From assembly GCA_029339505.1 (NCBI GenBank), contig JAQISU010001239.1, positions 7,619,001 through 7,683,000 on the forward strand: DNA of 64,000 nt. The letters are read 5' to 3'. This document shows positions 1-64,000 of this stretch, piece by piece. The notes beneath the pieces are model-generated. The model was not told the DNA's origin, searched no databases, and saw only the letters and a list, made by a program, of their open reading frames with translations. This DNA is from Unio delphinus (taxonomy: Eukaryota > Mollusca > Bivalvia > Unionida > Unionidae). Position 1 is the stretch's first letter. Each line of letters opens with the position of its first letter. The translations under genes were made by a program, and so were the position numbers.

Positions 1-170
1 GAATCAAGCCTGGATCGTATGAAATTGGAAAGCAGACTGTTCTTGAATCGAACATTGATCCTCATGTCAGCGATGAAAAGATCGAATGGTCAACAAAAGA
101 CAGAAATGCGAAAATGACCACTGGCCTTTTAATTCGTATGCAGAAAACAATATTAAAGGAATCGCCATAA
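1..170 (+). CDS. ADP-ribosyltransferase-like gene, last exon (5' partial)
   Basis: An open frame runs from base 3 to a TAA at 168-170 and gives the C-terminal 55 residues of a protein. It aligns over most of its length with the last exon of the minus-strand gene at 58830-61275: both have R/K-PGSY-x-(V/I)-G, then -TV-, an acidic stretch, (L/I)EWSTKD, and TGLL(V/I)-(K/R)M. The shared EW glutamate is the likely third residue of an H-Y-E ART triad. The rest of the gene, with the FHGT motif, lies left of the window. AATAAA signals occur at 444-453. This is a paralogue of the downstream copy in opposite orientation and has no visible break. The family assignment rests on motif pattern only. Confidence 0.7.
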   Translation, partial: IKPGSYEIGKQTVLESNIDPHVSDEKIEWSTKDRNAKMTTGLLIRMQKTILKESP

Positions 171-2218
171 TTAAATGGAGTCTTCTTACAAGTGAATGCA
201 TTTTGACCTTTTAAATGAATCGAATCTGATTTAGTTTGTTAATGTGGAAGTTGACATTTATCATTCATATCAGCAGTGCAATGCATTCTTTCCGGGTTAA
301 TTGCAGGCAAATGTTCCATTTTGTCTCTCTTCTTGTCGTTTGTTTTCCTCAATGTATCAAATAGCATAGGTGGATATTTGGTGATAAAGTTATTCCTCTG
401 CTAGGTTTAAAATCTGCGTCGTCAAGGTTCTAAATAGGGATTTAATAAATAAATGATTCCTCTTCTTTATCAGTTTATGAGAATCCATTATCAGAATTTG
501 CAATTGTATTCATATAATCAAATTAGAATATTTTTAAATAGTCATTGGATTTACGAATGTACTCCTTGAATCTTCGGATATATACACACTACATTGATGT
601 TTGGTGAAATCATACAAAGACACTATTTATTGCATCGTTGTGGTGCATCATGACATCCAAGGCTATTGGATATCATTCGGACCGTTCTAGAATATTGTAT
701 TTGTGATATTACATTTAGCAATAATTGTTACTATATTCACAATAATGTAATTGTTTCTTAAATATTTTTTTTATATTGTACTCAAATAAGTTGTTTGTTG
801 ATGTTGAAAATACTGGTTTCACTATCTTTCTGTTGCATAATTTAAGATATGGAGTCGTAAAAGCGTCGCCTCCATGGGAAATGGGAATAAGCATGTCCAT
901 GTCACTCTATTAAATACTTTAGTCCAACGATAGTTTAAAATGATAGACAGGCATACAGCTGGATTTATTTATATCTTTTTATTTATCTCGTAATAAACTC
1001 ACAACAAAGATAATTAAACGCCTTACGTTTGTATTAGTGTTTATTTCTATTTACCATTAGCAAATGTACTTGACAGACTTTGCTCCAAAACCTAAGGGCA
1101 CATTTACATGCATAATCCACAAAATATTTAAACGGTCGTATTCATTTTACCGAACGAATAATACAACTTGTATGCATGCATGTACGCATATATCAACCTG
1201 CGACTACGTCGTGTCAAAAATATATAGGTGACGAGAAATTATTTGCTTACGACGGATGAATTTAGTATTGCATTTACACAAGTTATCGTTCTAGCTATAC
1301 GATGATACTGTTGGTGACATCATAACCTGCACCTCAGTAACATGGACAAACGACGCTTCGCCACTCAACAATAAGCAAGACACATCAAGGATATTTACAT
1401 TCATATATGTGGCGGACAAATGATATGACGTAATTAAAAATAATTATATGCTGATATTTGGATCTGCAATAGGACATCATGGCATTTCTTTCAGAGTAAA
1501 ATGCATGCAAATACATAATTATATTGTGATTCGTGTCAAGTTACAGAGTATTTATATTTTCACGTATATTGTAATACGAATAAAAATCGCCTATATTATT
1601 TCTTCAATAAAAGTCAATTGACTAAATGTTAATTACTTTTCTGTGTTCAGATATAGTTTGTTCGAGATGAAATTAAATTTGGTTTAACTGGCTATAATTA
1701 TGCTCTAACTCTCAATAAAACTTTGACCTTGCGAATTTAATGACAGTATTTTAATCATTATCTTCTGATGCATCTACTCAGAATCAATAGCTCACGCCGA
1801 CAAATTGAATATTGAAAATGACCTCACATTGGATACAAAATATAAAGATGTGGAAATGTCCTAAGATTGCATCTAGCCCTAATCGTTTATGCACAACATT
1901 TACTTGTATATAACGGACAGTAAAGGTACGTGTCAAAATCGTCCTTTTTAGACACGTCTACTATATAAAGTGAACCTGTACATACTTTGTTTACAGGCCA
2001 TAAAGCGATGCATATTGCTGAATATTGCATACTCTACGAACATAGAAAGAATAATATGATTCATTCTAACATAATTTACTGCAGTATTAGATTCAATTAA
2101 ATAAAAACTCAACCGTTGAACAATACCAAAAACAATTAAAACTGGACTACTTCAAATCCCGGTTTCGCATTATTGTATGAATATAATTTAAAAAGGTACG
2201 ATATATATGCGCTTTAGT

Positions 2219-2220
<2 letters not shown>
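171..2220. other. AT-rich non-coding DNA
   Basis: No long open frame, splice-consistent exon or recognisable repeat is visible. It holds the probable 3' UTR of the gene ending at 170 and then unique AT-rich sequence. Confidence 0.6.

Positions 2221-2303
<83 letters not shown>
2221..2303. repeat. (TA)n microsatellite
   Basis: About 41 uninterrupted TA dinucleotides, followed by GCGCG. Confidence 0.95.
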
Positions 2304-2309
<6 letters not shown>

Positions 2310-3221
2310 TTGAATGTGTGTGTTGTGATATAGTTGAGAGGACCTGATTTTGGTTACTCACCACCGATGGAGTAACTACATTTTTGAGGACTTACAGACC
2401 AGTTCTAGAAATGATATTTCGGAAACAGGTTGAGAATGACCATAAGAGATGAATCAAATGTTTTGCAATGTCGTCAAAAGGTCGGTAATGTTAGGCAGAA
2501 CGTTACAGTACGCGCGAACAGTACACACAATTTGCGTTCTTCCCATGGCTCTAGATTGGTGTGCAAACGCTTAGTCATTCAGAAGGTGCGTGGCTGCTGA
2601 TTGTTTGTCGTTAAATGAAAACATCGCTTTTCTGCAGTGTTACTGTAAATTTCATATACCTATAAATACAATTCATGAAAAAAAATTACTAGTAATATAA
2701 TATTTTAAATTTTAAATAATGATAAACTGGTGACGCCAGCAGAAAGTACGATATTTTAAGCCCGGTGCTATTGATATAGTGGAGTGCTTTTAGTGCGTGA
2801 TTTAATATGTACATGGATTTTAGTACTTATATACTTAATACACTTAACTCTTGGAAGATGACATAACCTACTGGATTAAGCTGATGAGAAACAAAAAGAG
2901 TTGATATAAAGTTGTTTATTATATTCGTCAAAACAGCTGTTCGTTCTTTCATTCGTTATCATCTTTAACAGCGTGCTTTTATCCCGGTCCCCCAATAAAC
3001 GTATCTTGATTTATTAACCCAGGTAGAGCACTAACCATATATTGTATGGATGACGTCAACGGGTCATGTATACGCGAACCATATATTTATGTCTTCCAAC
3101 TCGGAGAATTAATTTTACCAGATCTAACATTCAGCTACTGAACGAAGTTCTTGATTATTAGATACCCAAGTCACATACATTCCACCTTGCTATCATAACA
3201 GTAGGTTTATGAAGTAATAAT
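2304..3221. other. non-coding, no feature seen
   Basis: Unique AT-rich sequence with only short random open frames. Confidence 0.5.
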
Positions 3222-3278
3222 CTGTCTCTGTCTCTGTCTCTCTCTCTCACTCTCTCTCTCTCTTTATATATATATATT
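3222..3278. repeat. (TC)n/(TA)n compound microsatellite
   Basis: Repeats of CTGTCT grade into CTCTCT and then TATATA. Confidence 0.9.
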
Positions 3279-4794
3279 TGACACCCCAGAAAATGTAATG
3301 ATTGGTTCCTTTTAATCTTGTACAGTTATCACTCTTGGTGCTACAATGTATCCCCCACTATATAACTGACAGACTCGTTGATAAACAAACTCGGTTACTA
3401 GTTTAAGGTTAATTTAGTAACTTCAAGTAATGGAATGGCTTTGGCTGTGATCTTCAGGGATATGGCATGTGCTATCTCCCTGCTATTATCAGCGCACGAT
3501 TAAAGATTGACCTGGATTGTACATCCGTATACATCGATATCCTGTGCCATCATATATGGTATCCGCACATACAGCTAGGTGACGTTTGACCAAAAAAATT
3601 TGGTTTCTCATACAAAGCTAGGTGACTTCAAGTATGAATATATGGCTCCCACACTACCAAAATGAAGATCTGTTGCACTTCAAACAAGTCATCTACTTTC
3701 CGTACCACTGTTGTGATATATGCTCCAGTAGAAAACGATATTTAAGAGTAAAATCAGTAGCACGTAGGCAATTCAAATTTACAGTAAAATGGGGGAGAAA
3801 AAATCACTTTAGCATTAATAAAGAGTTTCTTTTATTTACCATAATTTTAGCCTGGAGAGGGCTCTTTTCCCTCAGAAGCACAATTAATGGCATTGCTGAA
3901 CAATCAGGATATAGCTTACGAACCATTTTTTGAAAATCTAATGGATAATAGCTAGGAACCACCTCAGCAAATTAGTTACAACAGCTTCTCGTGGAACGTT
4001 ATAATTCATTACAATATTCTAAACAGTATTAACCGATGCAGGTGTCCATTGTCTGTCACATTGCCATCGCATGTTTAGTAGCTGACTAATTTAGGCAGAG
4101 GCTGGTTTGCCTCATCGAATTGTTACTAACGACTTTGATGATGACTTTTCTGCTTCAAAACAGAATAATTAGTGAAACAGATGTTTGATTGGCACGTATC
4201 TTTTCTGTCACTGAGAGATTCACACTAGAACTGGAAGTGTGTGGCTTTGGGTCAATGGAGGTAATTAATATTTTTATACTTCTGACGTATTTTGTACCAT
4301 GCAGTCTAATATATTAGGCGCAGTAATATAGCTTCAACATCGAAACGTATACTGGCAAGTGTAAGAAATATTTAGATTATAACATTTGAGAAGACACATA
4401 TAATAAAATCTCCCTGCAATTTTATAATTAATGATCCAATGACTCTATAGTTTAGAAATCTACTGAGACCTTAGCCTCTGTGTGTAAGGTAAGAATATCT
4501 TGTCATAATAGGGAAGTTGATTGTTTCCACCTTAAGATATCTTATTCATACTTCCTGTAGAATCAAATGAATAGTGCATAGTTTGTATTACGTATGCAGT
4601 TTCTAATTTATTCTTATGACTAGCTTTATTTGAATCGTAAAGTATGTCCATGACTTAAGTAGTTTTCCGATTGAGGGCCCCGTTAATTGTTTGATTGATG
4701 CTTTAATGCTTGAATGATGACTAATATGTCAATAAGTTTGTTAGCAGAACAACATAACACCGCTACCTTAGTCCATCTGTGTATGACATCGCCA

Positions 4795-4797
<3 letters not shown>
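3279..4797. other. non-coding, no feature seen
   Basis: A 103-codon open frame at 3622-3933 has no recognisable domain or splice context and looks like chance. Nothing else stands out. Confidence 0.5.

Positions 4798-4838
<41 letters not shown>
4798..4838. repeat. (TA)n microsatellite
   Basis: About 20 TA units directly preceding the tRNA-like SINE. Confidence 0.95.
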
Positions 4839-4841
<3 letters not shown>

Positions 4842-4864
4842 GGATTAGGGTTGGTCAATGCCTT

Positions 4865-5110
4865 ACTATCTAAACAGACCGCACAGGTGACCTAGAATTT
4901 AGAGCGTCCGCCTCGGATGCGGAAGGTCGCGGGTTCGATCTCCGGCCGAGTAATACCAAAGACATATAAAAATGATACTTGCAGCTGCCTAGCTTAGCCC
5001 TCAGCATTCAGAGATTGGTGCTAAAACTAGTAGGCCTGGTGTCAAGACAATGAAACTGAAAGGCTGGACTTAGGCCAATTGGACCGTTTTAACCTATTCT
5101 GACGCCAAAC
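4865..5110 (+). mobile_element. tRNA-derived SINE
   Basis: The head at about 4885-4952 resembles a tRNA: an A-box-like stretch, an anticodon-arm-like stem around CCGCCTCGGATGCGG, and a B box GGTTCGATCTCC. A non-tRNA tail follows (ACCAAAGACATATAAAAATG, then a CTCAGCATTCAGAGATTGGTG region). No intact acceptor stem is seen, so this is a SINE and not a functional tRNA gene. The borders are estimated. Confidence 0.65.
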
Positions 5111-7360
5111 GTTGGTAATTTCCAAAATATATCTAAAGAAAAGGTAATTTTAAAGCGATGGAAGAAACTGTTAATTTCAATACTAAATATAACTTGTTTA
5201 AAAGTTTATTTCCAAATGTCGAGCTTACTACGCCAAAATTATCCAAATCAGGCCCCACAGTTGCTAAAGCCGGTTATGCGTGACTGGGTGGGACATGATG
5301 TTATGTGTCTGCGGCATGATGCCCCAGTGTTAGACATAACTATAAACTGTAACACAGCCGACATCGTAGCGATATGACTACAAAAGTACTAAAGCTACAT
5401 TAAATATCCGAAACTCAAAAAACCTAATTTTCTTGATATGTTCTGCTACATACATTTCTAAATTGTCAATCTACAGTTGGGGGTTGGGGGGGGGGGGAGG
5501 TTGAGGTAATTTTCACTAATCTTGTATAGTTGGTAGTCCATACATTTGACACTTGCGCAGATCAGTGAATAATTGCTTTTGTCGTACTGGAGTTAATATG
5601 ACGCCATGCGTACGTGTATCCAGACAGATTCAAGTTATTTCGTTTTTAAAACTATTTTGACCACCAAATGTTATTTGACATTCATTTTGTTTAACGAAAA
5701 TATACCCTTAGTTAAAACATATTGGAAATATCACTGTTGTCATAACTCTTCAATCCACTGAAATGATGGTCAACACATTTGGAAAATCAAAACCACTTGG
5801 TTTTATCTGCCTATTCTTCTATAAGGAAAATGGCATTATGGTACATGTTGTATGACTAACATGAGTAGAATCAAATCTGAGCAGTTTTGTCAATATATAC
5901 TGCCTTGTATGACATGTTCTTAAAATGCTTGGCTTCGTTGTTGACTTCAGCGGCAGAGGGGGTGAACAGACCTTTCGTCGAAACCTCATTTTTGAAAATA
6001 AAGCTTCCTACGAAATGAAAAACATAAGCGTAATAAAGCCAAACCGAAGTCACTAATTGACCGACAGTTTCTCTAACTGGTTTAGTTTATTTGTTTCTTT
6101 ATATTTTGCATTTCTAGAGAAAATAATTACGTGATTACAAACATTTGAAGAAATATATCCAGGACCGAAATAAAATACTGAACACAGCTTATAATGCAAG
6201 TTGAAAGTGTTTGGTCTCAAAGTAGGAATGATAAACTCCTATAAGTTACAAGATTATGTAGTTTTCTACTTTACCATCAAGTTCATATGTGTCACAATTA
6301 GCGTGTTCTAAGAAACTTATTGCCTCATTGAATATAACCTTCGGGAATGAGCCTGGTGTTTACATTATAAAAATGTTAGTTATTATTAGAAACAAGAGCC
6401 TTGACTTCCAATATGTGAACTATACTTACAAAATTCCAAAACCTCGATCAAAACTAAAATATACATATTTACTTCTGTTATTAATAATGATCTTTATATA
6501 AAGCCGATATACATAGAGAATAGTTGGTTTTGTATTAGTAGTTTCCAAATAAAATTATGAAAGCAGATTCATGTCAAGAAGAAGATGAACTCAATTTTCT
6601 TCAAGGTCAAGTCCAAAATAAAATGTCAGCATGGAATGAAATTTAAAACAAATACTAAAACAATAACCTAATTAACAAACAAATTCAATCTAGATAACAT
6701 AATAGTGGATTTGTGTGATGGCAATTTATCAGACTTGACATCACTGCAGCTTAACACTTGAAATAAATTGATGAGCAAAGCTTACAAATTTCGATCACGT
6801 ACAACCAATAAAGCTTCGCATTCCATCCATTCTGGATGGTTACCTCTAACGGCTATGTTCAATATCCCATAATAATTCGTATTGAAAAACAATAGTAACT
6901 CACATATTAAGGATATCCACTTAGTAATATATTTACAAGCTGACATTATACTAGATTGCTTGGAACTTTTGATGTATCAAAATATTTATATTTTAGAGTG
7001 TAGAGCACCAACAGAAATATAGTTTTACAAATCCACAAGTATTTCACATAAAAATATTAGAAATCACTCTTAATGTTAACAGTTATACTTTAAAGATTGT
7101 GTAATAAAAATCGGTGATAATCATATCACTCAATATTAAAATGAGTTAATTTTGAGTCAGACTCATTGTTCCAGTTTATCTAAGTCTTATTTATTTACTG
7201 ACAATGTATTCTTTTTCTGATTTGATATGTTCCATCGAATATATTTTATATCTCGTGTCCAATGTGTTGATTTACATCCCTTATATCACTGATGTTGACT
7301 GTCATTTCTTGTATTAAATATATTATGAATTGCTCATTGAAAGAGTAATCTAATGCAGTA
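5111..7360. other. non-coding with poly-G tract
   Basis: Contains a G-rich run at 5478-5502 including 13 consecutive G. Open frames at 5871-6053 (-) and 6289-6501 (+) are short and unrecognised. No other feature is seen. Confidence 0.5.
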
Positions 7361-7369
7361 AGAAAACAT

Positions 7370-7961
7370 TTGTGTTTTCATTCCATCGGCATAATGTATG
7401 CCTGTTTGGTTATTATCTATAATTGTCAACTGATTTGTGTGTCAGATGTCAACACGAGAGCAAGTTGTGGCACACTGAGAAACTTGAGTCAATTGGCAAA
7501 GGAGGACGGTGGATTGTGGATGTTTTTCCGTCCACAATTTCGAAAGACGTTTTCAGGGCTTCTCTCAATGGCTACTTGGTTTCCTGATATATTTCTTTAT
7601 TTCGGCATACTTCGACTCGGTTAGTAAAAATTACGTTTATCGCGTCGTGAATGTCTTGTGGTCAACGATGCAGATGTTCCCATTAATTTCACCATTTTAC
7701 ATGGTGACCAAGACGGGAGACTCTAACTGTTGCAGAGTCAGGTCGCTAAATGCGGCCAGTCGGTGCACGTTCTTCAGGGAAATTAACGATTTACAATTGA
7801 TTTGTAATCAAGTCATACTTAGTCAGGTGCTTTCGATGGCCATATGCATTACTTTCACACCGCAAAATTTAATCGATGGAACACGTTTGTGTTTCTTTAC
7901 AAAAATCAGAAGAGATTTTTCACAATACGTTAACGCGTTCGTTTACCCAGGCTTGCGCTAA
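7370..7961 (+). other. unrecognised overlapping open frames, possible relic
   Basis: Two overlapping plus-strand frames (7370-7624 and 7509-7961) together cover 590 bp, long for this AT-rich DNA. They hint at one coding sequence with a frameshift near 7600. I recognise no domain. They could be part of the same decayed gene or transposon as the open frame at 8226-8470. Confidence 0.2.
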
Positions 7962-8225
7962 ATACAACACAGGCCACCTTGACATGACCCATATTATTAA
8001 GTAGGTGGAGGTTCGTCTTGCAAAGGTTTGTATACTGGTCAATAAGATATAAAGTGATTTAATAAATTGGTCTTACTGCTACAGTTAAATTTGATGGCAT
8101 CTTGGTTTGTACACTTTGAGAGCATCCATATTCTCCATGTCAAGCTGCATACAACACAGGACTATGAGATTCACGTTAGCGAGACTTTGGATCAGGTTAT
8201 GAAAGAAACATAGATTAGCCTGGAA

Positions 8226-8470
8226 TATTTAACACAGCGAGCACCAATGCTTGACCCTGATGGTGATTCATCGCTCTCCTTACGTTTCAACGTGGCCGGA
8301 ACTACATTGAATTCTCTGGGGAAAGCAATTCTATCTATTGATTGGGGATCGATTATAAAAGATTTATTTAGGGGTAATTGGGCACAATTTGTGAATCGTA
8401 CATATTCTGCAGGAAGTACTGAAAGCGGTACTACGGGAAACCGGGACACACTTCATGAATATCTCTTTGT
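8226..8470 (+). pseudogene. possible exon or gene relic, unrecognised
   Basis: A plus-strand frame has protein-like composition: LDPDGDSSLSLRF near the start, IDWGSIIKDLFRGNWAQF in the middle, and a polar S/T/G-rich end. About 400 bp downstream (8710-8931) another frame reads like a beta-rich domain and then shifts into a second frame ending WAATTI-stop at about 8928. This may be two exons or one broken ancient coding sequence. I do not recognise the family. Confidence 0.3.
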
Positions 8471-9309
8471 AGTAGAGATTTCAAAGGTGTTCTTGTTGAT
8501 CGTGGTAAGCAAGACGCACACCATGCAAACATACATGGTATAGGCCAGTTCAATATAGAATTTGCCATTGTCGCGAATTGTGCAATAGTGTTATTACTAA
8601 ACTAAGGGACTCTTTTATAATGTACGACGCTTGGCTTCCTCTGAATACAACTAACTTAGCTGAGGTGTGTTATAACTCCTAATTTTGGACTTGCATTTGC
8701 GATGTAAATATGCATCTGAAAGCGAAACTGATTTTCATCATACTCCGCTCGCTGGATAATGCAGCTGTTGAAACCAGCTTCAATGTGGTAGTTGTCGAAG
8801 AAAATATCGGTCCTGCAGCGGACTGGTCGGCACGGGTAACTTTCGTCAGGGGATGTTTAACATTAAATACGACCTTGTCATCGAGGTCAATTACGACGAT
8901 GCCTGGGCTGCGACTACAATCTAGTTCTTAACGCCATTTGCTGTCTTTGCCGTCTCAATCATTTGGGGGAGCATGATACATTGGACTTATGAATGCAGTG
9001 ATTATTTCTTCTTTGGACATTATCACTGTAACCTGTTCGATACCATCTTATATTTTTTTTCATCTATCTTCTTTCCGTCACTGGACAAAGTAGACGATGA
9101 CCAACATGTAACTTCAACCGTGTACGATGAATCATCGAATACCGTTTGCAATGAATGCTTGATGTCTTATAAACCTACCCCAAAAATCAACGCGCAACAA
9201 ATTCTTTTTTCTCCAAAGGTATTGTTGTCGATGCAGGCTTCATGGTTGTTGAAACATACGTCACTTTCGTGTTTTGTTCGAATTGACCGTTGAGGTATAG
9301 CCGTATGTT

Positions 9310-9435
9310 TTTTTTCCTAGGCGATGTGAAGTAGCTGAACCTGAGACTCGAATCCACGCAGACAGAGGTGAGATGGCAACGTACGATCCGTAACGGAGAG
9401 CCTTTTAGACCACTCGGCCACTTTGAGCTCCAAAT
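9310..9435 (-). mobile_element. tRNA-derived SINE, second family, copy 1
   Basis: Read on the minus strand this begins GAGCTCAAAGTGGCCGAGTG with a type-2 tRNA A box (TGGCCGAGTGGTCTAAAAGG) and ends with a B-box-like GGATTCGAGTCTC. It resembles a Leu/Ser tRNA-derived head with a long variable region. It matches the copy at 54306-54390 closely, including the AGACAGAGGTGAGATGGCA stretch, so it is a dispersed family. Confidence 0.65.
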
Positions 9436-12400
9436 TGGGAAGAGACGTGTAGGTTTATTTTGCTCGTCTAGAATCAAGATGTGATGGACGATGACGGTGT
9501 GTTTACCCGCTGTCTAAATCTTCAGGGCATGTGTAGTATTAAACAATGGCGATGCATATACACGGATTGTTAACGGTGATAAATATATTTGCATTCGTAG
9601 CTGTCACGTTGTAAGGAACAATAACCACATAGCATCATGTATATGCTAGACACTGAGGTTAATAATCTCGCCTAATAAGTGTTACGAGGTTAGCCCTGCG
9701 AACCATGAGATGTCAAAACCAGTTGTGTAACATGGCAATAGGAACTAGTGACTGGCAACATCTTTTGACAGAGCGCGATTGACAGAAAGTGTTTAATTCT
9801 CGGTGTTGGCTTCTATTCAACATCAATTGGGGTCGTAAATCCATCGTTGATAAATGGCCGGGGAGGAGGCAATGTCTACTAATTATTTAAACCATGCGTG
9901 AATCGACCTCCACTCAGAGTTAAATAAAATGTGGCCAATATTGGAATCGCATCCTTAAATTTAGTATCTTGAACGAAATATCAGTAGTCGCTAAACCATC
10001 TTGCGTTAATGATTATCAAAGGAGCTTTAGATAGATTTGTGACTTTTTTCTAAATCTAGTTATTCTGAATAGTCTATTATCATGTATCCCTAATATCCGT
10101 TAGGTCTGCCGCATTTCATCAGCCACGAACTATACAGTTTAAGATTTGACGCTGCCGAAAATAAACATAAATGCAAACATGTCATTACGATTATCGTGTT
10201 AAGAAGAGTAGTGATAACAATATTATCAAAATGTACGGAATGGTTTTCTTGCTTCAGAACATTTCATAGAGCTACTACTGTAAGATCAGAATTCAATTTA
10301 CAAGACGGCCGTTTTTGACGTCAAAATGACCTGTTTCCACATGCATCATGTAGCAAGCTCTATATTTTAAACTATTTTTTTGTTGTTGTAAAAACACTCT
10401 CTGAATTCATCCTAGCGGTCAGAATTTGAATTCGACGATTCGCAAAGTGGCTGCTATAGGTATATTTGGCAGTCAGTTTGGTGTCATTTACATTTATATT
10501 TATGGTATTTACATATTGCAGTAAACCTTACATTGAAATGATAAAGGCTATGTTTGGATGAATTAGAGAGATTAAGCAACTGAAAAGCACGGTTGGCATT
10601 TTGTGAGGAGAGGTCAGTACTGTTTTCAGTGAGAATAAATATCATCTCTTGAAAAGTGTTCTTCCACGAAACATGTCTACACAACGTTCAGTTCCATAGT
10701 AGTGATAACTTGGCTTTTAAGTTGGAGTCTGTTGATGAAATGTTACACATCCCATCTGCATCATGTTTATTTAGGATCCAACTAACTATGAAGATACTGC
10801 ATACGATGATAAGAATTTCAGAGAAAATCAAATGTAGATGGAAGAATATCTATTGGTATTGAATCCTAATAATAGTGTCGCTGTAATTTCTTTTATACTT
10901 GCATGTCAAATGTAAACTGGGTGTCAATTGTGACTGTTGTTTTCCTATTTGAGTGAAATTCAAAACACCATCACATATGTGTTCAAAAAGCATTAACACA
11001 TGTTCAGCTTCAAGGAATAACCAGGTACGACGAAAAGTGGTGATTCTTTGTCTGTCTTGCCAAATTGCAACGAAAGTGTATTTTAATCTATATAAAGACC
11101 ATTATAAAACAATCCGTAACTTCCATTCTTAACATATAACATCACCCTGTTCCTTACCTTCTGAGGGTTAAAATGCAAGCAATTAAATCATGGTCAGGAG
11201 ATAAAAGGAATGTCCTAATAACCGAGAAATGACTTTCCACGAAGGCTAAATTTAGTGATGAGTTGTACATACGGTTAAAGACAATCAATTTACAGGAATT
11301 CGAAACTTCCTCATTCTGGAATGAAAATAAAACTGATACTGTAACAGCGTAACGCGTAAATTAAAAACAAAACAACGCTTTGCATAATGCCTATTAGTAT
11401 CGATAGGTCCAACTTACAGTAAACTGTCATAACTTGAGCAAGTAAAGAGATTATAACGAACCTTTAGCGGGGGACATAATTAATTAAGAGAAAGGTACAA
11501 AATAATGCATATTGAAACTGAATGAAACCCTTATGACATTTGAATGGCCGATAATTATGAATTAAGCCATATCCTGACTTTTGCAAGGTTAAATGTTTGT
11601 AGTCTATTCGTGCGAGAGGGATCAAATTACCATCAAGTTCTAGTCATGTATATTGTTCATGATATTTAGAATATGCAAGAGTAAATAATACGTTTAACGT
11701 TATTAAGTTCATCCTTTATATGTAATATTATATATCTAAAACGTTCAAACGATTTCTTAAATGCGTCATATCTGATCTTCAAAATGTAGATTATATAAAA
11801 TAAGTAAAGATTCCTTTAAGACTAGGATTAGCTTTTCGAGGGAGATTCAAACATTCCGGTTTCATGAGGTAACTGTTTCAGCGATATGTACCATTACTTT
11901 TCAAAGTACGTATCCTTTGGTAGTTACCGTCAGTAACGAATGTACGGAAATTGCTGAATAATCATTTTACGAATTTAATGAAAGTAACAGTATGTTTCAG
12001 ATTTGATGTCAAAATATTTCTCTGTAAATTCTGTTTGATATAACAGTTGTATTTGTCACAAACTAATTCAGAATTGTATAAATATAATTATTTGTATGGA
12101 CCTTTAGTCACATGTTTGACACGTGCCACGTACGCCAACGTGGTGGACGAATGCGCTGTTGCAAAAGACCACATCCTACTTTCAGAATAAATTTGGATCA
12201 GACAATTTATGTTTTTAGAGATTTGATAGCATATGTTAATGTACTTTGTACATGTAATCCATTCTAAAAATGCAAATCATTCTTAAATTTTCACGACAGC
12301 AGTTATTTTGTGTTGGAATGTTACATGATTTCAAAATCTCTTAAATATTGTCTAGATTCGAGAGTAAGTGTTTATCATATTTACAGGTCCTCAATGATAA

Positions 12401-13970
12401 ATATCTCGCACGGGTGTTGACATGACACTTTACATTGCACTGCTTTTTATATCAATAATGCAGCTAGTATAGTGTGGCTTCAGTGCTAGTACTTCCTAGT
12501 TGTATCCACAAGCTAAAATATGTCAGAACCATGTCGTTCACAGAGTGTCAGTTATAGAATAAACTTTATTGTCACACTTCAGTTACAATATTTAGACTGC
12601 AGCTGATGCAGGAATCAACATGTATATCGCAAATTAAATTGCATGTAATGTGCTGGCCATTTATTTGGAAAGAATATGCTGCTTTTTTCTTTGGGTCGAT
12701 TTATTTTTAAATGTTATTTAATCTGAAGTTTAATTTTATGTTTCAAGCAAAACACTGCATTAGGTTGGTATACATCAGAGTAAGACATTTTTCACAGGAA
12801 TTGAAAGACGGATATTTTAAAATAAAATGTCACAGGCTCCAGCACCAAGACATAGAGCATAGTTGTTATACTGTTAAGTATCGCTGTATATCCAGGGATA
12901 CCGCGAATAAATTTTCCCTGGTTTCGGACTCTATAAAATATCACGACAAACCAAATTTCTATGAACTTGTAAATTAATCGATAATTAAGACCATTCTAAC
13001 CATACCTCGTACCATTACAGTCATAATTAATACATCGCAAATAGGTTCCCAATTTTGTTCCAGTTTAAAAAATACCACTCATGGCTTCTATTTAAACAAA
13101 ACATTTCCCTATTTACTGTGAAATGACGTTCCACGAAAGCTAAATTTAACTACTACTGGTACTTACGTAGAAGGCAAATCAATTTACAGGTATAACAAAA
13201 TTATTAGAGTCCCGGATTTAAGAAAAATTATCCGGATCAATATTTAACTTGAACACATAACAATTGTTTACGTACTGCCTCATATTATCCATATTTTGAA
13301 TGTACAGTAAATTTATATCACGTGAGCGCGTAACTAAATACTTTAGTACCCTTCGAAGGACAATAATGGTTTAAGATAACGGTACAAACAATTTCAAGTG
13401 AAAGACTAAAACTGATTTAGAAAATCTACGAGGTTGGAATGGCAGAGCAAGATGATTTGAAACTTTTTGGAAGGTCAAACGGTCGGAATATATACGTGTG
13501 TAAACGGGCAAATATAATACAAATGATAGGACGTGTTGCAACGATTCACAGATAGTATGTACTCGTACATCTTTAAAGTTAGCCAACCATTATTTCTTTT
13601 TTTAAACTTCCTATTGAGTATATAACCACATACTTATTACTGGAATTTAAATATCAAAACTATGGTGCAACCTGTTAGATATCACTCACTGTGTGTATCT
13701 TACCACTCACAAATGTACATAATACATACATGTACTCATTTCAGGACAACCACTTCACATAATACGTTTATTATTCCCTACCAATAGACCACAAAGGGTA
13801 TCCCATCAGACCTATGTCGAAATACAACCCCAACTGACTTATGGATCAATACTTAACTTTCCAGTCAGAAAATTACTCCAAACTGTAAACAGGTTCAAAG
13901 TCAAGGCTGGGTTTATAACCTAATAAACAAAACCTATTCATAGCTCTCTCTAAAACTGGAATCGTCAATC
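9436..13970. other. non-coding, no feature seen
   Basis: About 4.5 kb of AT-rich sequence. The longest open frames (10656-10862, 12711-12977, 13371-13586) have no domain, no codon signature and no splice context. Confidence 0.5.
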
Positions 13971-13977
13971 ATGGGCA

Positions 13978-14008
<31 letters not shown>

Positions 14009-14481
14009 CATACATACATACATACATACATACATACATACATACCTACCTACATACCTACATACCTACAAACATACATACATACATACATACATACATA
14101 CATACATACCTACCTACCTACATACCTACATACATACATGCATACATACATACATACATACATACATACATACATACATACCTACCTACCTACCTACCTA
14201 CATACCTACATACCTACAAACATACATGCATACATACATACATACATACATACATACATACATACATACATACATACATACATACATACATACCTACCTA
14301 CCTACATACCTACATACCTACAAACATACATGCATACATACATACATACATACATACATACATACATACATACATACATACATACATACATACATACCTA
14401 CAAACATACATACATACATACATACATACATACATACATACATACATACATACATACATACATACATACATACATACATAG
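13978..14481. repeat. (ACAT)n array with CCTA interspersions
   Basis: About 500 bp of ACAT tetranucleotide units. Blocks of ACCT variants (CCTACCTACATACCTA) and AAACATACATGCA variants recur at roughly regular spacing, giving a higher-order pattern. The Thr/Tyr/His-rich open frames through it are artefacts. Confidence 0.95.
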
Positions 14482-14489
14482 CAGAGTTT

Positions 14490-15544
14490 GCTCTCTCCTA
14501 ATGACATTTAAGCCTATGCAGTGTAAACTTCTAATCACTATCTTGACTATAGTCAGGCACATTCTCACATACTGTTGATAAACGAAAGAGTACATCCTCA
14601 TTGCTGTTTTAATATAATACAACCCATTCCTAGATTAATAGACTTATATCACAGTTAAACAAATAGAACAAATGCAGTCATAACTTATACTATCTATTCT
14701 TAGCTACAAAATGAAGGTATCAGTTCAAACAAAATAATGCTTTAGTCCGAGAGTCAAAAATCGCTTTGTAATTCCAAATAATTATTTAAATAAATAAATA
14801 CTTAATTTATAACTGAACACAACTAAATGATAGATTCAGATAGACACCTGTCATAATAAGGATAAATAATGTTGATGTAAACAACCTAATATACAGACCC
14901 CTGATTTATGACAATGGAAATTTCCAGCAAATTTGTAATCAAGGTCATGTATATTTGCAAAAGTTTTAACTAAGTATTTGGCACCTATCAGGTAGACCAT
15001 TGTGTTTCCAAGGGTATAATAATGTCTTGATTTCAAATGCAAGTAAACAGGTTTAGAAACATCATATTAAAGTAGTAATCAACAATCATGGACAATAATT
15101 AGCTATGTAACATTTTTCTTAGAAAAATGCGATACAACCTACAGTTATGGACAGTTACAGCACGCAAAACTCCAATCACAGTACCAATATGGTATTACAG
15201 AATAGTGAACTGCCTCATGTTTTCTGACGTTATTTCATATTCTTACATTATCATTATTAGTGTTACTATTGGAAAAGGAATGTAGTTCTTAGTAGTGGCA
15301 ATTGTTTTGGTTTGTTGAGCTAGGTATTACAAAAAAACAAATTATCAAAGTTAGATATAATCATGTACCTGGTATTACAAAATTGTATGAAAAACACATT
15401 CTTTAATAAGGAAAAGAAGGATTTATGCAACGAAGCATTCATTTTCCATTTTGATGAAACCCACAAATTATGATAATACTGAACTTGTGCCTGAAGAAGT
15501 ATAGTGAATGTACAACATGTATACAAAATAAAGCAATATAACAC
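14490..15544. other. non-coding, no feature seen
   Basis: AT-rich sequence without a recognisable gene. A minus-strand open frame at 15320-15544 has no known domain; its left part may be retrotransposon-derived like the adjoining segment. Confidence 0.4.
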
Positions 15545-15640
15545 ACCTATGCACTTGAATGTGCATCACCGATCAAAATTTGTTTTCCATTGACATGTCG
15601 AATATCGATGTTACATTCTTGCAACATCAAACACAATTAC
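15545..15640 (-). mobile_element. Ty3-type retrotransposon RNase H end, relic
   Basis: The minus strand translates to a stretch resembling the end of retroelement RNase H (LMLQ-(E/D)-x-x-I-(D/N)-IRH-x-x-GKQ). The same motif and flanking bases recur at 18565-18690. In intact Ty3 elements this motif reads HIPGKxNVxADxLSR. Reading frames are broken. Confidence 0.5.
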
Positions 15641-15949
15641 AATAATCTTGTTTGCCTGACTTGGCCTTACGTAATTTACCATTATACAAATGATTCTCAT
15701 AAATCGTTAGTCCGATGTACAAATTAGCTGTAAATGAGCTTTAGGTAGCTTTTCGATAGGATTCTACCATTTCACAAGTGATACAAGATCTACAGTAGTT
15801 AAAAACATCAAACTTAGTTTAGGACGACAAACGTTCTGCAATTAGCCTCGGAACCAAACAGGAGATCTCAATATTTTTTTCTTGTTCAACCTCAAGTGAT
15901 TGTTATTATAAAGAATATATCTACGATAATGTTTAGTTGAAAGATAAAT

Positions 15950-16800
15950 AACAATAATGAATACAGTCTGGTTCATCAGTTACAGGAACAAACGTGACTT
16001 CATCAAAGGTCTGACAAATAGATTTGTCAGCCAAACGAACAGTAAATTGTATCATCGTTTTTCTTAATAGCTCGTATTGCCATAAATCTAGTAACTACAC
16101 AAGGAGTGAGTAAATCTTGGATCTCATTTTCAACTTAACTAACCTATTCATCAAAAACAGGAACTGTCAGTTACAATTGGATTAACCACAACTTTATCTC
16201 CAGCTAAATCATTGCTTAACAATATATGAGCACCCCCAATAAGTAAAGATATACAGCGCCAACAGTCACTGGTTCAGAAACTAGGTCTCATAATAAATTA
16301 GCATTATGGAGAGAAACTGAATAAAACCGCACTATACTCCTTGAACAAGAACACTTTCAGGACAAAATACATATCTGACGCACGCAAAGTACCTGACAAT
16401 GAAAAGTGCCGAGTAGCTCATGATTCCCTCTGTATCTTAATAGCGATATAATTTGCCTGGCGCAATAAGTGTGTTTATTTTAATGCATGATCTTGACCTA
16501 TGAGAAACAAGAGAATTTGGAACTGCTCCGTATTCTGTAGCTTATATTTAAGACAAAGCAATTAAAACAACGGGTCACCCTTCTTGTAATAAGTGCACGT
16601 AGGAAGAGATAAGGATATCTGACCAGTATTATCAGACAGTGGATTCTTATACGTTGTACCAGATTGAAATTTGTAAGTATTAGCGTAAGACTGCTTTGGT
16701 TTCCTACGAAATATTTTCTGAAAAGACATCTAATTGACAAACGAAACTTCGTCAGACAAGGTATACTCGTCCGCTGAACGAACAAACGTTTTCTAAAGAA
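15950..16800 (-). mobile_element. Ty3-type gag-pol protease region, relic
   Basis: On the minus strand at 16171-16233 the translation contains LSNDLAGDKVV followed by NPIVT. This resembles the segment LLGNDLAGxKVxxxPxVT that follows the aspartic protease in many Ty3/mdg4 elements. About 100 bp further along the same strand a CVVTRxMA-like stretch matches the usual downstream 'PxCAVTRAMA' region. The 16498-16785 minus frame includes RRVTRCFNC, possibly a decayed gag zinc knuckle. Together with 15545-15640 this suggests one antisense element about 1.2 kb long with large deletions. Confidence 0.55.
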
Positions 16801-16809
16801 TATATCTTG

Positions 16810-18560
16810 TATTTATCAAAGTCAATCTTAACGTCAATATAGGCATTGTTCTTGAAATGTTCAACTAATTTAAATTGTCTACGTTTGTTATAATCTTTCT
16901 CATTTGTTTAGCTGCACGCCACCTATCAATTAGTTGTTATTACCCCTTGCGAAATGGACATGGGTTTGGAGTTTTCCTTTCGATTACAAATCCTAAGCCG
17001 CTGCCGATATTCCTAGATATTAACTCAAAACCCTTCAAGATAAAGATGCATTACATGACTAATTGATAATCATCACTTTCAATTAATTACCCACAGTGAG
17101 TTATAAACTTCACGAGCTTTGCCATTCAGTACATCACGCGTCGGCAGCCTAATTAACTTACTGTACTACTTTTTTTCTGGATTAATTAAACAATGAACGA
17201 GAGCGTGCCACCAGTAAGAGAGAAACACTGTCAAAATCGAGTGACGTATGTTGCTGACCCCTGCACTACACTTTATAGTAATAGAGTCCAGTGCTCTCTA
17301 TTTCATAATAAATACTACGCTACTTTTTTCAAAATGTAAAAAGATTGACCTTCCTAGTTTTCTTTAATGGATGTACTAATTTAATATTTTGTTAATGTCA
17401 AAAACTGAAATTTAAAGAGTGGCATGCTTCAAGCTTGCGAGTTCTAAATCTTTCAATCTAATCTGGAACTCTCTTTCTTCCTTTTCTTTCTTGTATTTGC
17501 AATTTTATCTGCATCTCTTTATTTCGAAGTCTCATGTGTCTCTTTCGTTTTTTTTCCCCCGCATTTTCATGTTCATCCCCATTAACTATCTTCTTTTGGC
17601 ATTGCAATTCCATCTATTTCATGTTTGTCTCCTCTGCATTTCAAGAATAAGATTTATCAACTTCAGTTCATTCTTGCATTGTAATTTAAATTACTTTACT
17701 TGCAAGTTAGAGACAGATACGGGCCAACTAATCAGACCCATACAACTCCTATTCAAAATATCCCTTCTACCAAATATTGAACAAACAATAATTTGTATTT
17801 CTTATTTTAACAAATATGGCTATGCCTCTGAAAGTTTATATTGTTTGGCACGTTGGAGCATTCTTCGTCTTTTTTCAAGGATGTATATATATGAAGGACT
17901 AAGGACATTTCGAAATTAATTAAATTCAAATTTCAAGAGAAGTTCAATTTTCTCCGAAATTTGTATCTCGAACGACGAGCCCCCATTTTTTATAACACTC
18001 AATGGTATTAAAACAAGTAGCAGATAAAAGCCAAACCAAAACGATTTGTAAAACTTAACACACAATTAGGTTATTAAAGTCATAAAGGAAATGACAGAGG
18101 AACTTCAAATAGTATGAAGTTAATCATTCTAAAGGTCTATCAAAGTCCTAAATAAATGAACAGTTTCGTATGAATTACAAATCTGTAAACCTACTGGTCC
18201 TCCTAGATTCGTGATGTTGTCCAGTGTACGAGATTCAGAATAATCATCCGAATAGTAGATCACTTTCAATCTCCACTGAAAGGTCTATATAAATGTTTGT
18301 CCCCTCGAACAATGTCTAAGTACAAAACAGAACACGTCTGCAGACTTACAACTGGAACATAAGAAATGGGAATGATGCGAGCGTTGGAAGGGAACCGATC
18401 GCCGGTCTCTTTCCTTACACACATCGAAATTCTGTCGCAATAGACCCCACGCGACCACTCACACTAGTTATTTTGCGTCGTATTCACCTATTCACGTGAC
18501 CTAGCACAACCAATGGCAAGTTATATAATTATTATTAGAAACAACAATGTATACAAAACT
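16810..18560. other. non-coding, no feature seen
   Basis: The 166-codon plus frame at 17419-17919 is Ser/Phe/Leu-rich because the strand is pyrimidine-rich. It has no recognisable domain and is probably chance. Confidence 0.45.
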
Positions 18561-18564
18561 AAAG

Positions 18565-18690
18565 CAATATAAAACTCCCAAGCACTCGAACGAGTCTGCG
18601 ATTACATTTTGTTTTCCCATCATATGCCGAATATTGATAATGTAATCTTGTAACATCAACTTCAGTCTAAAAAAACCTTTGATTTTTCTT
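18565..18690 (-). mobile_element. Ty3-type RNase H end, second relic
   Basis: A minus-strand frame reads LMLQDYIINIRHMMGKQNV then IADS, the recognisable RNase H C-terminal motif (HxxGKxNVIAD). It is a diverged sister of 15545-15640: both are followed on the same strand by a shared stretch ending in an ATATTGCTTTA-like sequence. No LTRs are identified. Confidence 0.6.
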
Positions 18691-20036
18691 TTCCATTTCA
18701 TGGATGAAAATAAGTTGGATATTATCACTGAATAAGAAATCTAAGACGAAGCAGTATTAATATACAAGACAAAAATTTGTCAAGTCAAAATTAAAGCCAT
18801 GAAAAAGCTATGAGTTGGACAAAGCGGGAGTGTCATTCTTTGTAATGCGTTCACAATAACTTGGAAATGAAAACAGATGAGCTGTGAAAATCCTGTTTGA
18901 CCTCACAACTAAATGTCACACCATTTGTGTCCATATTCCATTTTTAAAAAGTACAAAACCACGAGTTTTATTACGTGTTTCAAGAAATACATTATTCACT
19001 GACGAATAGATAAAGACTAGGTTGCCAGACTTCGGACGATCTTTGCTCAAATAGCGATGGTAAAATCGGTTTTATATCATTTATGTCTTCATACATATTC
19101 CTTGACTGTACTACAGATGCATATTCCCTCTCACAGTTAGTCCTACCTATTTGTTGCGGGGATTTATATTTGTTCTTTAAATGAAAAATCTATGTACAAT
19201 GAATAAACAAAAACTTTGCAAAAATCTCGAAACTGTCAACGTCGTCTTCTCTTAAGTCAATGAGATAAAGAGTATATACGAAGTGAAATAAAACATCTCA
19301 TCTTGTGCATGTAAATAATGAAGGGATCCTGTACTTAAATTATCAGCATAATTTAAATATCTCACTTTCGTATATTTGATCGGCATATTGTTTTCTGAGA
19401 TACCTAGTGAAGATATTCGAACAGACAGTATTGCAAATTTGTATATTCTGATTTTAGACCTATTATATAATGCCCTCTTGGCCATATAATTGAAATACAA
19501 TCATTGGATTGTGTCGTCTGATATTTCCTCTAACATAGTTTCATTTATAGATTCGAACCGTAATGCTATTTTTGGTAGTTCTCATTGTGTTGGATTGGCC
19601 CATTGCGTTGTTAGGTATTCACAGTATACAAACTATTTCGGATTATTTTCCCGTAAGACGCGGTATATTTTTTAACGGTAGAGGTTAAAGTAGTTCGAGC
19701 TAAACGTATTGTGGCACTCCATATACCTTTCCCCCTACAGTTGAGAGAACTACACGAAAAGTATACAACAGATTAAAGGTAAGTAACATTTTACTATATC
19801 ATTATTCAAGGTGAACTTTCGGATGTGACATTTAGGTTAGAATTTTACATAAATGGAAATAGTAAGGCATAATCAAATAAAAAGGTAGAGGTAGTGTACA
19901 ATATTTTGCCACTGTGATTAATTTAAAAACCTGATAGATTATTTTTGGTACAGTATGTTCAATTAATGATAAGAAAATATAAAATGTATATATAGCCCTG
20001 CTGACATGATAATTATGCCTAATATTACCCACACAA
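18691..20036. other. non-coding, no feature seen
   Basis: Unique AT-rich sequence; open frames are short and without known motifs. Confidence 0.45.
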
Positions 20037-20052
20037 CTTTAATAATGATGAT

Positions 20053-20108
<56 letters not shown>

Positions 20109-20153
20109 TAATAATAATAATCATAATAATAATAATAATCATAATAATAAAAC

Positions 20154-20203
<50 letters not shown>
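20037..20203. repeat. (AAT)n trinucleotide microsatellite
   Basis: About 165 bp of ATA/AAT triplets with sparse C, A and G interruptions. It yields poly-Ile and poly-Asn artefact frames. Confidence 0.95.
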
Positions 20204-20599
20204 CATAAGCAAATGATGAAGAAGATAAAATAATAACTGCCAGATCATAATGCAGTTATGATGGAAGTATTACATTCAAATTTATATTTTTTTTCTTCAA
20301 AATGTAAATTTTTCATGCTGTTTGTAAAACAGTATGTGTAGATTCAAAATCCGTTTCTCTTGGTTATTTTTGATTGCTCAATATTTTACGATATTTACTG
20401 TTAACATTTCCGATGCGTTAGATTGTTCAAATTACTTTTACATTACCCTCCTGACTAAGGTGCTACTGGCTGTCATGTATTATGTCATATTAGAACTAAC
20501 CATCTGAACATTGACGTAGAAGTGTATAGAATTTCCAGTCATTTCATGTAAAGTGATTGTAATTTTTCAGATTATGCGGTGACAGGCTGAAATCATATT

Positions 20600-20654
20600 G
20601 GTTACTTATCCCCTTTTCCTTATTCCCGATCCAATAAGGAAAAAGTAACCACCT
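20600..20654. repeat. imperfect hairpin
   Basis: GGTTACTTATCC...CCTTATT is followed after a short loop by AATAAGGAAAAAGTAACC, its near reverse complement. Confidence 0.55.
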
Positions 20655-21855
20655 ATTTATTCTTGATTCAAATATTTACCCATTCATTTGAATACTTATT
20701 CTTCATTCACGCCGAGTGTTTCTCTGCATTATTCCCAAGTCAGTATGTAATTGATTACCACGTAGTTAATGCATGCGAACGCTGTGTAGAGCAAACATTG
20801 GTGTAATTCCAACTGATTAGAGAAATACAAGTGCTATATATATCTGAATATAGACATATATGGAATGGTTTACGATATTGATATGAATACGTGATTAGTA
20901 ATTTGATATAGGATTAATTAGTTGTGTTTGTCATTTGGGTCATATATTGTAATACTTGGCGTGATGTATAATATTCGGGTTCGAAAAGCTTAATAATGAC
21001 ACAAGTTAACGTGAAACCACAAATAACCATACAAATCCGCATTTGGAGATTTCTCTGGCTTGGTTGTTATGTCCTTAGTGGAGAATTATGTGGAGTATTA
21101 GGTATTTGAGAAGCCTTCAGTTGACTTGGAATATTGTCTTGAAGTTCCTGCAACTGGGTAACTTAGCATACTTGTAACCGATTTCAGAAATTGGGGATGC
21201 GTAAAGGGGACTGGATGGGTGGGTAACGCATATGTCAGAAGAAGATTATGTCTTACTTTTACAGTTTCGATCGTTAGGTGTCACCTTTAAAGATATTTGA
21301 CAATGACCCTTCTTGACAAATTATTTCTAGAAGACATTATAGGCACGAAAGACGTCCTGAGGAATTTCACTGAGTACCCTTCCTTCCGATTGTATATACT
21401 GTAGGATAGAGGCGACCAAAGAAGGAAGTCCTGACTAATTTCGACGACCAGAATCAGCGTGATTCGGGGGTCCCTAGGTTACCGGGTATAAAAGCACGTG
21501 TACAATGTGAACCGATTGGTTCATTACTTCTGTTATTTTAATCCCTGCAAAGATGATTTTGGTTTATACACTTCTTCAGAAATCTCTAATTCTGTATCGA
21601 TTCAAACAGTAGAAACAATTCTGGGCTAGATAAAGAAGTTTTTTAAAACACATAATTATGGATATTATATCTTACGTGTACATTTGGAATATTACGTATC
21701 CTCCTAAATATTCGTTGAAGTCATAGAGCCAATCCACGAACTAAACTCTTTTCAAATACGCTAATGAATGTTGTATTATTATTTGTTTAATTTTCAATGT
21801 TACGCGGCTTTTTAGTGCAGTATAGCGTTTGGGTCACGTGTTTCCCCCTGGGTAT
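20655..21855. other. non-coding, no feature seen
   Basis: No coding signal or recognisable repeat in about 1.2 kb. Confidence 0.45.
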
Positions 21856-21858
21856 ATA

Positions 21859-21930
21859 CACATCACCATAGCAGCAACAATTAGCATATATATATATATA
21901 TGCTACTTGTTGCTGTGATAGCAATGTGTT
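21859..21930. repeat. inverted repeat around an AT core
   Basis: About 35-bp arms (CACATCACCATAGCAGCAAC and its imperfect complement GTTGCTGTGATAGCAATGTG) flank a TATATA core. It could be a cruciform or a small MITE remnant. Confidence 0.6.
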
Positions 21931-22189
21931 ATGAAGCGGTATTGTGTACAGACATCACCTTGCAAGTGAAGAAGTATAACCATCCGCTATAGCTATCACA
22001 TTTTCAGACTGGTTAATTTAAAATGCGTAGGGAGAAGGACCATCGTCCATCAGGATACATGCGATGCAAGGCTCGTCCAAGAAACGCGGAAATCTTGAGA
22101 CAATGCATATTTTAACTGATGTTATCTCTTGTCTGATCATTTCGCACTGTTCGTCTCTCTGTGTGTCGATCATGATCGAGCAACGAATC

Positions 22190-22470
22190 GCAACCACGAC
22201 CATGCCGCAAACTCAGTCAGATATACAGGTGGCGACTCTGCCACCACCAAGCCGGCGACACAGTTGACCACTCTGCTCCCTCACTCGGGGACCCACTCGG
22301 CGATTCTTCTGATCATGTTAGCGACACAATCCTCGACTTTGAGACACGGTCGGGAACTCTGCGACAAAGTCTGTAGACCCAGTCGGCGACCTGGAGATCA
22401 AGTCGATGGTCCAGTCCACGACACAAAGACGCAGTCTCCGACCACAGGACACCATGTCTGCTACTATAAG
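22190..22470. repeat. GC-rich degenerate minisatellite
   Basis: Imperfect copies of a motif like ACTCGGCGACACAGTC/GTCGACC recur about every 25-40 bp. The GC content contrasts with the AT-rich surroundings. Overlapping open frames in several phases (22064-22485) are a result of this composition and are not treated as genes. Confidence 0.45.
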
Positions 22471-22836
22471 ACGTTATCCCGCTAGAGTAAAAGTCTTTCG
22501 CACTCTGGGGCACCAATCCTCAGAGATATTCAGTGTGGTATCACTCCAAATACAAAGAACGATCTTAATGAACCCGAAATAGCTAGACATGGTGTCTTAA
22601 AGCCGTGGAAGGTTTCGCTACAATAATTTGACCCATTTAGAAACATACTTTAAGGATTTTATTTCAACGCCTCCTCAGTGGTTGCTAGGCCGTTATGTGT
22701 TCCCACCGTTGTGAAAGTTTTAACAAAATTCCATGAGCTTATTTCGTTACATTTTAGGCTATATAAATGGGGTCTGGTCAAACACATGCCGTAAGAATAT
22801 TCTGCATTACGTGTACAGTTGGCAAATTACGTAAAC

Positions 22837-22852
22837 CCCCCCCCCCCCCCCC
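22837..22852. repeat. poly-C tract
   Basis: A run of about 16 C, a likely assembly-uncertain homopolymer. Confidence 0.9.
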
Positions 22853-23399
22853 ACTTAATTAAAGAGTTTGCACATGGATTCCTCATAGATATTTTAACTT
22901 TAGGCGATAATGTCAACCTACAAAGTAAGTCCTGACCATGTTAATGGAGTCCAGTCAGTAACGTAAATGACGTCTTAAAGAACGGATATCGAGTGTGATA
23001 AACACAAATGCTAATATCCTGTATCAATACTTTGTACGTAGACGATTTTGATTCCAGTGCCACTTATACTGTTTCGAGATCAGTCCCTTTTCTAAGAGCA
23101 GAAAAACTCTAAAGCAAGTTTATCGAGCCGATTTCGAGAACTCGCGGATAAATATCGGAAGTCGAGCAGATCATATGCTGTAAGAAGTACCCGATCGTTT
23201 GCGTGCAGGTCAAAAGAGTGCTGGCAAATGCGCGTCCTAAAGCGAAACGCGAAATATGACCGTCAAATTTGCGCCGTTGAAAGCGCGCATAATAATCATT
23301 AAGATTTAATTTTTACTATGAATATGATTAATAAAGATCCTACTTTGAATGAATTATACTTTTCCTTTTGATACTTTGATCGATAAACTCTTTATGCTT

Positions 23400-23600
23400 T
23401 TACTAGTGAGCACACATCAAAGAGTGTATAATCTTTATATTTAGAAAAAATCAACTAATAATTTGAAACACTATTTCGAGCGAGCAAACATCAAAGTGTG
23501 TACACTCTGAATATTGAGTAGAAATAAAGTAATAGTTTCAATTAATGTTTTCAGTAAACTTACATCAAAGTGCGTATCTACGCATTATAAGCCAAGGAAA
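23400..23600 (+). repeat. three direct repeats of 74-bp period
   Basis: The motif ACATCAAAGWGTGTA (last copy CATCAAAGTGCGTA) starts at 23414, 23488 and 23562, with diverged sequence between. It lies between the left MULE end and the FLYWCH coding region, so it is probably a subterminal repeat of that transposon. Confidence 0.6.
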
Positions 23601-23644
23601 CTATAACTACCATATTTATTTTGCAAACATTTTAAAATCTTATA

Positions 23645-25130
<1,486 letters not shown>

Positions 25131-25135
25131 ACTGT

Positions 25136-25606
25136 TTACCACGAACTAATCATTCGGTTGAAGCATGGCATCGGTCATAGCAACATACAGTTGACTTTCA
25201 TCCTCCGTCAGTCTTCAAGTTGATTGACCACTTTTCCAAGGAGCAAGATCATGCTGAGAGTATGATTGAATGATATCGAGCAGGATTTAGACTGCATCAA
25301 AGTTTGTCAGACTTAAATGACGCCTGCAAGATTTGGTTCCAATATAGGGCAGCAATGGCACATTCATCGTATATATACGTGGTATCACAGATGATGTTGA
25401 AATTTGAAAAATATGGTAGACATAATAAACTTTGTTAACAGATAAGTATGAAGCTTATCTACTTGACATATTATCCTTTACCCTTTTTGCCTTGCACGTT
25501 TTTAACGGTGAAGTTTCGTCTTGCGCGTAATTGTCGCCGAGCATTTGTGCGCGCGCATTTGTCATCGAGGTTTTGACCTGCGCGTTAACGACGGGATACT
25601 GTTTAT
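25136..25606 (+). repeat. tandem duplicate of the MULE 3' part
   Basis: It repeats 24695-25135 with about 80-85% identity by eye: the ACGAACTAATCATTCGGTTG start, the CATCCTCCGTCAGTCTTCAAG region, GGCACATTCATC, and the ACGGTGAAGTTTCGTC/GTAATTGTCGCCGAGCA end. It encodes a second broken copy of the (N/H)SVE-x-WH...QHTVD transposase C-terminus. Confidence 0.75.
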
Positions 25607-25629
25607 AATATATTAAATACAAGATAAAA

Positions 25630-25634
25630 CATAA
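25630..25634 (+). repeat. target site duplication, left
   Basis: CATAA immediately before the left TIR start AGTAGTAGAGAGGG; identical to 36991-36995. It fits integration by a retroviral-type integrase (5-6 bp). Confidence 0.75.
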
Positions 25635-25957
25635 AGTAGTAGAGAGGGTGAACAGACCAAGTTTTCAAGCCGAAATAAGCCTTCCACGGATACTTAATGT
25701 TTCAAATAAAATCTTGCATGTGTTTTTTTGTTTTGTCAAAAAACGCAGAGAGATTGTAACCGACCAAGTTTTCAAGCCGAAATAAGCCTTCCACGGGAAA
25801 AATATTTCAATTAAAATCCTGCATGTAGTTTTCGTTTTGATCTATAACAGCAGAGAGCGTGGACTGACCAAGTGAGAGCCTTCCACTGGAACATTTGGTC
25901 CAAAAAGTAGTTTGACGGAGTCAACTCGCGTGTGATTGGTTGCAATTAATTAACCAT
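25635..25957 (+). repeat. left terminal inverted repeat with three internal repeats
   Basis: It starts AGTAGTAGAGAGGGTGAACA. It contains three direct units marked by GACCAAGT at 25655, 25762 and 25866, each followed by AAGCCTTCCAC and, in the first two, TGCATGT. It ends GTGATTGGTTGCAATTAATT. It pairs with 36774-36990, which has two units. Confidence 0.9.
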
Positions 25958-25973
25958 AACGTTTAGATATAAA

Positions 25974-26920
25974 ATGTCAAAAATCGGAGAAGCACAAATA
26001 ACTAGAACAACTAGAGAAAGATTGAAAGCAATTAAAAGATGTCTCCCGGTTAGAGATTCATTCAGAGATAATTTACAACAGTTAGATTTTACTGTCGACA
26101 CTGAACAGTTGTTAAACCGAAAACTACAGCAACTGACAAAATTGTTGCCGCTACTGAAAAGGTTGGTAACGCTGCTGAAAAGATAGCAAAAGATTTAAAT
26201 CTTTAAAACCTCTTCCTGGCGATATAATAACTGCTGAAACCCCTTGTCATTTTACTGCACCTTAAATTGTTGTTGATGGATAACCTGAACTTGATGTTAT
26301 CGCACCACCTGACACACCTAAACCTGAAGAGGAGATTCCGAGAGAAAGGATATACCAAACCGATCAAATTGTTTAGAGAGATACTATGGTTGAAATTAGT
26401 AATACTTCTACGTTGGATGAATTAGCTAATTTTGCTAAGCAAACATTTTCAAAGAGAACAAGATATATAAATCCCGGATATGATAACCCAGTAAAGGATT
26501 CTGAATCCTGGTACAACAAAATACATTTGGCAAGATTTGGTGGAGATAAAACTTCACAAAAAGAGCCACATATATGAAACAAAATAGAAGATATAAAAAA
26601 GTCTACCATCATATGAGGAATCTCAACTCCCCGAAGAAATAAAATCTGTTAGAACCGTGGTAGCTCCCACACAAGGTGTAGCAGGTACGACCGGTAAAGG
26701 ATATCGTGGGGGTTTTATCATACCCTGTTCAAGAAGTATCCTCTATGATATATCACGATTAGAAGTTGTCATAGGGGGGAAATGAGTTGGAAATAATTCT
26801 CCGAAGATAATTAACGAAGCTGATAAAATCTGTCAACGACTATTTCAAGGTCGTGTAATGGATATTGGATTATATTATAGTTTTATAAATGAATTCATTG
26901 ATGAATATCACATTGATTGA
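25974..26920 (+). pseudogene. virus-like element ORF: helical/coiled-coil protein
   Basis: The first gene after the left TIR starts ATG at 25974 (MSKIGEAQITRTTRERL...) and stays open for 70 codons; it is helix-rich, with a Lys/Leu-rich end. Pieces of what seems the same protein continue in other frames: Pro-rich text near 26270-26360, 26386-26577 (TLDELANFAKQTF, WYNKIHLARFGGD), and about 26720-26920 (RVMDIGLYYSFINEF). Several shifts and stops separate them. Similar proteins open related invertebrate elements, from memory; function is unknown, possibly structural or scaffold. Confidence 0.5.
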
Positions 26921-27074
26921 TCACCACATTATATAAATAGCATCTAAATAAAATGATCATATATCGTAATCACAACAAACCAAGATCTGTTTTGTTATTC
27001 ATTCACGGTTACCTGTATACAAGGTATGTTACGGTGAGGGATTCGGTGATTTTCCCTCGGGATTGTGTACTCGA

Positions 27075-27350
27075 ATGTCTCCCACGGTATTACCAATAGT
27101 GAAACAAATAGGATCAAAAGTTATTGGTGTTATTGGTAATAAAATTGGTAGCGAGGTAGTCTTGCTGGTAGTGCATTTGATGCTGCAAAAGGTAAACTCG
27201 TTTCATTATTTCAAACAAAAAAACCGGTAAAATTACATTATACGAGAGAGATGCCACCTCAAATAGGGCAATTGTAATAAAATTGCAAAACAGAGGTTAA
27301 TTTCGTTGGCACAATCAATTATTGGTTCTGGTCTAAGAAGATTATGATTT
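27075..27350 (+). pseudogene. virus-like element small hydrophobic ORF
   Basis: ATG at 27075 opens 51 codons (MSPTVLPIVKQIGSKVIGVI...). It is Gly/Val/Ile-rich at the start and basic later. A frameshift near 27160 would lead to AFDAAKGKLVSLFQTK and REMPPQIG in another frame. It lies just before the capsid gene. No function is recognised. Confidence 0.4.
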
Positions 27351-27372
27351 AGATCGACAACTTTATAATACA

Positions 27373-28771
27373 ATGTTTAAACATGAGATAGATGATGCTT
27401 TTGATATGGATGCTCCTGTGTTAAAAAATGATTCCATCCGCGATTATTAATATTTTTCATATGACGCAATAAACCCCAATGTTAGATCACGAATTGAACT
27501 TCGATTTGATGACAAATCTAAATACTTTTTGCCGTGTGAAGCATACATCGAGGTGGAAGGACAACTAGTACAAGATGATGATGTTACATTGACTGATAAT
27601 CTTAAAACTACACAGATCGGATTAGTCAACAATGGTAAAATGGCGTTGTTTGGTAGTGCTCAATATATGATTATTTCTAACAAAATAGAATCCATCGATA
27701 ACGATATTGATGTTGTAACTACAATACTTGGTCTAGCTAGATACTCGGATGATTTTATTAAATCTGCGGGTCATTCAATGATGTTCGCGAAGGATCTCAT
27801 TGATCACGCTGATCATAATGAATTTGTTGCAAGAAAACCTCAAAAAAATGATAAATATGTTGATGTTGATACCGTTCAGGATATAATGATTAAGCAAAAT
27901 GAAAATTACAATCCAGGATTTGCAGCGCGATAACATGTTCAACCCTCAAGGTCAATTTTCGTGTACGATTCCGCTCTCTCATATATTTGGATTTTGTCGA
28001 CATGTTAGAAAGGTTATCTTTGGAGCTAGTCAGAATGTAGTTCTTATGAGAAATTCCAATGACGGTGAAGCTCTTTGGCATGCTGATGGTGTTGCTGATG
28101 ATAGGGTAAAATTATCAAAACAAGCTCTTTGAATGCCTGTTATGACCCCATCGTTGACCGTTGAACCACGATTGTTATATTTTATGAATCAATGAAGAAA
28201 AATAACTGTTGTCATGGTTGGATGTTACAAAAGCTATCGCTTCAGCCGTTGCATATAGTACATTTACTTGACAAGTTGAGTTAGCAACAAATATCTCAGC
28301 GCCGAGAGAGATTTTCATCGCGTTGCAAAATAAACATCTAGTACAAGGAGATAATAAACAGGAGCGTAGTCAGATGATATTTCATAAATTTGGTGTTAGC
28401 GATGTATCATTGCGAGTAAGTAATCAGCAAGAGCTCACGGAAAATCTGATCATCAACTACAATAACAATCAGATAGGTAGTGTGTTTCATCGTGTGTGGT
28501 CTTTTATGGGTCGTGATCAAAATATTGATACTCGACTACAAATATCACAATTGGATTTCCAAAATCTGTATCCTATCTACTACTTTTCGTTGCACATCTC
28601 GATTTATCTAGGCATTCAGTTGTCGACGTAAAATTCCAAGCTCGTGTAGGAGGATTTCCTCACGGTGAATCATTAAGGTCAATTGCGGTTATTCTCAGTG
28701 ATAAATCTATGACACTCGAAAGTGGTGGTGGAAAAATGAGAATCGTTGACGTTCCCATAGAAAACATGTAA
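27373..28771 (+). pseudogene. double-jelly-roll major capsid protein (hexon-like), broken
   Basis: The frame from ATG 27373 is interrupted by TAA at 27448 and then runs to 27933. It shows NPNVRSRIELRFD, FLPCEAYIEVEGQL, ILGLARYSDDF and NPGFAAR, patterns I associate with capsid proteins of invertebrate Polinton-like elements. From about 27935 a second frame carries FSCTIPLSHIFGFCRHVRKV and continues to 28134. A piece at 28323-28600 has an FHKFGVSDVSLRV/NLYPIYYF pattern, and the last piece, to TAA 28769-28771, has VDVKFQARVGGFP and AVILSDKSMTLESGG. At least three frameshifts and two stops separate them. About 465 codons in total, a normal size for this family. In a virus it would form the trimeric capsomers. 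Neighbouring penton and protease genes support the call. Confidence 0.75.
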
Positions 28772-28816
28772 TGTTTTCCCAAGTAGAACAATTAGATGAT
28801 ATGTTATCTAAATAAA

Positions 28817-29199
28817 ATGTCGTATGATCAAGTTAATGTCACCCTGACACCCGGTAAAGTAAAAAAAAAATACAATCGAAAAGGTCTGTTTCAAGCGGTG
28901 CAAGAATAACTTTGAAGCATGAACAGATGCCAGGTGGACCAAATAAGCTATCGCTGACACAAACTCAACTTGATCGTTTCAATAAGGCTAAAATTACAGG
29001 TAGAGGAGTTCAGTTGGATTTATCATCTGCGGCAATTTCTCATATGATCAAAACCGGTGTAATACTTACTCTTGCTGCACTAGCTCCATTAGCTCTCTTT
29101 GTTTTCAAAGCTGTCGGATTGGGTGCTGCTGTTTCAATTGGTAGCACCCTTATGAATAAAATTATGGGACCCGGATACAAAAATGGGGAAGGGGTCTGA
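28817..29199 (+). pseudogene. pX-like minor capsid/core peptide
   Basis: It begins MSYDQVNVTLTPGKVKKKY at 28817; a shift at the poly-A run (28861-28870) separates this from the 95-codon frame 28912-29199. That frame has the pattern LSLTQTQLDRFNKAKITGRGVQ, typical of small basic proteins in related elements, then a strongly hydrophobic stretch (residues about 46-75, TGVILTLAALAPLALFVFKA) and a Gly-rich end. Such hydrophobic-plus-basic proteins are compared with adenovirus minor core/pVI-type proteins; that comparison is inference. The start codon overlaps the preceding TAA region (TAAAATG). Confidence 0.55.
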
Positions 29200-29294
29200 G
29201 ACTACCCGGAAGCAGCTTCACAAGACAATACGGGACTCAACAAGGAGAATTCATATCCCCGTGGTCTCGCAAAAATTATGATCGGATAACAACA

Positions 29295-29669
29295 ATGTCA
29301 AATTTTGATTTAATCGACGCGGGATAAACAAAACTCCCAATAAAACATTGCAGAGGTGTATTCATGAAAGATCAATTACCAGAGCAACCACATATCCCAG
29401 AAACTTTAATAATTAATCTCAATGATAACACTGGGCCTGGATCTCATTGGGTCGCGTACGCGATACATCCTAAATCATTTGTTTACTTTGACTCTTATAT
29501 GTTACCTCACCCAAAAAAATTCTCAATTATATAACCGCAGACTCTAACTGATCCTCCAATATGTGGACGAGAAATTCTTAACGTGTTAACGGCGATTTCA
29601 ACAAGTTCTATACCTCAAAGGGTCGTACACGAATACACTATTGATAACTTTTTAAAGAGAAACATATAA
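29295..29669 (+). pseudogene. adenain-like cysteine protease (maturation protease)
   Basis: One frame from ATG 29295 to TAA 29667-29669 (124 codons) has stops at 29325 and near 29534. The catalytic signature of Ulp1/adenain proteases is visible: GPGSHWVAY (His), VYFDSY (Asp) and PPICG (Cys), in the right order and spacing. The N-terminal GVFMKDQLP stretch also fits. In Polinton-type viruses the enzyme cleaves capsid precursors. Length is close to the short members of the family. The two stops make it inactive; the motif residues survive, so decay is moderate. Confidence 0.8.
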
Positions 29670-29677
29670 TAGTAACA

Positions 29678-30655
29678 ATGGTAGATATTTGGGGAAGATC
29701 ATTCGCACATGGAAAATTAACTAAAGGTGTTTCCCTCGAAGAAGTAAAAAAGCTTATATCGAAGGCGTTATCAGATACATTAAATCTAGTAGGTGTTGCA
29801 CAAGATGAAATTGATATTAAGATATTAAGATCATCAAGGTAAATTGAAAACGCAGTAGACGATACCATCGCTGTTTTTTCCGATCAAAGTTAACTAAAAT
29901 CAGGTGTACTTGTGTCAACGATCACAGATAAATTATTGACGGTCACTAATAATTCAGAATCACTGAAAAAACTACGTAAAGAATATAACGAACATTTAAA
30001 TACATTTATGGGTTTACAAAGGTGTATTAATTATATTTAGGTCCCCGTAGATAATTTATTTGGAGATCAATTGGTGACCACACCATCACTTGCAACGATA
30101 AAAACCGCTATCACTGAACTGGCAGCGTTAGAGTCCACGTAAAACGATCACGTAAAACAATTTGGAAACCTTCATAGAAATATTATTGCGAGTTTTGTTT
30201 GGGAGTTCCACCCGTTGCCACACCTAAGCTTGCGGATATTAAAAAAAATCTCTTGATGATTTTAAAACAATCAGCGATGTTATCAATGACGATCTACCGA
30301 GAATTACAGAAAAACTTGATAAAATAAAAATGTCTCACGAAAAATAAAATATTGTAAATAACCTGTACAGGATCCAACACGGATCAATGAAACGTTAGAT
30401 ATAACCGCGACTGTTAAGGGTATTTATCTATTAACAATAATTTCTGATTATATATTTGATATTACGGGAAATTTTCTCCTCCCTAGTCCTATCAAACCTA
30501 TTGACTCCGTAGGTGTCAATAATACAATATCAACGACTATCGATAAGGATTCAACTGAACGATTTAAGATAAAATCTCATGATTTAGAAATGGTTAGGGA
30601 ACCAATAACATGGTGCATAGAATTTGTAGCAGATTTAAGTAAACAACTTAATTGA
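29678..30655 (+). pseudogene. fibre/spike-like structural protein
   Basis: ATG 29678 follows the protease stop by 9 bp. MVDIWGRSFAHGKLTKGVSL is reminiscent of the N-terminus of fibre-like proteins in related elements. The same phase holds from start to the TGA at 30653-30655 over about 325 codons. Stops lie at about 29840, 29890, 30036 and 30137, and compensating shifts near 30190-30370. The middle is helical and polar; the end (STERFKIKSHDLEMV, WCIEFVADLSKQL) looks beta-rich. Role as an attachment fibre is inference from position and the N-terminal pattern. Confidence 0.5.
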
Positions 30656-30676
30656 AATTTATGTATTGTAATAACA

Positions 30677-31257
30677 ATGACATCCATGACAACATCGCAG
30701 CAGTATCGCTATGATCAAGTCAGAGAAATTTCAACAGCGGTTAAAAGCACTCACCATGGAATACCAATCAAAGATAAAAAAAAATATCGAAGAAACATCA
30801 ACATCATCGATGTCACAGTGTACTCGGTATCAGGTATAATCACCGGTGCAGGTATAATACTCTCTTCGGTGACAATGGTTGCACCGAACGCTGTTCCAAT
30901 TTGTATATCCGCGGCGACAGCAATCGCGGGGTAATCTCAATCATAACAAAACAAATATCATCGTGTTCCCAGCGTAGGTTACACGATTATACGATTACAT
31001 TTCATACGGTGTCAACCACGTACTCGCAATTGTCCTCGATGATATCGTCGTCGTTCGACAACACATTAATATCCTATGATGAGTTCTCGAAAATGGTTCA
31101 TGTTTATGATTCCACGATGTCAAAATTAGAAAAAGACAAGTATAACAATGTCACAAACATCGTCACAAGAACTACTTCAACGAATAGTGGAAAATACAGC
31201 CCCCGGGAAAAACCATTTGATATCAATAACATCGAGAAAACCCGAATTCAACATTGA
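30677..31257 (+). pseudogene. two-transmembrane small protein
   Basis: ATG 30677 opens an 85-codon frame with a basic segment (HHGIPIKDKKKYRRN) and then two hydrophobic stretches (VTVYSVSGIITGAGIILSSV; APNAVPICISAATAIAG). After a shift near 30925 a second frame (30901-31257) starts with VISIITKQI and continues into a Ser/Thr-rich, helical tail (DEFSKMVHVYDSTMSKLEKDKY). This is a membrane hairpin plus coiled-coil design, vaguely like SLATT-type proteins. Its last codons overlap the start of the next gene at 31148. Membrane role inferred only. Confidence 0.55.
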
Positions 31258-31640
31258 ATTTCCAACTCCAATCCCAGCAAGCGAGATAGCGTTAACTCTA
31301 CTTAGATTATATTATAGTTGGCCCAATATCTGATCAGATCCATTGGCACGAATATTACCCTATAACCGTTTTGTGATCGCGTATAAAATTAAACCTGATG
31401 GTGAACCAGATTGGCAGACAATATATCTTCCAAAGGGTGCTTATGACATCGAGGATATCAACGATGAGATCCAGCGTAGAATAAAATCAATTACTGGATC
31501 AGAATCACAAATTGAGTTAACTGTTCATGAACCATCGTTATCAACCGCATTTGAAATAAAATCTCCCGAGTACTCCGCAGACATATATAACAGCTCGATA
31601 AGAACAGTATTAGGATGGCCAGACAAATCACCGTATGAAC
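31148..31640 (+). pseudogene. penton-like minor capsid protein, N-terminal half
   Basis: From ATG 31148 one frame is open apart from a TGA at about 31331. The pattern EFNIEFPTPI, then ALTLLRLYYSWPNI, RFVIAYK, IYLPKGAYDIEDINDEI and SIRTVLGW matches the N-terminal jelly-roll of penton-like proteins in related elements ('IxIPxGxYxIxDIN...SIRxxLGF'). After LGW the expected second half does not follow; it appears about 700 bp downstream (32349-32748). In a virion this protein would form the pentameric vertices. Confidence 0.65.
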
Positions 31641-32348
31641 AACTAGAACAACCCGTAGAAGAAAAACAACCAGCCAGAAAAACAATCCAGAACTTAAAAG
31701 ATCTGATTTTACTACGGGTAAAAAATCTCCGTATATTGAATTTAAAGGTCGTGAGGTTAATACGAGACGATTAAATATTTTGAACAATTATGTGGATAAA
31801 GAGTTTATATATGTATATAGTTATAAAGAAAACGTAGAAATCCCTATATGGAATATTGATACTAATAGATCCTTTGCTTCCGTGATTACGCTCACAACCG
31901 TTTACACATGTTTGGAATCGTAAACTTCTTACTGGATTTTTTGAAATCATCAGCAGCGAATATAACAATCAACTACAACTATTAATATTTTATTTTATCG
32001 AATATCTCGATGATATAACAACTCCACGATATAAATTTATAAACAAATTGAAACATTAAATCAACTTAAAGATGATATAGAGTATCTCAACGGGAGATTT
32101 GTTCAGATGATAGAGAGAGATATAAGTTGGAGGCTAAGAAAAAATTTCTAGCAGCGAATTTATTAACAGAACACACACTACCCAATTATAAATTTCCAGG
32201 ATATAGTGTTCCCGATATGAAACAATCTATAAATGGTGTCATCGATGATAATTTCAAAAAAATTCACGATACGTGGACAACTCTAAACATAGATGATCTC
32301 ACTACTGAGTACTACAATAAAATAATTGCAGCGAGAAAAAATATCTGA
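31640..32348 (+). pseudogene. virus-like element ORF lying between penton halves, unrecognised
   Basis: Pieces of a separate helix-rich protein occur in several frames: a basic stretch with GREVNTRRLNILNNYVD and NIDTNRSF (31690-31870), then EIISSEYNNQLQLLIFYFIE (31930-32060), then 32127-32348 (KKFLAANLLTEH, INGVIDDNFKKIHDTW, ending AARKNI-stop). Several shifts separate them. Composition and order suggest a gene of about 230 codons. Proteins of this look occur in related elements as independent genes, from memory; function unknown. Confidence 0.45.
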
Positions 32349-32748
32349 TAGTTTTCTTAGATATAATAACTCTCCAGACGGATCACATAGATATGTCTCA
32401 CTGAACAACGTCGACATAACATTAACTATTGCGATACATCTTATTTGTGATATTGTATTAGGAAGTTATAGCGAGAATACATCGTCATCGACGAGCGCGG
32501 ATCAAGGATATATCTTATACAGGTTTTCCCCGAATGTTTCCCCAGGAAGCTTACTTATACAAACACCGATCAATTCTATATATTTGGAAACGGTTAATGA
32601 TTTGATATCAAGAATGAATTTCAGATTAGTTGATCAGGATTTTTACTTCATTGATCTTTCAGGGGAACAACTACATATTACCCTTGTTGTAAATGATTTT
32701 CGTCTTAATATTTTCCAAATTAGAACATCAATAATTAGAAATATGTAA
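32349..32748 (+). pseudogene. penton-like minor capsid protein, C-terminal half
   Basis: The frame 32326-32748 contains NNVDITLTIAIHLICDIVLG, FSPNVSPGSLLIQTPINSIY and LVDQDFYFIDLSGEQLHITL. These match the second domain of penton-like proteins, whose usual pattern is xI.(h)xHCdx(I/V)xGS, F.P.v.PG..i...P...iY, and (V/L)xDQDGxxxDfrGExLtI. No break inside this half. It is separated from its N-terminal half by the unrelated frame-broken segment 31640-32348. Confidence 0.65.
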
Positions 32749-32774
32749 TTAGAAATTGCTAGCAATTTCCAATA

Positions 32775-33018
32775 ATGTATCAACATGCACGAGTATTCGT
32801 TTACGACAAAGATAAACTTGAAGACGCAATTAGAAGGGCTTTCAGTGGAATCGTTAACGACTCCCACGTTAGCGTTGAGAATCTTATTGATTCCAGAGAA
32901 GACTTCAAGTTGAACTCGGCATAGATAGACTCGCCAATGAGCAATTTCATCAAGTGCAACAACTACACAGAGATATCATAACGATGATTAGATGTAATCA
33001 TGATCAAATAATAACATA
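32775..33018 (+). pseudogene. virus-like element small ORF
   Basis: ATG 32775 opens 49 codons (MYQHARVFVYDKDKLEDAIR...) to TAG at 32922. A shift just before it leads into RLANEQFHQVQQLHRDIITM and a stop at about 33018. Short, helical, charged; no recognised family. Confidence 0.4.
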
Positions 33019-33019
33019 A

Positions 33020-33273
33020 TCTCCATTTCATGTATCCCCGTTAATAAAATCAAGAGAATATTAACGTTAAAAAATTCACAATGAAAAAGCCAGCAAATTC
33101 GACGCGTGATCGTAATTTTCGAGTATGATTTTTTATCAACATTTTCTAATTTCCTTGATTGTCGAGTGTGATTTTCGATTATATTTTCGATTCCGATTAT
33201 TTTTGTGCAGGAAAAAAATATATACGCAATAAGAGCTCCAAATTATCTTACTTCCTCCGATGAAGAAATAATA
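33020..33273. other. intergenic stretch inside the virus-like element
   Basis: AT-rich, with three related GATTTTCGA/AATTTTCGA motifs within about 100 bp (33112-33200). It could hold promoter elements for the downstream coiled-coil gene; no gene seen. Confidence 0.35.
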
Positions 33274-33839
33274 ATGTCGCTGAGAGGTATTCGATGACCC
33301 ATTGAAGTTTCTAACGAGTTCAAGATTGGATTAAGGCGACTATATAAATTATGGTCGAAAAATATAATATCGGTGACAACGAAGGGAACTCTCACCGAAT
33401 ACAAAGAAGCAAAACAGCGACAACGTGAGGCTAAGCGAGAACTTCAATTAGAGATCTCCGAGCTAAGCAATGAAGTTGTTGTATTACAGAGTAAACGAGA
33501 TCAACTTAGGATCACCGCGGAATCGTCTAACAAAAACCTTCAGGAGGAGATATCCACGATGAGAGAGAATAACCTCGAGGATGAAAAAATACTTGACGAG
33601 CTAGCGGCGAAGAAAACTAAATTAACAACAAGGATTGAGAACCGAAGAAAAGGTTGAAAAACTACAAACAATATGACACAGCTAGTGAGAATTATAGCGC
33701 GCTAGAGGAAAACTTGAGCACGTATACGGGAATATAAAACTCAATAAGGAACTTGCAACTGGGTTGGGAATAAAAAAAAACTACTTCCAGATCTCCCAAA
33801 GGAATCCGTTGTGGTTTACCAACCAAGACTTTTTAAATG
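33274..33839 (+). pseudogene. coiled-coil protein of the virus-like element
   Basis: The frame starts at ATG 33274 (MSLRGIR, then TGA at 33295) and is open through 33657. It forms a long coiled coil: TEYKEAKQRQREAKRELQLE, heptad-rich LQSKRDQLRITAESSNKNL, and DELAAKKTKLTTRIE. A shift near 33650 continues the helix (NYKQYDTASENYSALEENLS), and a further piece ends PKESVVVYQPRLF-stop at 33836-33839. About 185 codons. Possibly a scaffold or terminal-protein-like gene given its place before the polymerase, but that is speculation. Confidence 0.55.
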
Positions 33840-33859
33840 ATGAAATTGCTAGCAATGAA

Positions 33860-34235
33860 TATTGTTTCACGTGGAACTATTCACAGTTCTCAAATACTTG
33901 TCGTACTCTTTCACAGCTGATTTTTTTTCGCTGTTCCTCATTAAATACTTCCCCGATGGATTTTAAAAGTTTTTTATCATCGTTGACACGGTAATAAATT
34001 ATTGTTCAGGACTGGTTGCATTGTGAGAATTTCGATAAAGGATATGATCGCCTTCCCGAGGGAGAATTTTCATCACGCGGTACTCCGGCTGATACGTGGG
34101 AAAACTTAGTCGTCGCGCCGAGAGTATTTTTTTATATTCCATGTTGAGATACTCGCTGGTGAATATGCTAATATAGTGGTGGTGTTTTACGCCGTCGAGT
34201 TCGGTTTTCAATTCGGTGATATTTTCGTCGTTCAT
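33860..34235 (-). pseudogene. minus-strand ORF of the virus-like element, unrecognised
   Basis: A minus frame from ATG 34235 to 33999 encodes 78 residues (MNDENITELKTELDGVKHHH..., later FPTYQPEYRVMKILP). On the same strand another frame at about 33880-33995 reads KLLKSIGEVFNEEQRKKISC, a plausible helical continuation after a shift. No family recognised. Confidence 0.4.
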
Positions 34236-34633
34236 TTTTGTGTTATTATATATGAAATTATTTATTTAATTTTAAAATTCGTTTTATAATTGATGATTGT
34301 ACAATCTGATATAGAAAAAATTCCATGGAAGTTAATTTTTTCCGCTGATTTTAATTTCATTGACAGCGATATTTTTTCAAGAGCAATGTCAGTTTTTATC
34401 ATCGAATATTTAATTTCATTGATATAATAGTTAGCCAATGTTATAAATTCAACACATCGAAGAATTTTAAATCAAGGATAAGTTTTTCAATATTTTCTAG
34501 CCTACGGGTAGTCTGATTTACAAAAATACAATATTACTGCGTAGGGAAAATCTGTTAAGGAAAATGGAGCGTCGATAAATGATGTCGCTGCATTCAAAAG
34601 AATCTCCAATCAAAATTTTTTATCATAATTCTC
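34236..34633. other. non-coding or heavily decayed DNA inside the virus-like element
   Basis: AT-rich with stops in all frames. It may be the eroded 5' part of the polymerase gene or a promoter region. Confidence 0.35.
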
Positions 34634-35470
34634 ATGCGTCCAGTATTCCCGAGAACCCGAACAGTAAAATATTATCACGAGGATATATTTGACCTTATAT
34701 ATGAGTTAAATAGAACAAATCCTATATCAGTGTGGTTGTGTACCAGCATTGATGATAATGTATATGATCAGTTTGTGTTGACTAACGGAGATTTATATCG
34801 AACTGAAAAACTTCAAATGGAAATGAATAATCTCGCGTTAAGGTATACTGATAATCAATCGGCGATTTCCGCCGATGAGATTACGAAAAATTGTTTCACG
34901 GTGCCATCAGTTGCAGTTCATTTTGCCAGAGAGAGAAATTCGTGGTCCCCGACCAGATATGATTTCACTGAAGATGTTCAAGATAGCTGCGTATAATTCG
35001 GTCACGGTGGACTGGAACACAACATATAATGTAAACGATATGATGTCCGTGGACATGGCAGCATGTTACCCAGAAAGTTTTCTCGGGTACGGAGAGTGTC
35101 ACGAATATTTTGAGCGGTTCGGTCACCCCACACATATGATGACAAAGAGAACTGTTAACGGACCATTACCCGACTTTGATCTTTTTGGATTTGCCAAGAT
35201 GACATCGTTTAACTAGCTTAGGAACTCCACGATATATTTTATGTGTGGTTCGGAAGACATTTCGTGGAGAAGAAATGGGCCCCAATAGTATTATTGAGAT
35301 TCATGCTCGACGAGGGAATATTAACCTCGTGGACTGTATCTACGGTGATAGTTTTATACACGAAACAAACTAAGGTTTGGTTACCGACACCAGGAGATTG
35401 TGATGAACGTCAAGCGAAGGATCTAGGAAGAAAAATAATCTGAAAATTTACTCAAGGTGGATCAAAAAAT
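34634..35470 (+). pseudogene. DNA polymerase (PolB-like) fragment
   Basis: Pieces in three frames: 34634-34996 (YYHEDIFDLIYELNR, VWLCTSIDD), about 34960-35216 (VTVDWNTTYNVNDMMSVDMA, then ACYPESFLG, YFERFGHPTH, VNGPLPDFD), and 35243-35443 (WFGRHFVEKKWAPIVLLRFM, KQTKVWLPTPGD), ending KFTQGG near 35460. SVDMAACYP fits PolB motif A (DxxxxYP). I associate ACYPxSFxG...ERFGHPTH and KFTQGG with a replicative polymerase of invertebrate Polinton-like elements, from memory. Motif B and the DTD/TDS motif C are absent: the sequence breaks off where an internal deletion brings in the integrase start. Confidence 0.55.
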
Positions 35471-35511
35471 GATTGTAAACGAAAAACGACTATGAATGAC
35501 GCATACTGAAT

Positions 35512-35664
35512 CTACGCTGGACGGCGCAGATAAATTTGCCATATAGCCTGTTTCGACAACCAATCAGCAGCTGTTTCCCAGGTTACCTTAGCAGCGTTGG
35601 CGAGTTTATCTACCGCAGACTTAACCATATAGTATCCGGTTGGAGAATAATAAATTACTTCCAT
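35512..35664 (-). pseudogene. retroviral-type integrase, N-terminal fragment
   Basis: The minus frame from ATG 35664 to a stop at 35512-35514 (50 residues) reads MEVIYYSPTGYYMVKSAVDK, then LANAAKVTWETAADWLSKQA, then IWQIYL. This closely resembles the N-terminus of the integrases of invertebrate Polinton-like elements (YYxPxGYxxGxxAIxKLAxAAKV...AxxWLxxQAxWQIYLP). The catalytic DDE core and chromodomain are missing; the polymerase fragment lies immediately beyond, tail to tail. The ATG follows the PLA2-like stop by 22 bp, so the two were probably co-oriented neighbours. Confidence 0.7.
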
Positions 35665-35686
35665 ATTAAATACCAGCGCCAAACAA

Positions 35687-36100
35687 CTATTTACCTTTCA
35701 TTGCAATTTTTATTATCCATGATGTTAAATTTTCCTTGAATGTATTATTTTGGATGGAATCCAACGCGTGGATCAATCTTACATCTGCAAGATGACGTTG
35801 TTCGAGGTCATCGCTTAGACCTGGTCTTATATTATTTTGGTTATCAAGTCTGATGTCTAATCGTGTCCCCGGTCCACAATAACTATATCCTGGAAGGTGT
35901 TTTTCTCCTTGATACTTCGCCCATGGTGTCCCTCGGAGTTTTGTTAACTTGGAGGCGATATCACCACCGCTTTTTAAACAAATTTATATTTTTTCTATTT
36001 CACATTTGCCGGTAACGGCCTCTCTGTTATTTTTCGTGGTAACAGTTATTAGATCAAGTGTTGGTGTACGTGTCCTACATTTCACACAATATAAATCCAT
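35687..36100 (-). pseudogene. zinc-ribbon plus PLA2-like protein
   Basis: One minus frame from ATG 36100 to TAG 35687-35689 (137 codons) is broken only by a TAA after residue 39. The first 35 residues look like a small zinc-ribbon (MDLYCVKCRTRTPT...VTTKNNREAVTGKCEI), though the second CxxC is reduced to a single Cys. Residues about 70-100 contain LPGYSYCGPGTRLD, the calcium-loop motif of parvovirus-type phospholipase A2. The catalytic His-Asp of the following helix (usually HDxxY) is not found; a small deletion seems to have removed it. In related viruses the PLA2 domain helps membrane escape. The start is 21 bp from the divergent ATPase start. Confidence 0.7.
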
Positions 36101-36121
36101 AATATTATTTAGTTTTATATA
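36101..36121. promoter_or_regulatory. divergent intergenic region, PLA2-like/ATPase
   Basis: Only 21 bp, TA-rich (TTTAGTTTTATATA-like), separate the two divergent start codons, so a shared compact bidirectional promoter is likely. Inference from layout. Confidence 0.35.
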
Positions 36122-36777
36122 ATGGAAATTATTGATTTCTCCCCGTTAAAGAAAAAAACAACAGTGAAACATCATCCGATGTTACCAGATTCTATCAGAA
36201 TGATTATCATCGGACCTTGAGCGAGTAGTAAAACACAGTTGCTGCTTACGCTGATAATGAAATATACGAAATGGGATAGATTATATTTAGTTGCTCCGAG
36301 CCTAGATGATCAACATTGTTATCAAGTGTTCAGATATTATAACGAGAGTGCTTAAGAGATCGCCGGAGAGGATATTATTGAATTTATCACAGATATCAAC
36401 GACGCGCCATCAATGGAAGATTTTGATGGGAGTATTAACAGTCTTGTATACGACGATGTGATGCTAGATAAACATAAAAATCAGCTCGGATATTTTCTCG
36501 AGGACGACACAAAAACTCTGAGGTGATATATGTCACTCAACGATACACATAAATTCCAAAAGTGATCCGAGACAACTGCAATTGTTTATGTATGTTTAAC
36601 GACGTTGACAATCATACTTTTAAAAATATTTGGCAAACCTGGTGTAGTGATATGGATTTTAATCAATTTAAACATTTCTTTAGCGGTGCTCAAGCAACAC
36701 CTCATGGATTTATAACGATACATTTATCGGATCCAAGGACACGATATCGAATAGGATTGGATACAATTTATGGTTAA
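36122..36777 (+). pseudogene. A32/FtsK-type packaging ATPase
   Basis: From ATG 36122 (MEIIDFSPLKKKTTVKHHPM) the frame reaches a Walker A region, MIIIGP-stop-ASSKTQLLLTL, where TGA (36218-36220) replaces a residue of the P-loop. It then shows DRLYLVAPSLD and a Walker B-like SLVYDDVMLD. Further stops occur near 36353, 36525 and 36563, with a shift into 36562-36777 (IRDNCNCLCMF, QATPHGFITIHL). Around 215 codons, typical for these DNA-packaging ATPases. The final stop codon lies inside the right TIR. Such enzymes pump DNA into the capsid. Confidence 0.8.
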
Positions 36778-36990
36778 TTCATTGCGACCAATCACCCACG
36801 AGTTGTCTCAACAACTTTTTTAGGACCAAAATTGAAAAAATAAATGTTCCCGTGGAAGGCTTTAACTTGGTCTGTCCCCGTTCTCTGTTGTTATAGATGA
36901 AAACAAAAAATACATGCAGGATTTTTATTGAAATCGCGTGGAAGGTTTGTTTTGGCTTGAAAACTTGGTCGGTTCACCCTCTCGACTACT
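36774..36990 (-). repeat. right terminal inverted repeat with two internal repeats
   Basis: The reverse complement starts AGTAGTCGAGAGGGTGAACC and matches the left TIR, including GACCAAGT units (CTTGGTC at 36866 and 36964), CCTTCCACG and TGATTGG near the inner end. It is about 105 bp shorter than the left repeat, which has one more unit. Confidence 0.9.
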
Positions 36991-36995
36991 CATAA
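36991..36995 (+). repeat. target site duplication, right
   Basis: CATAA, identical to 25630-25634. Confidence 0.75.
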
Positions 36996-37099
36996 TCAAC
37001 GAAAAATTACAACAACAAACACAAGGAAATTATCAAACAAAGACAAGCTGGCAATCAGATAAGAAGTAAAAAGCACATTTAATTAATTCAATTTGGTTG

Positions 37100-38090
37100 G
37101 GTCGAAATAGGTGAGTTATAGAAGCACCCTTGAGTTAGATCGCTTTGATCTTTTTATAGGATCTTTGAGTATTTCGTTCCAAGTACGTGGTCTCTGGAAC
37201 GCAAATGAAAGCTGTCCAAATAACTTCGTTTTAACAGTGACTACATTAAGAAAACGGGTGTCACACGAGAAGTGTAAGTTTCGAGATGATACATACACAT
37301 AGATGATGTCAGATAGATATAGTGAGCTGGATCCAGTCTATGAAATTTAGAATAGGTAACCGATTTTGTGTTTGATTCTGTATCGAACGTTTAACTATTG
37401 AAGGTTACATAGCAGGGGAAAGGTGTGTTCAGTTCAAATTTCTCCAGAAGATTCTGGCACGAACTCGATAGTAATGAATTATAGTAGTCCAGTCTTGAAA
37501 GTACTTAGGAGCACACAATTATTTTAGTGACATCAACCCAACAAACAATGCGAATGGCACTAATGCGTCTCAGCCCCAAATATGCAGCTTTGAATATGTT
37601 CATTATATGTTGGTGTAATAAGAACGTGCCTTTCAGAGTGACACCAAGCTACTTACTGACTGTATGAGTTTAATGTAGGAATTGCTTTGACTTACTGTTG
37701 GATGTACGTGATGTGAATAAGAAAGGATTTGTGTGGTCCATTACACCCCTGATGGTAGTTTAAGCTTCGGTTGCATAGATAGATTGGTATATTTGAGTGT
37801 CATCAGCGTACAAATGGTTCGACACCTGATGTATACGTATGACACTTGAGAGCGGCTGAATGTATAGAATCAAGTGAACAGGGCGGAGACTAGAGCCCTG
37901 TGGAACACCAAAAGATAAATTAACTGGGCAGGAACGTTTTCATTTATTGACACAAGTTGTGTCCTATTGACTAAGTAGGACTTGATCAATACTCCTCTCT
38001 GAAGAACATTTTCAGTAATAAGGCGACGCGGATATTCCAAGCTTACATTACTAAGAAGACTATTTAAATTCAGATGTTAATGAGAGAATA
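37100..38090 (-). mobile_element. L2/CR1-like LINE reverse transcriptase, 5'-truncated relic
   Basis: On the minus strand the RT core is readable in broken frames: GVPQGSS near 37895, then YADDTQIY (YADD codons at 37799-37810, catalytic Asp pair), a GVTLKGTFLLHQHI-type stretch, LDYYNSLLSS near 37475, and a C-terminal segment (37116-37298) with the usual FxxxxPRTWNEI pattern. Shifts and a 130-bp deletion near 37990 inactivate it. Its upstream part is repeated at 40459-40793 as part of the segmental duplication. Confidence 0.75.
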
Positions 38091-38172
38091 TTCTCTTTAA
38101 GACAACAGTTAAACATTGTTTATATTATAAAAACAAATAATTCGTTAATTTACATCTAATATTCCTCTTAAG

Positions 38173-38499
38173 ATGCAGGAACACAATGCAAAATCGCATA
38201 ACAGTGACAATCAGGGTTCGATGTTACATGCCGGGTGCAGTGGTAAAAATATCAAACCGGTCGACACGTATTCGATGACAAGCCCTTCTTTACATAAAGA
38301 TAGAGATACTCAACGAGGGATACAGAAAGCGAAGCCTCACGGTTTCATTCGTTGTAAGTCAGCACCAGTTGCTACAAGAATGCCTATTCGGAACGATTAC
38401 ATTATATACGAAAGAAGAATGAAATATCGCTATTTGCCAACAAAAATCTTTGATAGAATGTCTCCAGACACAACCATGACAGGGACAGAGGCAAGAGAA
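38173..38499 (+). CDS. duplicate glycohydrolase first exon 1' (in-frame deletion)
   Basis: ATG 38173 opens the same N-terminal sequence as the main gene (MQEHNAKSHNSDNQGSM...) and ends at the same donor (GAGAA|GTAAGT). The exon is 109 codons, exactly 231 bp shorter than exon 1, phase 0 kept. The deletion, at an ATGACAGG-like microhomology, removes residues about 103-179: the start of the catalytic fold with GDAIG and the candidate catalytic Glu. It could splice to exon 2' (39431) or exon 2/3 of the main gene and give an isoform without hydrolase activity, or be a dead partial copy. Confidence 0.55.
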
Positions 38500-39430
38500 G
38501 TAAGTATCAGGTTAACTAAATCTAGACATAAGTGTGTCTAACGGTCTCACAATATGTTTTGTACGATGAGTCATATATAAGCTTAGCGAGTAATCCATCT
38601 GTTACCAATTTGTCTTCATACCAAGAACTTTATATATTCTCCATCTATAGCCTTAAAAACTTTTGGATTGTTTGCACTTGAGGTAAGAATGATTCTGGTT
38701 CCTTTAATGACTCAAACGCTTAATGGCCAATATCAGTCATACTGAAAGTAGTAAATACAAAGTTACAGCATAATAACTTGAGTCCTTCACCTTATGCAGT
38801 TTATGTGTTTTCCATATGTTCTGCCCCTAGAATAAAAACATATTATATCGATTGCAGCCTCAAAATATCAAGGCGATTTTAACTCAGACTGAAATATGCG
38901 AATATGATCTCTGCATACTAATTTGTGTGCATTATTATCAGCAGTTACCAACATTTGATTAGATATCGTGTTCTAAAGAACCGATGTCAAGGTCACTCTA
39001 ATTAAAAGAAGTTAATTTTTTCTTCTTTTTGTCCCAACATTTAGCAATCTATAACTTGGATTTTTAGAAATAGGGGTTCGGAATATTTATCGTTCTCAGT
39101 ACTCAGTGGTCAACGATACTATAGCCGGTCATAACATAAACATTAGTTTTATTGGAAGAGTGTTCACATAAATTTAACGTTTTGTTTACATAATACCATT
39201 TATGAGTTGTTGCCATTGAAACATTATCTTGTGTCAAGCTTTAACTTTGATACAATTTATTGTACTAATTGTATAAATCCATTAATATAGATACACCGTC
39301 ATATTATCAATTTTAAGTCTGAGCTATAAATAATATTTAAATGTCTGTTTAGAAAATTACTTCTGCGTTTTGGCAGAATTAAGTATCTGATTTCACTGTA
39401 AAAAAAGAGAAATTTTCGAATCATTTGTAG

Positions 39431-39568
39431 TTCTATGGTTATAAAGATCTCTGTCTGGAGGACAAGCGAAAGGACCGTCACAGAATTCGATGGGAAACCG
39501 GTGAATGGACCGATGATTCTGACCAAATGATTCTTATCATGCAATCACTAATTGAAAACGGAGGAAAG
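39431..39568 (+). CDS. duplicate glycohydrolase exon 2'
   Basis: 46 codons, open, with splice sites kept (TTTGTAG|TTC...AAAG|GTAAAT). Encodes the metal-site motif GEWTDDSDQMILIMQSLIEN. It differs from exon 2 by few changes, mostly before the motif (DRHRIRWETG against DSHRSRWKTG). The intact frame suggests a recent duplication or retained use. Confidence 0.6.
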
Positions 39569-39588
39569 GTAAATTTGTTATTGTTATC

Positions 39589-39711
<123 letters not shown>

Positions 39712-40213
39712 CGTCCTTAATGTCGGTTTAAGGGAGAACAATCATTTAGTAACACACACCTCGAAAATACTTTGACTTTTCATTAGATTCTATACGTATA
39801 GAAGACATGCAATCTGAAACTATCTCCAAAATCTCATTCTTTTGCACCTGATGAACGCCATACAAATAGTATGCGTCGATATATTCAGAAATATAAAGAA
39901 TGTGTGCTCATTAGCCTGTATTTGTTGATTTTAAATCTCGAACAACAAAATAATTATATAATATTTATATTTATTTATGATTCTCAAATAATTCAAATAG
40001 TTTCACTTGACATCAACTTCTAGCAACGATTTAGGTTAACTTTTAGCTTGAGTATTAGTGATCAACTCGCGCACATGAGTTTTTAAGGAGAGAGACATCG
40101 TATTAACAAAGTAAAATCTAATACAAATTAGTTTTCCTTCCTTGATAAAAGAACTATGCAGCAATATAATGAAGAAAGTAACATTCTAACATTCTCTATC
40201 TTCGGTGCAGTTA

Positions 40214-40310
<97 letters not shown>

Positions 40311-40340
40311 ACATCGTCTTCGTCGTCGTCGTCGTCATCA
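40214..40340. repeat. (AC)n(AT)n(CGT)n compound microsatellite
   Basis: AC units to about 40264, AT units to about 40308, then CGT/CAT triplets. Confidence 0.95.
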
Positions 40341-40458
40341 TCATCAGTTCCTTACACTTGTTTCTATCATGTGCCAATGTCTGTGTCTCCACAAAACCTT
40401 TTCCTGATCGATTATGTGATGTTGTCCCTCACACTTTTTTCTATGCCTACCTCTACCT

Positions 40459-40793
40459 CAAGTGAACATGGTCGAGACTAGAGCCCTGTGGAACACCAAA
40501 ATATAAATTAACTGGGAAGGAACGTTTTCATTTATTGACACACGTGGTGTCCTATAAACTAAGTAGGACTTGATCAATAGTAAGGATGTGTCATGAATAC
40601 CAGATCCATCATGGGAACCGTGGAGTAGTATATTATGGTATATTGTGTCAAAGTCAAGGTTTACAATGAGTGTAATCTTTTCACTCTGGAGAGAGGAGAG
40701 AATGTCGTTAACTCCTCTCTGAAGAACATTTTCAGTAATAAGGCGACGGGGATATTCCAACTTTACATTGCGAAAAAGACTATTTGAATTCAA
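40459..40793 (-). mobile_element. L2/CR1-like LINE RT fragment (copy B)
   Basis: The 111-codon minus frame carries ITENVLQRGVNDILSSLQSE, then KITLIVNLDFDTIYHNIL and SYLVYRTPRVSINENVPSQL. This is the RT finger/palm pattern of L2/CR1-type LINEs (…DLSAAFDTIDHxIL…SYLxxRTQ-V-xxN). A shift lies in the GVPQG motif. It includes about 130 bp missing from copy A. Confidence 0.75.
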
Positions 40794-42539
40794 ATGTTTA
40801 TGAGAATATTCTCTTTAAGACAACAGTTAAACAATGCTTATATTATAAAAACAAATGATTCATTTAATTTACATCTTATATTCCTCTTAAGATGCAGGAA
40901 CACAATGCAAAATCGCATAACAGTGACAATCAGGGTTCGATGTTACATGCCGGGTGCGGTGGTAAAAATATCAAACCGGTCGACACGTATTCGATGACAA
41001 GCCCTTCTTTACATAAAGATAGAGATACTCAACGAGGGATACAGGAAGCGAAGCCTCACGGTTTCATTCGTTGTACGTCAGCACCAGTTGCTACAAGAAT
41101 GCCTATTCGGAACGATTGCGACATTATAGACGAAAGAAGAATGAAATATCGCTATTTGCCAACAAAAAACTTTGATAGAATGTCTCCGGACATGACCATG
41201 CCAGTTCATCGTTCCAGTAAACATCTAAGCGAATGGGAGGTCGAAGAATTAAACTGGCAACAACAACAGCGAGAAAGACATGACCATAAAGTTGCAGCCT
41301 CGATATATGGGAGAAAAATAAGAGCACTTGATACTGGTTATAGGGAAGACGGCATAAGAGAGAAAATTATAGCCACTATATATGGTAACTGTGTCGGAGA
41401 TGCCATTGGCTTGCTGACGGAGTTTATGACAGGAAAAGAGGCAAGAGAAGTAAGTATCAGGTCAACTAAATCTAGACATAAGTGTGTCTCGCGGTCTCAC
41501 AAGATGTTTTGTACGATGAGTCATATATAAGCTTAGCGAGTAATCCATCTGTTACCAATTTGTCTTCATGCCAAGAACTTTATCTGTTCTCCATCTATAG
41601 CTTTAAAAACTTTTGGATTATTTGCACTTTAGGTAAGAATGATCCTGGTAGCTTTTATGACTCAAACGATCTATGGCCAATATCAGTCATATTGAAAGTA
41701 GTAAATACAAAGTTACAGCATAATAACTTGAGTCCTTCACCCTATGCAGTTTATGTGTTTTCCATATGTTCTGCCCCTAGAATAAAAGCATATTATATCG
41801 ATTGCAGCCTCAAAATGTCAAGGCGATTTTAACTCGGACTGAAATATGCAAATATGATCTTTACATACTAATTTGTGTGCACTATTATCTGCAGTTACCA
41901 ACATTTGATTAGATATCGTGTTTAAAAGAGCCGATTTCAAGGTCACTCTAATGAAAAGAAGTTAATTTTTTCTTCCTTCTGATCCAACATTTCAGCTATC
42001 TATAACTTGGATTATTAAACATAGGGGTTCGGAATATTTATCGTTCTCAGTGGTCAACAATACTACAGCCGGTCATAACATAACATCAACATTATTCCTC
42101 TTGGAAGAGTGTTCACATAAATTTAACGTTTTGTTTACATAATACCATTTATGAGTTGTTGCCATTGAAACATTATCTTGTGTCAAGCTTTAACTTTGAT
42201 ACAATTTATTGTACTAATTGTATAAATCCATTAATATAGATACACCGTCATATTATCAATTTTAAGTCTGAGCTATAAATAATATTTAAATGTCTGTTTA
42301 GAAAATTACTTCTGCGTTTTGGCAGAATTAAGTATCTGATTTCACTGTAAAAAAGAGACATTTTCGAATCATTTGTAGTTCTATGGTTATAAAGATCTCT
42401 GTCTGGAGGACAAGCGAAATGACAGTCACAGAAGTCGATGGAAAACCGGTGAATGGACCGATGATTCTGACCAAATGATTCTTATCATGCAATCACTGAT
42501 TGAAAACGGAGGAAAGGTAAAATTGTTATTGTTATCATT

Positions 42540-42542
<3 letters not shown>
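40459..42542 (+). repeat. segmental duplication, copy B
   Basis: Direct duplicate of 37873-39590 and the more complete of the two; contains the LINE fragment and functional exons 1 and 2. Confidence 0.9.
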
Positions 42543-42617
<75 letters not shown>

Positions 42618-45600
42618 TTGTGTGTGTGCCTGTGTGTGTGTTTTGTTTCCAAAACATTGGCTTGCTACTGAGGAATCACTATCATTATAAATATAACTGA
42701 CATTTTGTTTTCACATACTTATGAGAAATTGAAAACCTGATAAACAATATATGCATATATGCTATAATCAGAATATATTTGTTGCTGATGATTTTTACTC
42801 ATGGCCTTTTCTCGCTATCCTACTAGGTGAACGTCAAAGACTTCGCTGAAAAATTAAAGGACTGGGCAGATGTTGGTTTCCCAGAAATACGGGATACATT
42901 TGGTGGTTTAGGAATTGGACGTACGACATACAGCATCATACAACAGCGTGATTTTCTGCACAATCCGCATAAGGTCATGGTTTCTCACTATGATTAAAAT
43001 GGAGACTCTCGACATATCAGAAATATTGTATGCACCAATAAAGGCTTATGGTCTGCGACCTTTTGTATTCAAATCAGATGTGCTTTAAAATGCCAATAAC
43101 ACGAAACATTGCAATTAATGCTATGTCTTTAATGATACCTTTTGGATAACATTTAGAATTTTCAGAAATTTGAAAGCTTTAGAGTGACTGTTGAATCAGA
43201 CGTCAGCAGATCATGGCCGCATATAGGTGACATCAGTCTATTTGTTCAGAAACATATTGATTCTAAACTATCTGTTCCGATCATGTCGCATACAAACACG
43301 CTCGAACATATACTTGTATGTGCAATAAATTAGACCTTTCAAAGAAGGATCATACTGTTATAGATTGAACGCAAAATACTAAATATAATGAAAAGCATTT
43401 TGCAAACCAAACGCAATAGTTTATATACACTGACTTAAAATCAGACGTCCTGTATCTTTCATTCTTTTAAGACTTGAACGAGGACTGCACCTGAATGGCT
43501 CATCTACTATTATTATTAGAGTATGTGAGATAAATCATATATTGGTCCTAATTTATAACGGAACAGGATGAAACGGACATTGATGTATACATTTTCTTTT
43601 CAAATGATTTAAAAAAAGAAGATAATTTAATCTTAGAGAAAACGACATAATGTTGTAGTCTCATAAAAAGTATTCCTTCAGAGAGCTCCTTAATATGTTT
43701 CTGTGCATATATGTCTTGCTGAGGTTGTGGAAAACATTTATCTATTTGCATTAGTTGTAAGAATGCTTCATATTATAATACTGTTGAATATACACGAATT
43801 AAATGTATAACTTTCAAATATGTTTATTAGAAACGTAGGTTTCAAACGACTACCAAATATAAGACACCGATTTGGGTCAAAAAGTTTTTTTTAAAAATAA
43901 TGTTTTCGAGGTCTTTATCAGGATCCTTACAACATTCCTTCTCTGTCCTCAAGTAATTCATTTTCAATTATTAATATTACTAGGATATTCGTTTCGTTAA
44001 GAAACACCCCAAAACGTTAAAAAATAAATAAATTCATTCATGGAGTAATTATGAAAACATATCAAAAGATGTCCTGAGTGTTAATTTAAAAATGATATAA
44101 TTCAAGTAATGGACAACCTTAATAAAACAATTTTAATGGTATGTGTTCATAGGCTGCCGAGGAAGTATGGTTGAAAAGTGGAAAGACCATCGCACCGAAT
44201 GGTGGAATCATGAGAACATCCATATTGGGTATTCATGAGTGGTGGGACTTGGACAAGGTCGAAAGAAACACAATCCAGATATGCATGACTACTCATCATG
44301 ACCCAAGGTTGTAATCAGTCATATATTTTACAATTGCAACTGCATGAGGTGGTACAGGTAGCGAAGAGCGCATTAGTCAGAACATAACCATGCGATCAGA
44401 CCAAGCTGACTGTATTTATATATAAATTATGCCAAGTCCTATAAATCGAGTCACGGGCAAAGTAACTAATGTAAACACTGAAACGAAGGGAATATAACAT
44501 GCATGCCTTTACAATCAAATAATTCTGCTGTTTGGTTTATATCGTATTTTAAAATTAAATTAAATGATTTTGCCATAATTAAAGTACAACTATTGTTCTA
44601 AATATATATCATTCTTTATTTGGCTAGACTTGATCTCAGTCTGAAGAAAAATAATGGCGCATGTATCCTAGATCTTCATATTTTAATGCGTCTAGATACA
44701 AATGAAAATAAAACAATATATAAATGGAAAAAATGTATTAGGAGGAATATTGTTAAAAACCTAACATAAAAACAATTGTATTTGATAGTCCTGCAATGTA
44801 AAACTCCAACCCTGATAGTTTCGAGGTAGGGATGAGGTGGGTAGGAGAGAGGTCTAACTCATCCTCCATCCTCATTTGTAGTTGTCAATGTTAACTTGTT
44901 AACTCTCTTGAATCTCGAACTCCAATTACTATAATCATTTACCGATAGTATTAGTTTAATATATAAAGTAGTCACTGTAGGCTGCGTATAGGCTAAACTG
45001 TTAATGACCATCACAAATTGATATATAGAAACGAAATTTGGCTACTCACGCGTCTAGATGTTAAATGAAACCGCCAAGTAACATTAAACTCGTCTATGAA
45101 GGCATCAAATCCAAGGGTCATTTGTGTGTGCAACAACACAACACATTCATTGTTTGAGCATTGAACTTCTACTTCGAACATTCGTCAATTTAAACACGGT
45201 ATTAAGGATATGTCGTGGAATATTCACAAAGCCTTTGATTGGTGGAATGCCTTGTCTGATGATGACGTAGCAATTACGTTAGTAATAGAGAATCACCTAT
45301 TCTAACAACAAATATGTAGCAAAGGTCTTCAACAACAATTCGTAAGTATAATTAAGGCTCTAAATATGATAAAAAAATGTTTTGAAAAAGGAAACAAAAT
45401 AATTAATACCTTGCAAATTATAAAAGTTTAATGTTGTTTTAATGTTGCGTTTATCGTAATAGAAGCTGTCAGTTGCCGACGAAAACGGGTCGGGCGGTAT
45501 TTTCTGTTTGAATCTGCAATTGGCGGTGTATGTCACGGTAATCTCAGAAGAAATAACAGTAAACTCATACATATATTGCGTTAATCCTAATTCTAGTCGG

Positions 45601-46562
45601 TATATTCCTTCACTGATATATTGATAAGTATAGCCAAAGTAAAAACAAAACGTCAGCAAAAAAGACATTTGTATGCAACGTAAGTCGGTGCGAATGAGGT
45701 TATAGCATGAAAATAACTGAAAGAAAAATAACACCTATGTTTTGAACTCATCTCTGTTGAGTAAAAAAGTTACTACGTAACAACACCAGCGTTTCATTGA
45801 AATATAATTACACTTTGCCCAATGGTATGAAAAAGGGAGAATAAAAAATTAAAGCAAGTTCTGTTTGTTTAAAAATTCGCTCTATCATCTTTATAGGTGC
45901 CAGGCATCTGCCGTAGCAGTATCAACAGCAATTGCTCTTATGCTGCAAGGAGAACATTCTGTCCCTACAATCATCAGTAAATGCTACAAGCGTGCAAGCA
46001 AACTTCTCAAGGACGACGATCACGTAAATATTATTGGTGTAACGGAAATTACATATAATCAGGCTGTTCATTCTGAATCACTTTCGACAAAACACTCACA
46101 CGATAATATTATAATTGGCCTTATACTGTTATCAACTTTGTATCATTGCATCCTATTTCTGTATATAATTTACTGAGTAAAACGAAATTTTTCTCAGTCT
46201 TTACTTTTTGGAGAAAAAATTATTTGGTCTTTTATATATGTGAGTCACTATTTTTTTGTAATTTTAGTGTACATTTTCATCAAATGTTTGATATGATGGC
46301 TTATAATTCGGAGAGTGTGCAGATTTAGCTAGTAGCTGTGCACCAACTGTTATTAAAATGTTGTTATAGTTAAATCCAGTTGGGCTATGGGTATTGCTCA
46401 AGTGTAGGAGTGATTGTATAACCAACACATTAAGCGGGAGCAGCGGTGCTTACCTGTATAATTATTATTTGCTTGTGACATTCTCTATTCTTTACAACCT
46501 CGTCAACAATTCATTATCAGTGACCTTTCATTAAAGAAACGTTCGCGATTTTATTTAAATGT

Positions 46563-46602
<40 letters not shown>

Positions 46603-49600
46603 GCGCAAATGTATACGGATTTAAAATTTACAGAAATTCAAACTCGAATTTATCAACTACTCAAATGTTTCTTCTAGACCGTAGAACATTCATTTTTCTA
46701 TAAAACAACAAGCTCTATCATCATACCATTTAATATCATGATTGTGGATTGAAAATAGAGTAAAATTAACTCATCGGATTTACACAACATTACTAATGAT
46801 TTCAAGCCTATATTAACATAAATTCAACATTTTGAGAGATGTGGTTGAACTGTATACACATTAAAATACAAATCTCTGTAACAAGAGAGTGATATTGTGC
46901 TTTAATAGACAAGGATGAATGTGTTAAAAGGGTAGTCATGGTTAGTCTTATGATAAAATGTATCCAAGAGAAAAGATGATGACTTGCTGATTTCAAAAAT
47001 AATAAAGAGATCCTGAAAATAAGTATTTACAGATTTATGATTTATAGAATGACATTCAAATAAACATCACCAATCCCTGGGAGAAAGATAATGCTTTATG
47101 TGGCCTATGCGATACAATAAGCAAATAAAATATTTTGACAGAAAGAACATTACATACCGGTAAATAACAGCCATCGAGAGGAGGCCTGAATACGATACAA
47201 TAACGTCGAGGAAAGAGATAGAATATCACAATAAACACCCTGAATACATTAAAATCTTTCTCAGAGGAGACGTTTGGTTCGTATAATGTCTTTCATTTTG
47301 TCCTGCTAAACTCGCATATATTGAAACTGTTTACAGATTAAAACAGTTTTAACGTCAATGGTATTATGATAGTGGTTCATGTCTGCAACGTTGGGGTGAA
47401 AAAAACATTTAATTCGTATACCAGTACAATTATTTATGCTTGTATGAAATACGAGAAAACAATACTTGTTATCTATACTCCCCATTCTCTGAGAATACAA
47501 TTTAACGCTGAAATCTATTTTTTTCACTTGGTCAGTATTAACAAATATTAAGGTTTATTTTATTGAAAATTTGTTTTATGAATTGAAAGTGAGGAGTTAA
47601 TTCTCCACTTAGTAAATTCTTAATTATCCAGGCTTGTGCATGCGCTAAAGTGACTCGCAGGGTAAATATAAGGTGCCCTTCGTGTTCTTTTCTTTTGTTG
47701 TTTGTTGTAATCTGAAATCCATTTATTCGTTTCTTCAAATTTATTATTACTATATCTTACAGCTTCTGTCAGTAATACATGCGTTGAATGAATATTGGTA
47801 CAGAACAATGTCCTTCCTCAATTAGAACACCTCTCCTTAGTAGATTTAATCTCTCCTTTAAGAGACTTTTCTTTTCGAGAAACATCTATTGTGTTATTCA
47901 TGTCGTTAGATTAATATCACTTTTAAATGATGTCAGGCCAAATGACTGAAAATCGTTTAATGTATTAAACATATTTGCAAAGATGCCCTATTTTCTTTTT
48001 CATCCGCTTGGTGTGAACATTCTTCCCAAATCAATTGATGTTGTGTAATGTTGTGGTCGTTCTTTGGAAGTCAAGGTTTTATTGATGTATTTTGTCTTTA
48101 ACTTGTACAAAATATGTAATTATCTCAAAGCAAATATCATTGATCTCTCTTTAACCGTATGTTATACACGTCCTTCTAATAATGCAAGCGGCTAATTACA
48201 TATACTTTGAGGGTATAATTAGGGTGATTATTTAAAGTAATGTTCAACTTTGAAAGGGACGTACTGGTAGTTTGGTTTTGTAAAATTCAGCTGGTATGTA
48301 CCCTTGTTTCTCATTGATGATGCATTTCGTATATTGTTATCAATATTGGATACGGGATCAAAAGTATAACATTTAGGTATAATAGTTTATTTATCTTAAT
48401 ATCATATGTATTATGTTTTAATTGATTTGAAAGCATCTCACTCATGCAGAAACCATTTTGTTCAATAATAATGCCAACTAGGATGGGTAGATATATTACC
48501 CCATTGTTCACAGTGGTACACACAAGACAGATGCCCTAAATCTCTATTTCAGTCAGCGAGATCATGCGAAATTCGGCTTTGCCTCTGATCCTTGGTGATT
48601 GTGAAACTCGTCTATCTTTGTGAGTTATCAGCAAACACGCATGGCGGCCACCTGCAAATTTTACTTGAATTTCATGCAATTTGCGATGTGTCTTAAATCA
48701 TTTCAAACCTATGAACAATTTCAGATTGATGACACTGACATTCCCATGATTGATTCTAAACAAATCCCCTCATATACTTAATCCATGTGTGATTTCTTAA
48801 ACTGAACATTTTCCAGTAAATTATATGTTGTTTCTGTCACATCGTGATAGGTGTAGCTGTAAATTATTAGTTAGTTGCTTTAAATGTAGCCAAAGTCAGA
48901 TTAAACAATTTATCCATCATTACATTAATAAATCTCTATCTTTCTGAGACATTTCATAACATATTTTTGATATTTTAAATGGACAAGTCAGCATTATTAT
49001 TCTTTTGAATATTTGTCGCTACCATTTAAGCTTGGTCAAAACTTGTATCAGTCCAAATTTTGTAAATACATGCATGCTAAGCATACTGATATTCTTGTTT
49101 AATGTGAAATCTATGAAATAATAATATCACCTCCAAAAATACTATTGATATTTTTTCTTTGTTTATCTAGCTCAGATTTTCGCATATTAGTACAACCGCA
49201 GGATATAGATCTGGCTATGGTGAAACACCGCATTAAAACTTAATGGTCCCGATACATATCAGTTGTCTAGCGCATCAATGTGTGGGGATTTACATTATGG
49301 TCCAAATGCAAAGGATTATGTTTGCTTTTACCAAAATCTCAATGAAGGTAAACCCATGAAATAAATGAAAAACTTCAAAAATGTAATAACTACGTCGAAG
49401 CATTTTGATTGTGGGTTATTAGTAGGAGGGATAGTACAGTTTAATGCAAAATATTTGGACTGAGTGGCTAAAATTGTAATGATTAATGCTAACGTCTAGG
49501 TCAATAAAACCAATAGTACTGTGCATGTATAATATAATATTTTAATAACAACGATTATTTCTTCAAGAAATACGAGCTGTCTGAAGCCTTACATTGCGAA

Positions 49601-51012
49601 AACCTTTATGAGCTTCAATTGGACGAGGATGGAAAGATCGGATACACATTTAAGTGCCTTGGTGCTGGATTCTGGGCATTAAAGCAAAACAACTTCCAAA
49701 AGGCCCTGACAGAAATAGTACTGAACGTAAGTAAACACTATTTATATGTTGGTGCCTCTTACAAGGTATACAGTCTTAACGAAGAGGACGATTACTTATT
49801 GTTTTTTTTCCGTATGGGAATGTATATCGTTTGCTACACCATATATATTTATTAAAATGAAAGTAAAGGCTATAATTGAAAAAGGTTTTCAACATCTTTG
49901 TGGATTTTTTGTTTTAATCAATTCTTCTCTGTCCTTAGACTGAAAGTTTCGGCGAGAGTTAGTCTAGACTAAATAATTGATGATGTATAGTATACTAATT
50001 CGACTATAAAAATTATAATAATATATGCTAATCATAATTCAAATAACAATATGCCAAAGCAACAATGAAACATGTTTTAAATCTCTTTTTATATCAATTC
50101 TCAAAATCAAATTTGAAGTGATATTTCATTTACAATATTTACGAGGCACCTAGTACTTACAGAATAATAGCATGACAGTTGGTTAACTTACATTTTAAAT
50201 GTCAGAACTGTAGAAAATATTTGTTTACTGCATCATTTCATAGAGCCTAATTCAAGATCAAACTATATATTTGGATGAAAGCAAGATTTGACCCAACTTG
50301 TACACAATACTAGACGCTTGGCAATATATGCATGTTGTGACCAAACAATGTCGTTGCTGATCGACTAGACTTGTAGATTCTCTATTTTCCCTACATGGAC
50401 AGTAGGCAATAATTGCATACATGATTTTGGTAAAGAAGACAAACCCGAAAATCACGACAAATAGAGAGCATGATCAATACATTTGAACTATGACCGGGAA
50501 GATAGCTGTTAATATGGCATTATATATTCAAGGAAAATGCATGAAATTTATACTTATCATATAATCGTTCAGAATTGTGTATTATATGTATCAAAAATAT
50601 CATGTTTGATATACCCTATGCCAATCGTTGACTTAAATTTATTATGTACAGATATTATACAAATGCATGCTTTGTCGCTTTGAAGTGTTAAATACGAGAA
50701 AGAGTAGAATAACACATTCCAATTATATTACGTATCAAATCCACTCTACATGTGTTAGTGTAAGATAGATTAAACTATCTAGATAATAATATTCAATACA
50801 ATGTTGTTAGGGTGGGGATGCTGATACCAACGGAGCTGTAGCAGGTGCGCTTCTTGGCTGTAAGCTTGGCACAGAAGATAAAATACATCAACCATGGCTC
50901 CTTGGCTTGAAAAACAAGTCGTGGCTGGACAAGCAGATATATCAGTACGTTACTATATCCATTCATCAGTTAGAAACATCTAAATAAAATGTTGGCATTT
51001 GTTCAATGAATC

Positions 51013-51073
<61 letters not shown>

Positions 51074-51543
51074 CAGAAATAATCCCGAAAATGTATCCAG
51101 TGTATAGAAGTCTTCAAACATATAAGCTGGCTGTAAAATGTTGATATTTGAAGGTATCTGAACTTATTTGTATTTCGGATGTACGTAAAATAAACAATCT
51201 CAAGATACTTAGGAACAAATCCATTTAACTTTTCTTAATGTGTGTATTCCCTCTAAACATATGTTTAGGTCTGGAAAAGAGTTGTAATGCATATATATAT
51301 AAATTTAAAGCAAAGAAATGTTGCTTGTTTTAAAAAGTGAATTAAAGTTTCCATCAAGACATATTTTTATGAACGTGGACATCGGAACATCCACATTACA
51401 ATTATAGCAGCCTCATTATTATAATTTACTTTTGACAATCTGTTAAACATGAATAGTACATAGACGTTGGATGCTGTCAAATCTGTATATCTTGCAGGTA
51501 CCTGGCAATATTAACAGATATGCAACAAGCAAGAAGATACTAG
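40892..51543 (+). CDS. ADP-ribosylglycohydrolase (DraG/ARH family), 8 exons
   Basis: Exons: 40892-41449, 42379-42516, 42827-42973, 44153-44307, 45897-46023, 49568-49726, 50811-50944, 51498-51543. Introns are GT-AG and phases join to 487 residues plus TAG. The enzyme family removes ADP-ribose from proteins or other substrates with two Mg ions. Seen: GDAIG (169-173) with E177 a likely catalytic Glu; TDDSD (213-217); NGGIMRT (297-303); TTHHDPRCQAS across the exon 4/5 join; GGDADTNGAVAG from 429, with D431, D433 and T434 as metal ligands. All key residues are intact. Residues 1-150 form an unusual polar, probably disordered extension with no known domain. The exon 3 donor (GTCATG) is weak. Start chosen at the first in-frame ATG; further 5' exons cannot be excluded. 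Exons 1-2 are duplicated upstream. Confidence 0.88.
42541..42645. repeat. (AT)n(TG)n microsatellite in intron 2
   Basis: About 70 bp of AT, then TG-rich units. It begins about 25 bp after the exon 2 donor. Confidence 0.95.
42974..44152. other. intron 3 of the glycohydrolase gene
   Basis: AT-rich, no inserted element recognised. Confidence 0.6.
44308..45896. other. intron 4 of the glycohydrolase gene
   Basis: AT-rich. A minus-strand frame of 124 codons at 45360-45734 has no recognised domain and is probably chance. Confidence 0.55.
46024..49567. other. intron 5 of the glycohydrolase gene
   Basis: 3.5 kb, the largest intron; contains a TC microsatellite at 46561-46602 and otherwise unique AT-rich sequence. 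No coding signal. Confidence 0.6.
46561..46602. repeat. (TC)n microsatellite
   Basis: About 20 TC units in intron 5. Confidence 0.95.
49727..50810. other. intron 6 of the glycohydrolase gene
   Basis: 1.08 kb, AT-rich, no inserted element recognised. Confidence 0.55.
51014..51073. repeat. (TG)n microsatellite in intron 7
   Basis: About 29 TG units. Confidence 0.95.
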
Positions 51544-52539
51544 ACTGGACAAAGGGCGAATTATCAGACGTGCATTCCTTTCAATTCAGCTGTCATTTAA
51601 TTTAAAACTTGTGATTGTACTTCATAGCGATCCCCATACAATATTATATTACCTCTCAACGTATTATATCATATGGGCTTTTAACGTTTACGTAGATTTT
51701 ACAAAATTAGAAAGAATATATAACAACTAGTTGTTCTCAAACTGCAAAACAGCAACTGATCACATTTGGCTCAAGTCACCTTTATAGACAGACCATTTTA
51801 TTTCATACTAACAATTCCAATCTACCATCTAATATGGCCTCTATAGTTAAAAATCGATAAAATTTAAAGTTTAGCTCCAATGAATTTTGGCACAATTTTC
51901 TCATCCAGTAGCTTTTCAAACTGGCTTTTTTGACTGTACATATGACAACGATCCGCCATCAACTACTGATATCGATGCTAACAAAATAAACACTTTCAAA
52001 AGCTTCTAATAAAACGTGCAACAGAATATGGACAAATGTGATAGATCATATACTGGCTTGAACGATTTCTTGTTTGAAAGTATTATTCCAATCCACCAGA
52101 AAATATGGCCACTATTCCTGACAACCATTAAATGAACAATAAAAAAAACAAATCCTTTCAAACCATCGTATACAATTCGACCAAATTTAATTGGAAACAC
52201 CTTGACAGATTTATTTAATACTTGTTCACATAAGGCCAATCCACCGTCATAGTATGTTTACTATCGCTGTTAAAAGAACAAAATATTAAATGATCTCTTC
52301 TCAAATTGACCTCGATAAAATCGGGCCGAGTAGAAGAAACGTAGTATTAAGAGTATTTAATATCCTACATATTGAGGATGATTTTCTAAGATAAACGGAC
52401 GACGTTAGTAAAATAGTATAATTTCTATAATAAAAAAAACTATATAGAAAATGATAAAATTTGACTCTGAAAGGATTTGCCCAAAGTCATTGTTTTCTTT
52501 TTTCTACTATACTTTGCTATAATATAAGTCTTCATTTAT
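51544..52539. other. 3' flank of the glycohydrolase gene
   Basis: Probable 3' UTR and flank; AATAAA at 51985-51990 is a candidate poly(A) signal. No other feature. Confidence 0.45.
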
Positions 52540-53440
52540 TAAAAAGAAAAACGACTTCAAATGATATTTTCAACACAACTGCTCTATATAATTGATAAAA
52601 TGTTACATAAAGCATCCCGATGATAAGCACATATAAATTAAATTGTTTCGACATCATTGAGAATGCTACTAACACAAAGACTTTGAAAGACATTTCAGAC
52701 TTCAATACACTCGACTAACTGATGGAAAAAATTAATGCACGGACGGCTTTCAGTTGTTCACTAATTATGCTACTCCACGATGAAATATTAACCCTTTGCT
52801 AACAGTATTATATCAATACAGGATAGTTCCGTTATTTATCAAATCTCTCAGGGAGCATCACGGCCTAAAACGTTTCAAGTCTGCATTCATGATGCCTAGC
52901 CAGCATCAAATATGGATGTAATTGTTTTAAAAACAATTAAATACCATACGAATAACTTCCAATATCAGAATTCATCATACTAATTAAGATTTGTTTAACT
53001 ACTCTTGAGGTTTGATACTTGGTACATATATAACAGGTGAAACTCTTTGGACTCTAGTTCCTATACAGAATCCAAATTCTTGATATTACCATATTTTGAC
53101 AGGTTTTGCATGTCTATGTAACTTTACATTATATTTTTCAATAGTTTGCTCATTCCTAGTAACAACAGGCATGTCCAGTTAATAAAAACTACGAAACAAT
53201 CATGTTGTCTGATTAGCAATATGTTCGCAAAGATGGTATGGTCACCACATTCAATTTGTTTGAGGTGTCGTTGTCCTTCAGATAATATCATTTAAGTTAG
53301 TGAGGGGAAAAAATGGTGTTGTTATCAAAGTTGCATATATTGAAGAATATATTCGAAAATCAACGACAAAGAAAACCTGCTCAGAATATATTAACAAGTT
53401 GCCATTTTCTTGTTGTCTTTTCTGTATGTAGCCAGGAGGT
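52540..53440 (+). repeat. 0.9-kb inverted repeat, left copy
   Basis: Collinear, in reverse complement, with 57660-58595. Shared blocks include GGAGTAGCATAATTAGTGAA (as complement), GATAGTTCCGTTAT, CAAATATGGATGTAATTG, AACTGGACATGCC (complement) and TTGTTATCAATGTT-like ends. Divergence is about 15-20% by eye. It is probably a dispersed non-autonomous element present twice in opposite orientation; no coding function seen. Confidence 0.75.
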
Positions 53441-54040
53441 AAATATTTACATTGAGATAGGCAACTTAAAAAACAAATATGATTATATTGCCAATGTTTT
53501 AAATGCAGATAGTAAAGCTAAATTTCTTCGAAGAAATGTAGTTAATGAAGACAAATAACACAATTCAAATCTGCATTTGCTTCACTGATAAATTATTAAC
53601 TATAATTTTAATTGAAAACAAAGAATCTATAGCGAAACGCATAGTATATGCGTGCGATTGTACATTACTCATCCTTTATTGATTTGAAAGCTTTAAGGGC
53701 AAAGGGAAATGCAAATACTCTCATAATACCCGCGTCAATAGCAGTCGTGTTATGCTAAAACCTGTTTTAAGTTTGAAACACCTAAGGGCATTGGGAGTTA
53801 ACAGTCAGGTTTTAAATATATGCGTCAATGTTGTCATGAATACTTTGGTCAGTACAGGGACGATGTCGATGGTAAGACAATGATTTAAACTAATTATGAA
53901 CTAAAAATGAAAAGTTCGTCATACCTTTCCTAAATCGGATTTTGGAAACTAATGCTTTGACTTATGAAGATAATTGTAATTACAGTCTAATTCGTTTCGA
54001 TATATTAAAGCTAATATGTTTTGGTAACATAACCGATGCG
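53441..54040. other. non-coding, no feature seen
   Basis: AT-rich stretch with no recognised element. Confidence 0.45.
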
Positions 54041-54043
54041 CCG

Positions 54044-54153
54044 TATGTATGTATGTTTGTATGTACGCACGTACGCACGCAGGCACGTACGTATATATGT
54101 ATCCATGTATGTATGTATGCATGTATGTATGACTGTATGTATCATGTATGTAT
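54044..54153. repeat. degenerate (GTAT)n microsatellite
   Basis: GTAT/GTAC/GCAC tetranucleotides with many substitutions. Confidence 0.85.
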
Positions 54154-54224
54154 GTTGTTATTATCGCGTTTAAATCCATTTTCAGCACTACATACGCTAT
54201 ACATTATACACCAGTATTATTTGT

Positions 54225-54392
54225 GGTAACCCGGGAAAGCCCCTGAATGAACGACGTACCCACAAGAAGCTATAGGCAATTCTTCTCACATACCCACATA
54301 ACCCGTGCCTGAACCTCGAACCCACGCAGACAGAGGTGAGATGGCAGTGATCCGTAACGATGAGCCCTTTAGACCATTCGGCTACTCGGGCC
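54225..54392 (-). mobile_element. tRNA-derived SINE, second family, copy 2
   Basis: Minus strand: GGGCCCGAGTAGCCGAATGG (A box), CATCTCACCTCTGTCTGCGT, then GGGTTCGAGGTTC (B box). Matches 9310-9435. The tail toward 54225 (GTGGGTATGTGAGAAGAATT on the minus strand) resembles part of 56060-56205. Confidence 0.7.
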
Positions 54393-54394
54393 CT

Positions 54395-54511
54395 ATGTAT
54401 GTATGTATGTATGTATGTATGTATGTATGTATGTATGTATGTATGTATGTATGTATGTATGTGTGTGTGTGTGTGTGTGTGTGTGCGTGCGTGCGTGTAT
54501 GTATGTATGTG
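54395..54511. repeat. (ATGT)n(GT)n microsatellite
   Basis: About 65 bp of GTAT units, then GT and GTGC units. It abuts the SINE 5' end. Confidence 0.95.
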
Positions 54512-55055
54512 TCTGATTTACGTCTAATATATATCATTTGTAGAACTTTATTAGTCAATCCTTAATTCACCTATAAACCATTATTATTCTAGCTTAGCTT
54601 TGACTATAAAAGCCGTTTCTTCGCTCAGTCAAAAATAGTAATGTTCAGTGAAATTAACATGTGAGATATTGCACACATGGACATGGAGTAATTATTTATT
54701 CTGAGTGCTAACGTTTAGGAGGTTATTGAGTCACATCGCCAGTTTATAGTCCTAGTACAAAACCACAACATTTGTAATATCCAGCCGCATTGAATCAACC
54801 TATGATAAAAGAGTGTCGTGTGCTCCAATTAATCTGATAAATCAACATTGAAAACTTTTATAGGAAACATTCATTTGAGGGTACAATGGACATTTTGCTT
54901 TCCAAATGTGTGTTTTGATATAATATATTTGTAATAAATTCACCATTGTGTGTATACAATTATATCCTTATTTTTCATTGTCATTCTGCGTTTAAATTGT
55001 ATTGTGATACTGTTATTGTGTCACTGGATTTTCAAAACCAGTCTTAACAGTTACA
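54512..55055. other. non-coding, no feature seen
   Basis: AT-rich; no element recognised. Confidence 0.45.
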
Positions 55056-55133
55056 TATATATACACACACATACATACATACTTACATACATACACACAC
55101 GCACACACCCATCCATCCATCTACGCACGCACG

Positions 55134-55189
<56 letters not shown>

Positions 55190-55229
55190 TACATACATAC
55201 ATACATACATACATACATACATACATACA

Positions 55230-55265
<36 letters not shown>

Positions 55266-55450
55266 TACATATATATATATACACATACATACATACATAC
55301 ATACATACATACATACATGCATGCATGCATGCATGCATGCATGCATGCATGCATGCATGCATACATACATACATACATACATACATACATACATACATAC
55401 ATACATACATACATACATACATACATACATACATACATACATACATACAT
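55056..55450. repeat. compound (ACAT)/(AC)/(GCAT)n array
   Basis: About 395 bp: ACAT and ACGC variants, a 50-bp AC run, long ACAT blocks, ATATAT segments, a 44-bp GCAT block (55317-55360), then ACAT again. All open frames through it are artefacts. Confidence 0.95.
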
Positions 55451-56040
55451 GAGCAGAATGGTAAATTGTCGCGACAAAGGAAGCGTCACAATGAGGTCAT
55501 ATATTCAACATCCGCGGCGTCTGATGATCCCTTCAACGCGTTTTTCTGCGCTGCCACATTCTGCGTGAGGCAGTGGGTAAAATGAATTTAGGATGTTAAA
55601 TTAGATGATGATAACTCGAGCTGGATTTCTGGCACGTGTTTGGCATCGCACTCAATATGATAACGGCAGACAATTGTTCAATGGCTTAATGCAAACGAAA
55701 AACCGTTTATGCTTTTCCCGTCATCGATGCCACCGCAGTATCAGAACCTATATAGTAAAGGCATGGCGACATAACTGTTTCAAAATCCGTTACATCCGTA
55801 CAATTTGTTGTATTAGGAACCTAATCCATGCTACCATTGAGTGACGTGAATATGATTAAGTGTGAATTACAAATTTGCCTAATAACTGGCAAATTTGTCC
55901 GTATACCAATATTTTCCTAAGATCGATTCCAAGTAAACACAAAAAAATATTGTTGGTGTTATTGCATTTGGTTTAATGCTATTTCTTGGCGAGAAAATAT
56001 ACTTAATGTGGATGGTACTCTTAATGGTATAGGATGAATC
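55451..56040. other. unassigned stretch, slightly GC-richer
   Basis: Plus frames continue 40 codons out of the array and a 79-codon frame lies at 55605-55844 (Arg/His/Cys-rich). No domain recognised; could be a relic of a mobile element. Confidence 0.3.
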
Positions 56041-56059
56041 CGGGAATATTTCAGCAGGA

Positions 56060-56205
56060 GCAGGAGACACCGACCCACGGAAGCTACTGGAATGTTTCTA
56101 ACATATCCACAGATGCACAGCCCAAGACTCGAACCCATGTGGACATATAGCAGCTGCCACTGTTTGGTAAGGGCGAGAATGTTAGTCCACTAGGTAACTA
56201 GGGGC
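56060..56205 (-). mobile_element. SINE-like copy 3, diverged
   Basis: Minus strand carries CTAGTTACCTAGTGGACTAA (A-box-like) and CATGGGTTCGAGTCTTGGGC (B-box-like), followed by a tail with TATGTTAGAAACATTCC. Same layout as 54225-54392 but clearly diverged. Confidence 0.55.
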
Positions 56206-56980
56206 CCGTAAATAAAAGGAAGCACTAAAATCTAAATTATTTACATAAATTATTATGCGTTTGTTGTAGCATAATTCCATTACCATTGAGATACATGACA
56301 TGATACAATCAACATTGTGTTCATTATTTTTAGTTTTAAACTAACCCAAAATAATAAACCATCTTTTTACATGAATACCCATTTGTCCAACTATAACCTA
56401 GAAAAAATTTACCGGTGCTGTGTATTTCCAAAAGTTAAAATGGGACTTTGAATCTGATATTATGATATTGCTACTATCAGGCAAACATTAGAAAAGAGAA
56501 AGACAAAATATACTAGAAAATGAATCTTTATGTCAACATCAGCTAAAACACACATTGTATGTACAAGAAGTAATAGTTACATATTGTTTTGCATTACTTG
56601 CGCACGTTCGGTAGGAACAAAACACATTGTTGCCATCCCGACAGTCAGCCATGATTAAGAGTCATAAATTATTAGGTTATCTGTTCCATTTATGTTTGTG
56701 GATACAGTGTTTTTCTAAATAATTATGTCAAAATTGTAAAGGTTGCATAATGTTACTCTTTTGTACCAAACGTGTGTTCAAGGAATTCACTTAGGTTAGT
56801 TCGAAACTTACATCAATAATGCCGGTAATGGCTGTTGCATTTAACAAATGTATATGCGTGTTTAGAAAACCCCAATAAATGAATAATCGATATTTGTGTA
56901 TAGTGGTTCATTTGGAACATTACTGTGGGTCTTCTTCACTACAAGGAAAATTGACAAAATCGAGTCGTGACATGTAGACT
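56206..56980. other. non-coding, no feature seen
   Basis: AT-rich, no recognised feature. Confidence 0.45.
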
Positions 56981-56984
56981 AAGA

Positions 56985-57352
56985 GTCATGCGTAAAACTA
57001 AAGTAGAATCAACTAGGATAAAATACTGGACCAAATCACAAATGAGGAAGTGCGTAAAACCATCAGGCACGAAGTACGCCATTAGGTAGACCTCCTCACC
57101 ACTGTCAAAAAGAAAAAGCTGAAATGGTATGACCATGTCACTAGAGCCAAAAAGTATATCCATAACAGTATTACAGCGCAGGGTCCAGCGCAGCAGTACG
57201 AGAGGTAGACAAAGCAGAAAGAGTACTGACAACATCACGGAATGGACCAGAACAAGTTTTGCGAATACACGGGTATTGGCCCATGATCGAGACAAGACGA
57301 AGGAACTGGTCAGATGTTCAGCAACACAGTGGAACTTTTATAAACATGTTTG
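56985..57352 (+). mobile_element. LINE ORF2 C-terminal relic
   Basis: Plus strand, broken frames: TNEEVRKTIRHE, then VDLLTTVKKKKLKWYDHVTR, GRQRKSTDNITEWTRTSF and RDKTKELVRCSA. This is the very common C-terminal segment of some LINE polyproteins (LLxTVKKRKLxWYGHVxR...GRxRxxWxDNIxEWT). At least two shifts; no RT core here. Confidence 0.75.
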
Positions 57353-57582
57353 AGTTTGCAATAGAGTGCAAGATAAGATAAGAGCAACACGATAAACATA
57401 TTTCCTTGACGTGTGTTGTTATAAATTATTTCATGCAAAAGAGACATAATATGTTATTCTATTGGCATACATAATTTCAAATTTTCTGCTAAGTTGTTTG
57501 TATATTTAATGTAAAATTAATACAGGATTAATTCTTATAATGACTATCAATCACTAATGTAAAACGCAAATGAACAATAGTC

Positions 57583-57587
<5 letters not shown>

Positions 57588-57658
<71 letters not shown>
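57588..57658. repeat. (TA)n microsatellite
   Basis: About 35 TA units directly at the left edge of the inverted-repeat copy. Confidence 0.95.
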
Positions 57659-57659
<1 letters not shown>

Positions 57660-57660
<1 letters not shown>

Positions 57661-58595
57661 CTCCATACAGAAAAGACAACCACAAAATGACACCTGGAAT
57701 ATAATTTCCTCCATGTTTTCTTCGCAGTTGATTTTTTAATAAACACGTCGGAGCGAGAAAGTGAATTATATTTATATATATATGTAACATTGATAACAAC
57801 ACCATATTTGTTTTCCTCAGTAATATCCATGATATTAACTGAATGACAACGACACATCAAACAAATAGAAAGTGATGACGATATCATCTTTGTGAACATA
57901 TTGATAATCAGACAAGAGGAATGTTTCGTAGTTTTTATTAACTGGACATGCCTGTGGTCTCTAGGAATGAGCCAATTATTGTAAAATATAAAGTAAAGTT
58001 ACAGGGGCAATTTTACCTTTCACAATATGAAAATGTCAAGAGTTTTGATTCTATATAGGAACAAGAGTCCAAAGATTTTCATCTGGTATATATCTGCCAA
58101 GTAGCAACATAAATTTAATCGCATTTGGTTTAAAAATCTGAGTTAGATGATTTCTGATAACGTTATTTTGTATGGTATTTAATTGTTTTTAAAACAATTA
58201 CATCCATATTTGATGCTGGATAAGCATCATGTATGCAAACTTGAAACGATATAGGCTGTGATGCTCTCTGAGAGATTCGATACATAACGGAACTATCCTG
58301 TATTGATATAATACTGTTAGCAAAGGAGTGATATTTCATCGTGGAGTAGCATAATTAGTGAACAACTGAAAGCGGTCCATGCATTAATGATTTCTATCAG
58401 TTAGTCGAGTTTGTTCAAGTCTGAGAAGTCTTTCAAAGTCTTTGTGTTAGTAGCATCCTCAATGATGTCGAAAAGCTTTAATTTATATCACTTTGAAAGT
58501 GCTTCTCACCGGGATGCTTTATGTAATATTTTGTCAAATTATATTGAGCGGTTTTGTTGGAAAAATCATTTGAAGTTCTTTTTCGTTTTAGCGAA
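57660..58595 (-). repeat. 0.9-kb inverted repeat, right copy
   Basis: Reverse-complement partner of 52540-53440; bounded on both sides by TA microsatellites (57588-57658 and 58609-58700). Open frames 57528-57899 (-) and 58411-58926 (+) run through it and through TA repeats and are not credible genes. Confidence 0.75.
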
Positions 58596-58608
58596 TGAAG
58601 ACTTACCG

Positions 58609-58619
58609 GTATATATATA

Positions 58620-58700
<81 letters not shown>
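58609..58700. repeat. (TA)n microsatellite
   Basis: About 45 TA units with one TC interruption near the start. Confidence 0.95.
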
Positions 58701-58702
<2 letters not shown>

Positions 58703-58829
58703 GTATTATATCAGCATTTCACACCTTGTATAATAACTATATCATTGTTGATATCATTGGAATCTGCGTGTCTATAAAACTTATTATATTATCCCAATAT
58801 TTTATTTTGATAAATTTAAAGCAATATTT

Positions 58830-59954
58830 CTATGACACGGCTCCATTAGGAGGAAATAGCTTCATCTTAACAAGAAGACCAGTAACCACAACAGCATCCT
58901 TGTCCTTAGTAGACCACTCGAGATGATCGTCGTCGATGTAACGGTCAATATAACTAGCTTTCACGGTTTTCGGACCAACTTTGTAGCTTCCAGGTCTGAC
59001 ACGAAGTTGAAAGGCAAGTTTACACTTGTATGTTCCTCCTGTTTCGCAGTCTGTATAACTGAAGGAAGACATATAGACATTCTTACCATCTACTCAATTT
59101 TAAATGAACAATAAACAGATACAAGTCTGACATTCACAAAGGCTGATAAGAGTATATTAGTATTAGGCGTATTACTACTAATGTAAACTAGTATATAAGA
59201 AGTTCTAATCTTGCTCTTCCCCTACGCTCTCATTTTAGAATAAAGCTTTACTGGAACATTAGATTAACTGTGATAGTCTAAATGTAGATTATTCATATTT
59301 CATTGATAGAAAGGAAAATGGACCAAACGATTACCAGATACATTACCTTATTACAGGTGCATACGCATCGTTACTTGCGTATTGAATACTAGGTGACATG
59401 AAGATTTGTTTCGTGTCAAATCCTGTTGGCTTCAACTTGTTATTAAAGTGTCCCTTCAATTCAACAATATCCTTGCCGTTGAACATTACATCTCCTGACA
59501 GAAAGAGGTATGTATAAAATACGAAAATGTGTATGATTTTTCTAAAACACATTCTGTTAAAAGAAAAACAAGTACCTTATTTTCATTCTTTCAAACGTGT
59601 CTTAAATATAGCAAGTTAATAGTCCTTTTACCTAGAAAAAGTTGTTTCTAGTTATTGTACCTAAAACATGTTCATGCACATCAAATGTGGTAGCAGGATT
59701 CATAATTTAATAGCTAAAACTAGAGAGGGTGTACTAACTCCGTGAAACCTTTACTAACCATAAAGACATTTCATTGATTATGTAGGGCTGCAAAAATCAT
59801 CATTACAGTCAAATCTAGGATGAATAACTAAACAATTAATTTCCCTTGACTCAACGGATCCTGGGATAAAGCTCATTTCATTTATTTGTATGACTCCTTA
59901 TTACTTATAATGGCACCTAAGAGTCGTAAACCCAAAAGTTTCTTCTTAACTTAT

Positions 59955-60040
<86 letters not shown>

Positions 60041-61275
60041 CAGACAGATAGAGAGAGATAGACACACAGAGAGAGACATACATACATACATACATACATA
60101 CATACATACATACATACATACATACATACATACATACATACATACATAGTTTTATCTTATAAAAACTTACCTGGAATTCTGAGACCCACATTCAATATGG
60201 ACTCAACATACTTTGACAAAGTGCCATGAAAACTCGCGTGTCCTTTCTGCATTACCTCGTCTTCGGTTTTACCTGGTGGAAGTCTGAAATGAAATAAAAC
60301 ATATTGTTTATAATTGTTTTCAATTTAAATTAGAAAACATTGCTCTATATACTCTGATAAAGAAAATGTTCAGACCATAGTACCGCGCACAATTATTTTT
60401 TTGATTATTTGTATATGTGTCTGTTTAAGACGAGGCATATGAGTTGAACGGCATCTTGAGACCAATGGCTATCGCGTATCTATCGGACACTTACCATTTA
60501 AACAATTCTGTCAAAATACTAAATTTGAGAAAAAAATGCCGCTGAAGGTTACGTTAGGAAACTAAGTACATCATAGCCAATAATTCAAGACGACGAAAAA
60601 GTATCATTTCCGCTTAGTAAATGGAAAGTCACAAAAGAGTTGCTTTTCCAAATTCACCGTGTAACTATTTATAGACAATGTTAGGCTAGCGATATTAGAC
60701 ATACTGTATGAGACAGGCCATAGCTGGGGTGCGTCCGACAGTGAGATGCAAGTGACCGGTACAATCATATTTTGCTTAGCTAGTAATACAAATAGCAATA
60801 AATATGTTTATGCATTCTGAATTTCCTCAAAATGTATTTTCTTAGTTCTTCTAATCCGACAGACATTTCATGCAAAACCGGTTGCGCACAAGGTTGCAAT
60901 TAAATGGTTTTCTAAATTTTTCAAATTTAATATATTGGCAGTTGTTGATTAAATTTAACCATGCAGAAAGCTCATTAATGTACAATGTTTGAAGTTGTGT
61001 TCTGTCATTACAATGAATAGCCACCTGATCGGCCAGTCCCTTTCTAATTTGTGGTATGTTCAAGGCACGCTCACCTACACTATTGTTCTTTACATATATT
61101 CGATAAATAAGTAGAGAATCATTTAAACTCATACTTCATACGTAAGACACTATTTGTGAAACAAATACCGGACATTTTTTCAAATACATCAAATATCTTT
61201 GTTAATGTTATGACTAAAATAAATATTAATAAATAAATAAATATCCTTTACATACTTACCTTGATGTGAGGACAT
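58830..61275 (-). CDS. small ADP-ribosyltransferase/PARP-fold-like protein, 4 exons
   Basis: Minus-strand exons: 61275-61260 (ATG TCC TCA CAT CAA G|GTAAGT), 60272-60171, 59494-59347, 59058-58830 (TAG). Phases join to exactly 164 residues. Seen: FHGT at 20-23 followed by a helix and GLRIPG (35-40), SPSIQYAS at 73-80, RPGSYKVG at 110-117, and LEWSTKD at 135-141. HGT, then an S..Y helix, then a strand-borne Glu fits the H-Y-E layout of diphtheria-toxin/PARP-type transferases (H21, Y78, E136), which use NAD to modify targets. No signal peptide or membrane segment; probably intracellular. For exon 2 an alternative acceptor 11 bp upstream (TTTCAG|ACTTCC) would need another first exon. AATAAA at 58806-58801 is a good poly(A) signal. 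Family call is inference. Confidence 0.7.
59953..60041. repeat. (GATA)n microsatellite
   Basis: About 88 bp of GATA units, in intron 2 of the ART-like gene. Confidence 0.95.
60042..60148. repeat. GACA/GAGA transition and (ACAT)n microsatellite
   Basis: Short GACA/GA segment followed by about 70 bp of ACAT, ending 23 bp before the exon 2 donor. Confidence 0.95.
60284..61259. other. intron 1 of the ART-like gene
   Basis: A 93-codon minus-strand frame at 60851-61132 has no recognised domain; it may be chance or a relic. No other feature. Confidence 0.5.
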
Positions 61276-61506
61276 GACGGTACCGCACGAAATTTGTAAG
61301 TGGGTGTGTGTATTAATGTACTGCTTGAAATTTGTAAAGCGTTACCATATGGAAATTTTTAATTCGTTTTGTAGAACACAATAAAATTAAAGGAGACGAA
61401 AAGAGAAAACAAACTAGATCGACATTTTATGGAATTGAACATGAGACCTTTGCAGTATTAGCTTGAGACATTATTCTACTGAGGCATACTCCACTTGACA
61501 GATGTA

Positions 61507-61553
61507 GTATGTATGTATGTATGTATGTATGTATGTATGTATGTATGTATGTA

Positions 61554-61614
<61 letters not shown>

Positions 61615-61690
61615 ATGTATGTATGTATGTATGTATGTATGCATGCATGCATGCATACATGCATGCATATATGTGTGTGTGTGTGTGTGA
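61507..61690. repeat. (GTAT)n(GT)n(GCAT)n compound microsatellite
   Basis: About 180 bp; lies upstream of the ART-like gene's first exon. Confidence 0.95.
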
Positions 61691-61699
61691 TTTCAAAAA

Positions 61700-62455
61700 C
61701 ATATTAAACAATTAGTTGCTTTAACTAATTATCGAATGTACTTAAAAGGAATGACTAAGTATTTGTTTAAAATTAAACGAAGTATGAACCTAAAAATGCA
61801 CTTCGAACTTGTTTATGACACGCTTGGCAGGAAAGTCTTTTCTTCAGTTCCTACTTTGTAAACATAGATAACAATAAACAGTGAATACTTACGTGTAATC
61901 AAGCTTATTTTATTATTTTAAATTATTGATGCAAAGAGAAAGGCTCAATCTCCATCTAGCCAAATGAGTGTATGATTTGTAAAAATACTATTTTTATATT
62001 TGTGTTTGTACGAGAAAATTGTGAGCCATATTGTTATGTTTTCATTTCATTTTCTACTCAATAAGTTGCAAAACAAAAATTGGAAACAAAATACGTATTC
62101 GTACTTGTGCCCTAGAGATGAGAATGTATCATCAACATTGTAGTTAAATGTAATTTATCCTGATTTCAGTTAAACCTAATGAAACGTGTGCCCACTCTGA
62201 CATATCTGCTTTTGTTTTGAAGATATCTATGCACTTTAACCGCAGATTTAAGGAACGAATTTGGTACATTGTGGTTCATAACAAATTTATTTGATGAAAA
62301 CATGATGTAAGTCCATAACTATTAAACATATCTGGTTCATATTAGGAACCATCCGTTTTCATTAAAGTGACTAGGCAGGCAGGGCCATGTTAACCTATAG
62401 CCTAGTAAAAGTTATAATCTTCGGCCATCATATTATGTCGGCATCCTTTAATCTC
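61700..62455. other. non-coding, no feature seen
   Basis: AT-rich flank with no recognised element. Confidence 0.45.
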
Positions 62456-62465
62456 TCACCATTCC

Positions 62466-62760
62466 ATACATTTGAATATATACAAGTTCTTATCTACTGT
62501 TTGCCTCATGCCTTTCATAAGTATAATCCAACCCTGTGTAGATTCACCAATATGAATGTCTAATAAAACAGGCGTAATGCTAACAATTTCACTTTTTCCC
62601 CAAGAAAGCGACATTCCTAACCAAGATACGAATTTGAACATCACTCCTTCTAATTTAATTGTGTTATTTGTTGTTGATGTCACTGTCGCTTTTACTTCAA
62701 TAGAATACTTTGATAGAAAACAAATTTGTTTCTCCCTCTCAAACATTCTAGGTGCATTGC
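62466..62760 (-). CDS. possible exon, unrecognised
   Basis: A 105-codon minus frame with good protein-like texture: REKQICFLSKYSIEVKATVT, then NNTIKLEGVMFKFVSW, MSLSWGKSEIVSITPVLLDI and GESTQGWIILMKGM. Alternating hydrophobic residues suggest a beta-sandwich. A strong donor (GAATG|GTGAGA) lies at its 3' end and an acceptor-like CACCTAG or TACTTAG at its 5' end. Joining it directly to the known ART-like exon 2 through the upstream acceptor would create TGA, so it belongs to another gene or needs an intervening exon. Confidence 0.35.
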
Positions 62761-62779
62761 ATATCACTTTCATCTAAGT

Positions 62780-64000
62780 ACACTCAATATTTTATCAGCC
62801 AGTTATTGTTGAATATTTAAAGCGGTAAATGCAATTCTGCACTCGGTGTACAACACATAAATTGTAGGTGTCTTTTACGGAAACACACATTGAACATCTC
62901 AAAGGAATGCCCAGCCACGGGATATCAAATGTGTATGTAATAAGTGATATATCTGTTCATATCTGTTAGCTGTATATATGCAAAACTACATATAATTTCT
63001 TCCCTGCTGCAGGAAAGAACGCAGCTGCTGCCGCATAGGAATGTCGAGGTATTCAGTAGTCAGGCCTAGACGCATGTCATTACTCCGTATCAAACGAATT
63101 AATTCCATCCAGTCAGAGCAGAATATTTATTTGCTTTTGTACTTATTACATATCTGCTTTTCTTTCACACATTCATTATTGTTTTATATATTTAAACAAT
63201 GAGTTAGGCGTTCGGCGTTTTATTCAAGATATTGTAAAACCTTCATGCACGTAAGGGGCTAGGCCGAAACAGATACATGTACTTTACAGTTGTAAGATAA
63301 ACTTTGTACATTCTAAGAGGAATGCTAGGTAAACTTTGATATTTTGAATTACGAACCAATCTTTTCCTGTAAGATAATGAACTCTTTGAACTTTCAATTA
63401 TGTCCACTTTAGTATACACACCATTACTAAGCGAGTAATTCATAATGCAATCACAAGACCAAGCATACATATGTGACTATACATGGCAATGTAAAATTTG
63501 AAACGTTTCAGGCGGTTTTTTGTTTTACGTATTCATGAAAAACTGTTGTAGGAAATTACTACCGATATTATTTTCCCAAAGAAAATGCGTTTTTATGTCG
63601 GATAGTAAAACACCAGGTCTAGCAGGACCTACCTGGTGATTGTCTTGAAGTTGGTGCGATAAAATAAACAGTGAAAGAAGAATGCAGACGTTTCATAGAG
63701 ATCAGTAAAACGTACAAAGAAATCACTTTGAATTGGTAATCTGCTTTTTTCATAAAAACATTTTTCTAAAAATATTTATAAATAAAATTATAATTTTCAT
63801 TTTTGGTTTTACTTTTGTGAATTGAGTTGTTTTATTCACTTCAATTTGACCACAGTTGTTAAATATGTATTTATTGGTTAGAATTAAATTCGAGCAAGAA
63901 CATAGAGTGTCTTTGCCATCATTTTGCGTTTCACTATTACTGATCTCACTGCAAGCTCTACCATCTATAAATAAACAGTACAGTGTTTACAAAACTGTAC
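62780..64000. other. non-coding, no feature seen
   Basis: AT-rich; the minus frame 63243-63470 has no recognised domain. Confidence 0.45.

What the first reader, a model, noticed from the sequence alone, without database searches (positions are those of the whole stretch)
25630..36995. Complete-ended fossil of a Polinton/adintovirus-like virus in an animal genome
Both TIRs, a matching 5-bp duplication and at least six recognisable virus genes (capsid, penton, protease, ATPase, integrase, PolB-like) lie in one 11.36-kb unit. The gene set fits Polinton-type viruses, but the polymerase motif set (ACYPxSF, ERFGHPTH), the PLA2-like gene and the small size suggest a less-described lineage. This is the strongest candidate for an undescribed system in the window.
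Basis: partly seen in the sequence, partly recalled or inferred. Interest (0 to 1): 0.9.

Follow-up and report, generated by a model that had tools for sequence, protein, structure and literature searches.

The report
Broken Polinton-like virus, polymerase-helicase lineage
A stretch of a 2.5-billion-base eukaryotic genome is a decayed, partly deleted copy of a virus that once integrated there; relatives in the same genome appear to use a polymerase-like domain fused to a helicase where such viruses usually have a standard DNA polymerase, a design that the papers I saw describe from viruses and elements of microbes.

Summary
The element is real: window 25635-36990, inverted repeats of 326 and 223 bp, ends AGTAGT//ACTACT, duplication CATAA. 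It is a decayed Polinton-like provirus. Capsid, ATPase and PLA2 pieces match frames of host-genome relatives that pass Pfam cut-offs; integrase and protease frames fall just short; the penton is conserved but has no profile.

The small size is no lineage trait. Four copies on one contig share host flanks: one insertion, spread by segmental duplication. The window copy lost 2,074 bp that sister copy B keeps, cutting off the ends of the polymerase-like gene and the integrase. Five related copies with paired repeats are 15.6-16.0 kb.

The 'PolB-like' gene is unusual. In one relative a 943-aa frame carries like motifs followed by a superfamily-1 helicase domain, with no PolB profile match: the layout described for Tlr1-like pPolB-helicase fusions. 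Canonical PolB frames (mostly 1,361-1,362 aa) occur elsewhere in the same genome. Palm identity rests on motifs only; the host is shown to be a eukaryote, not an animal. The fossil is ordinary; its lineage is a notable variant.

The parts
25630..25634 (.). Target-site duplication CATAA, left
25635..25960 (+). Left terminal inverted repeat, 326 bp, with an internal ~107-bp duplication
27451..28771 (+). Remains of the double-jelly-roll major capsid gene, four pieces in three frames (27451-27933, 27890-28132, 28272-28631, 28529-28771)
   Evidence: DJR-like_dom 1.2e-6 on 27890-28129; main matches of all four pieces lie in one 481-aa frame of L011, DJR-like_dom 1.2e-19
28858..29199 (+). Small conserved open frame, unidentified; likely virion protein (inference from position)
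   Evidence: tblastn matches in relatives, 48-59%; no Pfam family
29295..29669 (+). Adenain-like cysteine protease remains; 125 codons with 3 stops counted, the last terminal
   Evidence: Peptidase_C5 0.0081, below cut-off; relative frame 7.1e-4, below cut-off; stops
31130..32748 (+). Penton candidate remains, several frames
   Evidence: pieces 31334, 32076 and 32326 all match one 428-aa frame of L011; no profile hit
33298..33657 (+). Coiled-coil-like piece (by eye), unidentified; matches twice in sister copy B
34583..35492 (+). Front part of the replication gene: motif-A-like DMAACYPESF, FGHPTH; frame changes; helicase part deleted
   Evidence: 37-67% to L010/L012/L019; relatives' frames carry AAA_19 downstream
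35492..35493 (.). Deletion point: 2,074 bp present here in sister copy B are absent
35512..35697 (-). Integrase N-terminal remnant, 61 aa; catalytic core lost
   Evidence: 66% to L010; L010 frame hits rve 1.2e-7, just below cut-off
35687..35983 (-). Parvovirus-type PLA2 remnant; keeps the YxxGPG loop, no HDxxY
   Evidence: Phospholip_A2_4 0.0017, below cut-off; relative 1.2e-10; no HDxxY in three frames
36122..36777 (+). A32-type packaging ATPase remains; 3 stops in its first frame, then a frame change
   Evidence: relatives Pox_A32 5.3e-14 and 1.8e-13
36768..36990 (-). Right terminal inverted repeat, 223 bp
36991..36995 (.). Target-site duplication CATAA, right

Best explanation
A single old insertion of a Polinton-like double-jelly-roll virus or element, now inert. 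It works like a Polinton; I do not file it as a Polinton in the strict sense, since two tested features (6-bp duplication, exonuclease-bearing PolB) are not met. When active, capsid, penton and protease genes would build a particle, the A32 ATPase would pack the DNA, the PLA2 would help membrane passage, and the retroviral-type integrase would insert the linear DNA with a 5-bp stagger; replication would use a protein-primed-type polymerase palm fused to a superfamily-1 helicase. Shown: ends, 5-bp duplication, gene homologies, a helicase domain in the same frame as the polymerase-like motifs in relatives, one insertion spread by segmental duplication, the 2,074-bp deletion in the window lineage. 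Inferred: palm identity and activity, protein priming, particle formation, PLA2 role.
For: Ends and duplication. Gene pieces match frames in relatives, which hit DJR-like_dom 1.2e-19, Phospholip_A2_4 1.2e-10, rve 1.2e-7, Pox_A32 up to 5.3e-14, Peptidase_C5 7e-4. L019 943-aa frame: YP motif from residue 227, FGHPTH at 255, Walker A from 560, AAA_19 3.5e-13, Dda-like helicase PHROG 1e-13, a PDB helicase chain at 1.3e-3. Sister copy B keeps AAA_19 1.7e-10 in the stretch that the window lost. Shared flanks of the four C67 copies. 5-bp duplications also at C41 (CCTGG) and C140 (TATGT). Known fusion layout TP-vOTU-palm-S1H without exonuclease: PMC11071308, passages read.
Against: No PolB profile match for the palm part in Pfam or PHROGs; no OTU family among the hits; motifs B and C not located with the patterns used. 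Penton has no profile support. Integrase and protease profiles fall just under cut-offs, and two other frames from the integrase region (L019 192 aa, sister B 142 aa) gave no rve hit. The left duplication of B and B' reads TATGA against CATAA on the right. No sequence of a named Polinton or Tlr1 element could be compared.
Confidence: 0.8

Rival explanations
1. An ordinary Polinton/adintovirus (Eupolintoviridae) with a standard exonuclease-bearing pPolB, misread because the gene is divergent.
For: Capsid, integrase, protease, PLA2 and A32 set fits; YP and FGHPTH motifs look polymerase-like; standard PolB frames exist in the same genome.
Against: The frame continues into a superfamily-1 helicase; the 150 PF03175 rows and the 150 palm-piece rows, both capped lists, share no place when compared by eye; Pfam gave no PolB match to these frames.
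Confidence: 0.12
2. A short non-autonomous element that moved in this shortened form with help from full-length relatives.
For: Short copies of near-equal size with paired repeats exist elsewhere: C277 and C186, about 8.45 kb each.
Against: Sister copy B of the same insertion still holds the 2,074 bp that the window lacks, while copy A' has nearly the window's spacing, so the deletion came after insertion.
Confidence: 0.03
3. By descent a polinton-like virus or Tlr1-type element with an RVE integrase, not a Polinton. This does not exclude the best explanation, which leaves descent open.
For: The helicase fusion is described for PLVs, Tlr1 and transpovirons, and Tlr1 also has an RVE integrase.
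Against: Adenain-like protease remains (below cut-off), while the protease is absent in Tlr (PMC4028283, passages); a PLA2 of the kind reported for Polintons. Not settled without a capsid tree.
Confidence: 0.3

Closest known systems
Polinton/Maverick elements (Eupolintoviridae, formerly Adintoviridae; renaming)
   Same: Capsid, A32 ATPase, integrase and protease remains, inverted repeats, (AGT)2//(ACT)2 ends as in vertebrate Mavericks (PMC8097293, section 7 read); PLA2 reported in some Polintons; the 15.6-16.0 kb relatives fit the 12.7-24.6 kb range of intact vertebrate Mavericks.
   Different: 5-bp instead of 6-bp duplication; the replication gene is fused to a superfamily-1 helicase and does not match PolB profiles; the window copy is a deleted fossil.
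Tlr1-like pPolB-S1H fusion elements (Tlr1, many polinton-like viruses, transpovirons)
   Same: Polymerase-like motifs followed by a superfamily-1 helicase in one frame; Tlr1 also has an RVE integrase.
   Different: Adenain-like protease remains, absent in Tlr; PLA2; at least 150 palm-piece matches (reporting limit) in a 2.5-Gb genome. vOTU domain not found.
Bidnaviridae
   Same: They took their PolB from Polintons (PMC4061559, passages read).
   Different: Parvovirus-type capsid and superfamily-3 helicase; this element has a double-jelly-roll capsid and a superfamily-1 helicase.

Membership tests
Polinton/Maverick | Terminal inverted repeats with Maverick end motif | tested here: met
   motif from PMC8097293
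Polinton/Maverick | 6-bp target-site duplication | tested here: not met
   5 bp in 3 of 3 insertions with both ends read: C67, C41, C140; 6 bp is the criterion for intact vertebrate Mavericks
Polinton/Maverick | Double-jelly-roll major capsid protein | tested here: met
Polinton/Maverick | Penton (single jelly roll) | tested here: inconclusive
   conserved frame, no profile; low-confidence fold without use
Polinton/Maverick | A32/FtsK-type packaging ATPase | tested here: met
   relatives' frames; motifs in window
Polinton/Maverick | Adenovirus-type protease | tested here: inconclusive
   Peptidase_C5 below cut-off in window piece and relative
Polinton/Maverick | RVE integrase | tested here: inconclusive
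   one relative rve 32.4 bits, cut-off 32.6; two other frames from that region no hit; window keeps only the N-terminus
Polinton/Maverick | Protein-primed PolB with exonuclease | tested here: not met
   no PolB profile; helicase fusion instead
Adintovirus as defined in PMC11071296 (section 16 read) | PolB with N-terminal OTU-like domain; integrase with chromodomain; capsid recognisable by BLASTP | tested here: inconclusive
   no OTU or chromodomain hit in the frames scanned; no reference capsids at hand
Tlr1-like pPolB-S1H fusion | Superfamily-1 helicase C-terminal to polymerase-like part in one protein | tested here: met
   L019 943-aa and L012 496-aa frames; met in relatives, deleted in the window copy, helicase part kept in sister B
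Tlr1-like pPolB-S1H fusion | Protein-primed palm with TPR1/TPR2, vOTU upstream | not tested

The most novel reading that the evidence does not exclude
A large lineage of integrating viruses in an animal genome that joins Polinton-type virion genes, an adenain-like protease, PLA2 and a retroviral-type integrase (5-bp duplications) with an exonuclease-less polymerase-helicase fusion replicase, living beside canonical-PolB elements in the same genome: a direct link between Polintons and the Tlr1/PLV branch.
Probability: 0.3. Interest if true: 0.62.

Novelty: new variant of a known kind. Interest (0 to 1): 0.45.

Why it matters
The fossil itself is ordinary. If the lineage reading holds, one host genome contains many copies of two replication designs (canonical PolB and polymerase-helicase fusion) on what may be related virus backbones, which would let the proposed exchange of exonuclease for helicase in these viruses be traced with datable insertions.

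Tried and rejected
Rejected: small size as a lineage mark (deletion); PLA2 as a novelty; movement of this copy in shortened form (sister B keeps the missing part). No relatives by 6 protein scans and 2 pattern scans of IMG/VR; the one pattern hit, L001, is chance. A tblastn of the capsid piece against the phage collection found nothing. AlphaFold2 on two single pieces gave mean pLDDT 43 and 32, and the BFVD search with the first had no match at E <= 0.001: no use. PDB sequence searches with 6 window pieces gave no meaningful match. NCBIfam, and PHROGs on the window's pieces, gave nothing useful. Pfam hits to unrelated families from E 0.014 upward show the noise level, so the window's protease hit (0.0081) is weak by itself. 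The motif shuffles used patterns written after reading the window and lean towards it. Host-genome searches with the integrase, PLA2 and ATPase pieces did not complete.
Full report
What is there. The element spans 25635-36990. Its left inverted repeat is 326 bp with an internal ~107-bp duplication, its right one 223 bp; blastn between them gives 2e-51, and 200 aligned sites of the inner part differ by K2P 0.125. The ends read AGTAGT and ACTACT, the commonest end motif of intact vertebrate Mavericks (PMC8097293, section 7 read). CATAA stands on both sides. A 37-nt pattern written from the two ends is found only there in the window and in none of 100 shuffles. The interior holds 25 open stretches of at least 80 aa against a mean of 7.5 and maximum of 14 in 200 shuffles, and 6 to 10 in four equal stretches of the flanks.

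Evidence from the window alone. Of 32 different element pieces given to Pfam, one passed its cut-off: DJR-like_dom, 1.2e-6, in 27890-28129. PLA2 (0.0017) and adenovirus protease (0.0081) were below cut-off, and unrelated families appear from 0.014 upward. Among 14 different host-flank pieces the only family above cut-off was ADP-ribosylglycohydrolase. Ordered A32 motifs occur in 1 of 1000 shuffles and ordered protease motifs in 2 of 1000, and neither in the rest of the window, with patterns chosen after reading the window.

The host genome. The window is C67:7619001-7683000 of a 2.505-Gb assembly in 1246 contigs. The left repeat has 48 matches (302 candidates, 40 scored, so a lower bound). By my reading of that table 11 sets of paired repeats exist: four on C67, five of 15.6-16.0 kb (C140, C41, C33, C44, C106) and two of about 8.45 kb (C277, C186). 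In the eight of these sites of which I fetched parts (one of them copy B on C67), every part matched the element's genes; no repeat without cargo was seen, but most of the 48 matches were not looked at. The 80-aa capsid piece has 150 matches, the reporting limit, from 26,423 first-look candidates; by my count 16 of the 150 lie in frames of 480-489 aa. The palm-like piece has 150 matches, the limit, from 29,488 candidates.

One insertion, copied with its surroundings. Besides the window copy, C67 holds A' (6099948), B (7155441) and B' (6612733). The four share host DNA outside the element: left flank 99.2% (window against A'), 99.8% (B against B') and 89.7% (window against B), each over about 1,500 bases; right flank 99.6% over 1,486 bases, 99.7% over only 380 bases, and 98.6% over 736 bases with further pieces at 95.8 and 98.4%. 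The right duplication reads CATAA in all four; the left reads CATAA in the window and A' but TATGA in B and B'. I take them as segmental duplicates of one insertion. Why the left and right flanks of window and B differ so unequally is unexplained. B lacks 4,504 bp of the window's element (25987-30490, capsid to protease); the window lacks 2,074 bp that B keeps at 35492/35493. In other copies the interval between the polymerase-like and integrase pieces is about 2.6 kb (L010, L012; L019). Copy A' has nearly the window's spacing from the palm piece to the right end (1,832 against 1,777 bp; B 3,910). So the deletion followed insertion and the window/B duplication, and the small size is no trait of the lineage.

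Gene identities through relatives. The window's pieces fall into frames of relatives: the four capsid pieces into a 481-aa frame (DJR-like_dom 1.2e-19), protease into a 145-aa frame (Peptidase_C5 7.1e-4, 19.7 bits, cut-off 21.3), three penton-candidate pieces into a 428-aa frame (no family), PLA2 into 132 aa (1.2e-10), integrase into 325 aa (rve 1.2e-7, 32.4 bits, cut-off 32.6; the match starts a few codons before the frame), ATPase into 228 aa (Pox_A32 5.3e-14 and 1.8e-13). Two other frames from the integrase region, 192 aa of L019 and 142 aa of sister B, gave no rve hit. These frames were scanned as they stand.

The replication gene. In L019 one 943-aa frame contains a like YP motif (from residue 227), FGHPTH at 255 and a Walker A (from 560). 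Residues 556-675 match AAA_19 at 3.5e-13; PHROGs gives Dda-like helicase and exonuclease V at 1e-13; the PDB gives an ATP-dependent DNA helicase (5fhd) at 1.3e-3 and chains named PIF1 only from 0.054. Neither this frame (Pfam up to E 1, PHROGs up to 0.1) nor the 718-aa frame of L010 (0.01 and 0.1) matches a PolB profile. Sister copy B has AAA_19 1.7e-10 and a sub-cut-off UvrD_C_2 (0.0029) in the stretch that the window lost, so the inserted element carried the helicase. PMC11071308 (abstract and passages read) describes such proteins, Tlr1-like helicases or pPolB-S1H fusions, in polinton-like viruses, Tlr1 and transpovirons: palm kept, exonuclease lost, superfamily-1 helicase added. The palm here is supported by motifs only. 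Separately, PF03175 gives 150 rows (3,467 candidates, 75 scored; 0 of 14 control genomes), on frames mostly of 1,361-1,362 aa, with profile positions 8-218 and 208-365. Compared by eye row by row, none of these places coincides with the palm-piece rows. Both lists are truncated, so this is no census, and I did not test whether those PolB frames lie in elements with capsid genes.

Integration. The duplication is 5 bp in three of three insertions with both ends read: CATAA (C67), CCTGG (C41), TATGT (C140); intact vertebrate Mavericks are reported with 6 bp. C41 and C140 begin AGCAGCAG and end CTGCTGCT; the right ends of C106, C44 and C33 also read CTGCTGCT, those of C277 and C186 CTACTACT. The triplet pattern is kept while its third base varies.

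Gene order. In the window, capsid and polymerase-like genes lie on the same strand; so they do in C48, C229 and C176. In C41 and C140, where both halves were read, the structural block is turned the other way. Two layouts thus exist in this genome. Varied layouts are also known among vertebrate Mavericks.

Novelty. PLA2 in Polintons is in print (PMC4642659, one passage). Adintoviruses of 13.3-14.6 kb, two of the three near-complete, are in print (PMC8363768, passages). The main adintovirus paper is not held. Host identity was not established; an intron-split ADP-ribosylglycohydrolase gene beside the element shows a eukaryote.

Noticed in passing
window 37870-39694 and 40458-42611: Duplicated (about 92-94%) ADP-ribosylglycohydrolase gene pieces in separate exons (Pfam 3e-7 in each copy), right beside the provirus.
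   Followed up: partly
window 24698-25605: A 439-bp direct tandem duplication ends about 25 bp before the provirus.
   Followed up: no
window 52525-53452 and 57640-58605: Inverted pair of repeats, 80% alike over 981 alignment columns, unidentified.
   Followed up: no
G000 C277:990161-998615 and C186:3234398-3242843: Two copies of nearly equal length (8,455 and 8,446 bp) with paired repeats on different contigs: candidate for a short form that moved as such.
   Followed up: partly
L020:3062-3325 and 3619-3975: The coiled-coil-like piece (window 33298-33657) matches twice in sister copy B.
   Followed up: no
flanks of the C67 copies: Window and B copies differ 10% in the left flank but about 1.4% in the nearest right flank; cause unknown.
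   Followed up: no
G000, PF03175 search: Many canonical PolB frames of the same length (1,361-1,362 aa), nearly all without stops, suggest recent spread of another element family; identity between them was not computed.
   Followed up: no
L012:5362-5988: Weak, sub-cut-off HNH hit (0.019) just downstream of the helicase part; PMC11071308 mentions HNH endonucleases at the C-terminus of some Tlr1-like helicases.
   Followed up: no
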